A stretch of 64,000 bases of DNA from assembly GCA_949126835.1 (NCBI GenBank), contig OX421501.1, positions 1,427,554 through 1,491,553 on the forward strand, in the 5' to 3' direction. Source of the stretch: Anisus vortex. Its lineage: Eukaryota; Mollusca; Gastropoda; Planorbidae. The notes under the pieces are model-generated. The model worked only from the letters and a program-made list of their open reading frames with translations, was not told the DNA's origin and did no database searches. Positions 1 through 64,000 of the stretch are shown here, piece by piece. A program made the position numbers and the translations under genes. Position 1 is the first letter of the stretch. Every line of letters starts with the position of its first letter.

Positions 1-3000
1 CCAGTGTGTATTGATGTTATTGATGAAGCTTACATGACAAAATGTGGACATTCCTTTTGGTAAGGATTAGTGTTATCTTATTTTTATGATTAAGTATGTT
101 GTACATTGATTATGTTATCATGGCTATAAGTTTTCTTTAAGAAAGTATGCAATATTGAATGCTCTTCGTATAATTTAAAAAAAAAAAAAATTTAATAAGG
201 TTTTTCAAAATAGTTTTCCTTTAATTGGACTTTAAACAAAAAAATATGTTTTACCTACCTACAGCCGAGAGTGTATTGAGAAGAGTCTTGAGAGAAACAA
301 CCGTTGTCCTAAATGCAGCATCCCTATAGAGAACATTGGATCTATTTTTCCTAACTATGCATGTAAGTTGTTTCTGTTCATGAGTATAATGTTAACTTTT
401 GTTATTCCAAATGTTTTGGGGCACAGTGTCCGAGCTGGCCAACCTATGATCCTGGGTTCGAATCCTGGTGAAGGCTAGGACTTGTTCCCAGATTTTCAGG
501 GTTTCCATGAGTCTACACAGCTCTGATGGGTACCTGACATTGGTTGGGGTAAAGTTGGCAGGGCATTGTGCTGGCCTTGAAATCCCCTAGTGTGCCCCTA
601 ATGGATTAAATTGTTCCAACTGGATACTTTACTTTGCTCACTGTACTAGGCTTGCATAAGCACACATCACTTAAAATGCAAAACTTGATTGTTTTTCTGT
701 GTGTGTGTGTACCTTAGAAGTTCGATAATCCGGCACGTTTGGGACCGGCTCGATGCCGTACTACCAAAAATTCTGGTCTATCAGACGGTGCCCCTTCTTT
801 TTAGTGTAGGCTTTGCCGTAAAACAAATGTACTTTGTTTTTTTAACTACATACATACGTAAATCGTAATTATAAGAACAATTAGGTAAATAATTAAACTA
901 AAAATACAGTATGCAAATACAACAAAGTTTATTTTACATTTCATATAATGTATGTACACCTACTGTAAAACATATTTCACGTAGATTTTAAAAAGTTACG
1001 AATGTCTTTTTGTTTACTTGACTTTTGGCGTTTAGTATAAAATTTATTTATACCGAGCGCTTCCGGATGATCCCGAACTACCCCGAAAACTTCCGAATAG
1101 CTCTCGAGCGTTTTTATTTACTTTAAAGACACACTTTTGGAGAAAATCAAAATTTTTACAATTTTCTGGAGCTATGCCGGACTATCGGGCTTTCCGGACT
1201 GTTGGATGCCGGACTAATGGACTTCTACTGTATTTTAATTTGAAAATTTTAGTGACAGAACTAATCAGAAAGCATAAACTAGAGGAACAGAAGAATGTCA
1301 TAGTGAAGCAGATGAGTGTTCAGGAATGGCAGTGTCTGTCCCAGGACTGGGATCTCGGGGAAATCAACAACTTCATGTCCCTTCTTGTGCTCAGGAAGCA
1401 GCGTCTGGAGCAGGGGCTGAAAATTTCTGAGACCAAGATTCTGAAAAACTTTCTCGAAGAGGTGAAAAGCCGTAAAGAGAGGGTGAGAATATTTATAGTC
1501 TTTGTACATTTTCTCAATCCGACCCTTCTCCTTAATAGCACTTGTCATCTTGTCACATTTTGTCTTATTCTTTGTGGCCCTTATCCAAGGCAAGGCGGCT
1601 AGTCTCCCTTGTTCTTCACTTATTGTTAAGGCAGCTAGTCTCCCTTGTTCTTCACTTATTGTTAAGGCAGCTAGTCTCCCTTGTTCTTCACTTATTGTTA
1701 AGGCAGCTAGTCTCCCTTGTTCTTCACTTATTGTTAAGGCAGCTAGTCTCCCTTGTTCTTCACTTATTGTTAAGGCAGCTAGCCTCCCTTGTTCTTCACT
1801 TATTGTTAAGGCAGGTAGTCTCCCTTGTTCTTCACTTATTGTTTAGGAGGCTGGTCACCCCTGTTTTTCATCTAGGGTGGCCCTTATCCAAGCGGAAGAT
1901 TAGACTCTCTTCTTATTTTCACGGTCAATTTTTGATTATCATTTCTTTTACTTTTTGGTGTGTTTCCATTTTTCTTTTCCATATGTTTTAAAACCTATTT
2001 ATGAATGTTTATTATTTAATTAATGTTTAGTTCTTTCTGCTTATGGTGCATGAATAGGACAGTAGTGTTTGTTTTTGTGTATGCAGTTTTTTTAATCTAC
2101 CAACTCAGTGCCAATACTTCCATGTTGTCTTTCTCTGTTTCTCTTCCTCCTAGGAGCTGGAGAAAATACAATGTCAGCTCGACTTTTTAAGCCGGGATTG
2201 TCAAGCAGTTGGGGTAAGTTATATCCGTGTAACCAGTCAAACCTTGTTGTAGTAAATGAAGGGGAGAAATTCATTTGATATAACATCAATTACTGACATA
2301 CTCCTTTGGCGGCTGTTCTTTTAGTTGAAACTATGGGCTGGGTTTATGTGGGTTCGGAAAGTTTGGGAAAACTGACTTTTTTTTTTTGGTTTACCTGCGA
2401 GTTAAGGAATGTTTGTGAATGGTAAAATATTGTTAAAAAAATTAAAAGAAAAATATTTTTTTAAGGAGTCCTTAGCTCTTATAAGTTTTGTTTTCCTTTA
2501 AAATTATCTTAGAGCACTTTTCTTGAGCTGCAAGAGAACTGGAAAAAGTAAAAAAAAAAAATTTCTGCTACCTGTACACACTACTTGTTAACATTAAGGC
2601 AATTCACATATACCAGTAAACTATACACTGGTTTGTAAATTTATTGCCAAGTTTGGGAGTACGTAAATGATATCCTAGGTCAGCGGGGTCTGCAATCTAC
2701 GGCACGCGTGCCAGACTTGACACGCAGAGCGATTTTCAATGGCACCCGGAAGACCCTCAAAAAGACAATTCAAGTCTCCTCTACCAGAATATGATTGGTT
2801 GCGCAGGTTGACTCTTAGGCTGTTGGCACGCTGAATGAATTAGAAATCCTACTTCGGCACACTGTTATCAAAAGTGTACCAACCCCTGGCCTAGGGTAAG
2901 AGCCTTGAACTAAAATCCAGGTCTGATAAAGCCAGAATTTTCCCAGGGGTATGGGTGATTGGCTGGTTTTTTCCCTCAGTACAGGAGAATACATGCAGAA

Positions 3001-6000
3001 AGGGTTGACTGTTTATCTCAGTGTTAAGTTTGTAAAAAAACAATAATCTTTCTAGTGAAAGAAATGTGTACAGGTACTTAATGTCTGTTCAAATTTTATT
3101 TGTGCAGGAAACACTGAGGGACTTTGAACAGAAGCAGCTTGAATGTCCAGTAAGTTTAGCCATTTTAGGGAATATTATTTTAGATGTGTACATCTAAGTT
3201 TAGCCATTTTAGGGAATATTATTTTAGATGTGTACATCTAAGTTTAGCCATTTTAGGGAATATTATTTTAGATGTGTACATCTAAGTTTAGCCATTTTAG
3301 GGAATATTATTTTAGATGGGGACATCTAAGTTTAGCTATTTTAGAGAATATTATTTTAGATGTGTACATCTAAGTTTAGCCATTTTAGGGAATATTATTT
3401 TAGATGTGTACATCTAAGTTTAGCCATTTTAGGGAATATTATTTTAGATGTGTACATCTAAGTTTAGCTATTTTAGAGAATATTATTTTAGATGTGTACA
3501 TCTAAGTTTAGCCATTTTAGGGAATATTATTTTAAATGTGGACATCTAAGTTTAGCTTTTTTAGAGAATATTATTTTAGATGTGGACATCTAAGTTTAGC
3601 TATTTTAGAGAATATTATTTTAGATGTGTACATCTAAGTTTAGCCATTTTAGAGAATATTATTTTAGATGTGTATATCTAAGTTTAGCCATTTTAGGGAA
3701 TATTATTTTAGATGTGTACATCTAAGTTTAGCCATTTTAGGGAATATTATTTTAGATGTGTACATCTAAGTTTAGCTATTTTAGAGAATATTATTTTAGA
3801 TGTGTACATCTAAGTTTAGCCATTTTAGGGAATATTATTTTAAATGTGGACATCTAAGTTTAGCTTTTTTAGAGAATATTATTTTAGATGTGGACATCTA
3901 AGTTTAGCTATTTTAGAGAATATTATTTTAGATGTGTACATCTAAGTTTAGCCATTTTAGGGAATATTATTTTAGATGTGTACATCTAAGTTCAGCCATT
4001 TTAGGAAATGTAAACTAAACAAAAAAAAAATACACATTCAAATATACACATGGAAACATACACATCATGTTTTACACATCAAAAGATACACATCAAAATT
4101 TACACATCAAAACTTACACATCAAAATGTACACATTGAAATATCAACTATGAACTATATTCCCAGGATCACCTGGTGCCCAACTCTTCCTCCATGTTGAG
4201 TGTCGTTGGGTGTAGCAGCACAAGCTTAACCAACTCTGTGGCTTCCACCTCAGGGGAGACGAGCAGCGTCGGAAACTCCACCATACAAGTGTCTTTTGCT
4301 GGAGGAGCCATAGTTAGTTGATATGTTCTCTCTATATTTGTTACATCGTCTTCATTTGTTACATTGTCTTTAATGGTTACATTGCTGTATATTCAATGTG
4401 TGGGGTCATAGCCTTAGAGACTGTGTTTGTGTAGTGTGCTGTTAACTTTGAGCATGGTATGTGAATCTGTTCAGTTACACTCCACGAGAAGTCGTTTCTG
4501 TTTTGGTTTTGGTAGCGCTGTATTTCCTTTATTATGTTATTGGATATTGCTTCCAATACTAATCGAGCATCACTGTATTTCTCCTCCCCCCCCCCCCCCC
4601 CCACAACAAAGGCCAGACCTACAATAGACATGTCAGAGGCCAGAAAGAAACGGAAAGTCAGTCAGCACTTTGAAGACTTGGAGAAAGTTTACTTAGAGGA
4701 GAGGGGAGGCTTGGGGCTGGGTGAGTACACTGTTGATATCATTTTCCTTTTTTGAGAACTTAGAATATAGATTTTAGACTTAGGACCCTTTAAGGTCAAT
4801 TTTGTTTAGAACTTAGAATGTAGATTTTAGACTTAGGACCCTTTAAGGTCAATTTTGTTTAGAACTTAGAATGTAGATTTTAGACTTAGGACCCTTTAAG
4901 GTCAATTTTGTTTAGAACTTAGAATGTAGATTTTAGATTTAGGACCCTTTAAGGTCAATTTTGTTTAGAACTTAGAATGTAGATTTTAGACTTAGGACCC
5001 TTTAAGGTCAATTTTGTTTAGAACTTAGAATGTAGATTTTAGACTTAGGACCCTTTAAGGTCAATTTTGTTTAGAACTTAGAATGTAGATTTTAGATTTA
5101 GGACCCTTTAAGGTCAATTTTGTTTAGAACTTAGAATGTAGATTTTAGATTTAGGACCCATTAAGGTCAATTTTGTTTAGAACTTAGAATGTAGATTTTA
5201 GATTTAGGACCCTTTAAGGTCAATTTTGTTTAGAACTTAGAATGTAGATTTTAGATTTAGGACACTTTAAGGTCAATTTTGTTTAGAACTTAGAATGTAG
5301 ATTTTAGATTTAGGACCCTTTAATGACAATGAGGTTCTTGATTGCTGCTTGTGTTCAGATGGTGCGGCTAACTGACAACATATTTTTCCTTCGTATTTAA
5401 TATTATAATATAATAATATTTTTTCAATTTTACTCATTTGTTCTCCCCGTTACAGGTGGGGAAAGTGACGGAAGTCTTGACCAGTTCGCCACCTGTATGT
5501 CCAAGTTCTTGCAGTATACGTCCATCAAAGCCGTGGCCAGTCTAAACTACACTCACGAGGTCTTCACCAACAGTTCCTCCATTGTGTCTAGGTCAGTGTG
5601 CTTTCTGGCATGGAATGGGTTGCCTGAAAAAAACTAGGAACAATCAGTAACTTAGCATCATTTAATTAATTAAAATAATTAAAATGCAAGACCAGACTCA
5701 GACCTCACGGATAAGTAGGACACAAATAATTTTTTGTATAGAAGGAGCGTCTGTAGCATATAAGATAAGTCTAGGCATGATTTATCTATATGTTTTTTTT
5801 TTGTGTTCTGTTTTCAGTATCGAGTTTGACAGGGACTGTGAATTTTTTGCTATCGCTGGAGTGACCAAGAAAATTAAAGTTTTTGAGTACGGCATCGTGA
5901 GAGATGCTGTGGTTGACCTGCATTACCCTGTCACAGAAATGAGCTGCACTTCAAAAATTAGGTTTGGATTATTTTGTTTACATTTTAGTTTTACACATCA

Positions 6001-9000
6001 TGCCATTTTGTTTGTTTTTTTGTACTCTACAGTACTTTACTGTAAAATAAACGTAATCTATTGTATCTAGGTCAATTTGCATTTTGTAGAAGGAACGGGA
6101 TTTGTTACGGCAGCCCTTGTTTTTTTTTTTTAAATATGCGGGGGGTTGGTTTGTTTTTCAGGGTACTGCTGTAGACATGTTATTTGTTGGTCTAGGGGCA
6201 GCACATTTGATTTGCTGTTCCAAAAGGGTCTCCTGTTTAAATCCATGATCGTGTGGCCAGCCCAATGCCTTGTTGCATTTACTTTTTCCCAAATGTCCGC
6301 CCAATATTCAAGAGGGATAATCTAAAATAACCCCCCGTTGGGAATTACCTCTGGATTCGAATCCAGGACCCTTGATACTGCAATCCCATGGTGATGCCAT
6401 TAGTCCAACGTGACCATTACAAAAACCATGAAGGGTTCAAGGTCTGCAGGCAATGAGCAAATGGTCTGACTGTGTTGTTTTATCTTGCTTCTGTCTGCAG
6501 CTGCATAGCTTGGAATCCCTACAACAAACACATGCTGAGCAGCGCAGACTACGACGGCATTGTGTACATGTGGGACACGAGCACCAATCAGAGGACACAG
6601 ATGTTTCAGGTTTGAGAACCTCTTATATACAACTCTTATATACAACTCTTATATACAACTCTTTCATACAACTCTTTATACAACTCTTTATACAACTCTT
6701 TATACAACTCTTTTATACAACTCTTTATACAACTCTTTATACAACTCTTTATACAACTCTTTTATACAACTCTTTATACAACTCCTTATACAACTCTCTA
6801 TACAACTATTTTATACAACTATTTTATACAACTCTTTATACAACATAGCAAGATTGTCAGAGCATTCTGTGCTATTTCTTTCCTCCTAATCCATAAGTTT
6901 TTATTGGTCTAGTGCAAGGGTCGGCAACCTTTTGATAATAATGTGCCAAATTAGTATTTCTAATTCATTCAGCGTGCCAACAGGCCAAAATGTACCTTGC
7001 TCTGGCACCCAATTTCTTGTAGAAAAAGATTTGAGTTGCTTATTTTCAGGGTCCTCCGTGTGCCATTGAAAGTCGCTCTGTGTGCCAAGTCTGGTACGCG
7101 TGCGTAGGTTGCCGACCCCTGGTCTAGTGTATTGTTATTCTTTGTGTGTGTTACAGAAGCTTCTTCTATACAAAATATATTCAGGGTAACTAAAAATTTG
7201 GAATTTAAAAAAAAAAGTAATTTTTTTTAAATCTTCAGGAAATTGATTAGATTTCCCAGAAATAATAATTTAGTGAGTGATTGATTTAAATCTTTTGATA
7301 TTATACCATAACAGGATAGTCTTGAACTGTGTACAATTTACTTGTTTAGGCAGACCCATTAATATACCTAAATGCCCCACGCATAGGGCAATGTTAGTAT
7401 TTGGTACTGTACCAGTATTCTTTGGCTGCGTGCCTTGCATACCAATACAACTGCCTTGCATACCAATACAACTGCCTTGCATACCAATACAACTGCCTTG
7501 CATACCAATACAACTGCCTTGCATACCAATACAACTGCCTTGCATACCAATACAACCGCCACTGCAATTTATTCCAAGAGCGCACTAAGCATGCTAAATT
7601 CTGTAGCATGGATAGAAGTGCTAAATAAATAGACATTATTATTATTACTAGGGATTGGCCGGATATGATTTTTCACTATTTGCCGGATCCGGATAGTAGC
7701 CCAGCTAATATTCGCCGGATCCGAATACGGATCCGGATATTTCCGGATGTCATTTCCACGAGTATGGGGGTGTACTTCAACAGTTTCTGATTAGAATTCA
7801 AAAGTATTTATTAAAGTATTTATTATTGAAGAGATAGAGAGTATCTGCAGTCTACAATGAAAGTCAACTTCACCGATGGACACGTTACAACTTACAGTGA
7901 TCGAACTTTAACGAAGTTCAACGAACTGTGTAGTCGCTTTAGTGTAGTGTGTACCAAGTGAACTGTGTACCGAATGTGTAGTTTATTATACAGGAAGTTG
8001 TGATCTATTAAAACAATACTAAACATTGTTCTTTGGTTTCAGATGATTTTTTATCATATGCAATAAGTGAAATCTATATTTGTTATTAAATAATTGTTGT
8101 TGTTGTTAAATTAATTGTTGTAGTATGTTATACGTCACTTCAGAATCTCGCTTATTCAGTATCTTTACCTACTTGAAATAAACTACGTCAAGTAGGTAAA
8201 GATACTGAATAAGCAAGATTCCGAAGTGACGTATACTTTGCATGGATTTTCATGATGTATTTTTAATGATTTAATTTTTTTATTTGATTAAAATTTATTC
8301 ACAAAAAAACAGTTTTGAAATAAAAAAAATTATTTATAATACTCAATAAGGTTTTAAACCATAATTCTTTTGGAATGCACGGATTTCTGGACGTACGTTT
8401 TTATCGATTTATTATTATGTTTATTACCTAGTTATATGTATTGTTTATATATTTTATATTTCTTTATATACTTTATACTACAGTATTACTTTATTTGTAT
8501 TTGAACTTTGAAGTAATTCTTTACTACTGTGATATTCGGATCCGGCAAAAATCCGGCGGTGGTATTCGGCTAATCCGGATAGTGCCGGAAATCCCGATAT
8601 TCGGCCCGGATATCCGGCATGCCGGATATCCGGCCAATCCCTAATTATTACTGCTTATGGGGTATTGTATTGGTTTTGAAATATTTTGGATTCGTCTCAA
8701 TGGTTTCTACATCTTCTGTTGTATCAGGAACATGAGAAGCGCTGCTGGAGCGTTGACTTCAACAGAATGGACCCGAAGATGTTAGCCTCTGGTTCTGATG
8801 ATACAAAAGGTAAGCTCATCTAGATACATCCATTCTGCACTCAGCCAGTGCATTTAAAATCAGTTTTGGTGTGCTCATTACTGCCATGATCACCTCTATT
8901 TAACTTTTAAAGTAAATACTATTGGCACTTTTTAAAGAAGCTGTAATAAAACTATAAAAGAATTACTTGTAGCTATTAACAAATAACATGAAAAAAAAGG

Positions 9001-12000
9001 CTAAACAAGATGCCAACTTAAAATGAAATAAAATTTAGTACTCTATAAAAGGTAATAAATTATAAAACACAAATGCATACTCTCGTTAAAAGAAAAAATT
9101 TAACAGCCCCCAAGACCAGGCTTTGTCATACAATACTAATAACATTAGCACGACTTATTGAAACTACGTCAACCACATAAAGGCCAATAATAAAGTTTTG
9201 CTCAATTTACAATCTGTTGACTTAACTGACATTGTGTGATTCAAATAGCATTGTTGTAAACATCTATTTTGAGAATTTAAAAAATAACATTTAAAGAACG
9301 CAAGCAATATTTATAATAGAATCAAAACCTAGAAATGTCTTTTTTTGTGTGTAATAGAAGTATATAATAAACATTTTTAAGAATTAATTTAAAAATGATA
9401 TTTAAAGAAAATAAGCAATATTCATTATAAGAATTAAGAAATGTCCCTTTTTAATAGAACTATATAAACCTTAGGGCACGGTAGCGTTGCGGCAGCGTGT
9501 TTGACTGCTGTACGGAAGGTCCTGAGTTCGAATCCTGGTGATGGTTAGGTTTTTTACCCGAGTCTCCCCAGCTCTGATGGGTACCTGACCTTAGTGGGGG
9601 TAAAGTAAACGCCGCTGTACATTGTCCTAGCCAGACAGTCACCTAGTATGCCATGGCCACAGAAACTGGTGAAGGCTGCTTATGATAAATTTGGTCCGAT
9701 GGGTACTTTACTTATTTAAACACCATTTTAAGAATGAAAACATTATCAACTAAATGAATTTTTTAAAAGTGTCAACTTTCAAAATGTCAATTTACATACT
9801 GTAAGGAACATCACATTTTTGGTTTCAGTGAAGCTTTGGAACTGGGACACGGCCCACTCGGTACTCACCATCGACGGTGGGGCCAACGTTTGCTGTGTGA
9901 AGTTTAATCCCACCACAAGATACAACTTGGCCTTCGGCTCGGCAGGTAATGCAGACTCCCCCCCTGAGACCTGATTTTAAAAAACACATTGGAATATAAT
10001 CATTAACTCTTTATTTCCGGATCGACGATACCAGGGTTGATTTTAAAACGACCATTTTGTCGGATCGACGATGCTAGCGTCGATTTGTTAAAATATGTTT
10101 ATTTCTTTTATTTTCAACGCTATTCTTTTTATTTTACTTTTACATAAATCTAGAATGATTTCCCTTTGAATAACATCCAGATTTGTGTTTACATCGTGTT
10201 TTCATAAAAAAAAAATGCATTTTTATGGATTTCTTTTTCACCCGTGTAGGGCCGTATGTGGTGGGTAGTGATTATAAATGATAAAAATGGGCTTTATAGT
10301 TATATTTTAAAAGACATATTTGCTTCTAATAGTGAAAAAGGGTATATATTTTAGGAAAACAATGTAGTTAATTAATTTGGGAATTTTTTATTTTTTTTGG
10401 TGTGAGCCTTGGAATTTGTGTTATGTAAGACTATGGTGAGTACTTTTTGTTTAAATTTTCGTTTAAAAAAAATATTTTTTAAATGTAAGTTACAAATGAG
10501 TTTATATTCTCTGTAAGGAGCTTTTAGTTTCCTTTAATTCAATACCAAATATGATATTGTCTAATTAAAACCAAAAAAGTTATTAAGATTTGAAGATAGC
10601 AATAGTAATGACAAAAAGAAAAAAAAGGATAATTCCGTCAGAATAGGGAAAATAATTCCAGAGAGAAAGAGTTAATATCCGCACCCTTTCCTCGTCCACC
10701 CCCATTAAAATTTAGGGGGGGGGGGGTGAGGGAAAGTGCTGTTGCTTTTTTATTTTATGACCTAATGTAATACTGAGGGCAGTACAAAATAATGCCTAAA
10801 AACTCTAGACAATATTTTTGTCTCCATTTATGAATCTGTAATATATTGGAACGTAATAGTAATATAGAATGAATTTATGAATCTGTAATATATGTGAACG
10901 TAATAGTAACATAGAATGAATTTATGAATCTGTAATATATTGGAACGTAATAGTAATATAGAATGAATTTATGAATCTGTAATATATGTGAACGTAATAG
11001 TAACATAGAATGAATTTATGAATCTGTAATATATTGGAACGTAATAGTAATATAGAATGAATTTATGAATCTGTAATATATTGGAACGTAATAGTAACAT
11101 AGAATGAATTTATGAATCTGTAATATATTGGAACGTAATAGTAACATAGAATGAATTTATGAATCTGTAATATATTGGAACGTAATAGTAACATAGAATT
11201 AAAAAATTAAATTAAATTGGTTACTTATATAGCGCTTCTATCCATGCTATTTTAGCATGCTCAGTGCGCTCTGTAAACACAATGCTGCCTGCTGGCGCAA
11301 ATATGTTTACAGGCCCAAAACTCCTGCAGGGCGACAGGGATCCGTCGGCGGCCGGGCTAGAACCCGCGACCTGTCAGATGGTTTTTTGGTTGACAGTCCG
11401 GTGATCTAACCGCTAGGCTATGAATCTGTAATATATTGGAACGTAATAGTAACATAGAATGAATTTATGAATCTGTAATATATTGGAACATAATATTAAC
11501 ATAGAATGAATTTATGAATCTGTAATATATTGGAACGTAATAGTAACATAGAATGAATTTATGAATCTGTAATATATTGGAACGTAATAGTAATATAGAA
11601 TGAATTTAGGAATCTGTAATATATTGGAACGTAATAGTAACATAGAATGAATTTAGGAATCTGTAATATATTGGAACGTAATAGTAACATGGAATGAATT
11701 TATGAATCTGTAATATATTGGAACGTAATAGTAATATAGAATGAATTTATGAATCTGTAATATATTGGAACGTAATAGTAACATAGAATGAATTTATGAA
11801 TCTGTAATATATTGGAACGTAATAGTAATATAGAATGAATTTATGAATCTGTAATATATTGGAACGTAATAGTAATATAGAATGAATTTATGAATCTGTA
11901 ATATATTGGAACGTAATAGTAACATAGAATGAATTTAGGAATCTGTAATATATTGGAACGTAATAGTAATATAGAATGAATTTATGAATCTGTAATATAT

Positions 12001-15000
12001 TGGAATGTAATAGTAACATAGAATGAATTTATGAATCTGTAATATATTGGAACGTAATAGTAATATAGAATGAATTTATGAATCTGTAATATATTGGAAC
12101 GTAATAGTAACATAGAATGAATTTATGAATCTGTAATATATTGGAACGTAATAGTAACATAGAATGAATTTAGGAATCTGTAATATATTGGAACGTAATA
12201 GTAATATAGAATGAATCTATGAATCTGTAATATATTGGAACGTAATAGTAACATAGAATGAATTTATGAATCTGTAATATATTGGAACGTAATAGTAACA
12301 TAGAATGAATTTATGAATCTGTAATATATTGGAACGTAATAGTAACATAGAATGAATTTATGAATCTGTAATATATTGGAACGTAATAGTAATATAGAAT
12401 GAATTTATGAATCTGTAATATGTTGGAACGTAATAGTAATATAGAATGAATCTATGAATCTGTAATATATTGGAACGTAATAGTAATATAGAATGAATTT
12501 ATGAATCTGTAATATATTGGAACGTAATAGTAATATAGAATGAATCTATGAATCTGTAATATATTGGAACGTAATAGTAATATAGAATGAATTTATGAAT
12601 CTGTAATATATTGGAACGTAATAGTAATATAGAATGAATTTAGGAATCTGTAATATATTGGAACGTAATAGTAACATAGAATGAATTTATGAACCTGTAA
12701 TATGTTGGAACGTAATAGTAATATAGAATGAATCTATGAATCTGTAATATATTGGAATGTAATAGTAACATAGAATGAATTTATGAATCTGTAATATATT
12801 GGAACGTAATAGTAATATAGAATGAATTTATGAATCTGTAATATATTGGAACGTAATAGTAACATAGAATGAATTTATGAATCTGTAATATATTGGAACG
12901 TAATAGTAATATAGAATGAATTTATGAATCTGTAATATATTGGAACGTAATAGTAACATAGAATGAATTTATGAATCTGTAATATATTGGAACGTAATAG
13001 TAACATAGAATGAATTTATGAATCTGTAATATATTGGAACGTAATAGTAACATAGAATGAATTTATGAATCTGTAATATATTGGAACGTAATAGTAACAT
13101 AGAATGAATTTATGAATCTGTAATATATTGGAACGTAATAGTAACATAGAATGAATTTATGAACCTGTAATATATTGGAACGTAATAGTAATATAGAATG
13201 AATTTCACAACATCTCGAGTATCAACAACAAGGTATTTATTCTGTAACATTACACGAGACACACATCGAGTAGTGGGCAAGGTCACTGGGGAATTCTGGG
13301 CTAGCAACACTCTCACAAGTTCATACGATGGGAACAACACAACAAGTAGTTATAACGATGACAACAGAATCACAACAAAATGACATTTTCAGTTTTTGGT
13401 GGGTCTATTATTTATTTAGTTTTATAAAACCATCAATCCTTGTTGACTGTCTGAAATCTGCTGCAACATCCCAAATTTTTAGCTCTTTTTTAATTAAGAT
13501 CTGTTGTACATGTTGTTTTGTCATTAGACCACTGCGTCCACTACTACGACTTGCGCTATCCGAAGAAAGCTGTCAATGTTTTTAGAGGGCATGGCAAGGC
13601 AGTTTCCTATGTCAAGTTTTTGAACGGAACAGATATGGTATCTGCGTACGTATGGAAATACTTTGTTATTTGAGAATTATACTTTTGTCTTTGTATATCA
13701 ATAGTTTTTTATATTCTCTAAATATATTGTTAATTAATAATGCATTTTAACCAGTAATCAATTTGTCTGGATCATTCAATAAATATTATCACTGAGAGAA
13801 TCTGAGACAAGAGAAACTTTTAAAAAAGAACTTAAAGACCTTTCTCTTTGGCTAATACATCTGCCACTGCAATTTACACCAAGGGCGCACTGAGCATGCT
13901 AAATTTAATAGCATGGATAGAAGCGCTGTAAGAAATGCCCATTCTTATCTCATCCTTTTTAGGTCTTTATATTAATTGACAAAATAAAATCAATCCCTAT
14001 GACAGTGTCACTTGTTTCCTGTTAGAGCATTTTTACACTTTGCCTGTAACATATGCCCTGTGACACATTTCCCTGTGACACATAGCCTGTGACATATTTC
14101 CCTGTGACACATTTCCTTGTGACACATAGCCTGTGACATATTTCCCTGTGACACTTAGCCTGTGACATATTTCCCTGTGACACTTAGCCTGTGACATATT
14201 TCCCTGTGACATATTTCCCTGTGACATATTTCCCTGTGACATATTTCCCTGTGACACTTAGCCTGTGACATATTTCCCTGTGACATATTTCCATGTGACA
14301 CTTAGCCTGTGACATATTTCCATGTGACATATTTCCATGTGACACTTAGCCTGTGACATTTTTTCCTTGTGACATATTTCCCTCTGACACTTAGCCTGTG
14401 ACATATTTCCCTGTGACATATTTCCCTGTGACACTTAGCCTGTGACATATTTCCCTGTGACACATAGCCTGTGACATATTTCCCTGTGACATATTTCCCT
14501 GTGACACATAGCCTGTGACATATTTCCCTGTGACACATAGCCTGTGACATATTTCCCTGTGACACATAGCCTGTGACATATTTCCCTGTGACACATAGCC
14601 TGTGACATATTTCCCTGTGACACATTACCTGTGACACATTTCCTTGTGACACATAGCCTGTGACATATTTCCCTGTGACACTTAGCCTGTGACATATTTC
14701 CCCGTGACACTTAGCATGTGACATATTTCCCTGTGACATATTTCCATGTGACATATTTCCCTGTGACATATTTCCCTGTGACATATTTCCCTGTGACACT
14801 TAGCCTGTGACATATTTCCCTGTGACATATTTCCCTGTGACACTTAGCCTGTGACATATTTCCCTGTGACATATTTCCCTGTGACACTTAGCCTGTGACA
14901 TATTTCCCTGTGACACATAGCCTGTGACATATTTCCCTGTGACACATAGCCTGTGACATATTTCCCTGTGTAACATAGCCTGTGACATATTTCCCTGTGA

Positions 15001-18000
15001 CATATTTCCCTGTGACACATAGCCTGTGACATATTTCCCTGTGACACATATCCTGTGACATATTTCCCTGTGACATATTTCCCTGTGACACATAGCCTGT
15101 GACATATTTCCCTGTGACACATAGCCTGTGACATATTTCCCTGTGACACATTGCCTGTGACACATTGCCTGTGACATATTTCCCTGAGACACATTGCCTG
15201 TGACACATTTCCCTGTGACACATAGCATGTGACATATTTCCCTGTGACACATTGCCTGTGACATATTTCCCTGTGACATATTCTCTGTGAGACATATTCT
15301 CTTTTGTTTTTTCTAGTTCAACAGACAGTCAGCTGAAACTGTGGAGTCTGGGGCGACACAATGCCATCTCAACATTTAAAGGCCACATAAACGAGAAGAA
15401 CTTTGTGGGTTTGGCAACCGATGGGGATTATATTGCATGTGGTAAGTGCATGTCATCAATTAGAAGATTACCGCTTCCTACACTTATCCTTATGGGGCAC
15501 AGCGCCTTTGACTGGCGATCCAAAGGTTCTGGGTTCAAATCCTGGTGGAGGCTAGGATTTTTTTCCCCGGGACTAGTGTGTGTCCCAGCTCTGATGGGTA
15601 CCTGACTTTAGTTGGGCATTGTGCTGGCCACACATCCCCTAGTATTTCGTGGCCACAGAAACTGGTGAATGCTGCTTCACCAGCCCTATGATCAGTTTGG
15701 TTCGAAGGATACTTGACTTACACTTATCCATAGTTGCGTCTAGTCTTTGCATTTTGTTTAAATGATGTTAAGTTTCTAGTATTCCTGATTCGTTCAGGTA
15801 ACCCAGTCAATGCTCATGTGCCACTCTGGAACAGAGAGTACTTACATGCATTTTTTCTTGCATGTGGGATAAGAAAAGTTTTTTCTTCTTACGTTTATTT
15901 GAGCCTTGTAATAGATTGTTATTGTGTTGTAATTCTAATGTTAGAATTGAATGCCCTATTACTACTTTGCTGTTTGCCCCTCTTACTGTTTCTAGGTTTA
16001 GTGATTTAACTATTGACGTTACTCTTGTCAGTAATGAGTATTCACTTGTAATGAACTTTTCAGTTATTTTCTGGATATTTTTTGAGGTTTTTAATGTTTT
16101 CTTAATACTTTTAAAAATGATGCTAATCTGTTGGCTTTCCTGGTTTGTTCAGTCAACCCCTTCCATGCCTGGTTACCACCGGAGAAGAAAGAGAACTTGT
16201 ACATATTAGTTTTTGCACATTCACATGGGATAAGAAAAGTTCTTTTTATCATTATGTCTATCTGAGTATTGTATTATATTACTGTTGGGCTTGTAAGATT
16301 GGTGATTTCTAATCACAGAATAAAGGGTTAAATATAACAGGATGCTCCTATTCCTTAAACCCATTCCCTACTGCTAATGCCTTCTTGTATCTGGAATTGT
16401 CACATTTATGGACCAGGTGTGACTCTTGGACCTCATCAACAGAGCCACTGGAAAAAATATTTAATAAAAAAAAAAAAAGTGAGTGCCCTAGTTGCCCAGT
16501 TTAGGGGGCTTAACTCTTGATGATGGGGCACTCTTGGCTGAGCGACAGCGCATTCGGCTGGTAAACCAAGTTTCCTGGGTTTGAATCCTGGTGAAGGCTA
16601 GGATTCGTTCTCAGGTCTGGAAGGTGTCTCTGAGTCTGCCCAGCTCTGATGGGTACCTGACTTTAGTTGGGGTAAAGTAAAGATGGCTGGGCATAGTACT
16701 GGCCACACAATCCCCCTATTTTGTTCAACGGGATACTTTACTTTACTCTTGATGGCTGAATGATAGGTCACACAAAAATGAAAATCTCATATGTTTACAC
16801 TGGGTTCTTCTGTGGGGAAGAATAGTGCATTTCTCAGTTATCTGAATTTTTTGAGCATGTAACTAATCAATTTGTAATTAGATCTATGCTGTAAACACAA
16901 GATTGACAATCTGTTTTAGTTGTCTGCACAGAAAAACTATTTTAACCATTAATAAAACAAAAAGGAAAACACTTGTCTCTGCAAACAATTGAAACAATAC
17001 TAAACATTATGCAGGGCTGCTGGACTAAATGCCTATATAGGACAATACAAGGGTTGACAAGGATGAGTTAATAGTTATTGGCAAGGATGAGTTAATAGTT
17101 GAAGATATTTCATTTATAATTATACATATACATTTTTTTTAGAAATTATCTGATATGAGAATATTATTACAAGAATAATATTAAAAAAGAACTGGGAGGT
17201 CAATGAAAACATAGTTACCCAAGGTGAGGAAAATGGCTTAGTAGGGAATGAGTTAAAATTACTTCCCAATGCATTCAGGTCAATGTCATTAATGGATTGA
17301 TTGTTTTCATTTTTTGCCGTCTGCAGGAAGTGAGAACAATTCTCTCTATCTGTACTACAAAGGTTTGTCCAGACATATTCTGACCTACAAATTTGAACCG
17401 GGTAAAAAGTTGATTGTGAGTAACTCTTTTTGTTGTTGTTTATGGTTAAAAAAATAATAATTTAAAATAGTTGCTTCCCTTTACTGTTTACAAATTTTAA
17501 ATCTGTAACTATGGAGATTTCTTGTTTCTGTGCACAGGAGAAGCCAGGAAAGGATGATGACTCTGCAGAATTTGTTAGTGCCGTCACATGGAAAGCTGTA
17601 AGTTGATATTTGAAATGGTTGATATTTTTATCGGCTTATAAATAATTAACAATAATCATCATCATCTGTCCTCTGGATTCCTTGAGGAGCACAGGGCCTC
17701 TGTCAAAGCGAGCCACTCTACACGGTCTCTTTGCCAGTTGCTTCAGTTCTTCCCAGCTCTTTCCAGCTCTTCCAGTTTCATCCAGTATGCTTCATCTCTA
17801 TGTTCGCTTGGGTCTTCCTCTGTGTTGTTGTCCCCAGGGGTTTCCACTCTAAGGCCTGCCTAGCTCTGTTGTTGCTATCTTTCAAGAGGGTGTCTCCAAT
17901 CCATCTCCACTTTCTTTAACAATAATAGTTCAGGTTCAATTATGGTTTTCAAAAATGTAGTCAAGTAATTTAACAGAAATTGTTTGCTGTACATATATTG

Positions 18001-19524
18001 TGTTTTTTTTTATCTTATAGTTATAATTTGTTTATTTTCAGGATTCCAATATTTTGGTAGCTGCCAACAGTCAAGGAGTCGTCAAGGTATGTTGGGAATG
18101 ACAAAATTTTGACCAAATCCATGCGGTAGTTTCATTTTCCTTAGCACTGCAATTTGCCAACATAGAATGAACCATAGTTGGTTGGGGGGATAGAGAAAAA
18201 TCATTAACTCACGACATTGTCAGATAACATTTTCCTGAATGAATTGAGTTTTTTTATATGTTAGATTAGATCCATCACAAATAAAAAAAAGAAAATCATA
18301 GCTGTCACATTTAAAAGGCCAGATTTCCTTCAGTATGGCAATCTGAGAGGTTTCCTGCAAGGACCACCATTTGAAATTTCCCATAATTCTTAAACATGAA
18401 CAGTTCAGTTCCCACCATGCTATGTTGCTCCATGTACTTTTAATTCACTTCAGAGAATTTCCCAAGGGACAATTTCTGTTGGTAAATGATGAGGCCTGAG
18501 TATACAATTTTCCCCCCGGTGTATTGAATATGAATATTTGTGCGTACTGTTTGCCGAATCGGGAGTACAAACCAAGAACTAGCATTCAGTCACCATCCAA
18601 TTAAAAGCTTATTCCTTTCATAATTTCCCCATTACCTTCCCTACTTCCCCTTACATGTACTGTTAGGACTTTGGTAAAAAATCAAGATTCAAAAGTGTAT
18701 TTACAAGTTTTAATATATTTGTTGAAAATACTAGCATTTATGCCCTCCAAAAAGGACGCAGAAACGTATGACTACAATTACAATATGTTTTACTAAAAGA
18801 ATAAAAAGAATCAAAAAGGAAGAAAGACAGAAAAAAAAAGAAGCAATAATAAGTTAAAGATTTGGCAGCCAGGGAAAACTTGGAAGGACCAAACCGCACA
18901 TAATTTGAAAGCATTTTTAAAGCGACATCACTCTGAATTTTTTTTAAATGGCGCTCTAGTTTATAACTTTAACATAATTAGTAATACATTTATATAAAAA
19001 AATATTTAATAAATTAGGTAAAATAGTTTATAAAAGAAAAATTTCTTTTGAAATTTCCAATTTATGTATTTAACTGTTGTCCTGATCTGTTTAACGACCC
19101 CGGAGTCTATAGAGAACATTTATATTGATATAAACAAACATGAACTCATGGTAATTATATATAGTTAAAATAATTTTAATTCTCATAAGATAAGATTACT
19201 TTATTGATCGAAATAAATGGAAATTTGACTGGATTACATAAATACCGTCTTTCAGCATATTTTTGAAACAATATTAAAGAACCATTTGTGCATGTTATTT
19301 GTCAATGACATTTGTGTGCATGTTATTTGTCAAGGGAAATGCTTCAGAAGAAGGGGGATAATCAGCAGAGGAGACTGTCAGAATGAGATTTCCACTCAGG
19401 CCTTATTACATGAACCATAATTCTTCTATAAGAGGCTTTTCTTGAATAAAAACAAAACTTAAACCAATTTTCCAATTTTAAAAGACATTTTACTCTCTAA
19501 TCACAGTTACTTGAGTTGGTTTAA
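1..19524 (+). CDS. COP1: COP1 E3 ubiquitin-protein ligase (5' partial, 18 exons in window)
   Basis: COP1 is a RING/coiled-coil/WD40 ubiquitin ligase that, by family knowledge, acts with DET1-DDB1-CUL4 and Trib proteins to degrade transcription factors. Exons: 1-59, 265-362, 1253-1482, 2154-2213, 3108-3149, 4166-4312, 4612-4720, 5456-5591, 5818-5961, 6501-6609, 8728-8809, 9829-9945, 13528-13645, 15317-15441, 17327-17415, 17538-17597, 18042-18086, then 19507-19524. They join in frame to 595 codons plus stop, matching the length from the RING to the C-terminus in vertebrate COP1. The first two exons hold the C3HC4 RING (TKCGHSFC, RCPKC); the first RING Cys is off-window. A coiled-coil segment follows (2154-3149), then a basic NLS-like RKKRKV (4612 exon) and WD40 repeats ([60 protein letters not shown]). 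The donor of the 4166 exon is uncertain (4312, or 4288; both keep frame). The last exon lies inside a tandem array, so the true 3' end could be any copy up to 26318. Confidence 0.95.
418..645 (+). mobile_element. tRNA-derived SINE, family A
   Basis: The head has a Pol III B-box-like GGGTTCGAATCCTGGTG, then the family-wide motif CAGCTCTGATGGGTACCTGA and the tail GGATACTTTACTTT. The same element recurs at least eight times in this window on both strands. It sits in the COP1 intron after 362. Confidence 0.8.
712..1230. mobile_element. pogo/Tigger-like MITE with TA target duplication
   Basis: The terminal inverted repeats are about 24 bp: the left end reads TTAGAAGTTCGATAATCCGG and the right end, reversed, CAGTAGAAGTCCATTAGTCC. 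The element is flanked by TA on both sides (710-711 and 1231-1232), as for Tc1/mariner-pogo insertions, and the CAGTAGAA start is the usual pogo/Tigger style. At 519 bp with no transposase it is non-autonomous. Its right end is only 22 bases upstream of the COP1 exon at 1253. Confidence 0.75.
1594..1846. repeat. 36-bp minisatellite, about 7 copies
   Basis: The unit is GGCAGCTAGTCTCCCTTGTT plus 16 further bases (CTTCACTTATTGTTAA). It lies in the COP1 intron starting about 110 bases after the donor at 1483. A GGCCCTTATCCAAG motif flanks both sides. Apparent ORFs across it are repeat artefacts. Confidence 0.9.
2681..2888. mobile_element. hAT-type MITE, short
   Basis: The ends are CAGCGGGGTCTGCAATCTAC and (reversed) CAGGGGTTGGTACAC, with CCTAGG on both flanks (an imperfect 8-bp target duplication). 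The interior, with repeated GGCACGC-type motifs, matches the element at 6915-7121 and the fragment near 63808. It is intronic in COP1. Confidence 0.6.
3151..4010. repeat. 44-bp minisatellite, about 19.5 copies, abutting a COP1 splice donor
   Basis: The unit is AAGTTTAGCCATTTTAGGGA followed by ATATTATTTTAGATGTGTAC and ATCT. The first copy starts within the donor of the exon ending at 3149 (GTAAGTTTAGCC). Later copies read TCTAAGTTTAGCC and so lack the GT. Variants include GCTATTTTAGAG and GTGGAC forms. Confidence 0.92.
4586..4602 (+). repeat. C17 homopolymer next to a COP1 splice acceptor
   Basis: Seventeen C bases form the pyrimidine tract before the AG at 4610-4611 of the NLS-bearing COP1 exon. 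Such runs are length-unstable. Confidence 0.8.
4756..5325. repeat. 53-bp minisatellite, about 10.7 copies
   Basis: The unit begins GAACTTAGAATGTAGATTTT, continues AGACTTAGGACCCTTTAAGG and ends TCAATTTTGTTTA. It starts 35 bases after the COP1 donor at 4721 and fills most of that intron. Confidence 0.92.
6176..6412. mobile_element. Two truncated SINE family A copies, head to head
   Basis: A + strand head (GGTCTAGGGGCAGCACATTT) runs into a reverse-strand body (GTGTGGCCAGCCCAATGCC) that ends with a reverse B-box, GGATTCGAATCCAGGACC. It is degenerate. It lies in the COP1 intron after 5961. Confidence 0.45.
6619..6845. repeat. 13-14-bp minisatellite (TATACAACTCTT)n
   Basis: About 17 copies of TTTATACAACTCT with small length changes start roughly 10 bases after the COP1 donor at 6610. 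Confidence 0.9.
6915..7121. mobile_element. hAT MITE with exact 8-bp target duplication
   Basis: The terminal inverted repeats are CAAGGGTCGGCAACCT and AGGTTGCCGACCCCTG. The 8-bp duplication GTCTAGTG is at 6907-6914 and 7122-7129. It is 207 bp with no ORF. This is the classic hAT signature, here in a COP1 intron. Confidence 0.88.
7432..7556. repeat. 21-bp minisatellite, 6 copies
   Basis: The unit is CTGCCTTGCATACCAATACA plus A. Because 21 is divisible by 3 it leaves all frames open, producing several spurious ORFs. It abuts the SINE family B fragment that starts at 7557. Confidence 0.9.
7557..7648 (+). mobile_element. SINE family B 3' fragment
   Basis: The sequence GCCACTGCAATTTATTCCAA followed by AGAGCGCACTAAGCATGCTA matches the 3' half of the elements at 11200-11421 and 28600-28885, ending in an (ATT)n tail at 7636-7648. 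A hAT element has inserted at the end of the tail. Confidence 0.65.
7649..8643. mobile_element. hAT MITE, 995 bp, exact 8-bp target duplication
   Basis: The ends are TAGGGATTGGCCGGATA and TATCCGGCCAATCCCTA. The duplication ATTATTAC is at 7641-7648 and 8644-8651. The subterminal regions are dense in CCGGAT and TCCGG motifs on both sides, likely transposase-binding repeats. The centre holds a 50-bp inverted repeat (8129-8235). No transposase ORF is present. Confidence 0.9.
8129..8235. repeat. Inverted repeat (about 50-bp arms) inside the hAT element
   Basis: The left arm starts TATACGTCACTTCAGAATCT and includes AAGATACTGAATAAGC in reverse; the right arm ends GATTCCGAAGTGACGTATA. The arms are separated by only a few bases and would form a long hairpin. 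Confidence 0.85.
9473..9712 (+). mobile_element. tRNA-derived SINE, family A
   Basis: It has the B-box GAGTTCGAATCCTGGTGATG, the body motif CAGCTCTGATGGGTACCTGA, and the tail GATGGGTACTTTACTT. It is intronic in COP1. Confidence 0.8.
10003..10675. mobile_element. piggyBac-like MITE with TTAA ends
   Basis: The left end is TTAACTCTTTATTTCCGGAT; the right end is GAGAGAAAGAGTTAA, so the termini are inverted and coincide with TTAA. A GGATCGACGAT motif recurs near the left end. No transposase is present. It is intronic in COP1. Confidence 0.6.
10827..13200. repeat. 47-bp minisatellite, about 46 copies, split by a SINE
   Basis: The unit begins TTTATGAATCTGTAATATAT, then TGGAACGTAATAGTAACATA and GAATGAA. 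Point variants (AATATA/AACATA, TTATG/TTAGG/CTATG) are scattered through it. A family B SINE interrupts it at about 11200-11421 and the array resumes directly after. It lies in the COP1 intron between 9945 and 13528. Confidence 0.93.
11200..11421 (-). mobile_element. tRNA-derived SINE, family B, inserted in the 47-bp array
   Basis: On the - strand the head reads TAGCGGTTAGATCACCGGAC with a B-box-like CGGGTTCTAGCCC, then CCCTGTCGCCCTGCAGGAGT, and a 3' end AGCATGCTAAAATAGCATGG followed by GCGCTATATAAGTAACC and an AT-rich tail. It matches 28600-28885. Confidence 0.78.
13860..13945 (+). mobile_element. SINE family B 3' fragment
   Basis: GCCACTGCAATTTACACCAA, then GGGCGCACTGAGCATGCTAA and ATAGCATGGATAGAAGCGCT, matching the 3' half of family B. 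Confidence 0.65.
14043..15300. repeat. 15-bp minisatellite family (CCCTGTGACATATTT / GCCTGTGACACATA)
   Basis: About 85 short units of two alternating types spread over 1.26 kb, ending about 15 bases before the COP1 acceptor at 15315-15316. The unit length keeps all frames partly open, so several Met-Ser-Gln-Gly-Asn repeat ORFs on the - strand are artefacts. Confidence 0.9.
15490..15718 (+). mobile_element. tRNA-derived SINE, family A, with 11-bp target duplication
   Basis: It is flanked by TACACTTATCC at 15479-15489 and 15719-15729. The head is GGGGCACAGCGCCTTTGACT, the B-box GGGTTCAAATCCTGGTGG, and the body CAGCTCTGATGGGTACCTGA. The exact duplication shows insertion by target-primed reverse transcription. 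Confidence 0.88.
16355..17256. mobile_element. piggyBac-like MITE with TTAA ends and a nested SINE
   Basis: The left end is TTAAACCCATTCCCTACTGC; the right end, reversed, is TTAACTCATTCCCTACTAAG. A family A SINE sits inside at 16525-16750. A GGATGAGTTAATAGTT motif is doubled near 17062-17100. Intronic in COP1. Confidence 0.6.
16525..16750 (+). mobile_element. tRNA-derived SINE, family A, nested
   Basis: GGGGCACTCTTGGCTGAGCG head, B-box GGGTTTGAATCCTGGTGAAG, body CAGCTCTGATGGGTACCTGA. It lies within the TTAA-ended element. Confidence 0.8.
17657..17916 (-). mobile_element. RTE-like LINE 3' end, 5'-truncated, with 11-bp target duplication
   Basis: Read on the - strand it encodes a decayed reverse-transcriptase tail ([27 protein letters not shown]) followed by a (GAT)n tail, a pattern typical of RTE-type non-LTR elements. 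Flanks TTAACAATAAT at 17646-17656 and 17917-17927 are exact. There are stop codons downstream. Intronic in COP1. Confidence 0.78.
18087..19476. other. Last COP1 intron before the terminal-exon array
   Basis: About 1.4 kb of AT-rich DNA with no exon, transposon end or array I can recognise. A short CATTTGTGTGCATGTTATTTG-type repeat occurs near 19290-19335. Confidence 0.5.
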
Positions 19525-22500
19525 AAGACATTTTACTCTCTCTTCACAGTTGCTGGAGTTGGTTTAAAAGACATTTTCCTCTCTCTTCACAGTTGCTGAA
19601 GTTGGTTTAAAAGACATTTTACTCTCTCTTCACAGTTGCTGGAGTTGGTTTAAAAGACATTTTACTCTCTAATCACAGTTACTTGAGTTGGTTTAAAAGA
19701 CATTTTACTTTCTCTTCACAGTTACTTGAGTTGGTTTAAAAGACATTTTCCTCTCTCTTCACAGTTGCTGGAGTTGGTTTAAAAGACATTTTACTCTCTA
19801 ATCACAGTTACTTGAGTTGGTTTAAAAGACATTTTACTTTCTCTTCACAGTTACTTGAGTTGGTTTAAAAGACATTTTCCTCTCTCTTCACAGTTGCTGG
19901 AGTTGGTTTAAAAGACATTTTACTCTCTCTTCACAGTTACTTGAGTTGGTTTAAAAGACATTTTCCTCTCTCTTCACAGTTACTTGAGTTGGTTTAAAAG
20001 ACATTTTCCTCTCTCTTCACAGTTACTGGAGTTGGTTTAAAAGACATTTTACTCTCTCTTCACAGTTGCTGGAGTTGGTTTAAAAGACATTTTACTCTCT
20101 CTTCACAGTTACTGGAGTTGGTTTAAAAGACATTTTCCTCTCTCTTCACAGTTGCTGGAGTTGGTTTAAAAGACATTTTACTCTCTCTTCACAGTTACTT
20201 GAGTTGGTTTAAAAGACATTTTCCTCTCTCTTCACAGTTACTTGAGTTGGTTTAAAAGACATTTTCCTCTCTCTTCACAGTTACTTGAGTTGGTTTAAAA
20301 GACATTTTCCTCTCTCTTCACAGTTGCTGGAGTTGGTTTAAAAGACATTTTCCTCTCTCTTCACAGTTGCTGGAGTTGGTTTAAAAGACATTTTACTCTC
20401 TCTTCACAGTTGCTGGAGTTGGTTTAAAAGACATTTTACTTTCTCTTCACAGTTACTTGAGTTGGTTTAAAAGACATTTTCCTCTCTCTTCATAGTTGCT
20501 GGAGTTGGTTTAAAAGACATTTTACTTTCTCTTCACAGTTACTTGAGTTGGTTTAAAAGACATTTTCCTCTCTCTTCACAGTTGCTGGAGTTGGTTTAAA
20601 AGACATTTTACTCTCTCTTCACAGTTACTGGAGTTGGTTTAAAAGACATTTTCCTCTCTCTTCACAGTTGCTGGAGTTGGTTTAAAAGACATTTTCCTCT
20701 CTCTTCACAGTTACTTGAGTTGGTTTAAAAGACATTTTACTCTCTCTTCACAGTTACTTGAGTTGGTTTAAAAGACATTTTACTTTCTCTTCACAGTTGC
20801 TGGAGTTGGTTTAAAAGACATTTTCCTCTCTCTTCACAGTTGCTGGAGTTGGTTTAAAAGACATTTTACTCTCTCTTCACAGTTACTTGAGTTGGTTTAA
20901 AAGACATTTTCCTCTCTCTTCACAGTTACTTGAGTTGGTTTAAAAGACATTTTCCTCTCTCTTCACAGTTGCTGAAGTTGGTTTAAAAGACATTTTACTT
21001 TCTCTTCACAGTTACTTGAGTTGGTTTAAAAGACATTTTCCTCTCTCTTCACAGTTGCTGAAGTTGGTTTAAAAGACATTTTCCTCTCTCTTCACAGTTA
21101 CTTGAGTTGGTTTAAAAGACATTTTCCTCTCTCTTCACAGTTGCTGAAGTTGGTTTAAAAGACATTTTCCTCTCTCTTCACAGTTACTTGAGTTGGTTTA
21201 AAAGACATTTTCCTCTCTCTTCACAGTTGCTGAAGTTGGTTTAAAAGACATTTTACTTTCTCTTCACAGTTACTTGAGTTGGTTTAAAAGACATTTTACT
21301 CTCTAATCACAGTTACTTGAGTTGGTTTAAAAGACATTTTACTCTCTAATCACAGTTACTTGAGTTGGTTTAAAAGACATTTTACTCTCTAATCACAGTT
21401 ACTTGAGTTGGTTTAAAAGACATTTTACTCTCTAATCACAGTTACTTGAGTTGGTTTAAAAGACATTTTACTCTCTAATCACAGTTACTTGAGTTGGTTT
21501 AAAAGACATTTTACTCTCTAATCACAGTTACTTGAGTTGGTTTAAAAGACATTTTACTTTCTCTTCACAGTTGCTGGAGTTGGTTTAAAAGACATTTTAC
21601 TCTCTCTTCACAGTTGCTGAAGTTGGTTTAAAAGACATTTTACTCTCTAATCACAGTTACTTGAGTTGGTTTAAAAGACATTTTACTCTCTCTTCACAGT
21701 TACTTGAGTTGGTTTAAAAGACATTTTACTTTCTCTTCACAGTTGCTGAAGTTGGTTTAAAAGACATTTTACTCTCTAATCACAGTTACTTGAGTTGGTT
21801 TAAAAGACATTTTACTCTCTCTTCACAGTTGCTGAAGTTGGTTTAAAAGACATTTTACTCTCTCTTCACAGTTACTTGAGTTGGTTTAAAAGACATTTTA
21901 CTTTCTCTTCACAGTTGCTGAAGTTGGTTTAAAAGACATTTTACTCTCTAATCACAGTTACTTGAGTTGGTTTAAAAGACATTTTACTCTCTCTTCACAG
22001 TTACTTGAGTTGGTTTAAAAGACATTTTACTCTCTCTTCACAGTTGCTGAAGTTGGTTTAAAAGACATTTTACTCTCTAATCACAGTTACTTGAGTTGGT
22101 TTAAAAGACATTTTCCTCTCTCTTCACAGTTACTTGAGTTGGTTTAAAAGACATTTTACTCTCTCTTCACAGTTGCTGAAGTTGGTTTAAAAGACATTTT
22201 ACTCTCTAATCACAGTTACTTGAGTTGGTTTAAAAGACATTTTCCTCTCTCTTCACAGTTACTTGAGTTGGTTTAAAAGACATTTTACTCTCTCTTCACA
22301 GTTGCTGAAGTTGGTTTAAAAGACATTTTACTCTCTAATCACAGTTACTTGAGTTGGTTTAAAAGACATTTTACTTTCTCTTCACAGTTACTTGAGTTGG
22401 TTTAAAAGACATTTTACTCTCTCTTCACAGTTACTTGAGTTGGTTTAAAAGACATTTTACTTTCTCTTCACAGTTACTTGAGTTGGTTTAAAAGACATTT

Positions 22501-25500
22501 TACTTTCTCTTCACAGTTACTTGAGTTGGTTTAAAAGACATTTTACTCTCTCTTCACAGTTACTTGAGTTGGTTTAAAAGACATTTTACTCTCTCTTCAC
22601 AGTTACTTGAGTTGGTTTAAAAGACATTTTACTCTCTCTTCACAGTTGCTGAAGTTGGTTTAAAAGACATTTTACTCTCTCTTCACAGTTACTTGAGTTG
22701 GTTTAAAAGACATTTTACTTTCTCTTCACAGTTGCTGAAGTTGGTTTAAAAGACATTTTACTCTCTAATCACAGTTACTTGAGTTGGTTTAAAAGACATT
22801 TTACTCTCTCTTCACAGTTGCTGAAGTTGGTTTAAAAGACATTTTACTCTCTCTTCACAGTTGCTGAAGTTGGTTTAAAAGACATTTTACTCTCTCTTCA
22901 CAGTTACTTGAGTTGGTTTAAAAGACATTTTACTTTCTCTTCACAGTTACTTGAGTTGGTTTAAAAGACATTTTACTCTCTCTTCACAGTTACTTGAGTT
23001 GGTTTAAAAGACATTTTACTCTCTCTTCACAGTTACTTGAGTTGGTTTAAAAGACATTTTACTCTCTCTTCACAGTTGCTGAAGTTGGTTTAAAAGACAT
23101 TTTACTCTCTCTTCACAGTTACTTGAGTTGGTTTAAAAGACATTTTACTTTCTCTTCACAGTTGCTGAAGTTGGTTTAAAAGACATTTTACTCTCTAATC
23201 ACAGTTACTTGAGTTGGTTTAAAAGACATTTTACTCTCTCTTCACAGTTGCTGAAGTTGGTTTAAAAGACATTTTACTCTCTAATCACAGTTACTTGAGT
23301 TGGTTTAAAAGACATTTTACTTTCTCTTCACAGTTACTTGAGTTGGTTTAAAAGACATTTTACTCTCTCTTCACAGTTACTTGAGTTGGTTTAAAAGACA
23401 TTTTACTCTCTAATCACAGTTACTTGAGTTGGTTTAAAAGACATTTTACTTTCTCTTCACAGTTGCTGGAGTTGGTTTAAAAGACATTTTACTCTCTAAT
23501 CACAGTTACTTGAGTTGGTTTAAAAGACATTTTACTTTCTCTTCACAGTTGCTGAAGTTGGTTTAAAAGACATTTTACTCTCTAATCACAGTTACTTGAG
23601 TTGGTTTAAAAGACATTTTACTTTCTCTTCACAGTTGCTGGAGTTGGTTTAAAAGACATTTTACTCTCTCTTCACAGTTGCTGGAGTTGGTTTAAAAGAC
23701 ATTTTACTTTCTCTTCACAGTTGCTGAAGTTGGTTTAAAAGACATTTTACTTTCTCTTCACAGTTGCTGAAGTTGGTTTAAAAGACATTTTACTTTCTCT
23801 TCACAGTTGCTGAAGTTGGTTTAAAAGACATTTTACTCTCTAATCACAGTTACTTGAGTTGGTTTAAAAGACATTTTACTTTCTCTTCACAGTTGCTGGA
23901 GTTGGTTTAAAAGACATTTTACTTTCTCTTCACAGTTGCTGAAGTTGGTTTAAAAGACATTTTACTCTCTAATCACAGTTACTTGAGTTGGTTTAAAAGA
24001 CATTTTACTCTCTAATCACAGTTACTTGAGTTGGTTTAAAAGACATTTTACTCTCTAATCACAGTTACTTGAGTTGGTTTAAAAGACATTTTACTCTCTA
24101 ATCACAGTTACTTGAGTTGGTTTAAAAGACATTTTACTTTCTCTTCACAGTTGCTGAAGTTGGTTTAAAAGACATTTTACTCTCTAATCACAGTTACTTG
24201 AGTTGGTTTAAAAGACATTTTACTTTCTCTTCACAGTTGCTGAAGTTGGTTTAAAAGACATTTTACTCTCTAATCACAGTTACTTGAGTTGGTTTAAAAG
24301 ACATTTTACTTTCTCTTCACAGTTGCTGAAGTTGGTTTAAAAGACATTTTACTCTCTAATCACAGTTACTTGAGTTGGTTTAAAAGACATTTTACTCTCT
24401 AATCACAGTTACTTGAGTTGGTTTAAAAGACATTTTACTCTCTAATCACAGTTACTTGAGTTGGTTTAAAAGACATTTTACTTTCTCTTCACAGTTGCTG
24501 AAGTTGGTTTAAAAGACATTTTACTCTCTAATCACAGTTACTTGAGTTGGTTTAAAAGACATTTTACTTTCTCTTCACAGTTGCTGGAGTTGGTTTAAAA
24601 GACATTTTACTCTCTAATCACAGTTACTTGAGTTGGTTTAAAAGACATTTTACTCTCTAATCACAGTTACTTGAGTTGGTTTAAAAGACATTTTACTTTC
24701 TCTTCACAGTTGCTGAAGTTGGTTTAAAAGACATTTTACTCTCTAATCACAGTTACTTGAGTTGGTTTAAAAGACATTTTACTTTCTCTTCACAGTTGCT
24801 GGAGTTGGTTTAAAAGACATTTTACTTTCTCTTCACAGTTGCTGAAGTTGGTTTAAAAGACATTTTACTCTCTAATCACAGTTACTTGAGTTGGTTTAAA
24901 AGACATTTTACTTTCTCTTCACAGTTGCTGGAGTTGGTTTAAAAGACATTTTACTCTCTCTTCACAGTTGCTGGAGTTGGTTTAAAAGACATTTTACTTT
25001 CTCTTCACAGTTGCTGAAGTTGGTTTAAAAGACATTTTACTCTCTCTTCACAGTTACTGGAGTTGGTTTAAAAGACATTTTACTCTCTCTTCACAGTTAC
25101 TGGAGTTGGTTTAAAAGACATTTTACTCTCTCTTCACAGTTGCTGGAGTTGGTTTAAAAGACATTTTACTCTCTCTTCACAGTTACTGGAGTTGGTTTAA
25201 AAGACATTTTACTCTCTCTTCACAGTTGCTGGAGTTGGTTTAAAAGACATTTTCCTCTCTCTTCACAGTTGCTGGAGTTGGTTTAAAAGACATTTTCCTC
25301 TCTCTTCACAGTTGCTGGAGTTGGTTTAAAAGACATTTTCCTCTCTCTTCACAGTTGCTGGAGTTGGTTTAAAAGACATTTTCCTCTCTCTTCACAGTTG
25401 CTGGAGTTGGTTTAAAAGACATTTTACTCTCTCTTCACAGTTACTGGAGTTGGTTTAAAAGACATTTTACTCTCTAATCACAGTTACTTGAGTTGGTTTA

Positions 25501-26324
25501 AAAGACATTTTCCTCTCTCTTCACAGTTACTTGAGTTGGTTTAAAAGACATTTTCCTCTCTCTTCACAGTTGCTGGAGTTGGTTTAAAAGACATTTTCCT
25601 CTCTCTTCACAGTTGCTGGAGTTGGTTTAAAAGACATTTTCCTCTCTCTTCACAGTTGCTGGAGTTGGTTTAAAAGACATTTTCCTCTCTCTTCACAGTT
25701 GCTGGAGTTGGTTTAAAAGACATTTTCCTCTCTCTTCACAGTTGCTGGAGTTGGTTTAAAAGACATTTTACTCTCTCTTCACAGTTGCTGGAGTTGGTTT
25801 AAAAGACATTTTACTCTCTAATCACAGTTACTTGAGTTGGTTTAAAAGACATTTTCCTCTCTCTTCACAGTTGCTGGAGTTGGTTTAAAAGACATTTTCC
25901 TCTCTCTTCACAGTTGCTGGAGTTGGTTTAAAAGACATTTTACTCTCTCTTCACAGTTGCTGGAGTTGGTTTAAAAGACATTTTACTCTCTAATCACAGT
26001 TACTTGAGTTGGTTTAAAAGACATTTTCCTCTCTCTTCACAGTTACTGGAGTTGGTTTAAAAGACATTTTACTCTCTCTTCACAGTTGCTTGAGTTGGTT
26101 TAAAAGACATTTTACTCTCTCTTCACAGTTACTGGAGTTGGTTTAAAAGACATTTTCCTCTCTCTTCACAGTTGCTGGAGTTGGTTTAAAAGACATTTTC
26201 CTTTCTCTTCACAGTTGCTGGAGTTGGTTTAAAAGACATTTTACTCTCTCTTCACAGTTGCTGGAGTTGGTTTAAAAGACATTTTACTCTCTAATCACAG
26301 TTACTTGAGTTGGTTTAAAAGACA
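19477..26324 (+). repeat. 43-bp minisatellite of 159 units, each containing a COP1 terminal exon (acceptor + LLELV-stop)
   Basis: The array holds 159 units of 43 bp plus an 11-bp end repeat, exactly 6848 bp. Each unit reads: stop codon region TTTAAAAGACA, a pyrimidine run (TTACTCTCTCTTCACAG or close variants) ending in AG, then 18 bases coding Leu-Leu-Glu-Leu-Val-stop. This completes the conserved COP1 C-terminus (LELV) from the exon ending at 18086, in phase 0. Coding variants are TTACTTGAG, TTGCTGGAG, TTACTGGAG and TTGCTTGAG (all LLE) and TTGCTGAAG (LLK). The AG acceptor was kept in all copies I read; one copy has TAG instead of CAG (20491-20495). The 11-mer TTTAAAAGACA occurs at 19477-19487 in the intron flank and at 26314-26324 overlapping the last stop, so the first duplication may have arisen by slippage between these direct repeats. 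No candidate LELV exon exists outside the array. Confidence 0.95.
26301..26318 (+). CDS. COP1: Alternative COP1 terminal exon (last copy in array)
   Basis: This is the last of the 159 copies: acceptor CAG at 26298-26300, then five codons (LLELV) and TAA. It joins in phase 0 to the exon ending at 18086 exactly like the first copy at 19507. Downstream sequence leaves the repeat at 26325. Splicing to this copy would give a 3'UTR free of the array, whereas splicing to the first copy would put about 6.8 kb of repeat into the 3'UTR. Sequence alone cannot say which copy is used. Confidence 0.55.
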   Translation, partial: LLELV

Positions 26325-26860
26325 GCACAGGTTAACACAAGAAATAAGAAAAAAAAACTCAACTTTTAAAAAAATCTTATGGACAACTTGTTGAGAAGTC
26401 CATGGGGAGGATTGCGCATGGGGGCTCGTGGACTCGAGTCAGCTGAATACCAGGAGATGAGTAGTGTGTGTGTTTGATGGTGGCATTTCGGATATTCAGA
26501 CAGGGAGAAAAGATAAAAGGAAAAAAATTGTTTTGCCTTAACAAAAGTAAAAAAAAAAACTCTCTTGTTGCTGTGATTTCTGAGGCATGGCTTGAATGGC
26601 AGGAAATTTCAATGGCATTATACTAACTCTTACATAGGTGAGAAATATAATTCTATATATATACACAGGTAACTTGTAATAGTCACATACACATCTGTCC
26701 TTCTTCATCCTTGTGTGTTTAATTCTTTGTACTATTCCATTTGGTTTTATTGTCACATTCATTTGGAAAATTCTTTCATTCATTTGTCATTGAAATTTGC
26801 ATATCATTGATTGTGCTTTTATTTGCTCATCATTCATCATCTTCTGTTTGCTTATCATTT
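26325..26860 (+). other. COP1 3' flank / probable 3'UTR
   Basis: This is unique AT-rich sequence after the array. It has no ORF I can support and no AATAAA on the + strand before 27314. Confidence 0.4.
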
Positions 26861-27215
26861 ATTTGTTTTCTAATGGCTTATCATTCATTGTTTATTATTT
26901 GCTTATCATTCATTGTTCATTGTTTATTATTTGCTTATAATTCATTGTTTACTATTGGCTTATCATTCATTGTTTATTATTTGCTTATCATTCATTGTTT
27001 ATTATTTGCTTATAATTCATTGTTTATTTTTTGCTTATCATTCATTGTTTATTTTTTGCTTATCATTCATTGTTTATTTTTTGCTTATCATTCACTGTTT
27101 ATTTTAAGCTTATCATTCATTGTTTATTATTTGCTTATCATTCATTGTTTATTTTTTGCTTATCACTTATCATTCATTGTTTATTATTCACTTATCATTC
27201 ATTGTTTTCTATTTG
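26860..27215. repeat. 25-bp minisatellite (TTATCATTCATTGTTTATTA TTTGC), about 14 copies
   Basis: Most units contain TTTATT, that is AATAAA on the - strand, between the convergent COP1 and GTF2H4 genes. ORFs over it (Leu-Ile-Ile-His-Cys runs) are repeat artefacts. Confidence 0.85.
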
Positions 27216-27313
27216 CTCATGATAATTTTTTTTTTTATCATTCACTTTATATCATCCACTATGTTGTATCAACTTTGTATCATTCAGTTGTTTACCAAAA
27301 CGGGTCTTGGAAA

Positions 27314-27319
27314 AATAAA
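27314..27319 (+). terminator. Candidate COP1 polyadenylation signal AATAAA
   Basis: This is the first clear AATAAA on the + strand that I found after the end of the terminal-exon array, about 1 kb past the last stop codon. The 43-bp unit itself contains no AATAAA. The assignment is by position only. Confidence 0.35.
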
Positions 27320-28600
27320 TAACAAAATGTCAGCTGTTGAAAATATTGAAAGCTTTATTTACAATGGTGAGATAGTGAAGTATGAATGCACTTACAGGGT
27401 TTTCCCCTCCATTCACTTGTAAGAATGATACCAGTGGGTTTTCCCTAATCCAAAAGTTAATAATGATCATTGAAGGTTTTGGGAAAATCCACTGGGAGTT
27501 TGACTATAATAGCTATTTTAGTTTCAAACTTTATTTATTTCTAGTTGGCCAAAACTTATTATTAGAATTTTTATGCAGTAGTTTCAGGTGCTGAAATGTA
27601 CATATCTTAATTGATAACCTCCTTTGTTATTTGTTGTTATTTTGTTATCATTGGCTTGTTCCCTAGACTTTTCTACAGTAAGCAAATAATCGTATTGAAA
27701 TACAGTGAAATTTTTATTGCATCGAAGTTTATTATTTGAGTGCAACAGCGGTCTATTGTATGCACCAACCCGCTGGGTGTTAGCTTGACATATTGGTTTT
27801 AGATAGTGTGCCTGTATAGATAAGCCATCTATCTAAATCGTTTTTTTAAGTGACAATAAATTGTCTGCTTATGTTCTAAAAAAGTTTTTTGTAAGCTGCC
27901 AATTAAATCAAGGATCTGAAAACAAATTAATTCAATTCGACTTTCTAAAAAACTCATTTTATACATTTCTTAAAACCTAGCAATCGTTTTTTTTGTGTGT
28001 TGATTTACAATATTTTGGTATTTGTCAAATTTTTAAAATCTGTAAGAACTTTGAGTAGAAGAACCTGACAGACACACTATGGCAGGCCATTGAGAATATT
28101 GCATGTCTTTAGATGATAGAGATAAAATGATGTGATTGAAGTTTTTAAAAACCAAATTCTAATTGAGCTTTACGATAAAGATAAATAATTGCATCAAAGT
28201 TTATTCAGCCTCTATGTTAATTTATCTCTCGTCATTTAGACTTTTCTCTAACTCTAGTAAAAAGTGATGTTTTAAAGCCTTGAAGTTTTATTTTGTTAGT
28301 TTGTAAATTTATGAATGCATTCTTTTGTTTTGTTTTGTTTAATTAAAGATATTTATTGTTGCACTAGACAGAGTATTAAATGTTTTATCTTACAAACTTT
28401 ATCTTTCCCAGTTTGAATAATTCAGTAGAGTAATGATCTTACAAGTAGTTCTTTTCTTGCAAGTAATTGTTCGACATTCAAACTTGTAACGTGTATTCAT
28501 TGACTTTTTATCTCAGTCACATTCACACAATTCCTATTTCACCTAAAAATTAATAGATTTAGGTGAAGAATAAAAAACAACCACATTACTTAGTACTGTG
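27320..28600. other. Intergenic AT-rich DNA, nothing recognised
   Basis: No conserved ORF, repeat array or transposon end is evident between the candidate COP1 poly(A) site and the SINE at 28600. Confidence 0.4.
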
Positions 28601-28885
28601 GAGTAATAATAATAATAATATAATAATAATAATGGTCATTTATATAGCGCTTCTATCCATGCTATTTTAGCATGCTCAGTGCGCTCTAGAAGACTTATTA
28701 ATCTGTGAGAGGTTTCACTGCTGCCGGTTAAGCTCTCGTGATAACAACCCAGTACTAATGTCATCTAGTCCCAAAACTCCTGTAGGGCGACAGGGATCTG
28801 CCGGTGGCGGGGATAGAACCCACGACGTGTCATGTGGTTTTTGGTTGACAGTCAGGTGAACTAACCACACGGCCAGCCGGCTTCA
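28600..28885 (-). mobile_element. tRNA-derived SINE, family B
   Basis: On the - strand the head has GTGGTTAGTTCACCTGACTG and B-box GTGGGTTCTATCCCCG, body CCCTGTCGCCCTACAGGAGT, end GCACTGAGCATGCTAAAATA then TAGAAGCGCTATATAAATGA, and an (ATT)n tail (28604-28633 on + as AAT repeats). It is the most complete copy of family B here. Confidence 0.8.
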
Positions 28886-29038
28886 CATGGCATTGTTATA
28901 ATCTGCTTAAAAGTAAAAAAGGAAAGTTGTACAGTGCACGTGTATATACACACATAGGTGTCTATGGCAATATTTCTGAAACGTTACCAGAAAATATATG
29001 TTAAAACTCGAACACATATCAGTATACATACATCATGT

Positions 29039-29360
29039 CAGTGGCGTAGTGATAAGGACTGTGTAAAGCACAAGAGATCGGTCAGTCATGAGGGCCTCTT
29101 GCTGCGAGCACTCACGTCTTTGGCGTAGTGATATGCGCTGTGTAAGGCACAAGAGCTTGGCCGGTCATGAGGGCCTCTGATCTGGCTGCAAGCATTCATG
29201 TCAGTGGCCTAGTGATATACACCGTGCAATGCACAAGGGCCCAACCAGTCAAGCGGACCGCTCGCTGCAAGCGAAGTCAATTTTTTTTTTGAGACAGTGT
29301 GGAAAGGGCCCACCAACAAAGCTTTTCCTAATGCTCCACTAAAACTTTGCTACGCCACTG
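29039..29360. mobile_element. MITE with CAGTGGCGTAG ends and internal triplication
   Basis: The left end is CAGTGGCGTAGTGAT; the right end is TTGCTACGCCACTG. Inside, a roughly 85-bp segment starting GTGGCGTAGTGATA and running to GAGGGCCTC is repeated about three times. I saw no clear target duplication. Confidence 0.6.
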
Positions 29361-29775
29361 CCTCGTACTGAAAGATCTTCCATTCCTTAACCCAGTTTGC
29401 AACAGTTGTGTCCCTTGTTCATTTTTATTTTCTTAATAAAATTTATTTTAAGTTATCATGATAATTTTTAATTTTAAATAATATAGAAGGTTACTTATTC
29501 AAATGTAATCAAAATTCATGATTAGAAGTTAAATGAAAGACAGTTGCTTTTTTTTTAGCAAAAAGTGAAAGTTCTGTTATGATTGGTGAAATGTTTAGAG
29601 CAGATGTCTGTGTGTGTGAATCTGGGATTACGTTTTGGACAGATCTTTTTTTTTGGCAAACTTTAAAGTGCCTTTTAAATTTTGGTTGTGCTATGAATTT
29701 CTTTTTCCATCAATGAAATAATTTCTTTTAATTATAAATATAAATGTGAATATTAAACCCAACATTTTATCTTAC

Positions 29776-30320
29776 AACATCATTAATTCTCTTGTCTGTG
29801 AAATTTTCTTAGACCATCATTAATTCTCTTGTCTGTACAGACTAAATGAAATTTTCTTAGACCATCATTAATTCTCTTGTCTGTACAGACTAAATGAAAT
29901 TTTATTAGACCATCATTAATTCTCTTGTCTGTACAGACTATATGAAATTTTCTTAGACCATCATTAATTCTCTTGTCTGTACAGACTAAATGAAATTTTC
30001 TTAGACCATCATTAATTCTCTTGTCTGTACAGACTAAATGAAATTTTCTTAGACCATCATTAATTTTCTTGTCTGTACAGACTATATGAAATTTTCTTAG
30101 ACCATCATTAATTCTCTTGTCTGTACAGACTATATGAAATTTTATTAGACCATCATTAATTCTCTTTTCTGTACAGACTAAATGAAATTTTATTAGACCA
30201 TCATTAATTCTCTTGTCTGTGAAATTTTCTTAGACCATCATTAATTCTCTTGTCTGTACAGACTAAATGAAATTTTCTTAGACCATCATTAATTCTCTTG
30301 TCTGTACAGGCTAAATGAAA
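29776..30320. repeat. 48-bp minisatellite, about 11 copies
   Basis: The unit is ACCATCATTAATTCTCTTGT, CTGTACAGACTAAATGAAAT, TTTCTTAG. Two copies lack the 11-base TACAGACTAAA segment. Intergenic. Confidence 0.9.
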
Positions 30321-31387
30321 TTTTGTTCAGGCCATCATTTTACAGCATACTTTGAATTAATTCAAAGTTGTGTTAGGAAAGTTCTTGTTTTTTAAATTTT
30401 TTTTTCTTGGAAGTACTGTTAGGATTCTAGAAGCCAAATTACAAAATGGCTTCAATTTTTTTTTTTTTTGTGTGAATGTGTATAAATCAATATTCTATTC
30501 TTTATTTACAATCTGCTGAGGGGCCAGGTGTTGCCCTTAGCAACCAATTACTTTTTTTTGTTTTTATTTTCATGATTCATTCATCACAGAGTTAAAAACC
30601 TGACTTCTGTCATAAATTTTCATGATTCTGTCATCACAGAGTTAAGTTTATTTTCATCTTTTGTATTTCTACTCTTTTCTCTTTGTTTACATTTCAGTCT
30701 GTATTTATTGATTTATTTATTGATTTTACATGACATGAATATTTCTTTGTTATATGTTTGTTGATGCTTGAAGTAAATGAAAATTGATTTTTTTTTTACT
30801 TACATGATTATTGAAATTGTGGAACAAGCGTAAGGAATGCTTAATGAATTTAAAACTTTCATTTTTTTAAATATTATTATTGAGATCAATAAAAAAAATA
30901 TCTATAATTTGTTTAATTAAAATAAGGTGTGGTTTTGTGTTTACACGTGTATGTGTGTGCTATGTTTTCATCTGTACGTGCGTGCTGTGTTTACACGTGT
31001 ATGCTGTGTTTACAGGTATGTGTACTTGCTGTGTTTCCACATGTAAGTGAGTGCTATATTTTCATGTGTACGTGCGTCCTTCGTTTACACGTCTATGTTT
31101 GTGCGTTGCTATAAACACACCATTTATGTGAACATGTATCACTGGACTTGAAACACAGAGACTTGCTTGACTTTTCTTTTCAATAAAAACTTATTGAGAT
31201 GAAGTAAATTGACAATTTTGTTGAGAGAAGTTAAACAAGTTCTTTTCCTCCTATCACTTTGAGCGGAGAGATTGCTTTGGCTGGGAGTAATTTTGTTGAA
31301 ATAAGGGAATAATTTTGTTGAAATAAGTTAATTTTTTTTCAACCACAATCTAGTCATAAAATTAAAACTCTCAAATTTGACATTTGG
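30321..31387. other. Intergenic AT-rich DNA, nothing recognised
   Basis: A GT/AC-rich patch with repeated GTGTTTACACGTGTATG motifs occurs at about 30930-31110. No supportable gene. Confidence 0.4.
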
Positions 31388-31410
31388 TTTATTCTTCGTT
31401 TCGCTAACTT

Positions 31411-31416
31411 TTTATT
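31411..31416 (-). terminator. Candidate GTF2H4 polyadenylation signal
   Basis: TTTATT on the + strand reads AATAAA on the - strand, about 150 bases after the GTF2H4 stop codon. A second TTTATT lies at 31388-31393. Either would give a short 3'UTR. Confidence 0.5.
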
Positions 31417-31566
31417 AGTTAACTTTTTATATAAAAAAAAGAACATTAACTTTTGACAAAACAATGAAACAAAAATGTATTCAAGTAACAAATCAGGGGG
31501 AACGTGTGTTCAGGCAAGGAATTATTTACAGCTAATGTACAGTGTGTGTGCGTGCGATGCGTGATG

Positions 31567-34500
31567 CTATGAGGACGATGCCTTCAGGCGTTTCCAGAAC
31601 TTCTTCACATCGTCGTGTCCAGATTTGGTCACAATGATAACTCTCTTCTCAGGCATCTCCCATACCAAGACACCAGTGTCCTGTGTTGGATAAAAATATA
31701 AGGAATTCTCATATAAATACATCTAGCAAAACCTAACTGATATATCATACAAATACATCTTATACACCAGTGTAATTAATATGATATACAGTTCGAAATA
31801 GATCCCTAGGGCCGGTGAGGCAGCATTGACCTGTTTCTATGGCATACTAAGGGATTTTGTAGGCAGCACAATGCCCAGCCGCCTTTACCCCAACTCAAGT
31901 CGAGTACCAACCAGAGCTGGGTAGACTTAGTGACACCTTCCATACCCAATAAAATATCCTATCCTCCACTAGGATTGGAATTCACAGGACCTTCTGTGCC
32001 CCAGCCGCTCGGCCACCATGCTCCATAAATACACATAATACACCCTAACCCTAACCCAGTGTAATCACTATGATGAATCAATTTCCCACAAAGTTGTATC
32101 AACTTCCAATTAGAATAAATAGACCCCTGGAACATGAGAACCTCTGGAGGTTTGTGCTATCAGCTGAAAGTCAATGGCTACAGACTAGCCATAAAGAGGC
32201 ACTCAGTGCCTGGTGGCAGCTGACCTTTGCGTAGTTTCTCAGCAGCTCAAAGTCAGCCTGGGACAAAAACTGGTTGTACATGACGCCGTCGTTGAACTTG
32301 AACCTGTGCCTCTCCAGCTCCCAGAGTTTGATCTGATCCCTGACGGTCGATGGGATCACTGGATTCTAATGAGTAGAAATAAAGTACAGAAATAAAGTCC
32401 AGGTACTGTAATATAGAGTCACACACATGGACATGCATTGAACTTGTCAGATACTCAAGCAGAATAAGATCAATTTGAAAATGAAATTCTGAATAGAAAA
32501 ACAATGAAATAATGTTGCCGTAAAGAAATTAACTTAAAATACTTGTAAAATAAAACAGCCATTTATTTTTTACATTTTTTAAAAATCTATTAAAACTGCA
32601 ATGTAATATCTGCAAGTAAAATAATTCATCTGTTTACTAATTCTAATGGAATAATTTCATTATTTAAAAAAAAAATGGAACAAATACACATATAATATAT
32701 TTGTATTATATTGATAATATTGCCAAGGTTCAATGTATAGTCTAAGGGAAGTAACTGAAATAATAAACACAAGTGAAATGTTTACTTAATTAGTTCCCTT
32801 GACCAGTTTTACTAAGGTGAATTGTTTGGACACTTCCAGTAAAGTTTTTAAAGTGCAGGAAATTTTTTAGAGTTAAAGATTTTTTGTGACATCCGTAAAA
32901 TCTCCAGTGTGTGAGGTTAATAGTAGCATTCAAAGGTAGGTTTTAGAAAGCCACGTTTGAAGTTTTGTGCAAAAAATGTCTGTGTTGAATATTGAAGTAT
33001 TCTACAATTTTAATTATATTAAACTCATTTGCTACTAACCTAGTTTCCAAAGACACCCCTCAAAGTACTAGCCAAAGGGAAGGAACTCCTCATTAAATTT
33101 AGTAAATTATTTTTTTATATATTTTATAATGACTAAATATTCCCCAAAATTAATAAAAATGACACCATAAAATAGATAAATCCCTTAGCTTTCTGGAAAT
33201 GTATACTTTTATACATAAAAAATGTCCAATTATTGGTAGAATCATTCGCTGAGTGTTAGATTTGGCTAAATATTTTCACTAGCCCTAGCGACGAAGTCCG
33301 ATAAAGTATCATAAAGCCCATAAATCAAGTTGTAATGGAACTTCATCTAAGTCTATATCAGTATCAGAAGCATCCTTATTATTAATGTTATCAGATCTGT
33401 TGTTAAGTGTTATATTTGGACGTATAGAGCTATTGATTATTGATTAATAAAGAATAAAATTAAAGGCGATGGCTATAAAAAAAATATTACAAGGCGAAAG
33501 GCCAGTGAAAACTACCCAAACTTTGACAGCGCATCGCAAAAAAACAAAACGAATCGTAATAAAAACCAGTTTTTTTTACCGAAACAAACTATATTCCTAT
33601 TTTTTAAAAGCTATGCTGGCAGTAAAAACACCCCCACAGAACGCGTGTCGAAAAATCAATAAATGACAATAGGTTAGTCACACACGTGGACGCCGTTTTT
33701 GGGTGCATTAGTACGGAGGGGGGTATGCCGCATTCAGTGGCAATAGTAGCTAATGAGTTAAGTTCTACATTGTGAATAAACTGAAGCTGTAAGTTGACAA
33801 TGTGTTTACTGAATTTATTACACCTCTGAGGAGAACTGATGTATGAAAGAGAACACTATCATATTTTGAATGGCCCTGTGTAATAATGGCGAAACCGCAA
33901 CGCACCAACACAGACAATAAAAAACAATAACTGTTAAAAGAATAAAAAAAAGGTTACATTTACCAAACCTCATTAGGATTTTAAAATAAACTGAAGCTGT
34001 AAGTTGACAATGTGTTTACTGAATTTATTACACCTCTGAGGAGAACTGATGTATGAAAGAGAACACTATCATATTTTGAATGGCCCTGTGTAATAATGGC
34101 AAAACCGCAACGCACCAACACAGACAATAAAAAACAATAACTGTTAAAAGAATAAAAAAAAGGTTACATTTACCAAACCTCATTAGGATTTTAAAATTTT
34201 TATTGAACAGGACAGCTGGTCCTGCAGTTAGTACACCGGATTGTCAATAAAACAGCCTGGGTTCCAGCCGTGCTGGAGTTTTGGGCTTAGGATGTGATAA
34301 TCCTTTATCTAGAACTACTAGAAGGAACTACTGTCAACTTATCATTAATACAGAAGTACTAGAAGTAAAAGCAAACTTTGCTTCAATTGAAGGTGAACTG
34401 CTGCCGTCTGCTGCTTACCTTCAAGGGAAACCACTGCTCTAGACACACACAAAAGTATATAAAGGGAAATAACTTTTTTTTAAACCCTAAAAACTCCTTT

Positions 34501-37500
34501 TAAAAAATTACCTTTTTTAACATTTCTGGGTGTGCGTGACTGTGCAGGAAATGAATAATCTAAAAGAAAATGTTTGAAAAGAAAGTAAAAACTGTGTCAA
34601 CATTTGATATGCAAGAAATACAACTCTCACCGTTTCTTTGAAAGAATATACCGGGTAATTCTAAATTAGATCTATACCATAAGAATATACAATGACAAAA
34701 AACAAAACAATGGCAACATGAGTTAGTGAAACCCTGAAAGATTACCTGATCAGCTGTGATTCCCCTTGCCAGAGCTTCTCTCACACTTCCTCTGGATAAA
34801 TTGGCTGCAACCATGTTGGGGAATCTGTATTTACAAAGGAAATGAAAAGCGTTGCTGCTAGATATTCAAGTCAACTGACTTTCCTCCGGTCTTTTACCCC
34901 GTGATCAGCCTTGCCCAGTCAAGCAAGCCTCACATGAAAAACGTGCAAAGCATTCTTTATAAAGCTAAGACGCAGTAGAACAAACTAGTATGACATTGCT
35001 AGTATGCACTAACATGGTCAAAGGGAAATGACTCAGGAAAGTCAATAGTATAGTACAAGAGTTATGGGCACTGGGAAGATTGTCAATGTCACAATCTAGT
35101 TTGTTCTACTGCGTCTTAGCTTTATAAAGAATGCTTTGCACGTTTTTCATGTGAGGCTTGCTTGACTGGGCAAGGCTGATCACGGGGTAAAAGACCGGAG
35201 GAAAGTCAGTTGACTTGAATATCTAGCAGCGTATAGACGCATACGTTAGACTCGTAATTTTACTACATTTTATCAGAATACTAATTCATTTCTTGGACTT
35301 ATATTATATTATATTATTCATTGGATATTATATGTGACTGTGATTTAATGTGATTAAATATATTTGTGCTGCAGAAGAGCGTTGTCAGATCACTTGTGAT
35401 TACATAGATTATATTGAGTTCTTGCAGGAAGGTAAAATTACTATTTTAATGAACTGAACATTGTTGTTCAATGGGGATAAAACAAACACCTCATTAACAG
35501 TTGCGATTTTTAAATCTTTCGACGTACATTGAATACTTTTTTTTCATTTCTACTCTCCAAGACTTATGCATTGGGAAAGAAAGAGTACTTGTATGCATTT
35601 GTTCTAGCACGAGGTATAAGAAAAGTGACTTTTGTCTTTATGTTTATCTGAGCATTGTAACAGATTATTATTGTATTGTATTTCTTAGAATAGAAATCAT
35701 TGAATGCCTTGTGTATAAGTACAATAAAGTAAGCCTGTCTGACCAAATTGATCCATAGGGCTGGTAAAGTAGCATTCACCAGTTTCTTTGGCCATGGCAC
35801 ACTTGGGGATTGTGTGGCCAGAGCAATGCCCAGCCTCTTATACTTTACCCCATCAGAGCTGGGTAGACTCAGGGACGACCAGGGAACAACTCGTAGCCTT
35901 CACCAGGATTTGAACCCAGGACCTTCAATACGCCAGCCGCTCTGCCACAACTTATCTATTATAACTACTCTAAGTTAATGGACAGCGTACCTGTACAACA
36001 TTTCACAGAACAGCCCCAAAAGAGCCACCTGGAGAGGGGAGTCTGTGTAAGCATACACCCTGTAATTGGTTTCCACCACTATAAAACCTGGCCGGTGTGT
36101 GTCGATGTGGGATTTCGACAGCCCAGACACAATGTTGACGGCCAGCCTGGTTGGGTAGTAGCGGTGGGACTTGCGCTGAAATTATAAAAAAAAACACATG
36201 CCAACTTGAAAAAATTTGAAATTTTTTTTTTTTTAAAGAGTTTTTCTAACTAAGAAAACTATAATGATTTTGACATTTATTTAAACATTTTATATATATT
36301 GATATATATATTACTATGAATGTGATCGAAATGTTATAAGCAATAAACTAAACAGCTCATGTTCCAAAAGATGATTCTTTATTACAATAAAATACCTAGT
36401 CATATCTTATTTACTACAGATGCTACTTCTATATAGAAGATTATTGTCCATAGAATAATAACTCTGTAAGAAGATATATCTTATATATTACAGACGATCC
36501 TAGTTTAAGAAGATTATTGCGTCCTACGCTCATCCGTGTTCTGAGTCTAGTTTTGCATTTTGATTAGTGTTTTAAATGATGCTAAGTTACTGGTTTTCCT
36601 TTTTTTTTTGTTCAGGTAACCCATTTCATGCCACTTGTGAAGATAGAATACTTATATGCAAAAACTCTTGACCCTTGGCACTGTGACATTCACACATATA
36701 GCAACTGTAACGGAATGACTTACTTTTCTCTGGTAGACTAAACCAAACTCTCTGAGATGTTGAAGAAATCTCAACTGAATTTCACTCATTCCTTCAGTGC
36801 AGTAGTCCTGTGGTCATTATAAGAAAGAAAGAGAGAGCTGGTGCTACAAATTCTTCGTGTCAAAACAAGCTGTTACATTAACAGACCTGCCAACCTCCCA
36901 AGATAAAAAAATCTGTAGGGGGGGGGGGGGGGAGTGCACGCGCGCACAAGTTATGTAGACCTATACTCAATTAGAAGGAATATAACTATTATTGTTGGTT
37001 ATTAGTGTTATTAATGTAATTAGTTTAAAGTTTTAATTAATATCTGTGTAATTAACTAATTAAAGTAAATCCATAGGCTTAATTATAAAGCAAATACTTG
37101 TATAAAGCCAAAGGCTCTAGGCCTATACTATAGGCTATAGTTAGTCTATAGTCTAGTAGAAGGCCCTAAATAGTAACTAGTACTAGTAGGCCTACTAAAA
37201 AATGCTAGTAGCAGGGCTAAACATATAGGCTACATATTTATACCGTTTATGGCCTATACTCCTATACCTAAAATAGTACAAGAAAATTATATAGTGATCA
37301 ACATGATAGATAGGCTATGCTTATAATGCTATAGACTATAGGCATAGGCTAGGCCTATGTATTTTTTACTAAAATATTTTCCGTAGTTATTTTGGTAAAA
37401 AATATGTATTTTCCCTTAGTAGGCCTATTGTAGTAGGCCTATTCCTATTTTGTTTTTCAATGGTCAGTAAAAGAGTAATATGCGTTTAAATTTATAGTAC

Positions 37501-40500
37501 AGAGATTATAGTAGGCCTAGACTGGCCTAGAGCTAAAAAAAATGTGTCGCTTTCCAAGAAAATATTATTACTTGATGATTGATGTCGCTCAAAATTGTAT
37601 TTTAAAAAATGCGATAACCGGTAATTCGGTAATCATTAGTAATTAGTATTTAATAGACTTATACGGTAGGCCTAGAGATTCGTTGTTTTTTTAAATTGCT
37701 ACATTTTTTAATGAAAATAAGTTGTAATCGGTCTTTGGCGGCCATGTTTTAACACAAAAACGTTTCGTAACAACCAGGTTTGGGTATCAAAATATTAGCC
37801 TAGGCCTAGGGTATATTGAAAAATAACGGAAGTAGCAAAAACAAAACTAAACACTTCCGGGCTCGCTCATTTTCGTTTTATTTCGGATTTTTACGATCGA
37901 CAGACATGACGGAAAATAATAATAATAAAAAATTGCCGAAAATCGGAATTTTAAGGGCTTTGTCGGAATTTCGGGATGAGGGGTGAAAAATCCGTATAAT
38001 CCCGAGAAAATCGGAAGGGTTGGCAGGTCTGCATTAACATAATCGATTACAAATCTAGGATCAAATAAAATTCTCTTTTCTATTCTTAGTGTGTGTTATT
38101 TAAAAATATCTGACTTTAAAGGCTAAATAAATTATTGCTTTTGAATAAAATGGTTCAATTCAAGATTGAAAGAATTAAATACAATGGTTACCGTAAAATC
38201 TCATGTGTAATAAGCCGCACTGTGTAATAAGCCGCACTGTGTAATAAGCCGTACTGTGTAATAAGCCGCACTGTGTAATAAGCCGCACTGTGTAATAAGC
38301 CGCACTGTGTAATAAGCCGCACTGTGTAATAAGCCGCACTTTTGTTACCAATTATTTAGGTCAGAGAAAGGGTAATGCATGTGTAAATAAAATTTTTTAA
38401 AAAAATGTTTTCCTAGGCTAGAAGATCAACCAATATTGACGATGTAGGCTACCGCAAGCAACACTGCTAACAAAAAATACTAGACCCGTAAATAAAGGAA
38501 AAATGTATAGCCTGCGGCTTATGCACAGTTGCAGCTTAAACTTGAGATTGAACAGTAAATAAGGGCCAAAATTCGTGCATTAATGTTCAGCCCTCACCTT
38601 GCCAAGAGTAGAAAAACTGAGTTGGAAAAGGAATGTCAGGCACTCTACCAAGTCCATCCCTCGAGTCTGTAGAAAAACAAAAATTTTTTTAAACTTTTAC
38701 TATTAAAAGCTTTCTGGTAAAAAGTTAGAACAGATTATAGAAAACTTCATTTGTAACTTCAGTAACTAATGGAATATATGTGTCAAAATAGAACATAGCC
38801 TAGAAAATTTAAGGTCACCATTTTATTGACCATATTACAGGATGTTAACTGTATTTAATGAAGTTTATGATTGCAACCCAAAAGTACCCTGGTCTACATT
38901 ATTGTTGCGTAGCAGACGAGACAGTCAAAGACATACTGCAAAAGATTGCTTCAGCTTGCATGAGTTGAGAGTGGATGACCAGACATCTATTATAACAAAA
39001 CCATTTTTGAGAAACTATCTTCAGCTTGATGGATACTGCAGCATTTACTCTCAAAGCTCATAGTGAATAGTCTTGCTTCGAGTTCTTTTTAAGTGGGGAA
39101 CTTGTTTACAATATCATTTATAAGACCAAATATATCTGTAGGGCAGCAGGTTCTTTGGGGCTGGGCATACAAGAAGACTATGTGGTCAGCCGACTGGACT
39201 TTGCCCATTGCATTACCAGGGCTTGGTTGATTCAAGGGGCACAAATTCTGACCAGATATGAGAAAATGTAGGAGTACCTATTTTTCTACACATTTAACTT
39301 GAGTTTAATTTAAGCTTGTGAACTTTGAAGCATCAGTACAAACCTTCTATATGTGAAACCCCTTTATATGAAATATTCCTCTGCCCGCCCAGTGACCACA
39401 CACTTGTCTATACTTGCCTGAACCGTGTCCAAGTAGTGACCACACAATTGTCTATACTTGCCTGAACCGTGTCCAAGTACTGTAGAAGGAAAAACCAGAC
39501 CTGGGCCGAAGTGTCCAGCAGCAAAAACTGAAACCCTTCAGCTGTGATTGAGGGCTCTCCGTCATCACTGACAAAGAAAAAAGAGATACCAGTACATGAC
39601 AGGAGCATACATGAGGGGAAAGGGCTGACCAAGTTGTGCAGATGTCACAACTCAACACTCAACAGGGAAGCAAAACAGCACCCCAGGGTTGATCACAAGT
39701 TTGTTGTTTGATTAAATAAAAAGCAAATTACTTAATAAAGCTGATGAATGGTAAGAGTAACACTAGAGAGCTTACTTCAGAGGTGTTTGTTGCAAGCACA
39801 TAGATCGGCCTTAGATTGTATATAGATCTACATCATAGCTACCAACATTTCATGATTTAATAAGCTCGATATTTTTCATGATCTGCTTAAACTCAAGTCA
39901 ACATGCTTGAGGGCCCTTAGACCTACATAAATTCAAATTCTAATTCAAATGTTACAGTTGGTCCTTCCAAACATAATATGTCTCATATACTTATCTGTAG
40001 CTTCAGTCTAATCTTTAACGTACTATTTCAATTCAGTTTGATAATGATAACAGACAAAACGTCTTGTTCATTACATGCCTGATACACAAGCCCAAGGCAA
40101 AGATTTTATCCCTACCTGCTAATTGTCTCTGTAATTTATGCTTTCAATTGCAATTATGAGTTTAACACATTTTATTATTTTGACAATGTTGGTTATTTAT
40201 ATAGCAAACTCTCTTATGCTATTACATTTAATTTAGCATGTTAGGAGCAGCATTTTAAAAACTAAGAAAAGCAGGGCGGTTGGCATATATGAATAATAAA
40301 TATATAAGTGATTTTATATCCTTAATGAAGTTTTCACTGGCCTATATGTATGAGTGTAATAAAAAAACTAGAACAAAGAGAAAAAACAACTGAGGTAAAA
40401 CTCAACTCACACTCTCATCAAGCCACTGTATAACAAAATATCTGTGATGTCTTTATTCACACCGTCTGTTCCTTCGTTGGATCCAACCATGAAATGCAGC

Positions 40501-43500
40501 ACACACTGTTTGGGTGGAGAGAGGAGAAAGAAAGAAGTGGGTAAAAGTGACCCTAACAAAGGAGAGAGAGACTCAGATCAACATTTCTGTAAGTATCTAG
40601 AATGGTAATTTGGTTGTGGCTAATAAGTTTTTACTTAGACTCAGTTTACCATTACCAATCTATAATGTCTCTTAAAAAACAACAGATGAGCTTCTAGCCA
40701 TTAAGTCAAGGGTCAAGTGGTTGGGTCAATGGGGGCACAGCAATACTGTCTGAGACAGTCCGCAGTCACATGGGACTTCACTTTCTCCCCCGCACCTGCA
40801 GAATTGCCCTGAATCATTTACGTGGCGGCTTGCTTATATTCCTGCACTGTCGCTTGGTAACACAAATAACGAAATATTGGCTTGGTCATCCAGGCACCGG
40901 GCTTGGTGAGACAGGCTGTTGCCCTCATTTCTCCCTCCCCACCGAGTCTCAGGGGCTCTCGCATATGCAATGAAGTTTCGGACGCGCAACGGGGGCTGCC
41001 CCCCACACGTTAGCCCACCAGAGTACTCTTAATGGGACTGTATTGGTGGCTTTTTTTGAAGCCTGTGGGTGCAGAAGTGCCCACCACTACCAACACACTC
41101 AACACAATAAATACAGACATGTTAATATGTTGGCCTGGCATTGACTGCAAGAGAGTAAACAGCTTTGCAGCCTGGTTGATAGTAAAGGAACTCAGGATTA
41201 GTTATGTTCACAGCAGACATAAGCTGATCATAGAAACAAATGGACCTTATGTAAACTGTACTCTGGGCCCTAGGATTGCATATCAGGTAGAACTACTTAG
41301 TGATTGCTGAACATTGCCAAATTCACAATAAAACATTCAAAACTCTTTCTTGGCCACATTTTTCTTCGAGAATGCGAGCCGAGGTTACTCTCTTAGGGAT
41401 TGGAGGATGCCTACTCTGCTGTATCAAGCAACTCTGACATGTCGCCGTAAAGGTTCGGCGCGAAAGGTTGGCAGCTCCTGTTCACCCTAAGCTCCTACAA
41501 GCGGTCAAATGTCATGTGCTAAACCAGCTTTCTTGTCAAGCCTAGAACAGGATTAGAGCTTTTGACATTCAGGCAGACAGAAAAGCACTCTTTTCCTAGA
41601 CAATTGCAATCAGTTACTAAGCTTTGAAACAGTTTTTGAGACATGAAGAAAAAAGGAATCATATCTGTCATTATTTTAAAAATAATTTTTTTTTTAAATA
41701 TCAAATTTTCTGTTTTCAGTCACTACATAGTTCTTACTTCCCATCTCTCTAAAGCATACTTGTCCAAGAATGGAATGTCTTTGGTATATTTGTCTGGGGT
41801 GAGGTCCTTGGTGCCTATCCATGGTGTGCCACTGAAAAAATAAAACATTGCACACAGTTTAGTTGCTGTGTGGAGATAAAGGAAATAGCATAGACTGTGT
41901 CATACTGTTTGAATGTAATAAAAATTTGAAAGTTAAAGTATCACCATTAGATCAATTTGATCTATAGGCAGTGGCGTAGCTAGGGGAGTGGGAGGTCCAA
42001 ATTCGAAAGTTCCCCCCCGGGCCCCTACTTGAGGGGGGCCCTCAAAAGAGTGTCCGAATTTCTTTTTTCTCATGTCATAATGTCAAAATGCAGGGGCCTT
42101 CTAAAGAGGCCAAGCCCCCCCGGGCCCCCAAATCCCTAGCAACGGCACTGTAATAGGGCCTGTGAAGTTAACACGTTTGTGTGTCCATGACACACGAGGG
42201 GATTGTGTGGCCAGCACAATGCCCAGTCTTCTTTACTTATCCCCAACTGATGTCAGGCACCCATCAGAGCCGGCTAGACTCAGGGATGCCCTCCTGTCAC
42301 CAGGATTTGTTAGGCCACTGTGACCCAATGTTCCATGGCTAAGCAACAATAAAAATACTATCAATATAAGAATCTCAGACAAAACATTATGAATGGTGTT
42401 TGAGATAACCAATGACAGGTTTTAAACAATCAGGTCGAAAGAGTATAGGCTGTCCCTATCATACCTGATGTGATGCATACGTAATTTGGTGAACGGGAAA
42501 GAGGGATTGAGCTTACCCTCCAAGAAGAGCTGTGGTCAGGTTCGTCCGAAAGATATGGTTGAGCAGCCACCCCGGCATGCCACCAGGAAGTGGCTTCTCG
42601 TACCAAACTCGGAGCTCCATCAAGGCAGCCGCTGCTTCAAACTGCTCTCTGTGGAGAAAAATTCAAATGACATGAAATTTTTCGTTTATCAAAACAGCTA
42701 CTGCTTTCAAAAGCAAAGTAAATGACATGAACAATTTTTGCTTTCAGAAGAGAGTAAATTAAGTAAAGGAATGCTTTCAACTATGCTGATCCCTTGGGCA
42801 TGTTAAAACAGCATTCTTTGGTTGGACAGGGTATTCAAGTTGAATGTGTGACCAGCACAAAAAATGCCTTTACTAATCACAGGTACCCATTAGTACTTGG
42901 TAGGCCCAACTAAACCCTCCAGTCTTTGAAAAAAAAACTGGCATAAACCAGGACTTGAACCCGGGACTTTTGAAATGGCAAACAGGGCACACTGTGTCCC
43001 ATTTAAAAGAGTGTAGACGATACAATATAAAATCTACCATTGGCTAACGACCTAAGATATCTGTAGAACTCACTCTGCTGGAGCGGTGCTCCACTGCTGC
43101 ACCACTGCCTGTGCCACCGCTTGATCCACAAACAAAAGCCTCATTACATAGTGACGGGACAGCTCTGGTATATCTCTATGGAAGAAAAATTTCTTCTTTT
43201 AATGAATAAGAATCGCCAACTAATAAACCTTTTATTCCAAACAATTTATTTCCAGGTGCACAGAGGAAGCTACAGGCCATCTCAAATGGTACGTAGTAAA
43301 TCTAAAAGAATAATAAATATTAAAGAGAACAAATTCCCCTAAAATAAAAATAGAGATAATAAGAAAAGATAACTTTATTAATCAGAACATATTATAATGA
43401 AGCTTTACTGGGCTTTATTAAAATGGTTTATTTTTTAAAGCTTACCGAATCAACACAACATGCATCTTCTATTTGTACATTGTCAACTAAAGCAGTGTTG

Positions 43501-44540
43501 ATTATTATCCACGCAAACGTATCAACATCAGCATAGTTTGAATGTTACTTAAATATTTGTCATCCTAGACCAACTGACTGTTCAGCACCATGCCGTTGAG
43601 GACAAATATCTTGTGCACATCATGGACTTATGTTTGCATTAAATGGATTATCTGCTCACAACATCTTGGATAATTATTGAAGTCGGGATTATCACCAAAA
43701 GTACAGTTAAAATATAAATTTCAACTGAAAATAGGGATGTGACGTCACTCCTCAATTAGATAAATCTGAATTTTAGCTAAACGCAAAAAAATGTTCAGTC
43801 TATATTTCTTACTGTATTTAATTAGAAATAGCACAACATTGCTTGCTATCAACAGCAGGTTTCACACCCAGCATAATATATAATTACAGTGTAATTCATA
43901 ACTAGCCTAATTGAGTGTAATTAGTCTACAATTACACTATTTAAATTTATATTTTACAGTGACTTTTACACTACTTTAAAATATCTAACTAAACTTTATC
44001 TAATCTAAGTCTTTTACACTTACTTTAAAATATCTAGCCTAACTAAACTTTATCTAATCTAAGTCTAACTACTAACTAAGACATCTAAGAGTAAGAGTTC
44101 TAAGACTTAGTACTTACTTTACTTTACTTAGGCTAGTTATAATTTATTAATTAGTTAGTAATAGTACCTAGCGCTAAGTAGGACTAAGCCTCTGCCTATA
44201 TAAAATCTAGGATAATCTAAACTAAAGTCTAAAGCAAATCAATCCCAAATTACAATGCTAATACGAATACACTATATTCTACACCATTACTAAGTGATGA
44301 ACCTAGTATTATTTATTATAAAATGAAAAATGAGAATGATATTTTATTAGGCCTATTTAAATATTTTTTATATAGTATTTAAATTAATATTTTATTTTCA
44401 AATTTATTAAAATTTACTTACCGAAAAACTGCAAGACATGTTGCCGGGTGACAATATAAGCGATCGAGCACAGTAGGGGGAAGACTACGCAAATAGGAAT
44501 GTAAGTCTTTACATGAAAGCTTTTTTAATCCAAAAGACAT
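31567..44540 (-). CDS. GTF2H4: General transcription factor IIH subunit 4 (p52/Tfb2), complete
   Basis: p52 is a core TFIIH subunit that anchors and stimulates the XPB helicase in transcription initiation and nucleotide excision repair (family knowledge). Coding exons in transcript order: 44540-44422, 43175-43074, 42648-42517, 41831-41738, 40505-40411, 39567-39462, 38666-38598, 36807-36724, 36175-35991, 34824-34746, 34559-34512, 32365-32225, 31680-31567. All phases agree, giving 455 aa (human 462). Diagnostic peptides include [17 protein letters not shown] in exon 1, [98 protein letters not shown], and the C-terminal [20 protein letters not shown]. The start ATG aligns within a few residues of the human N-terminus. 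The intron after 39462 has a GC donor (CAG|GCAAGT). Introns hold many repeats, including a 1.15-kb TIR element and a 135-bp inverted repeat. Confidence 0.95.
31807..32035 (-). mobile_element. tRNA-derived SINE, family A
   Basis: The reverse orientation shows CAGAGCTGGGTAGACTTAGT and a decayed B-box GGATTGGAATTCACAGGACC. It lies in the GTF2H4 intron between the last two exons. Confidence 0.75.
33019..33761. mobile_element. piggyBac-like MITE with TTAA ends
   Basis: The left end is TTAAACTCATTTGCTACTAA; the right end, reversed, is TTAACTCATTAGCTACTATT. Same end style as 16355-17256. A 65-codon + strand ORF inside is not convincingly a transposase. In the GTF2H4 intron 32366-34511. Confidence 0.55.
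33778..34197. repeat. 210-bp tandem duplication
   Basis: Two head-to-tail copies starting AAACTGAAGCTGTAAGTTGA. The only difference I noticed was one base (GGCGAAACC versus GGCAAAACC), implying a recent event or strong homogenisation. In a GTF2H4 intron. Confidence 0.92.
34205..34385 (+). mobile_element. SINE family B-related, diverged
   Basis: GGTCCTGCAGTTAGTACACC, then a B-box-like GGGTTCCAGCCGTGCTGGAG and TTTTGGGCTTAGGATGTGAT, related to 45620-45790. Confidence 0.5.
34854..35230. repeat. Inverted repeat with 135-bp arms and 107-bp spacer
   Basis: Left arm 34854-34988 begins GCTGCTAGATATTCAAGTCA; right arm 35096-35230 ends with its reverse complement. The arms look near-perfect by eye. 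It starts 30 bases upstream (in GTF2H4 sense) of the acceptor of the exon at 34824. It could be a foldback element; I see no target duplication. Confidence 0.9.
35752..35950 (-). mobile_element. tRNA-derived SINE, family A
   Basis: Reverse orientation: ATCAGAGCTGGGTAGACTCA and B-box AGGATTTGAACCCAGGACC. It lies about 40 bases from the donor of the GTF2H4 exon 35991-36175. Confidence 0.78.
36882..38031. mobile_element. 1.15-kb TIR element with 6-bp CATTAA flanks
   Basis: The ends CAGACCTGCCAACC and GGTTGGCAGGTCTG are perfect 14-bp inverted repeats. CATTAA directly flanks both sides (36876-36881 and 38032-38037). The interior is rich in TAGGCCTA and CTATAG motifs and a G15 run near 36918. No transposase ORF. 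Non-autonomous DNA transposon, superfamily unclear (a hAT relative with short duplication is possible). Confidence 0.8.
38187..38570. mobile_element. Probable MITE carrying a 17-bp repeat
   Basis: The left end CCGTAAAATCTCATGTGTAA and the right end, reversed, CTGTTCAATCTCAAGTTTAA look like decayed inverted repeats. Part of the left end (TGTGTAATAAGCCGCAC) has been amplified eight times. Confidence 0.5.
38204..38340. repeat. 17-bp minisatellite TGTGTAATAAGCCGCAC x 8
   Basis: Eight copies with one base change (CCGTACT). It appears to derive from the end of the surrounding MITE. Confidence 0.9.
39405..39478 (-). repeat. 44-bp partial duplication of a GTF2H4 exon end plus its GC donor
   Basis: TACTTGCCTGAACCGTGTCC occurs at 39411-39430 and again at 39455-39474, period 44. 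The upper copy is the real exon end at 39462. The lower copy places a second CAG|GCAAGT donor 44 bases downstream in transcript direction. Confidence 0.85.
40740..40985 (-). repeat. Dispersed repeat of unknown class (copy 1)
   Basis: On the - strand it shares CTGTCTCACCAAGCCCGGTG, then GACAGTGCAGGAATA and a GGGGGAGAA stretch with 47050-47230, so the two are copies of one interspersed family. I do not recognise its class. Confidence 0.6.
41969..42150. mobile_element. MITE with CAGTGGCGTAGCTAGGG ends
   Basis: The left end is CAGTGGCGTAGCTAGGG; the right end, reversed, CAGTGCCGTTGCTAGGG. 182 bp, with C- and G-runs. Flanks TATAGG and AATAGG are similar but not identical. Confidence 0.7.
42155..42350 (-). 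mobile_element. tRNA-derived SINE, family A, truncated
   Basis: Reverse body GGGATTGTGTGGCCAGCACA, CAGGCACCCATCAGAGCCGG; the B-box region is partly lost. Intronic in GTF2H4. Confidence 0.65.
42800..43005 (-). mobile_element. tRNA-derived SINE, family A
   Basis: Reverse B-box ACCAGGACTTGAACCCGGGA, body CAGGTACCCATTAGTACTTG. Intronic in GTF2H4. Confidence 0.65.
43965..44085. repeat. About 57-bp duplication, AT-rich
   Basis: CTTTAAAATATCTA, then CTAACTAAACTTTATCTAAT and CTAAGTCT occur twice in the first GTF2H4 intron. Confidence 0.6.
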
Positions 44541-44861
44541 GTTCTGCTTAGTGTAGTAATTGAAAATGTCTCTAATTATTGATATTTATAAAAAGAATTG
44601 CTGTTGCATTTTCTTGTTTTGTTCCATTAAGCTACTGAAGTTTTCAGTATATCAGTTTACTGCAGTATAAAATGTTCAATATTATTTATTTAAAAAATTA
44701 TATAGCTCAGTCCTTTCTCTTCTTTTTTCTCTTTCGCCCCTTTCGGTCACGTGATTTGCCCACATGACTTCTTGTTACTTTTTGTAATATTGTAAAACAC
44801 ATTTCGGGATTTTGTTATCGTTGCTGGTAGTATCTTCTCAGAAATAACAAAATACAACATA
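44541..44861. promoter_or_regulatory. Probable bidirectional promoter between GTF2H4 and PEPD
   Basis: The two start codons point away from each other and are 321 bp apart, so both 5'UTRs and core promoters must lie here unless upstream non-coding exons exist. The region has a pyrimidine-rich stretch (about 44711-44745) followed by a palindromic E-box TCACGTGA at 44747-44754, the type bound by USF/MITF/TFE-class bHLH-ZIP factors. I see no clear TATA box near either start. Its role as a promoter is inferred from layout. Confidence 0.6.
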
Positions 44862-47800
44862 ATGGCGTCAGGAAAAAATCAGTATGTTAAAATAAAATTA
44901 TTTCATATATTAATAATTAATATTTAATTTTAGGTAAGGCAGGCATTTAAGTCTTAAAAGTTAAAATATAAATCTAAGGACAATAACGTCAATATTATGA
45001 ATAAGTTATAGTTATAAGTTATAAGGCAGGTTTCACAATAAGGATTTCAAAAGTTCCCTTTTTTTTACTAAAAAATATTCAAAGCTTCATTACTGTAATA
45101 CTGTATTATATATCATTTTAAAGCCTAGAAACTGAGGAATCCGAATATGAAGGTTAGAAAATCAGCTGACTTTCCAATGTTTTATAGTTAATAATTTTAA
45201 GATCGGGAAATTTCGTCGGCAGAATTGTTGCCGGCGCTAAAAAATACACAAGACTAAACAGCTGCAAAATATTATTAAAACCTACAATATTGTTTTTTTA
45301 TATTATTTTTATGAAAAATAAACTTATAAAACGTAAAATGTCATCATTTGTGTTGTATTTTGTTATTAATTTCACAAATTAACTAATAATTTTGCATCCT
45401 GGGGTCATAGGACTCATAGGCCAGAGGTTGCGTTGAAACTCGGAAATAAACAAAATGGCCCCTAGCTAGCCTATAAAATTCTATATGCTCCAAGCCGTAA
45501 GCGTACCGGTATTGACAGTTATACGGTAGTATATTTACTCAAATCATTAGGCTCACCCTATACTCCTATAGCCTACGCTGCCTATAATATTATACTAGGC
45601 CTACCTATGTCCTGTGTTACATGCCGCTAGTCCAGCGGTTAATTCACTGGACTGTCAACCAAAAACCAACTGACACGACGTGTCGCAGGTTCTATCCCTG
45701 CAATCAACCGATCCCTGTCGCCCTACAGGAGTTTTGGCCTAGTGGACATAATAATCTTCTATCTAGAAGGAACGTCTGTATACTTATAAGACTAATATAA
45801 GAAGAAGATATTATATATATATATATTTCACAAGTTTAAATTTATTAGTCAATTAGCCTAGATATATTCTGAACCGATATTCATACTGCATTGCATGTAC
45901 TGTAGTTTGTAATTTTAGAGTTAATAATTAAAAATATGACAAATACATAATTTTTTTTGTTTCAGCCCTACGTTTTCAAGGGGTGAACACACTCACCATG
46001 TGCCTATGGAACTTTTCCAAGAAAATAGAAGAAGGCTGTGTGAGAGACTGAGAGCAACTGGTAAAGTTCCAAGTGGCGCTTACGTCGTTCTTCAAGGGGG
46101 TGTTTCTGAGACACGCAACGATTCGGATCACGAGCCACTTTTTCGTCAAGTAATTTTTTAATGCAATTTGCCATTGCAATAAAGCATGCCTATATGTTAC
46201 ACCTGGTGGTCAAGCGGCAGCGCGTTCGACTGGCGTTCCAAAGGTTCTGGGTTCAAATCTTGGTGGAGGATTTGTTCCTGGGACTGGAGGGTGCCCCTGA
46301 GTCTACCCAGCTCTGATGGGTACCTGACATTAGTTGGGGTAAAGTAAAGGCAGTTGCCATGGGCATTGTGCTGGCCTTACATCTCTTAATATACAGTGGT
46401 CATAGAAACTGGTGAACGTTGCTTCACTAGCCCTATAATCAATTTAGTCCTAAGTCTCTTTACTTTTATTTTACACCCAGACATTGAATGACACTATCCC
46501 TGTGTAAAACATTTAATGATAAATATGGCCTATTTCAGTAATTGAGAATAACTAATTTTGTGTTTCTTTATTTGTGTCGCCTATGTGTACAAAAAGCTTT
46601 TTAAATTATAGGCCACGGTGACTCAACATTGTAATCATTTCTCAGGAATCGTTTTTTCATTGGGCCTTTGGTGTTGAAGAACCAGATTTCTTTGGCGCTA
46701 TCGAGGTAGACACTGGTCGTGCCGTTCTGTTTCCTGTACAACTTGATGACGCTTATGCTGTTTGGATGGGAAGGTAAGAAAGATCTGCAATGGACAGTTG
46801 TTATAAAGTATATGCTAGCTCTTGTGAATTTGTTTATCGTCATGTTATATTAACAAAAGGGAGCTTTAACATGGGCATTATTTTAACCATAAGAAACATA
46901 TATATACTTACTTAACGATGATGCAGCTTACACACATCTGTACCCATGGGCCTCAGAGCTGGTAAAGTGTTTAAACTAACCCACCAATACACTGCCATTA
47001 AGAATACACAATTAGGCAAGTGCCTGTTGTGCATCTGACATTTCATTTCACAGACGAGAGCCACAGGGACTCAGTGGAGAGGAAGAAATGTGCGCGACAG
47101 TCTGTCTCACCAAGCCCGGTGCCTGGAGTTTGTGCCACCGGACGACAGTGCAGGAATACGAGCGAGCCACCATGTTAATGGTCCGGGGGATTCCCCAGGG
47201 GGGGGGGAGAAGCTGAGTAGTGCATTTGATCGCAGAAATTTTACCATTTGTTATGCTAATGGCGTGCCCCGGGATCTCTGTCTTCAGACAGGTCTTAGTG
47301 TGCTCCCCATTATCCACTTTAAAAGTTACACCATTATTTAATAGATATTTTAAATCAGTTACTTTACTAGTTCTCTTGTAGCCCCTAAATCAGTCCCTGA
47401 GTTAGACTACCACTACTACAAGTTTTTTTTAACTTTCAAATGAACTTATTTTTTTCTTAAGACTTCTAACTGAAGATGACTTCAAACATCTTTACTCTGT
47501 CCATGAAGTCCATTTTGCAGACAAGGTAAAAAGCCTTATTTTCTTTTATTATTTCTCCATCATATTTCAAATATAATAACATTTTAATGAAAGGCTGGAA
47601 ATATGTTGAGATAGTGTTGAAAAGAATAATTTTACATTTTTAATACCCCTTTCATTTTCATGTTTTAGATTGCCCAAGTCTTGAAAAGCAAGAATCCTTC
47701 ACTTCTGTTGACATTAGTGAGTATATACAAATCCCAGCCCTCACCAGTAACCACACAATTATTCTCTATACAAAGCACAGCCATTTTCATATCTTGTTTC

Positions 47801-50800
47801 ACCACATCGGGGTAGTCAATGATTTTTGCCTTTTTACTTAAGTTAGGAAAGTGGGAACTAAGTGTTAGACAACACTAACAATTCCATGAAAAAAAAGATC
47901 AGTACTCATTCAATTTACAAAGCAAGCAAAAAAAATGTATTGTCTATCAAACATACAATTTTCAGCAGTGACTGCTGTGAAAGTTTACATCCTTATTGTG
48001 CTTGAATTAAACAATCTTGTAGCCTTGTGTGTTCAAACTCCACATTTATGTGTAAAAGACCAGTTACACGTGTGATATTGTACACTAGGAAGACTCCACA
48101 TTTATGTGTAAAAGACCAGTTACACGTGTGATATTGTACACTAGGAAGACTCCACATTTATGTGTAAAAGACCAGTTACACGTGTGATATTGTACACTAG
48201 GAAGACTCCACATTTATGTGTAAAAGACCAGTTACACGTGTGATATTGTACACTAGGAAGAATCAGTCAAGAGGACCTATTCATGTAAATAGTTTGTTGC
48301 ATTATTTTGTCAAGACACAAGGGTGAGGTTAAATGTTTCATTATATGCAGCCTTTCATCTCCTCCAGCATGGTTTGAACACAGACAGTGGGAAATACAGC
48401 AAGGAGGCTGTGTTTGAAGGAATTGCTGAGTAAGTTTTCATTCATTATATTTTTTTTACAAACCTTGTGTCTTAAATGATTTAATTAAGATATTGTCAGT
48501 ACAACACCCTTTGTTAATGTTTGGAACAGTGTATTGTAGTGGCTAAATTAAAAAAAAAATTAATTTAAAACAGAAATAATACAAAAAAGTGTTTATTTTA
48601 TTTTATTGAGCTGGAAGATATCATAAAAAAAGAATGGAACAAGTTTGGATATGTAATTAAAAAAAATATTTTTGGTTTAAAACATGGATGCGAAAATTGT
48701 TCTGAACAATGAAAAAAACTTATTAACCTGTCTTAAGAAACTGGCTACCTATAACATGTAGGATAAAATTCAAAGTTCTGAATATGCTCTATAAAAGCCC
48801 TTATGGTCAATCTCCCCAGTACATAAGATCCATGGTCGAGCTACACACATCAGAAAAAGAGGTCTGCGTTCAAACAAAATCCATCTACAGCTCAAGATAC
48901 CAAGCGTAAAAAGAGAAACATTTGCAGCTCGCTCCTACAGCGTCGTAGCTTCTCTTAGGTGAAATGAACCTCAGAACACAGTTAAACAAGCAGACAATAT
49001 AGACATTTTTAAAACAAAATTAAAAACACACTTTTTAAAATTTATTTTAATATTATATGGTAAATGTAAAGCGCCTTTGAAGACTTTGTTATGAATATCG
49101 CTATATAAATTTGTAATTTGTTGTAAAAGGTTTTCATAAAATTGCTCAATTCTAGGTTGCCAGAGTTCTAAAATTCAAAGAAACTAAAACATAATACTGA
49201 TAGCCAACGCATTCTGCCTATAATTCTAGGTTTCCAGAGTTCTTATTCTAAATTCTTTATGTCCCATTATAGATTATACTGCCAGTCCCATCTCTCTGGT
49301 AAAAAGTACCGGTACTATTTTTTAGACTTGCTATCAGGCCACAGAGCTTTTTTTCCATGTTGGAACATTGAGACCAGACCAGCTTTTGGGCCTCTCTAAG
49401 GAGTGGGCACTTTTGATCTGTCCAGTTCCACGTGGGCACTCGGAGGTTTGGCTTAGTCCCGATCGCTGCTGGTGTTCTGGACTAGCTGCCAGATTTCTAA
49501 AGTTCAAAGAAACCAAAAAGAAAATACTGATAACTTTAATTCAAGCTATTTTCCCTCTAATGTTCTGCTTAAGAAATATAATATGATGTATTTTATAATC
49601 AGGTTCACAGTCAATAATGAGATTTTACATCCAGAAATCACTGAATGGTGAGTAAAATTGTATACCTTTTAAAAAAAATACTTGCGCCCTTACAACCTAT
49701 TATAATTATAAGTGTAAGCAACTGGCATGCTGTAGCCTAATTTAAATAATATAGTTAAAGAAATACAGAATTTAAACTAAATAATATGTTTAAATACAAA
49801 CTATTGTTATTCTAAAAAGCCAGACTTAGACTTTAAAGACAATGTTTAGATTTGAAGCTTGTTTTTTTTTTCTTCCTGCAGCCGTGTTTTTAAATCTGAC
49901 CTTGAACTTGAGGCCATTAGATACGCCAATAAGATAAGCAGTGATGCTCACATTGAGGTAAGCTTTTGTAATGTGAATTCTGATTGGATGTGAATCCCAA
50001 CTCACTTGATATGTTAATTCCCATACAATGTGGAAGGTGTAATAAAGGTACAATGTTTGGTAATTATTGTAGGACTTTTTCAATTGTAGGTCTGTTAAAT
50101 TTATGTTTTTATATCTTTCCACAACTATCCTTGCTAATTGTTCATACCCAAAGCAAGGCCGTTATCCAATAGTTCAAGAAACATTATGTTTTGTGAAGAA
50201 AGATATCCCACTTTAAAAAAAAAACGAATAGAATTAACAACCTTCAAGTAATAACATTTTAATTATGCTAAATTCAAATTAGAATATTTAGAAATTTAAA
50301 AATGCTACTCCAAAAGAAGTTGGAAACTTTTGTTTGCTGTTGATTCATTGAGTGCAAAATTAATAAAAAAAATTAAAGTATGTTTAAAACTTTAATTCTC
50401 AGGTAATGAAACAAATAAGACCTGGGATGTATGAATATCAGTTAGAAAGGTGATTACACACTTATTTTTCTCTAAATAGTTCATTTAAAACTTTTACTGT
50501 TGACATCTCATTACCGGTATTTAGATGAAACATCATTTACCTTTACACCAATTACCTACACATCAATCGTCTTACACAGGGGTGGGCAAACTGTGGTCCG
50601 CAGGCCGCATGCAGTCCGGCAACTAAAATTATGCTGCCCTCTGGGGCATTTGGAAAAGACATATTTTTTTTGCTTTTATGTACTAGAATTTTACAGATTT
50701 TCATCTACCATTATGATTGTTTGAACCTTTTTGAAAATTTTAAGAATATTGTGAAAAATTGAAAGTAGTTAGACACAGCTCATTAGAAATCAATAATTGA

Positions 50801-53800
50801 AGCAACAATTAAGTTGTTTTTTGTCTAAATTAAAGCTATTGATAGATAATATTTTAAAATGTATATTAATTTAAAAACATTACAATCCGTCAAAAAATGT
50901 TTTAAAGGTTTTGTCTCTATTGTAAAATATAATGTATAAGATTGCAAACTTATTGTTTCATAACCTATAAATAATTAATAATTACTTATTTTGATAGGTT
51001 GCTGCAAACAAAGTGGACATAATATACATGCGGCCTGCCAATAGCTTTACATTTTTATTGTTTCATAACCTATAAATAATTAATAATTACTTATTTTGAT
51101 AGGTTGCTGCAAACAAAGTGGACATAATATACATGCGGCCTGCCAATAGCTTTACATTTGTCAATGTGGCCCTGCGTACAAAATGTTTGCCCACCCCTGG
51201 TCTTACAGACTTACACAACATTCACCTTCATAAGATCAACTTTCAATGCTATAGAATCTATGCTATTCAAGTGTACGTTTTTTTCTCTCCATCAACAGCA
51301 TCTTTCGACACTACTGTCACTACGTCGGGGGGCTGAGGCAACTTTCGTACACTTGCATCTGCGGCAGGTTAGTTGTCATTGCCACCTTTACATTATTCGG
51401 GTGTTTAATTTAAGAGAACTTAATGTTTTGCAAAAAATTGATCTGATTATTTATTTGTTTGTTTTGTACTGATAACATTATACTCTTCACCTATTTTGTT
51501 GAATGACGAATCATGAAATCTGTGACTAGATTGCTATATTGATAACCTCATCACACACCCCGACAGTTGGTGAACTGTGGACTTGTTTCTCATTCAACAG
51601 CAGCAGTACTGACTGTTAAGACAAAATAAATGTAGGGTCTATTATTATATATATCTGTACCGTATATAATTGTATTAAGTATAACCATCTTATCTCCCTT
51701 GTTTATATTTAGAGAGATTTTATTTATACATGGAGGATGAGAAGGTATATAACTCCTATAGTTCCAGAGTTTTTCAATAGTTACTTTTCTTGGTTTTCAT
51801 TATTCTTTTTGGTTTATTTTATGAATAATTTTAAATTTACTTGGAATGTGAATAATGGACAATTAAAGGCCAGCTATTTCGTTTGATTTGTAAAAAAAAG
51901 TAATTGTTAAATTTTAAATATGGCAAAAAAAAAGAAAAACTATAAAATGCATGCCGGTAGAAAATGAGTTAAATAAAATTGTCTAAATCACTACCTTGCA
52001 TTATACATCTCTTTATCAGCTATATACGTTATCTGCCCGTATTTAGTACTTCTTTTCAACACTTAACCTTGGCCTAGATTTTGTTCTGCCAACTCTTCCT
52101 GGCCTACTTTTTCATGTGTTAGTGTTACATCTTCATCTAACGCAACAAGTTATAACCACCCATGATATAACATCTGCATCTAATTGTTTGGAACAACAAT
52201 AGAAATTGGTTTCAAATAGATACAGAGTACGATCTACGCAAGGCAGTAAATAAAAATGATTACACTTCTATATTTCAGTGGTTCATAACCTTCTTTACCC
52301 TCACCCTGCTCCATGATTGTTAATATTGATTTAGTAACTTTAACTCTTAGAAACCTACAGACTTGTATTCATTATATTATTAAGCCCTTTCCCTAGTGTT
52401 TTCTTTGAAATGGTTAGCAGAAGTTGTGTGTGTGTTAATTGTTATTCTCAAACTTAATTCCCCTTGCACTGCCCTTTTTGATTGAAGGGTTTTCCATGGG
52501 CCCCCTGGACGTCACATTTTCCATTGGCCCCCTGGACGTCACGTTTTCCATGGGCCCCCTGGACGTCACATTTTCCATGGGCCCCCTGGACGTCACATTT
52601 TCCATGGGCCCCCTGGACGTCACATTTTCCATGGGTCCCCTGGACGTCACATTTTCCATGGGCCCCCTGGACGTCACATTTGAGACTTCATTGAATTGAA
52701 AGAGAAAGATATTAATAATCAAGGTCATTGCAATATTCTGTGGCTACGACATTGCTCCCCAGGCGGCTGTTGTGCACTTGTGTATATGGACAATGTTCCT
52801 TGTGTGCTCTCAGGGTTAAGATATTACCACTGGGTGGTTAATGAATACCTTTCAGGCTATGTTGCTACGACCGCATTGTTCACCACTTTTTGTGGCCACA
52901 GGGACTATACATTTTCTCAACTAAAGTCAGTCACCCAATCAAAGGCCTATACTAGAATATGCATCATGTGTATGGGACCCTTCAACTAAAGTCAGTTACC
53001 CAATCCAAGGCCTATACTAGAATATGCATCATGTGTATGGGACCCATCAACTAAAGTCAGTCACCCAATCAAAGGCCTATACTAGAATATGCATCATGTG
53101 TATGGGACCCTTCAACTAAAGTCAGTTACCCAATCCAAGGCCTATACTAGAATATGCATCATGTGTATGGGACCCATCAACTAAAGTCAGTTACCCATCA
53201 AAGGCCTATACTAGAATATGCATTATGTGTATGGGACCCATAAACTAAAGTCAGTTACCCAATCAAAGGCCTCTACTAGAATATGCATTATGTGTATGGG
53301 ACCCATCAACTAAAGTCAGTTACCCAATCAAAGTTCTTTGGATCTGCACTATTGTCTGCAACCGCTAGACCATAATGTCTAGATGGTAGTTGTTTTTATA
53401 CTTTAAACTACATTGACATCATACTGTCTAATTGTGAACTATTCTTGTTTCTAGTGGCCACAATGGTTCCATACTTCACTATGGGCACGCTGGCGCCCCC
53501 AACACCAAGAGCCTGCAAAATGGAGACTTGTGGTCAGTAAACTAAAAGCATTATACGTTTTTTAAATGATCTTTCAAAATAATAATTTAACGTACTTTCA
53601 GTGTCTATTAACTATTATTATTATGACTTTCTTTTTTGTATTTGAAAATTATGTTTTAATTTTGTTTGTATATGTTTAATGTTGTAATACTGTTAATCAA
53701 TAATTTGCCATTTCAATTTCACATTACATGTCTCTCTCTCATATATATATTTTTTTTAAATTAAAAAATATATAAATATTATATAAATGATATGTTTGAA

Positions 53801-56800
53801 ATAAAAAATAATAATTTTTTTTATCAATATATATAATTACAGTGAAGTTTGTTCGTCAATATATATATATAATATAATATATGTTTGTTCTCTATAGACT
53901 TCTAGGGCATTTGACAAATCAGTACTAAAGTTAAATTTATAAATTGGAAACATCCTCCAAAAGAAATTTTTATTATATCAACTATATAAATATATTTTTT
54001 TATTCGTTAATTTATTATTTACTTTTTTTTGTTGTTTTTGGTATTTTTGATTATTTTATTTTTTTATAGTATTATTGATTATTGTTAGTTTAATATTATT
54101 AATAAGAAGTCAAGTCAACACAACTGTTATCTACTTTTTAATACCAGAAACTTGACAGCAAAAATTTTTATGCATGTACCAGGGCGACCGGAAACAATAA
54201 AAAAGAACAAAAACTAAATACCGAAAGAAACCTTCTCTTTAAATTTTTTGTTGTAATATTGTTTTTTTTCTATTGCTTTTAACAAAATACATTGTAGTCA
54301 TTCGTTTCTCTGTCATTTTGACGGGCATAACTACTAGTACTTATATATTTGTTGATCTGTATCTACCATTCTAAATATCCATTGTGTTTTTTTTTAGTTT
54401 TGGCAGCAAATTTATGTGCCATTTCTCCTGAACTACACACCAGTATAGTGGTATCCTGAAGTAATTATAAGCTTGATGAATGCACCGTACTGTAAAGCAT
54501 CTATAAATTTACTCTTTGCTTTCCCAGTTTATTAGACATGGGTGCAGAATACTACTGCTATGGTTCGGACATCACCTGCTCATACCCAGCCAGTGGCAAG
54601 TTTACTGAAGATCAGAAAGCCGTTTATGAAGCTGTGCTGGCCGCCAATCGAGCAGTGCAAGCCGCAATGAGGCCAGGTAGGCCTACAGTGTTTATTAATA
54701 CACACAGTAGCTGTGTACATTACATCAAACCTTAATTTGCTGAAAAGCAAAAGAATTGGTCGACATTACTGCCCCATACAGTGAATATGTCTGCCTGTTA
54801 TAGTAAAGATTACTGCCTAATTCAGTAAAGAATAATGCACACTACATTAAAGATGACTGCCCAAAACAGTAAATAAAATCCCTAATGCTGTAAAGAATAA
54901 TATATATAATAAGAATAGTATTGCCTAGTACGGATAAAGATCACTGCTTTTAATGTTTGTTTGACATGCCATGTTTTTTTTGAAGGTGTTTCATGGGTTG
55001 ACATGCACAAACTGGCAGAACGTGTCCTGCTGGAGCACCTGGTCAAGCTGGGAATACTGAAGGGCGCTGTCGACGACATGATGAAAGTGAGGCTCGGAGC
55101 CATATTTATGCCCCACGGACTTGGCCATTTTCTGGGTATTGACACGCACGACTGCGGAGGATATCCTGAGGTATAGGCAATCAAATGAAGCATTGAACAA
55201 AATCTGCATTGTTCCTCTGTCACTTGCCGGTACTAGAAAATCTAGTTAGGCTATTTTGTTCATGTTTGTGGCATTCCCTTTCAGCTTGTTTGTATTGAGA
55301 ATTTTATTTCTGAAGTGTGCTATAATGGACTTTCTGTACTGGTAACCATGGGCGCAAATACTGGCAAGGCGCATGTCTGTGGTGGTCTCTGGTTTATATT
55401 CAATATGTCCAGAATCGTTCAACAGTGGTTCTACCCAGTTCCTGACTCCATTTTGTGGTGAATATTAAGTTCCTGGGAATTGTTTTAGCCACGCAATTAC
55501 TCATGAGTTGTGGTCAGTGAAACTTTGGGAGTCTACTTCATTAGCACTAGCACTGCAAAGCGTTCATGCCATAACATTTACTTAAGCATAGTTTACAGCA
55601 AACGCTATATTGCTCACAATAAATTAACATAGTTAAGCAAATGATAGGCCTAGCTGTTGTTTAACTAATGATATTACGGTACATATTTGCTTTGACATTT
55701 TACGAGGTTGCAAAAAAAAATTATTCGTGTGTTTGTTTTCCTAACCCTGCTCTATTCTGGGCAAACAATTAAGAAAAAATATTTATATGAGATCAATCTT
55801 TGAAAAATATTTTTTTTATGCATGATCGTAAGTATTCTTCTTATATTTATTTGGCAAGCTTTTCAACATGGAAAATCCCAATTCAGTTTAACTGGATTTC
55901 TCAAATTTTGTTATCATTAAAGGGCTGAATATAAAAGAGTTACTAAATAGTGTATTTTGTTTTAAATAAACTGTAGGAATTTTGTGTATCTTTTTGAATT
56001 GTCATCAGTGAAATTTTCTGTCAGGGAACAAGTCGTATTGATGAGCCAGGCTTGCGGTCGCTGCGAACTGTCAGAACTCTGGAGCCTCGCATGGTGATAA
56101 CTGTGGAGCCAGGATGTTACTTTATTGATTGTGTAAGGAGTTGCATCATTAGTTGTTGATTTTTGAGTGTTTGTTTGTAAAATTAGATTTGTTGAGTGTT
56201 TGTAAATTTAGATTTGTTGAGTGTTTGTAAATTTAGATTTGTTGACTGTTTGTTAATTTAGATTTGTTGACTATTATTTTATTTAGATTTGTTGACTGTT
56301 TGTTAATTTAGATTTGTTGAGTGTTTATTTTTTAAATTTAGATTTGTTGACTGTTTGTTAATTTAGATTTGTTGACTGTTTGTTAATTTAGATTAGTTGA
56401 CTATTAGTTAATTTAGATTTGTTGAGTGTTTGTAAATTTAGATTTGTTGACTGTTTGTTAATTTAGATTTGTTGACTGTTTGTTAATTTAGACTTGTTGA
56501 GTGTTTGTTTGTAAATTTAGATTTGTTGACTGTTTGTTAATTTAGATTTGTTGACTGTTTGTTAATTTAGATTTGTTGAGTGTTTGTTTGTAAATCTAGA
56601 TTTGTTGACTGTTAATTTAGATTTGTTGACTGTTTGTTAATTTAGATTTGTTGAGTGTTTGTTTGTAAATTTAGATTTGTTGACTGTTTGTTAATTTAGA
56701 TTTATTGAGTGTTTGTAAATTTAGATTTGTTGACTGTTTGTTAATTTAGATTTGTTGAGTGTTTGTTTGTAAATTTAGTTTTGTTGACTGTTTGTTAATT

Positions 56801-58918
56801 TAGATTTGTTGACTGTTTGTTAATTTAGATTTGTTGACTGTTTGTTAATTTAGATTTGTTGACTGTTTGTTAATTTAGATTTGTTGACTGTTAATTTAGA
56901 TTTGTTGACTGTTTGTTAATTTAGATTTGTTGAGTGTTAGTTTGTAAATTTAGATTTGTTGACTGTTGGTTCATTTAGATTATTTATTTATGGTTAAATG
57001 TTATATTGGTTAATTTTGATAAGTTATTTATTGGTAAATTTTTGATATCTGTATGAGCTAGTATTCGGAAGTTGAAAGATTGTAATTCGGAAAGTCCTGG
57101 ATTAAATGTTAAAATCCAGATAAAAATGGCAAATTCCCTCCCCCCTTCTTTGATGTTCTACCCAGCTCTACCTCTAAATACCCTGATAGCTGCCATTACA
57201 TAAGTTGGTGAAAGGCTGCTGGGCATTGTACTCTTGTTACTTCTGTGTCATACATTTTGTTTTCCAACAGCTGTTAGACCGAGCACTGCAGGATGAACAG
57301 CAACGGCAGTTTATAAATGAACAAGTGCTCCAAAGATTCCGACACTTTGGTGGAGTAAGTGATTCATGCTGTTTTGAAACTCCACTTTTTATGGGCCTTC
57401 TTAGTTAGGGGAAACCCATAAGCTAAAGGCAGTCACAAAAATTGATGCCAGGAGCCTGTTAAGATGAAAGACCAAACAAAGCATAGCTCGGGTGTTTGTA
57501 TGAGCCACTTAAAGTTAACAATTTTGATTTCTGATATAAAGGAATTTATATAAAAAATCTTTTTTGTGGGGCCCCAGCTTGATCTAAAGCATAGATCTGT
57601 TTAGAATTGTTAGGAATAAATACAGCATTTAACATATTTTAATTAAATAATTCAAAAGAATGTACAGTGGTACCTTGATTTACAAGTGCACTAACTTGCG
57701 TTATTTTTCTGAGATGTGAGCCTCCCCTTTGTCCATTTTTTTTTATTCGAATGGCAAGCCAAATTTGAGTTACCAGTGAGTTTCAGGTGTACACTGGAAA
57801 GCAACAACATCCATTTAGTATTCTCACACAAGTTATAAAGTTAGTCATGGAACCAATGAAACCCTTAAGTCAAGGTACAAATGTACACATTTAGTCCCAT
57901 TATTGAAAAGGGTTATCACTACAGTTCTTGGTCTAGGAAAATGTTTCACAACATTTTTATGACAAAACAGACAACAGTCTATAGTCTCTAAATATTTCTT
58001 TTGTGTGTTTTCATTTGCCTTCTACGTGTTTAGGAAAATCCATTCCAGCACTTCCTGCACCAAAACCTATATAAGGCACGAAGAGGTGTAGTTATTAGTT
58101 AGTTGTTTTGTAGAGTTTTAAAAAAAGCTTCTTGTTTATTTATTATCAACTAGTGCACTCAGATTCAATTATTTGTAAATAAGTTCAAGTACGGTATTTA
58201 TTTCTCTAAATGTTCATCGAGAGGCTTGAGTGTATTAATTCATAGTAAACCAAACCCGGCATCAAGGATCGGGAACCTATGGCTCACAAGCCATATTGAT
58301 GGCTGCATCTGGCCCGCGGACAAATGTTCGATTATAAAAAAAAAATGTTTCTCTAGACTCCTTTGATCTACATATTAATTGCATATCAATATTTCATTCT
58401 ACAAATGAGCTAAATTCTACTGCAGATCAGCATCAGAAGTGGTTAAGGAGATAAACTCCGCTGATCTAATACTAAAAGACAGAAAAATAGTATTCATTGT
58501 TATTAAAGGGAAATAACTATTGCATTTATTTACTTAAATTTTTAGTTTTAAACATAATGTATGGCTCTCACAGAATTACTTTTTGAAAATATGTGGTGTC
58601 CATAGCTCTCTCAGACAAAAAGGTTCCTGACCTCTGCCCTAGATGGAAGACAGAAGACCCAGGGGATAATAAATATTTTAAATGTTAATTTACAAAATCT
58701 GATCACCATATCCATGTTCAAAGATGTAATACTGTAATACATTTCATGGGAAAGCTATTAATTCAAAACTCTTCCAGGTGAGAATCGAGGACAACATTTC
58801 AGTTACGGAGGATGGTTGTGAGCTGCTGACCGTTGTCCCAAGGACAGTGGAGGAGATAGAGCGAGTCATGGCTGAAGGAAGACAGAACCACAAGCCTCTG
58901 CCCCAAGACCAAAAATAG
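44862..58918 (+). CDS. PEPD: Xaa-Pro dipeptidase (prolidase), complete
   Basis: Prolidase is a cytosolic Mn-dependent M24 peptidase that splits X-Pro and X-Hyp dipeptides, recycling proline from collagen and diet. Exons: 44862-44881, 45966-46149, 46646-46773, 47462-47525, 47669-47716, 48368-48429, 49603-49647, 49882-49957, 50403-50449, 51299-51367, 53455-53532, 54528-54676, 54986-55170, 56025-56132, 57271-57354, 58778-58918. Phases all agree; the product is 495 aa (human 493). The N-terminal domain includes [20 protein letters not shown]; the pita-bread domain has [33 protein letters not shown] and [14 protein letters not shown]. The five metal ligands are present: Asp277, Asp288, His371, Glu413, Glu453, each one residue beyond the human numbers. 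The first coding exon is only 20 bases (MASGKN plus a split codon); that start is the least certain part. It shares a promoter region with GTF2H4. Confidence 0.96.
45620..45790 (+). mobile_element. tRNA-derived SINE, family B (5' part)
   Basis: GTCCAGCGGTTAATTCACTG head, B-box AGGTTCTATCCCTGCAATC, body CCCTGTCGCCCTACAGGAGT. In PEPD intron 1. Confidence 0.72.
46206..46470 (+). mobile_element. tRNA-derived SINE, family A
   Basis: GGTCAAGCGGCAGCGCGTTC head (A-box side), B-box GGGTTCAAATCTTGGTGG, body CAGCTCTGATGGGTACCTGA. In PEPD intron 2. Confidence 0.8.
47050..47230 (+). repeat. Dispersed repeat of unknown class (copy 2)
   Basis: Shares CTGTCTCACCAAGCCCGGTG and GACAGTGCAGGAATA with the reverse strand of 40740-40985. 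Contains a G9 run. In PEPD intron 3. Confidence 0.6.
48039..48262. repeat. 55-bp minisatellite, 4 copies
   Basis: The unit begins CTCCACATTTATGTGTAAAA, then GACCAGTTACACGTGTGATA and TTGTACACTAGGAAGA. The copies are identical as read. In PEPD intron 5. Confidence 0.92.
48690..49130 (+). pseudogene. CR1/L2-like LINE 3' end, decayed
   Basis: The broken frame encodes a reverse-transcriptase tail ([29 protein letters not shown]) followed by stops, then the 3' UTR-like TGTAAAGCGCCTTTGAAGAC and CGCTATATAAATTTGTAA. 5'-truncated, in the PEPD intron after 48429. Confidence 0.7.
50577..51199. mobile_element. hAT MITE, 623 bp, exact 8-bp target duplication
   Basis: The ends CAGGGGTGGGCAAAC and GTTTGCCCACCCCTG are perfect inverted repeats. 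The duplication GTCTTACA is at 50569-50576 and 51200-51207. An internal 105-bp segment (from about 50952) is tandemly doubled. In a PEPD intron, ending 99 bases before the exon at 51299. Confidence 0.9.
52484..52682. repeat. 27-bp minisatellite, 7 copies, GC-rich
   Basis: The unit is CCATGGGCCCCCTGGACGTC ACATTTT. It contains GGGCCC and GACGTC palindromes and is much richer in GC than its surroundings. All frames are open, giving artefact ORFs on both strands. PEPD intron 10. Confidence 0.92.
52921..53335. repeat. 65-bp minisatellite, about 6.4 copies
   Basis: The unit begins CTAAAGTCAGTCACCCAATC, then AAAGGCCTATACTAGAATAT and GCATCATGTGTATGGGACCC. Two sub-types (CTTCAA/CATCAA) alternate in the first copies, a sign of higher-order duplication. 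It ends 120 bases before the PEPD exon at 53455. Confidence 0.92.
56160..56985. repeat. 22-26-bp minisatellite (GATTTGTTGACTGTTTGTTA ATTTA)
   Basis: About 35 copies with variable length (GTGTTTGTAAATTTA, TGTTAATTTA forms). It begins about 27 bases after the PEPD donor at 56133. Confidence 0.88.
58266..58645. mobile_element. hAT-type MITE, diverged
   Basis: The left end CAAGGATCGGGAACCTATGG and the right end AAAAAGGTTCCTGACCTCTG are imperfect inverted repeats of the CAGGGRTSGGSAACC type. No clear target duplication. In the last PEPD intron. Confidence 0.55.
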
Positions 58919-58982
58919 AAATGTTCCAGATATGGGGAAAAACTACAGTTGTTGATTTTTTCTTCAATATTTTTAACCAGAA

Positions 58983-58988
58983 AATAAA
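58983..58988 (+). terminator. PEPD polyadenylation signal AATAAA
   Basis: AATAAA lies 65 bases after the PEPD stop codon, the first on this strand, which would give a very short 3'UTR. Confidence 0.6.
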
Positions 58989-60240
58989 ATGTGATAAAAT
59001 CTGGTCATGTTTGTAAAAACAAAATGAATTGCCAATATGTCCATTATTTCAGGGATAGTATTTTTTGAGCTTCTCAATACTCTTCTATCAGCTATCATAC
59101 TCTTAATTTCATGCCCCAAATTATTATTTTTTATATTGAGTTCATATAGATGTAACAGATTTCAAACAATTACAGGAAATAATACTATAATAGAAACAAT
59201 GAAAGTTAGGAAAAAAGCAGATGGGAAAAATTTAGTTAAATAGAGACCAAATTAAAATATATAAATTAATTTTTTTTACGTTTTTCAGAAAACTCCTTAA
59301 AATTAAAACCTTTAAAAAAAACTGGCCATGCAACTAATAACATAAATTGGTCAATTTTACAAAACTCTTAGTTGTTTTAAGTCATCTAAATCAAACAGAT
59401 GCACATTATAAAATAAAAAACTAATATAAACCATAGAATCAATAGGCTGTTATTTGTTTGTTTTCTAATGATTCTGTTAAAATATGATTTGTTTTTTAAG
59501 TACGGTATTAACCTGAGCTTTTTAATGTAATAAAAAATGTTTTATATGAATGTATACCTTATGTCTTTGTTACACTAATCCTAAGTCATTCACATTAAAT
59601 AAAACCTCATTCACATTATTGCCTTATTACAGATTTTTTTTTCATATTTGGATAGTATTAGTTAAATAAGTTATAATTTTTCAGATAATTTTTGATACCA
59701 CACTTTCTTTAAAGTTGATCAGCAATTAATTTTCAGTATGTTTAATTTTCTATTTACTGATTTCAGTATCACGTGTCTTTCTTTTTATTTGTTTTTTTTA
59801 ATTCTTGATTTGTACTTTAAGGTTGACAAAATTGATATGGTGTCTACCGGGTATGCATTATTCCTATATGAGTACTTTTATGTAATAAATAATAATATTA
59901 ATATCTCCTTGAAAGTAATGACTCTGGGTCTATATTAATTTCTTGAAGCTTTATAAAATATAAGGTTGAGATTTGTAAATTTTTATTGTTATAGTAAAGT
60001 GAAAATTTCTTCAAACAAGCTTGTTGTGTTTTTTTTATTAAAATGCTAGGAAAGAGCAAAATAAGCCATAATTCATATGAAAAAAAATTGTTGTACAAGT
60101 TCTATCTGTCAATATGACAATTTGTTTTAATTTTTGCAACAGCCTAAAGAATTATATTTAACAAACAAAATTTACTCTCCTATAGCTATACATTAAAAAA
60201 AAAAATTAGGAGTGGGGATACAATATTAAAGATAAAGTAT
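58989..60240. other. Intergenic AT-rich DNA downstream of PEPD
   Basis: No gene, array or transposon end recognised. Short ORFs are consistent with chance. Confidence 0.4.
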
Positions 60241-60244
60241 CCGT

Positions 60245-60415
60245 TTCAGATTATGTCAATTCAGGGCTATCATAGCAGTGCTCTCCAGTTTCCTTGGCAT
60301 ACATGGGGATTGTGTGGCAAGCACAATGTAATAGCAACCTCCTTTACTTTTCCTCAACTTTTATCAGGTACCCATTACATTTCATGATAGCTTAGAACAG
60401 GGACATGATTGGTCA
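60245..60415 (-). mobile_element. SINE family A, partial and diverged
   Basis: Reverse body: GGGGATTGTGTGGCAAGCAC, TTATCAGGTACCCATTACAT. The B-box end is missing. Confidence 0.5.
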
Positions 60416-60734
60416 ATATAAACGGGAAGTGTTTTAGAACCTTAATAAAATTTCATTGGTCAGTATAATAAAACTAGAAGTTAGAACTACACATTCCGAA
60501 ACACCCACAGATCAATATGCTATATAAAACAAAAAAGGAAAAGATTGGGCACTGCAACAAACTATTTTTAAATATGTTAGGGAAAGCCTCCAAGTTACTA
60601 CTATTTCAAAACCTGAACCCATATAAAGTAATTTTTGTTTTAAGAAAATTTTATTTGGCCAAAGGAATTATTCCTCCTTTAAAATTTAATTAACATATAA
60701 GTGGTAGCTTAGTTTAATTTGTAATAAAGAAACA

Positions 60735-61706
60735 TAACATTCCCACCACTGAGACTGATATATCTATAAATAACATTCCCACCACTGAGACTGATATATC
60801 TATAAATAACATTCCCACCACTGAGACTGATATATCTATAAATAACATTCCCACCACTGAGACTGATATATCTATAAATAACATTCCCACCACTGAGACT
60901 GATATATCTATAAATAACATTCCCACCACTGAGACTGATATATCTATAAATAACATTCCCACCACTGAGACTGATATATCTATAAATAACATTCCCACCA
61001 CTGAGACTGATATATCTATAAATAACATTCCCACCACTGAGACTGATATATCTATAAATAACATTCCCACCACTGAGACTGATATATCTATAAATAACAT
61101 TCCCACCACTGAGACTGATATATCTATAAATAACATTCCCACCACTGAGACTGATATATCTATAAATAACATTCCCACCACTGAGACTGATATATCTATA
61201 AATAACATTCCCACCACTGAGACTGATATATCTATAAATAACATTCCCACCACTGAGACTGATATATCTATAAATAACATTCCCACCACTGAGACTGATA
61301 TATCTATAAATAACATTCCCACCACTGAGACTGATATATCTATAAATAACATTCCCACCACTGAGACTGATATATCTATAAATAACATTCCCACCACTGA
61401 GACTGATATATCTATAAATAACATTCCCACCACTGAGACTGATATATCTATAAATAACATTCCCACCACTGAGACTGATATATCTATAAATAACATTCCC
61501 ACCACTGAGACTGATATATCTATAAATAACATTCCCACCACTGAGACTGATATATCTATAAATAACATTCCCACCACTGAGACTGATATATCTATAAATA
61601 ACATTCCCACCACTGAGACTGATATATCTATAAATAACATTCCCACCACTGAGACTGATATATCTATAAATAACATTCCCACCACTGAGACTGATATATC
61701 TATAAA
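60735..61706. repeat. 36-bp minisatellite, 27 identical copies
   Basis: The unit is TAACATTCCCACCACTGAGA CTGATATATCTATAAA. All 27 copies appear identical, with exact 36-bp spacing. Since 36 is divisible by 3 and no frame-stop occurs, two - strand frames stay open for over 320 codons; these are repeat-made ORFs. Confidence 0.95.
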
Positions 61707-62280
61707 TATATATGAATTGAGCCCTGTGATAAATATCCATGATTATAACCAATATGAAATTGATTTTATCTGCAATAGGCCTATTTATGCGTTCTCTATA
61801 TCTATAGGCTAGATAATTACTTGTTGTGCATTTGATATTAGCTTTGGGTTTACAAAGATTTCCTTTATTTTTTTTGGCATGTAAGTGTAAGCATTAATTT
61901 ATTACTGTGTGTAGATCTATTACGGTAGGTCATGGGGGTGGGGCTGCATTCCTTAAAATTAGGTAGAGCATTGGTTAAAAGTAAAAGGGAACAAAAAAAA
62001 GAAATGCTACTAAGAATATATAGGGGCCTATACGCCTATATATACATATGATATATATCTGATATTTTCACCAGCACCAGCCAACAACAAAGGCAGATTT
62101 AGGAAAAGCTTTTAATTTTAAGTCAAATTGAAAAGCAAGATTTACCGGTACATCAATGTTTAATGTCTGAAAATAAAATGTGGGCTAGATAAAACTGTTG
62201 GCACACCATTACTTGAAATAATCTCTGCCACCATTCCATTGAATTATATTGTCACTTCACCAGTAATAAGTAATAGACTT
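61707..62280. other. Intergenic AT-rich DNA
   Basis: Nothing recognised, apart from short TATATA patches around 62030-62060. Confidence 0.4.
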
Positions 62281-62852
62281 AATAATAATAATAATAATAA
62301 TAATAATGAAGCTTATATAGCGCATATCCCGCAATCAGTTCTATGCGCTTAACAATTACATCTACAATTACAATTACAATTAACGATGATAACAATAACA
62401 GACAAATGTTTAAAAATGTAAGTGGGCTAGGAGTCAATAATAAACAGGTGAGTCTTGAGTCCGGTCTTGAAAATGTAAAAGTTCGAGCTTTGTCGCAGCT
62501 GGAGTGGCAGGGTGTTCCATGCGGAGGGGCCGGAGTAGGTGAAGGCCCGCTGACCAGCTGTCACGAGTTTTGTCCGCGGGATCGTCAAATTGAGTTTGTG
62601 AGCAGCCGATCGAAGTGGGCGTGGTTTTGTATATATTTCCAGACAGGAAATTAGATAATCCGGGGCAGAGTCATTGAGGCATTTATAGCATAGAGATGCG
62701 AGTTTATATAAAATCCTATTTTGAATAGGGAGCCAGTGCAGAGAGTAGAGCAGAGGTGAAATGTGGTCGGACTTCTTCTTCTTTAGGACTAGTCTGGCAG
62801 CGCAGTTTTGGACGCGTTGGAGTCCTTGAATGGAAGCACTAATGGCAGCTTA
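62281..62852 (-). mobile_element. CR1/L2-like LINE 3' end with open reverse-transcriptase tail
   Basis: On the - strand, 62849 to 62427 is open for 141 codons with no ATG at its start, ending in TAG at 62429-62427. It encodes the typical C-terminal tail of CR1/L2-clade reverse transcriptases: GLQRVQNCAARLVLKKKKSD, SLHWLPIQNRILYKLASLCY, SAPDYL, and GPSAWNTLPLQLRQS, then KTGLKTHLF. The 3' UTR has GCGCATAGAACTGATTGCGG then GATATGCGCTATATAAGCTT and an (ATT)n tail (62281-62308 as AAT on +). 5'-truncated. The open frame suggests a young copy. Confidence 0.82.
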
Positions 62853-63052
62853 ATTATATTTAAATGCATCTGCAGCATTTACTTGCAGTTGCAGTTATTT
62901 ATTTTTTTGAAAGGATTCTTTTTCCATACAGGAGGTATATTGTTGTAAGAACACATGTTGCCTAAAAATTTGTTTCCTCTTTCATAGCAGTGGCAGCCAA
63001 TTGCGTACATTGACAAGTATTCAATTGAATTCTTAGATTAAGGTTAGAGTTA

Positions 63053-63388
63053 TTATTTAACACAATTAATTACGTAGTTGCAGGAAACGCAACTAAAATC
63101 AAAGGAAAATCCAGACCTTGACTCAGTTACTGTAGGCCTATAGCCACAGTCCTTAAAGCAAGTTGGGCAAGGAAAATTATTGATAAATTGAAATAAATTT
63201 TGCATGTCAAACAATCTATAGAATCCAGTTGGCGTTGGTAAAATGTATTCTTCTGTATCATTGGTTACATAAGTAGGCCTATCGATTTCATCCATCTGGT
63301 TCTCTTCCAATTTAGACGTGAAAGCTGTATTTGAAGCAGTAGATGCATTGTCTGAAACACTTTCAATGCGTTCAAAATTTGCGTCCAA
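63053..63388 (-). CDS. Hypothetical 111-aa protein with zinc-ribbon-like cysteines
   Basis: The ATG-to-stop ORF has an acidic, Ser/Thr/Asn-rich N-terminal half (to about residue 50), a linker, then FPCPTCFKDCGY and FSCVSCNYV, two CxxC pairs spaced about 25 residues apart. The frame stays open upstream of the ATG to an AG at about 63433, so it could be a last exon. The cysteine region resembles the N-terminal segment of Mutator-like transposase-domain proteins common in invertebrates, which would make it a transposon relic; that is a guess. No neighbour supports function. Confidence 0.35.
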   Translation of the reverse strand: MDANFERIESVSDNASTASNTAFTSKLEENQMDEIDRPTYVTNDTEEYILPTPTGFYRLFDMQNLFQFINNFPCPTCFKDCGYRPTVTESRSGFSFDFSCVSCNYVINCVK

Positions 63389-63594
63389 GTTGTCTAGATT
63401 TATTTTTACATCAACATTATCATTATGATTAGGCTAGATCTAGATCTATAATAAATGCCTACCTATAATATTCTGGGCTTACTGGTTCAAACGTGTATTT
63501 TAAGACCGTTAAACTTTTTTTGACGCGTTGAGTTAATTTAGACAAGATAAAGTAGGCCTAAGATTGGCATAATTACAAATGAGGTGTGAAGCAT

Positions 63595-63765
63595 TGGGAA
63601 ATTACCGATCACCGTAGGCGAATCACTGTAAATTTGGCAACGGTATTTTCGTCAACGGTATTTTCGGCAAGGTAATTTTGGCAAAGGTAAATTTGGAATA
63701 GGTAAATTCGGCAAAACTAGCAAAGCGGTAAAATTGGCAACGGTAAAATTGGCAATCATATAATA
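63595..63765. repeat. Degenerate short tandem repeat (GGTAAAATTGGCAAC)n
   Basis: About ten 15-17-bp units with wide divergence (GGTATTTTCGTCAAC, GGTAAATTTGGAATA). ORFs over it are artefacts. Confidence 0.7.
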
Positions 63766-63807
63766 TCCACTGTTTTTATTAAAAGCATTGATAGGACTAC
63801 AATCTAT

Positions 63808-64000
63808 TCCATGTATCGGCAACCTATGGAATGCGTGCCATCCTTGGCACGCCAAACGGTTTTAAATGGCACATGAAAGACCACCAAAATGGTGAAAAGA
63901 GCAGGGAAACATTAAGGCACACTTTGGCACGTAATTTAATTTAACGTCCTCTAATGATCAAAAACGAACATTTTAAATAGGAACCAAATGTACCCCCCCG
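63808..64000. mobile_element. hAT MITE fragment
   Basis: TATCGGCAACCTATGGAATG, CGTGCCATCCTTGGCACGCC and GGCACACTTTGGCACG match the interior of the elements at 2681 and 6915. The right end is not visible in the window. Confidence 0.5.

Follow-up and report, generated by a model that had tools for sequence, protein, structure and literature searches.

Gene structure at the COP1 locus

The window, by which we mean the whole 64,000-nucleotide stretch of DNA that was analysed, carries on its forward strand a gene that, judged by its sequence, is COP1 (RFWD2), encoding an E3 ubiquitin ligase, as the initial annotation had proposed. In particular, the WD40 region of the predicted protein matches a solved COP1/RFWD2 chain (5hqg, which we take to be the human protein) with an E value of 3.7e-153 and an alignment that extends to the last residue. 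When joined, the exons give a 635-amino-acid frame in which the RING, the middle region and a COP1-type WD40 domain are collinear and full-length, and this frame is 89.4% identical, end to end, to COP1 of Biomphalaria glabrata (635 aligned positions). The organism is a mollusc, and the closest relatives of its COP1 among the homologues listed are those of planorbid snails. A search of the 863-Mb assembly, the reach of which did not extend to the shortest exons, the last ones included, returned 13 COP1 matches on C10 at the window locus and six weak matches elsewhere that covered the RING part only; COP1 appears to be single-copy in this assembly. The features of the locus are given below; exons 2 to 8 were placed using tblastn of P0001 and the assembled frame, and exons 9 to 17 using splice sites, frame and the match to the solved WD40 chain.

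Upstream of the window (L046:9060-9178): COP1 exon 1
1-59, forward: COP1 exon 2 (RING part), the first base of which lies just before the window
265-362, forward: COP1 exon 3 (RING)
1253-1482, forward: COP1 exon 4
2154-2213, forward: COP1 exon 5
3108-3149, forward: COP1 exon 6
4166-4312, forward: COP1 exon 7
4612-4720, forward: COP1 exon 8
5456-17597, forward: span of COP1 exons 9 to 17 (WD40 domain)
5456-5591, 5818-5961, 6501-6609, 8728-8809 and 9829-9945, forward: COP1 exons 9 to 13
13528-13645, 15317-15441, 17327-17415 and 17538-17597, forward: COP1 exons 14 to 17
18042-18086, forward: COP1 penultimate exon (15 residues, phase 0), followed by the donor GTATGT
18087-19506, forward: last intron of COP1, measured to the first acceptor (1420 nt)
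19477-26324, forward: 43-bp minisatellite of 159 units plus 11 bp, with acceptors at 19507 + 43k (k = 0 to 158)
19507-19524, forward: first candidate terminal coding segment (LLELV and stop)
26301-26318, forward: last candidate terminal coding segment (LLELV and stop)
26325-27319, forward: presumed 3′UTR, ending at the first downstream AATAAA (27314-27319)

The last-intron stretch from 19000 to 19476 is unique in the assembly except for a dispersed repeat at 19185-19290, and the 3′ flank of the array (501 bases, 26300-26800) is found at one place. The presumed 3′UTR itself holds a 25-bp minisatellite at 26795-27217.

Anatomy of the array of 43-bp units and its candidate coding ends

The array had been described as 159 head-to-tail 43-bp units plus 11 bp, and TRF (19477-26324, period 43, 159.3 copies, 93% matches, 0% indels) agrees with direct slicing in a fixed register (6848 bp, or 159 x 43 + 11, without indels). 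Head-to-tail units of this length with unit variants make the array a minisatellite; eight of the 43 columns vary, and there are 15 full-length unit types. These lie in a patchy but locally similar order (identity at lags of 2-4 units is 0.23-0.24 versus 0.12 expected), the longest repeated block of unit types being only 8, and the array is bordered on both sides by an 11-bp repeat and begins and ends with the same unit type. Each unit comprises an intron end with a pyrimidine tract and an AG, followed by the last five codons and the stop TAA. The tract ends in CACAG in 158 units and in CATAG in one. As the initial annotation had it, the AG and six codons of each of the 159 units keep the phase of the exon that ends at 18086, and all 159 acceptors complete the 635-amino-acid COP1 frame. 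A single donor is followed by 159 in-phase AGs with pyrimidine tracts, a putative array of alternative 3′ splice sites. The repeats do not add up in one frame, the period of 43 not being a multiple of three and each unit having its own stop; a long hidden reading frame across the array was rejected as a candidate, the longest open stretch being 42 codons on the forward strand and 21 on the reverse. Searches for known RNA genes (Rfam at gathering thresholds, and ARAGORN) gave no matches, nor did a scan of viral contigs for the 43-bp unit.

The further claim that the units encode the conserved C-terminus of COP1 holds for the 128 that read LLELV but fails for the 31 that read LLKLV. Scorable C-terminal pentapeptides were available for 118 of 120 listed homologues, and E occupies the third place in all 118; not every copy is therefore equally good. 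The pentapeptide xLExx ends 118 of the 119 listed homologues that reach the end, the exception being a cod gene model (P0070) in which other residues follow directly after the K that closes the part encoded by the penultimate exon, a divergence consistent with the last exon being very small in other animals too. Seven of the eight heterobranch COP1 proteins end in LLELV, LLELM or LLELI, and the eighth (Lymnaea P0004) ends one exon earlier. When the C-terminal 115 residues were used to search for transcript-derived fragments, the best 120 of 310 matches included no closely related snail sequence, the highest identity among them being 73%.

A liberal terminal-exon pattern (AG, two hydrophobic residues, a charged or polar residue, a hydrophobic residue, a hydrophobic residue or Ala, and a stop) matched the forward strand of the window 159 times, always inside the array, and the reverse strand not once. 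By comparison, simulated first-order Markov sequences (60, each of 57,152 bases) contained the same pattern 0.33 times per strand on average, and its strict form 0.0 times. A true last exon elsewhere in the window was rejected on this count, as the initial annotation, which saw no other terminal exon there, had anticipated. Across the whole 863-Mb assembly, the acceptor, coding and stop pattern with up to two mismatches gave 159 forward matches, exactly the array count, with none in reverse and none for the control; the places listed are the first 100 of the 159, all within the array. At this stringency the assembly holds no single-copy version of the terminal-exon sequence, and a near-identical last exon elsewhere was ruled out, the reach of the search being near-identical sequence, such that a more diverged five-codon duplicate would escape it. 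A dispersed satellite that had landed here was likewise rejected, since the array matches listed all lie at the COP1 locus (40 of 2565 first-look candidates scored), and the one assembly searched contains no second copy of the array. These counts support the array as the only candidate for the terminal coding exon of COP1 within the window and, as far as this sequence is concerned, across the assembly.

Splice signals, proposed origin of the array and rival readings

The array acceptors score 6.4-10.9, compared with a leave-one-out median of 6.4 for the 16 other COP1 acceptors, and the best of the 78 AGs in the last intron ahead of the array scores 4.0. The initial annotation had regarded the roughly 159 acceptors as equivalent, which they are not: in 40 units AA interrupts the pyrimidine tract, and these have the lowest scores, in addition to the 31 units with K for E. 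Between the array and 45.9 kb, 39 of 1123 AGs score at least as high as the weakest array unit, so the array does not stand out by the strength of its acceptors alone. No strong donor occurs within the array, whose GTs all score 2.3 or less, versus 5.3-11.5 for real COP1 donors (14 of the 16, with two left out). Nor does the array contain AATAAA or ATTAAA.

Taken with the anatomy described above, these signals make it probable that COP1 is an intact, apparently single-copy gene with the array as its live terminal exon, that the array arose by an expansion seeded by a direct repeat, and that one unit is spliced. The ancestral gene would have had one tiny terminal coding exon of five codons and a stop. 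A segment comprising the 3′ end of the last intron and everything up to and including the stop codon, bounded by an 11-bp direct repeat (TTTAAAAGACA), would have been duplicated and then expanded to 159 copies through slippage or unequal exchange. Because each unit brings a tract, an AG, in-phase codons and a stop, any copy number of one or more gives a C-terminus of normal length, and so the expansion could have run on, nearly harmless. The donor at 18086 would join one unit, with the units upstream removed as intron and those downstream of the chosen acceptor remaining as up to 6.8 kb of 3′UTR, the poly(A) site lying beyond the array. On this account the cell would choose among about 159 acceptors, although it may draw on the first or the last copies alone. 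In co-transcriptional splicing, earlier-transcribed acceptors are expected to be preferred. Since they are transcribed first, mainly early units may be used, with scatter. We also entertain, tentatively, a near-random choice of one of the approximately 159 acceptors by each COP1 pre-mRNA, which would give one main protein and a regulated ladder of 3′UTRs lengthening by 43 nt at each step, from about 1 kb up to about 8 kb, with a spread set by copy number, polymerase speed and pyrimidine-tract binding proteins.

The spliceosome might instead define the terminal exon from a poly(A) site about 1 kb past the last acceptor and use only the last unit or units, in which case the array would be a long intron full of decoy acceptors and the 3′UTR short and constant. 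Exon definition of this kind would favour late units, the first AATAAA lying 1013 bp from the last acceptor (1.0 kb) and 7807 bp from the first (7.8 kb), and none of the last 30 units encodes LLKLV. However, the last unit belongs to the lowest-scoring acceptor type (CTAATCACAG), 158 acceptors with equal or better scores are transcribed ahead of it, and the scarcity of LLKLV towards either end (the first 38 and the last 30 units together hold 3 of the 31) is matched by 7 of 159 circular shifts in a weak test whose borders were picked post hoc. We regard use of the last units alone as possible but doubtful. Selection of the array for an RNA function is improbable. CUCUCU-type tracts are sites for PTBP- or U2AF-like proteins; in the 3′UTR they might bind such proteins and tune COP1 output, with a tract load that varies per mRNA with copy number and acceptor choice. 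Indeed, the array contains CTCTCT 206 times, whereas the rest of the window would predict 1.9 occurrences, but such a count follows automatically from a 159-fold repeat of one acceptor. Similarly, the array has no indels and one singleton allele over 6.8 kb, a lower density than in 7 of 12 other arrays hand-picked from the TRF list (the remaining five had no singletons; one of the 12, at 52917-53333, is probably out of register). Such homogeneity would also be expected if the array were recent or evolving in concert, and another array in the window consists of 27 identical copies.

Genome assemblies are known to be least dependable across long tandem arrays, and the copy number, or the array itself, might be an artefact in an animal with one or few copies. 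We think this very unlikely given that the 15 unit types occur in a patchy order rather than as simple copies of one sequence, that the array sits within a 44-Mb contig of an assembly of 159 contigs, that its 3′ flank is found once, and that introns of the same gene carry other arrays of like period. Least probable of all is a reading of the array as a dead intronic relic, with COP1 now running on into the last intron and being polyadenylated there. The frame does stay open past 18086 for VCWE before a stop (giving VVKVCWE and stop), and AATAAA occurs upstream of the array at 18280, 18800, 19008, 19212 and 19445, making polyadenylation before the array possible. Nevertheless, the donor GTATGT at 18087 is intact, a protein with this end would lack the xLExx found in nearly all the listed homologues that reach the end, and a relic would hardly retain 159 intact acceptor-codon-stop units unless it had arisen very recently.

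Relation to known repeat systems

If the array is the live terminal exon, a minisatellite would provide the only terminal coding exon of COP1, a conserved gene. The initial annotation knew of no such gene, and a literature search of limited depth found no description of one. The array would offer a direct test, within the animal, of how the spliceosome chooses among near-identical 3′ splice sites (the first transcribed, the one with the best tract, or the one closest to the poly(A) site). A further suggestion is that such a repeat can expand and leave its gene working because each copy is self-sufficient in acceptor, codons and stop. The array also predicts that the last COP1 exon will be misplaced or dropped by gene annotators and short-read RNA mapping. 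Were the near-random ladder real, COP1 would act as a natural molecular ruler for the choice of splice sites, and would be an important ubiquitin ligase under control tunable by copy number.

In the antifreeze glycoprotein gene of Antarctic notothenioid fish, which derives from trypsinogen, a 9-bp segment overlapping an acceptor junction was amplified (PMC9122973). The repeats there were turned into coding repeats of a new gene. The COP1 unit also spans an acceptor junction (tract, AG and codons); in contrast, each COP1 unit keeps its acceptor and stop, making the units alternatives rather than additions and leaving the protein hardly changed. In D4Z4, the same coding piece of DUX4 is present in each unit, and the poly(A) site comes from flanking DNA past the final repeat (PMC2965761), an arrangement like that proposed for the COP1 array. 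Whereas D4Z4 units carry a retrogene open reading frame, however, the 43-bp unit supplies only the end of an ordinary gene (five codons and a stop), the other exons being single-copy and outside the array. D4Z4 units are also far larger than 43 bp. At NAGNAG-type tandem acceptors and tandemly duplicated exons, several neighbouring acceptors compete for one donor, but these involve two or a few sites, unlike the 159 of COP1, which recur with a 43-bp period and give nearly the same protein end through their own stops.

In unit length, head-to-tail order, patchy variants and the presence of neighbours in the same gene (TRF places other arrays of similar period within COP1 introns), the array resembles ordinary minisatellites or VNTRs in genes, from which it differs in that its unit holds an exon boundary, the last codons and the stop of the host gene. 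A tendency of minisatellites to crowd at COP1 splice sites is not convincing: of 8 intronic arrays, 5 are no more than 30 bp from an exon, against a chance mean of 2.7 (P = 0.02), but P rises to 0.53 with a 15-bp cut-off and to 0.15 with a 60-bp one.

The terminal coding segment of COP1

The window carries a partial exon 2 of COP1 and 16 further exons, which together with exon 1 in the upstream assembly stretch (L046) give a single open frame of 635 aa. This frame aligns end to end with the COP1 protein of Biomphalaria glabrata (P0001, labelled RFWD2, 634 aa; 89.4% identity) and with a homologue from Bulinus truncatus (P0002; 88.6%); in the WD40 part, identity rises to 96.8% with P0001 and 96.0% with P0002, and is 94.2% with the Physella protein. 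(The record for P0002 is labelled coatomer subunit alpha, yet the protein is COP1-like along its whole sequence.) These identities make a planorbid snail other than B. glabrata the most likely source of the DNA. The WD40 part also matched the solved COP1/RFWD2 chain 5hqg, which we take to be the human protein, with an E value of 3.7e-153, and the alignment reached the final residue of that chain. A search of the assembly with P0001 returned 13 matches at the COP1 locus, the shortest exons, including the last ones, being too short to be detected, and six weak matches on other contigs that were confined to the RING part (residues 28–112).

The exon that ends at 18086 does so in phase 0, at the junction AAG|GTATGT. 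Because seven of the eight nearest relatives, each of them a heterobranch snail or slug, end in K followed by a pentapeptide (LLELV in five, LLELM in one and LLELI in one), this exon is predicted to need a final exon of about five codons. The eighth relative, a Lymnaea COP1 model (P0004), ends one exon early. A cod COP1 model (P0070) carries different residues from exactly after the K onward, and the position of this divergence suggests that the intron site directly after the K is probably old. The tiny last exon is missed or mangled in both of these public gene models.

A pattern of AG, COP1-like pentapeptide and stop occurred 159 times in the window, once in each unit of the 43-bp minisatellite at 19477–26324, and nowhere outside this array on either strand; in 60 simulated sequences, searched on one strand, the mean number of matches was 0.33 for a liberal pattern and 0.0 for a strict one. 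Across the whole assembly, the acceptor-codon-stop core of the unit (at most two mismatches) gave 159 forward matches, none in reverse and none for a control, and the first 100 of the 159 places, those that were listed, lay within the array. Whichever of the 159 acceptors is taken, the COP1 frame is completed, with LLELV in 128 cases and LLKLV in 31. The claims of the initial annotation that every unit holds an in-phase acceptor, codons and stop, and that the window has no other terminal exon, are thus borne out, and joining of the donor at 18086 to an array unit is the sole reading we found that would give COP1 its normal end.

Anatomy and origin of the array

The window (C10:1427554-1491553) belongs to a 44-Mb contig, some 1.4 Mb from one of its ends, in an 863-Mb assembly of 159 contigs. 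In this one assembly, TRF and direct slicing agreed that 19477–26324 comprises 159 head-to-tail 43-bp units and a further 11 bp, as first described, with zero indels. Slicing of all units revealed variation in 8 of 43 columns; one variant allele is a singleton and the remaining ones each occur in at least 31 units, and the full-length units fall into 15 types, the most frequent of which is present in 40 copies. Identity between units at lags of 2–4 was 0.23–0.24, against 0.12 expected, so that neighbours are more alike than random units, as would be expected under local tandem turnover.

The same 11 bp, TTTAAAAGACA, overlapped by the stop codon TAA, stands at the start and the end of the array, and if 158 units were removed, the intron would be followed by one terminal exon of the ordinary kind and then by the 3′UTR. 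Slippage or unequal exchange between two such 11-mers, followed by further expansion, would be the simplest route to the array, a reading tempered by the fact that every tandem array finishes with a partial unit of one kind or another. Minisatellites (period of at least 10, at least three copies) cover 26.7% of the window (17,115 of 64,000 bases), or 18.0% with the array excluded (10,267 of 57,152), compared with 4.6% at 20 places on nine contigs of the assembly (9,148 of 199,800 bases); the COP1 region therefore favours the growth of minisatellites, one of which happened to include an exon boundary. In a set of 56 array rows drawn from the window and the sample (period of at least 20, at least three copies), four had a consensus acceptor score of at least 6.4 on either strand, the COP1 array scoring highest with a matrix derived from COP1 itself. 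Since a unit is self-sufficient in acceptor, codons and stop, its expansion could be tolerated, and because the C-terminus would be nearly identical whether one copy or many were present, gain or loss of units should be nearly neutral.

Acceptor strength and the choice of unit

Acceptors were scored with a simple weight matrix built on the 16 COP1 acceptors of the window, a rough instrument whose leave-one-out scores had a median of 6.4 and a range of −11.6 to 13.9. Scores within the array ran from 6.4 to 10.9, and the top score among 78 AGs of the intron before it was 4.0. Of 1123 AGs downstream, to 45.9 kb, 39 equalled or exceeded the weakest array unit, so the array is set apart by its in-phase codons and not by acceptor strength alone. 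The array contains no strong donor (best GT 2.3, versus 5.3–11.5 for 14 of the 16 real donors, two having been left out) and no AATAAA or ATTAAA, and the first downstream AATAAA, at 27314, follows the first acceptor by 7.8 kb and the last by 1.0 kb. RNA joined to a unit should therefore keep the remaining array in its 3′UTR, which would extend to a poly(A) site past the array.

The roughly 159 acceptors, initially described as equivalent, are not strictly so: 31 units encode K in place of the conserved E, and the most frequent type, with 40 units that include the first and the last, has a pyrimidine tract broken by AA and the lowest acceptor scores. Of the two pentapeptides put forward as the conserved COP1 C-terminus, LLELV fits and LLKLV does not, since E occupies the third place in 118 of 118 homologue pentapeptides (119 of the 120 homologues listed, out of 2757 found and mostly vertebrate, reach the end). 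LLKLV units lie mainly in mid-array, and just 3 of the 31 are among the 38 units at the start or the 30 at the end; as 7 of 159 circular shifts were equally extreme and the borders were picked after looking, the pattern hints at most that the array ends matter more than the middle. Earlier transcription favours an acceptor, as does proximity to a poly(A) site, and early units might accordingly be favoured by the former and late units by the latter. CTCTCT, a pyrimidine motif bound by PTB-type proteins, is present 206 times in the array where 1.9 occurrences would be expected, a number explained by the repetition of a single tract.

Related systems and other features of the window

In the notothenioid antifreeze glycoprotein gene, a 9-bp segment overlapping an acceptor junction was amplified (PMC9122973); the unit of the COP1 array likewise spans such a junction, but the antifreeze repeats add up to protein. 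In D4Z4/DUX4, every array unit carries the same coding piece, as in COP1, and the poly(A) site lies in flanking DNA (PMC2965761), but the D4Z4 unit holds the whole frame of a retrogene. The COP1 array combines a minisatellite with predicted alternative acceptors on a scale for which, like a terminal exon made of minisatellite, we found no description in the literature searched, most subscription journals being outside it.

Other repeats and genes in the window
3150–4009: minisatellite, 44 bp x 19.5, starting within the 5′ splice site at 3149, where a COP1 exon ends, CCA|GTAAGTTTAG
19185–19290: dispersed repeat (~105 bp) within the final intron of COP1, with many matches on several contigs (86–93% identity among those scored)
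29799–30339: 48-bp x 11.5 array with an acceptor-like tract, TTCTCTTGTCTGTACAG, in the consensus unit
45940–57408, + strand: pieces of a gene like Xaa-Pro dipeptidase (PEPD), downstream of COP1
50950–51159: perfect 105-bp tandem duplication containing acceptor-like TTTTGATAG, then an open stretch
60734–61708: 36-bp unit x 27, all identical (TRF and unit comparison)
62427–62849, − strand: open stretch that looks, by eye, like the terminal part of a reverse transcriptase from a non-LTR retrotransposon

The unit at 29799–30339 had a top acceptor score of 8.4 over both strands, and no gene was recognised beside that array. The pieces at 45940–57408 presumably encode PEPD, judging from their translations. 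In the array at 3150–4009, the TRF consensus has C for G in later copies, which therefore lack the GT. The repeat at 19185–19290 may be a short mobile element, and the array at 60734–61708 is very young or strongly homogenised.
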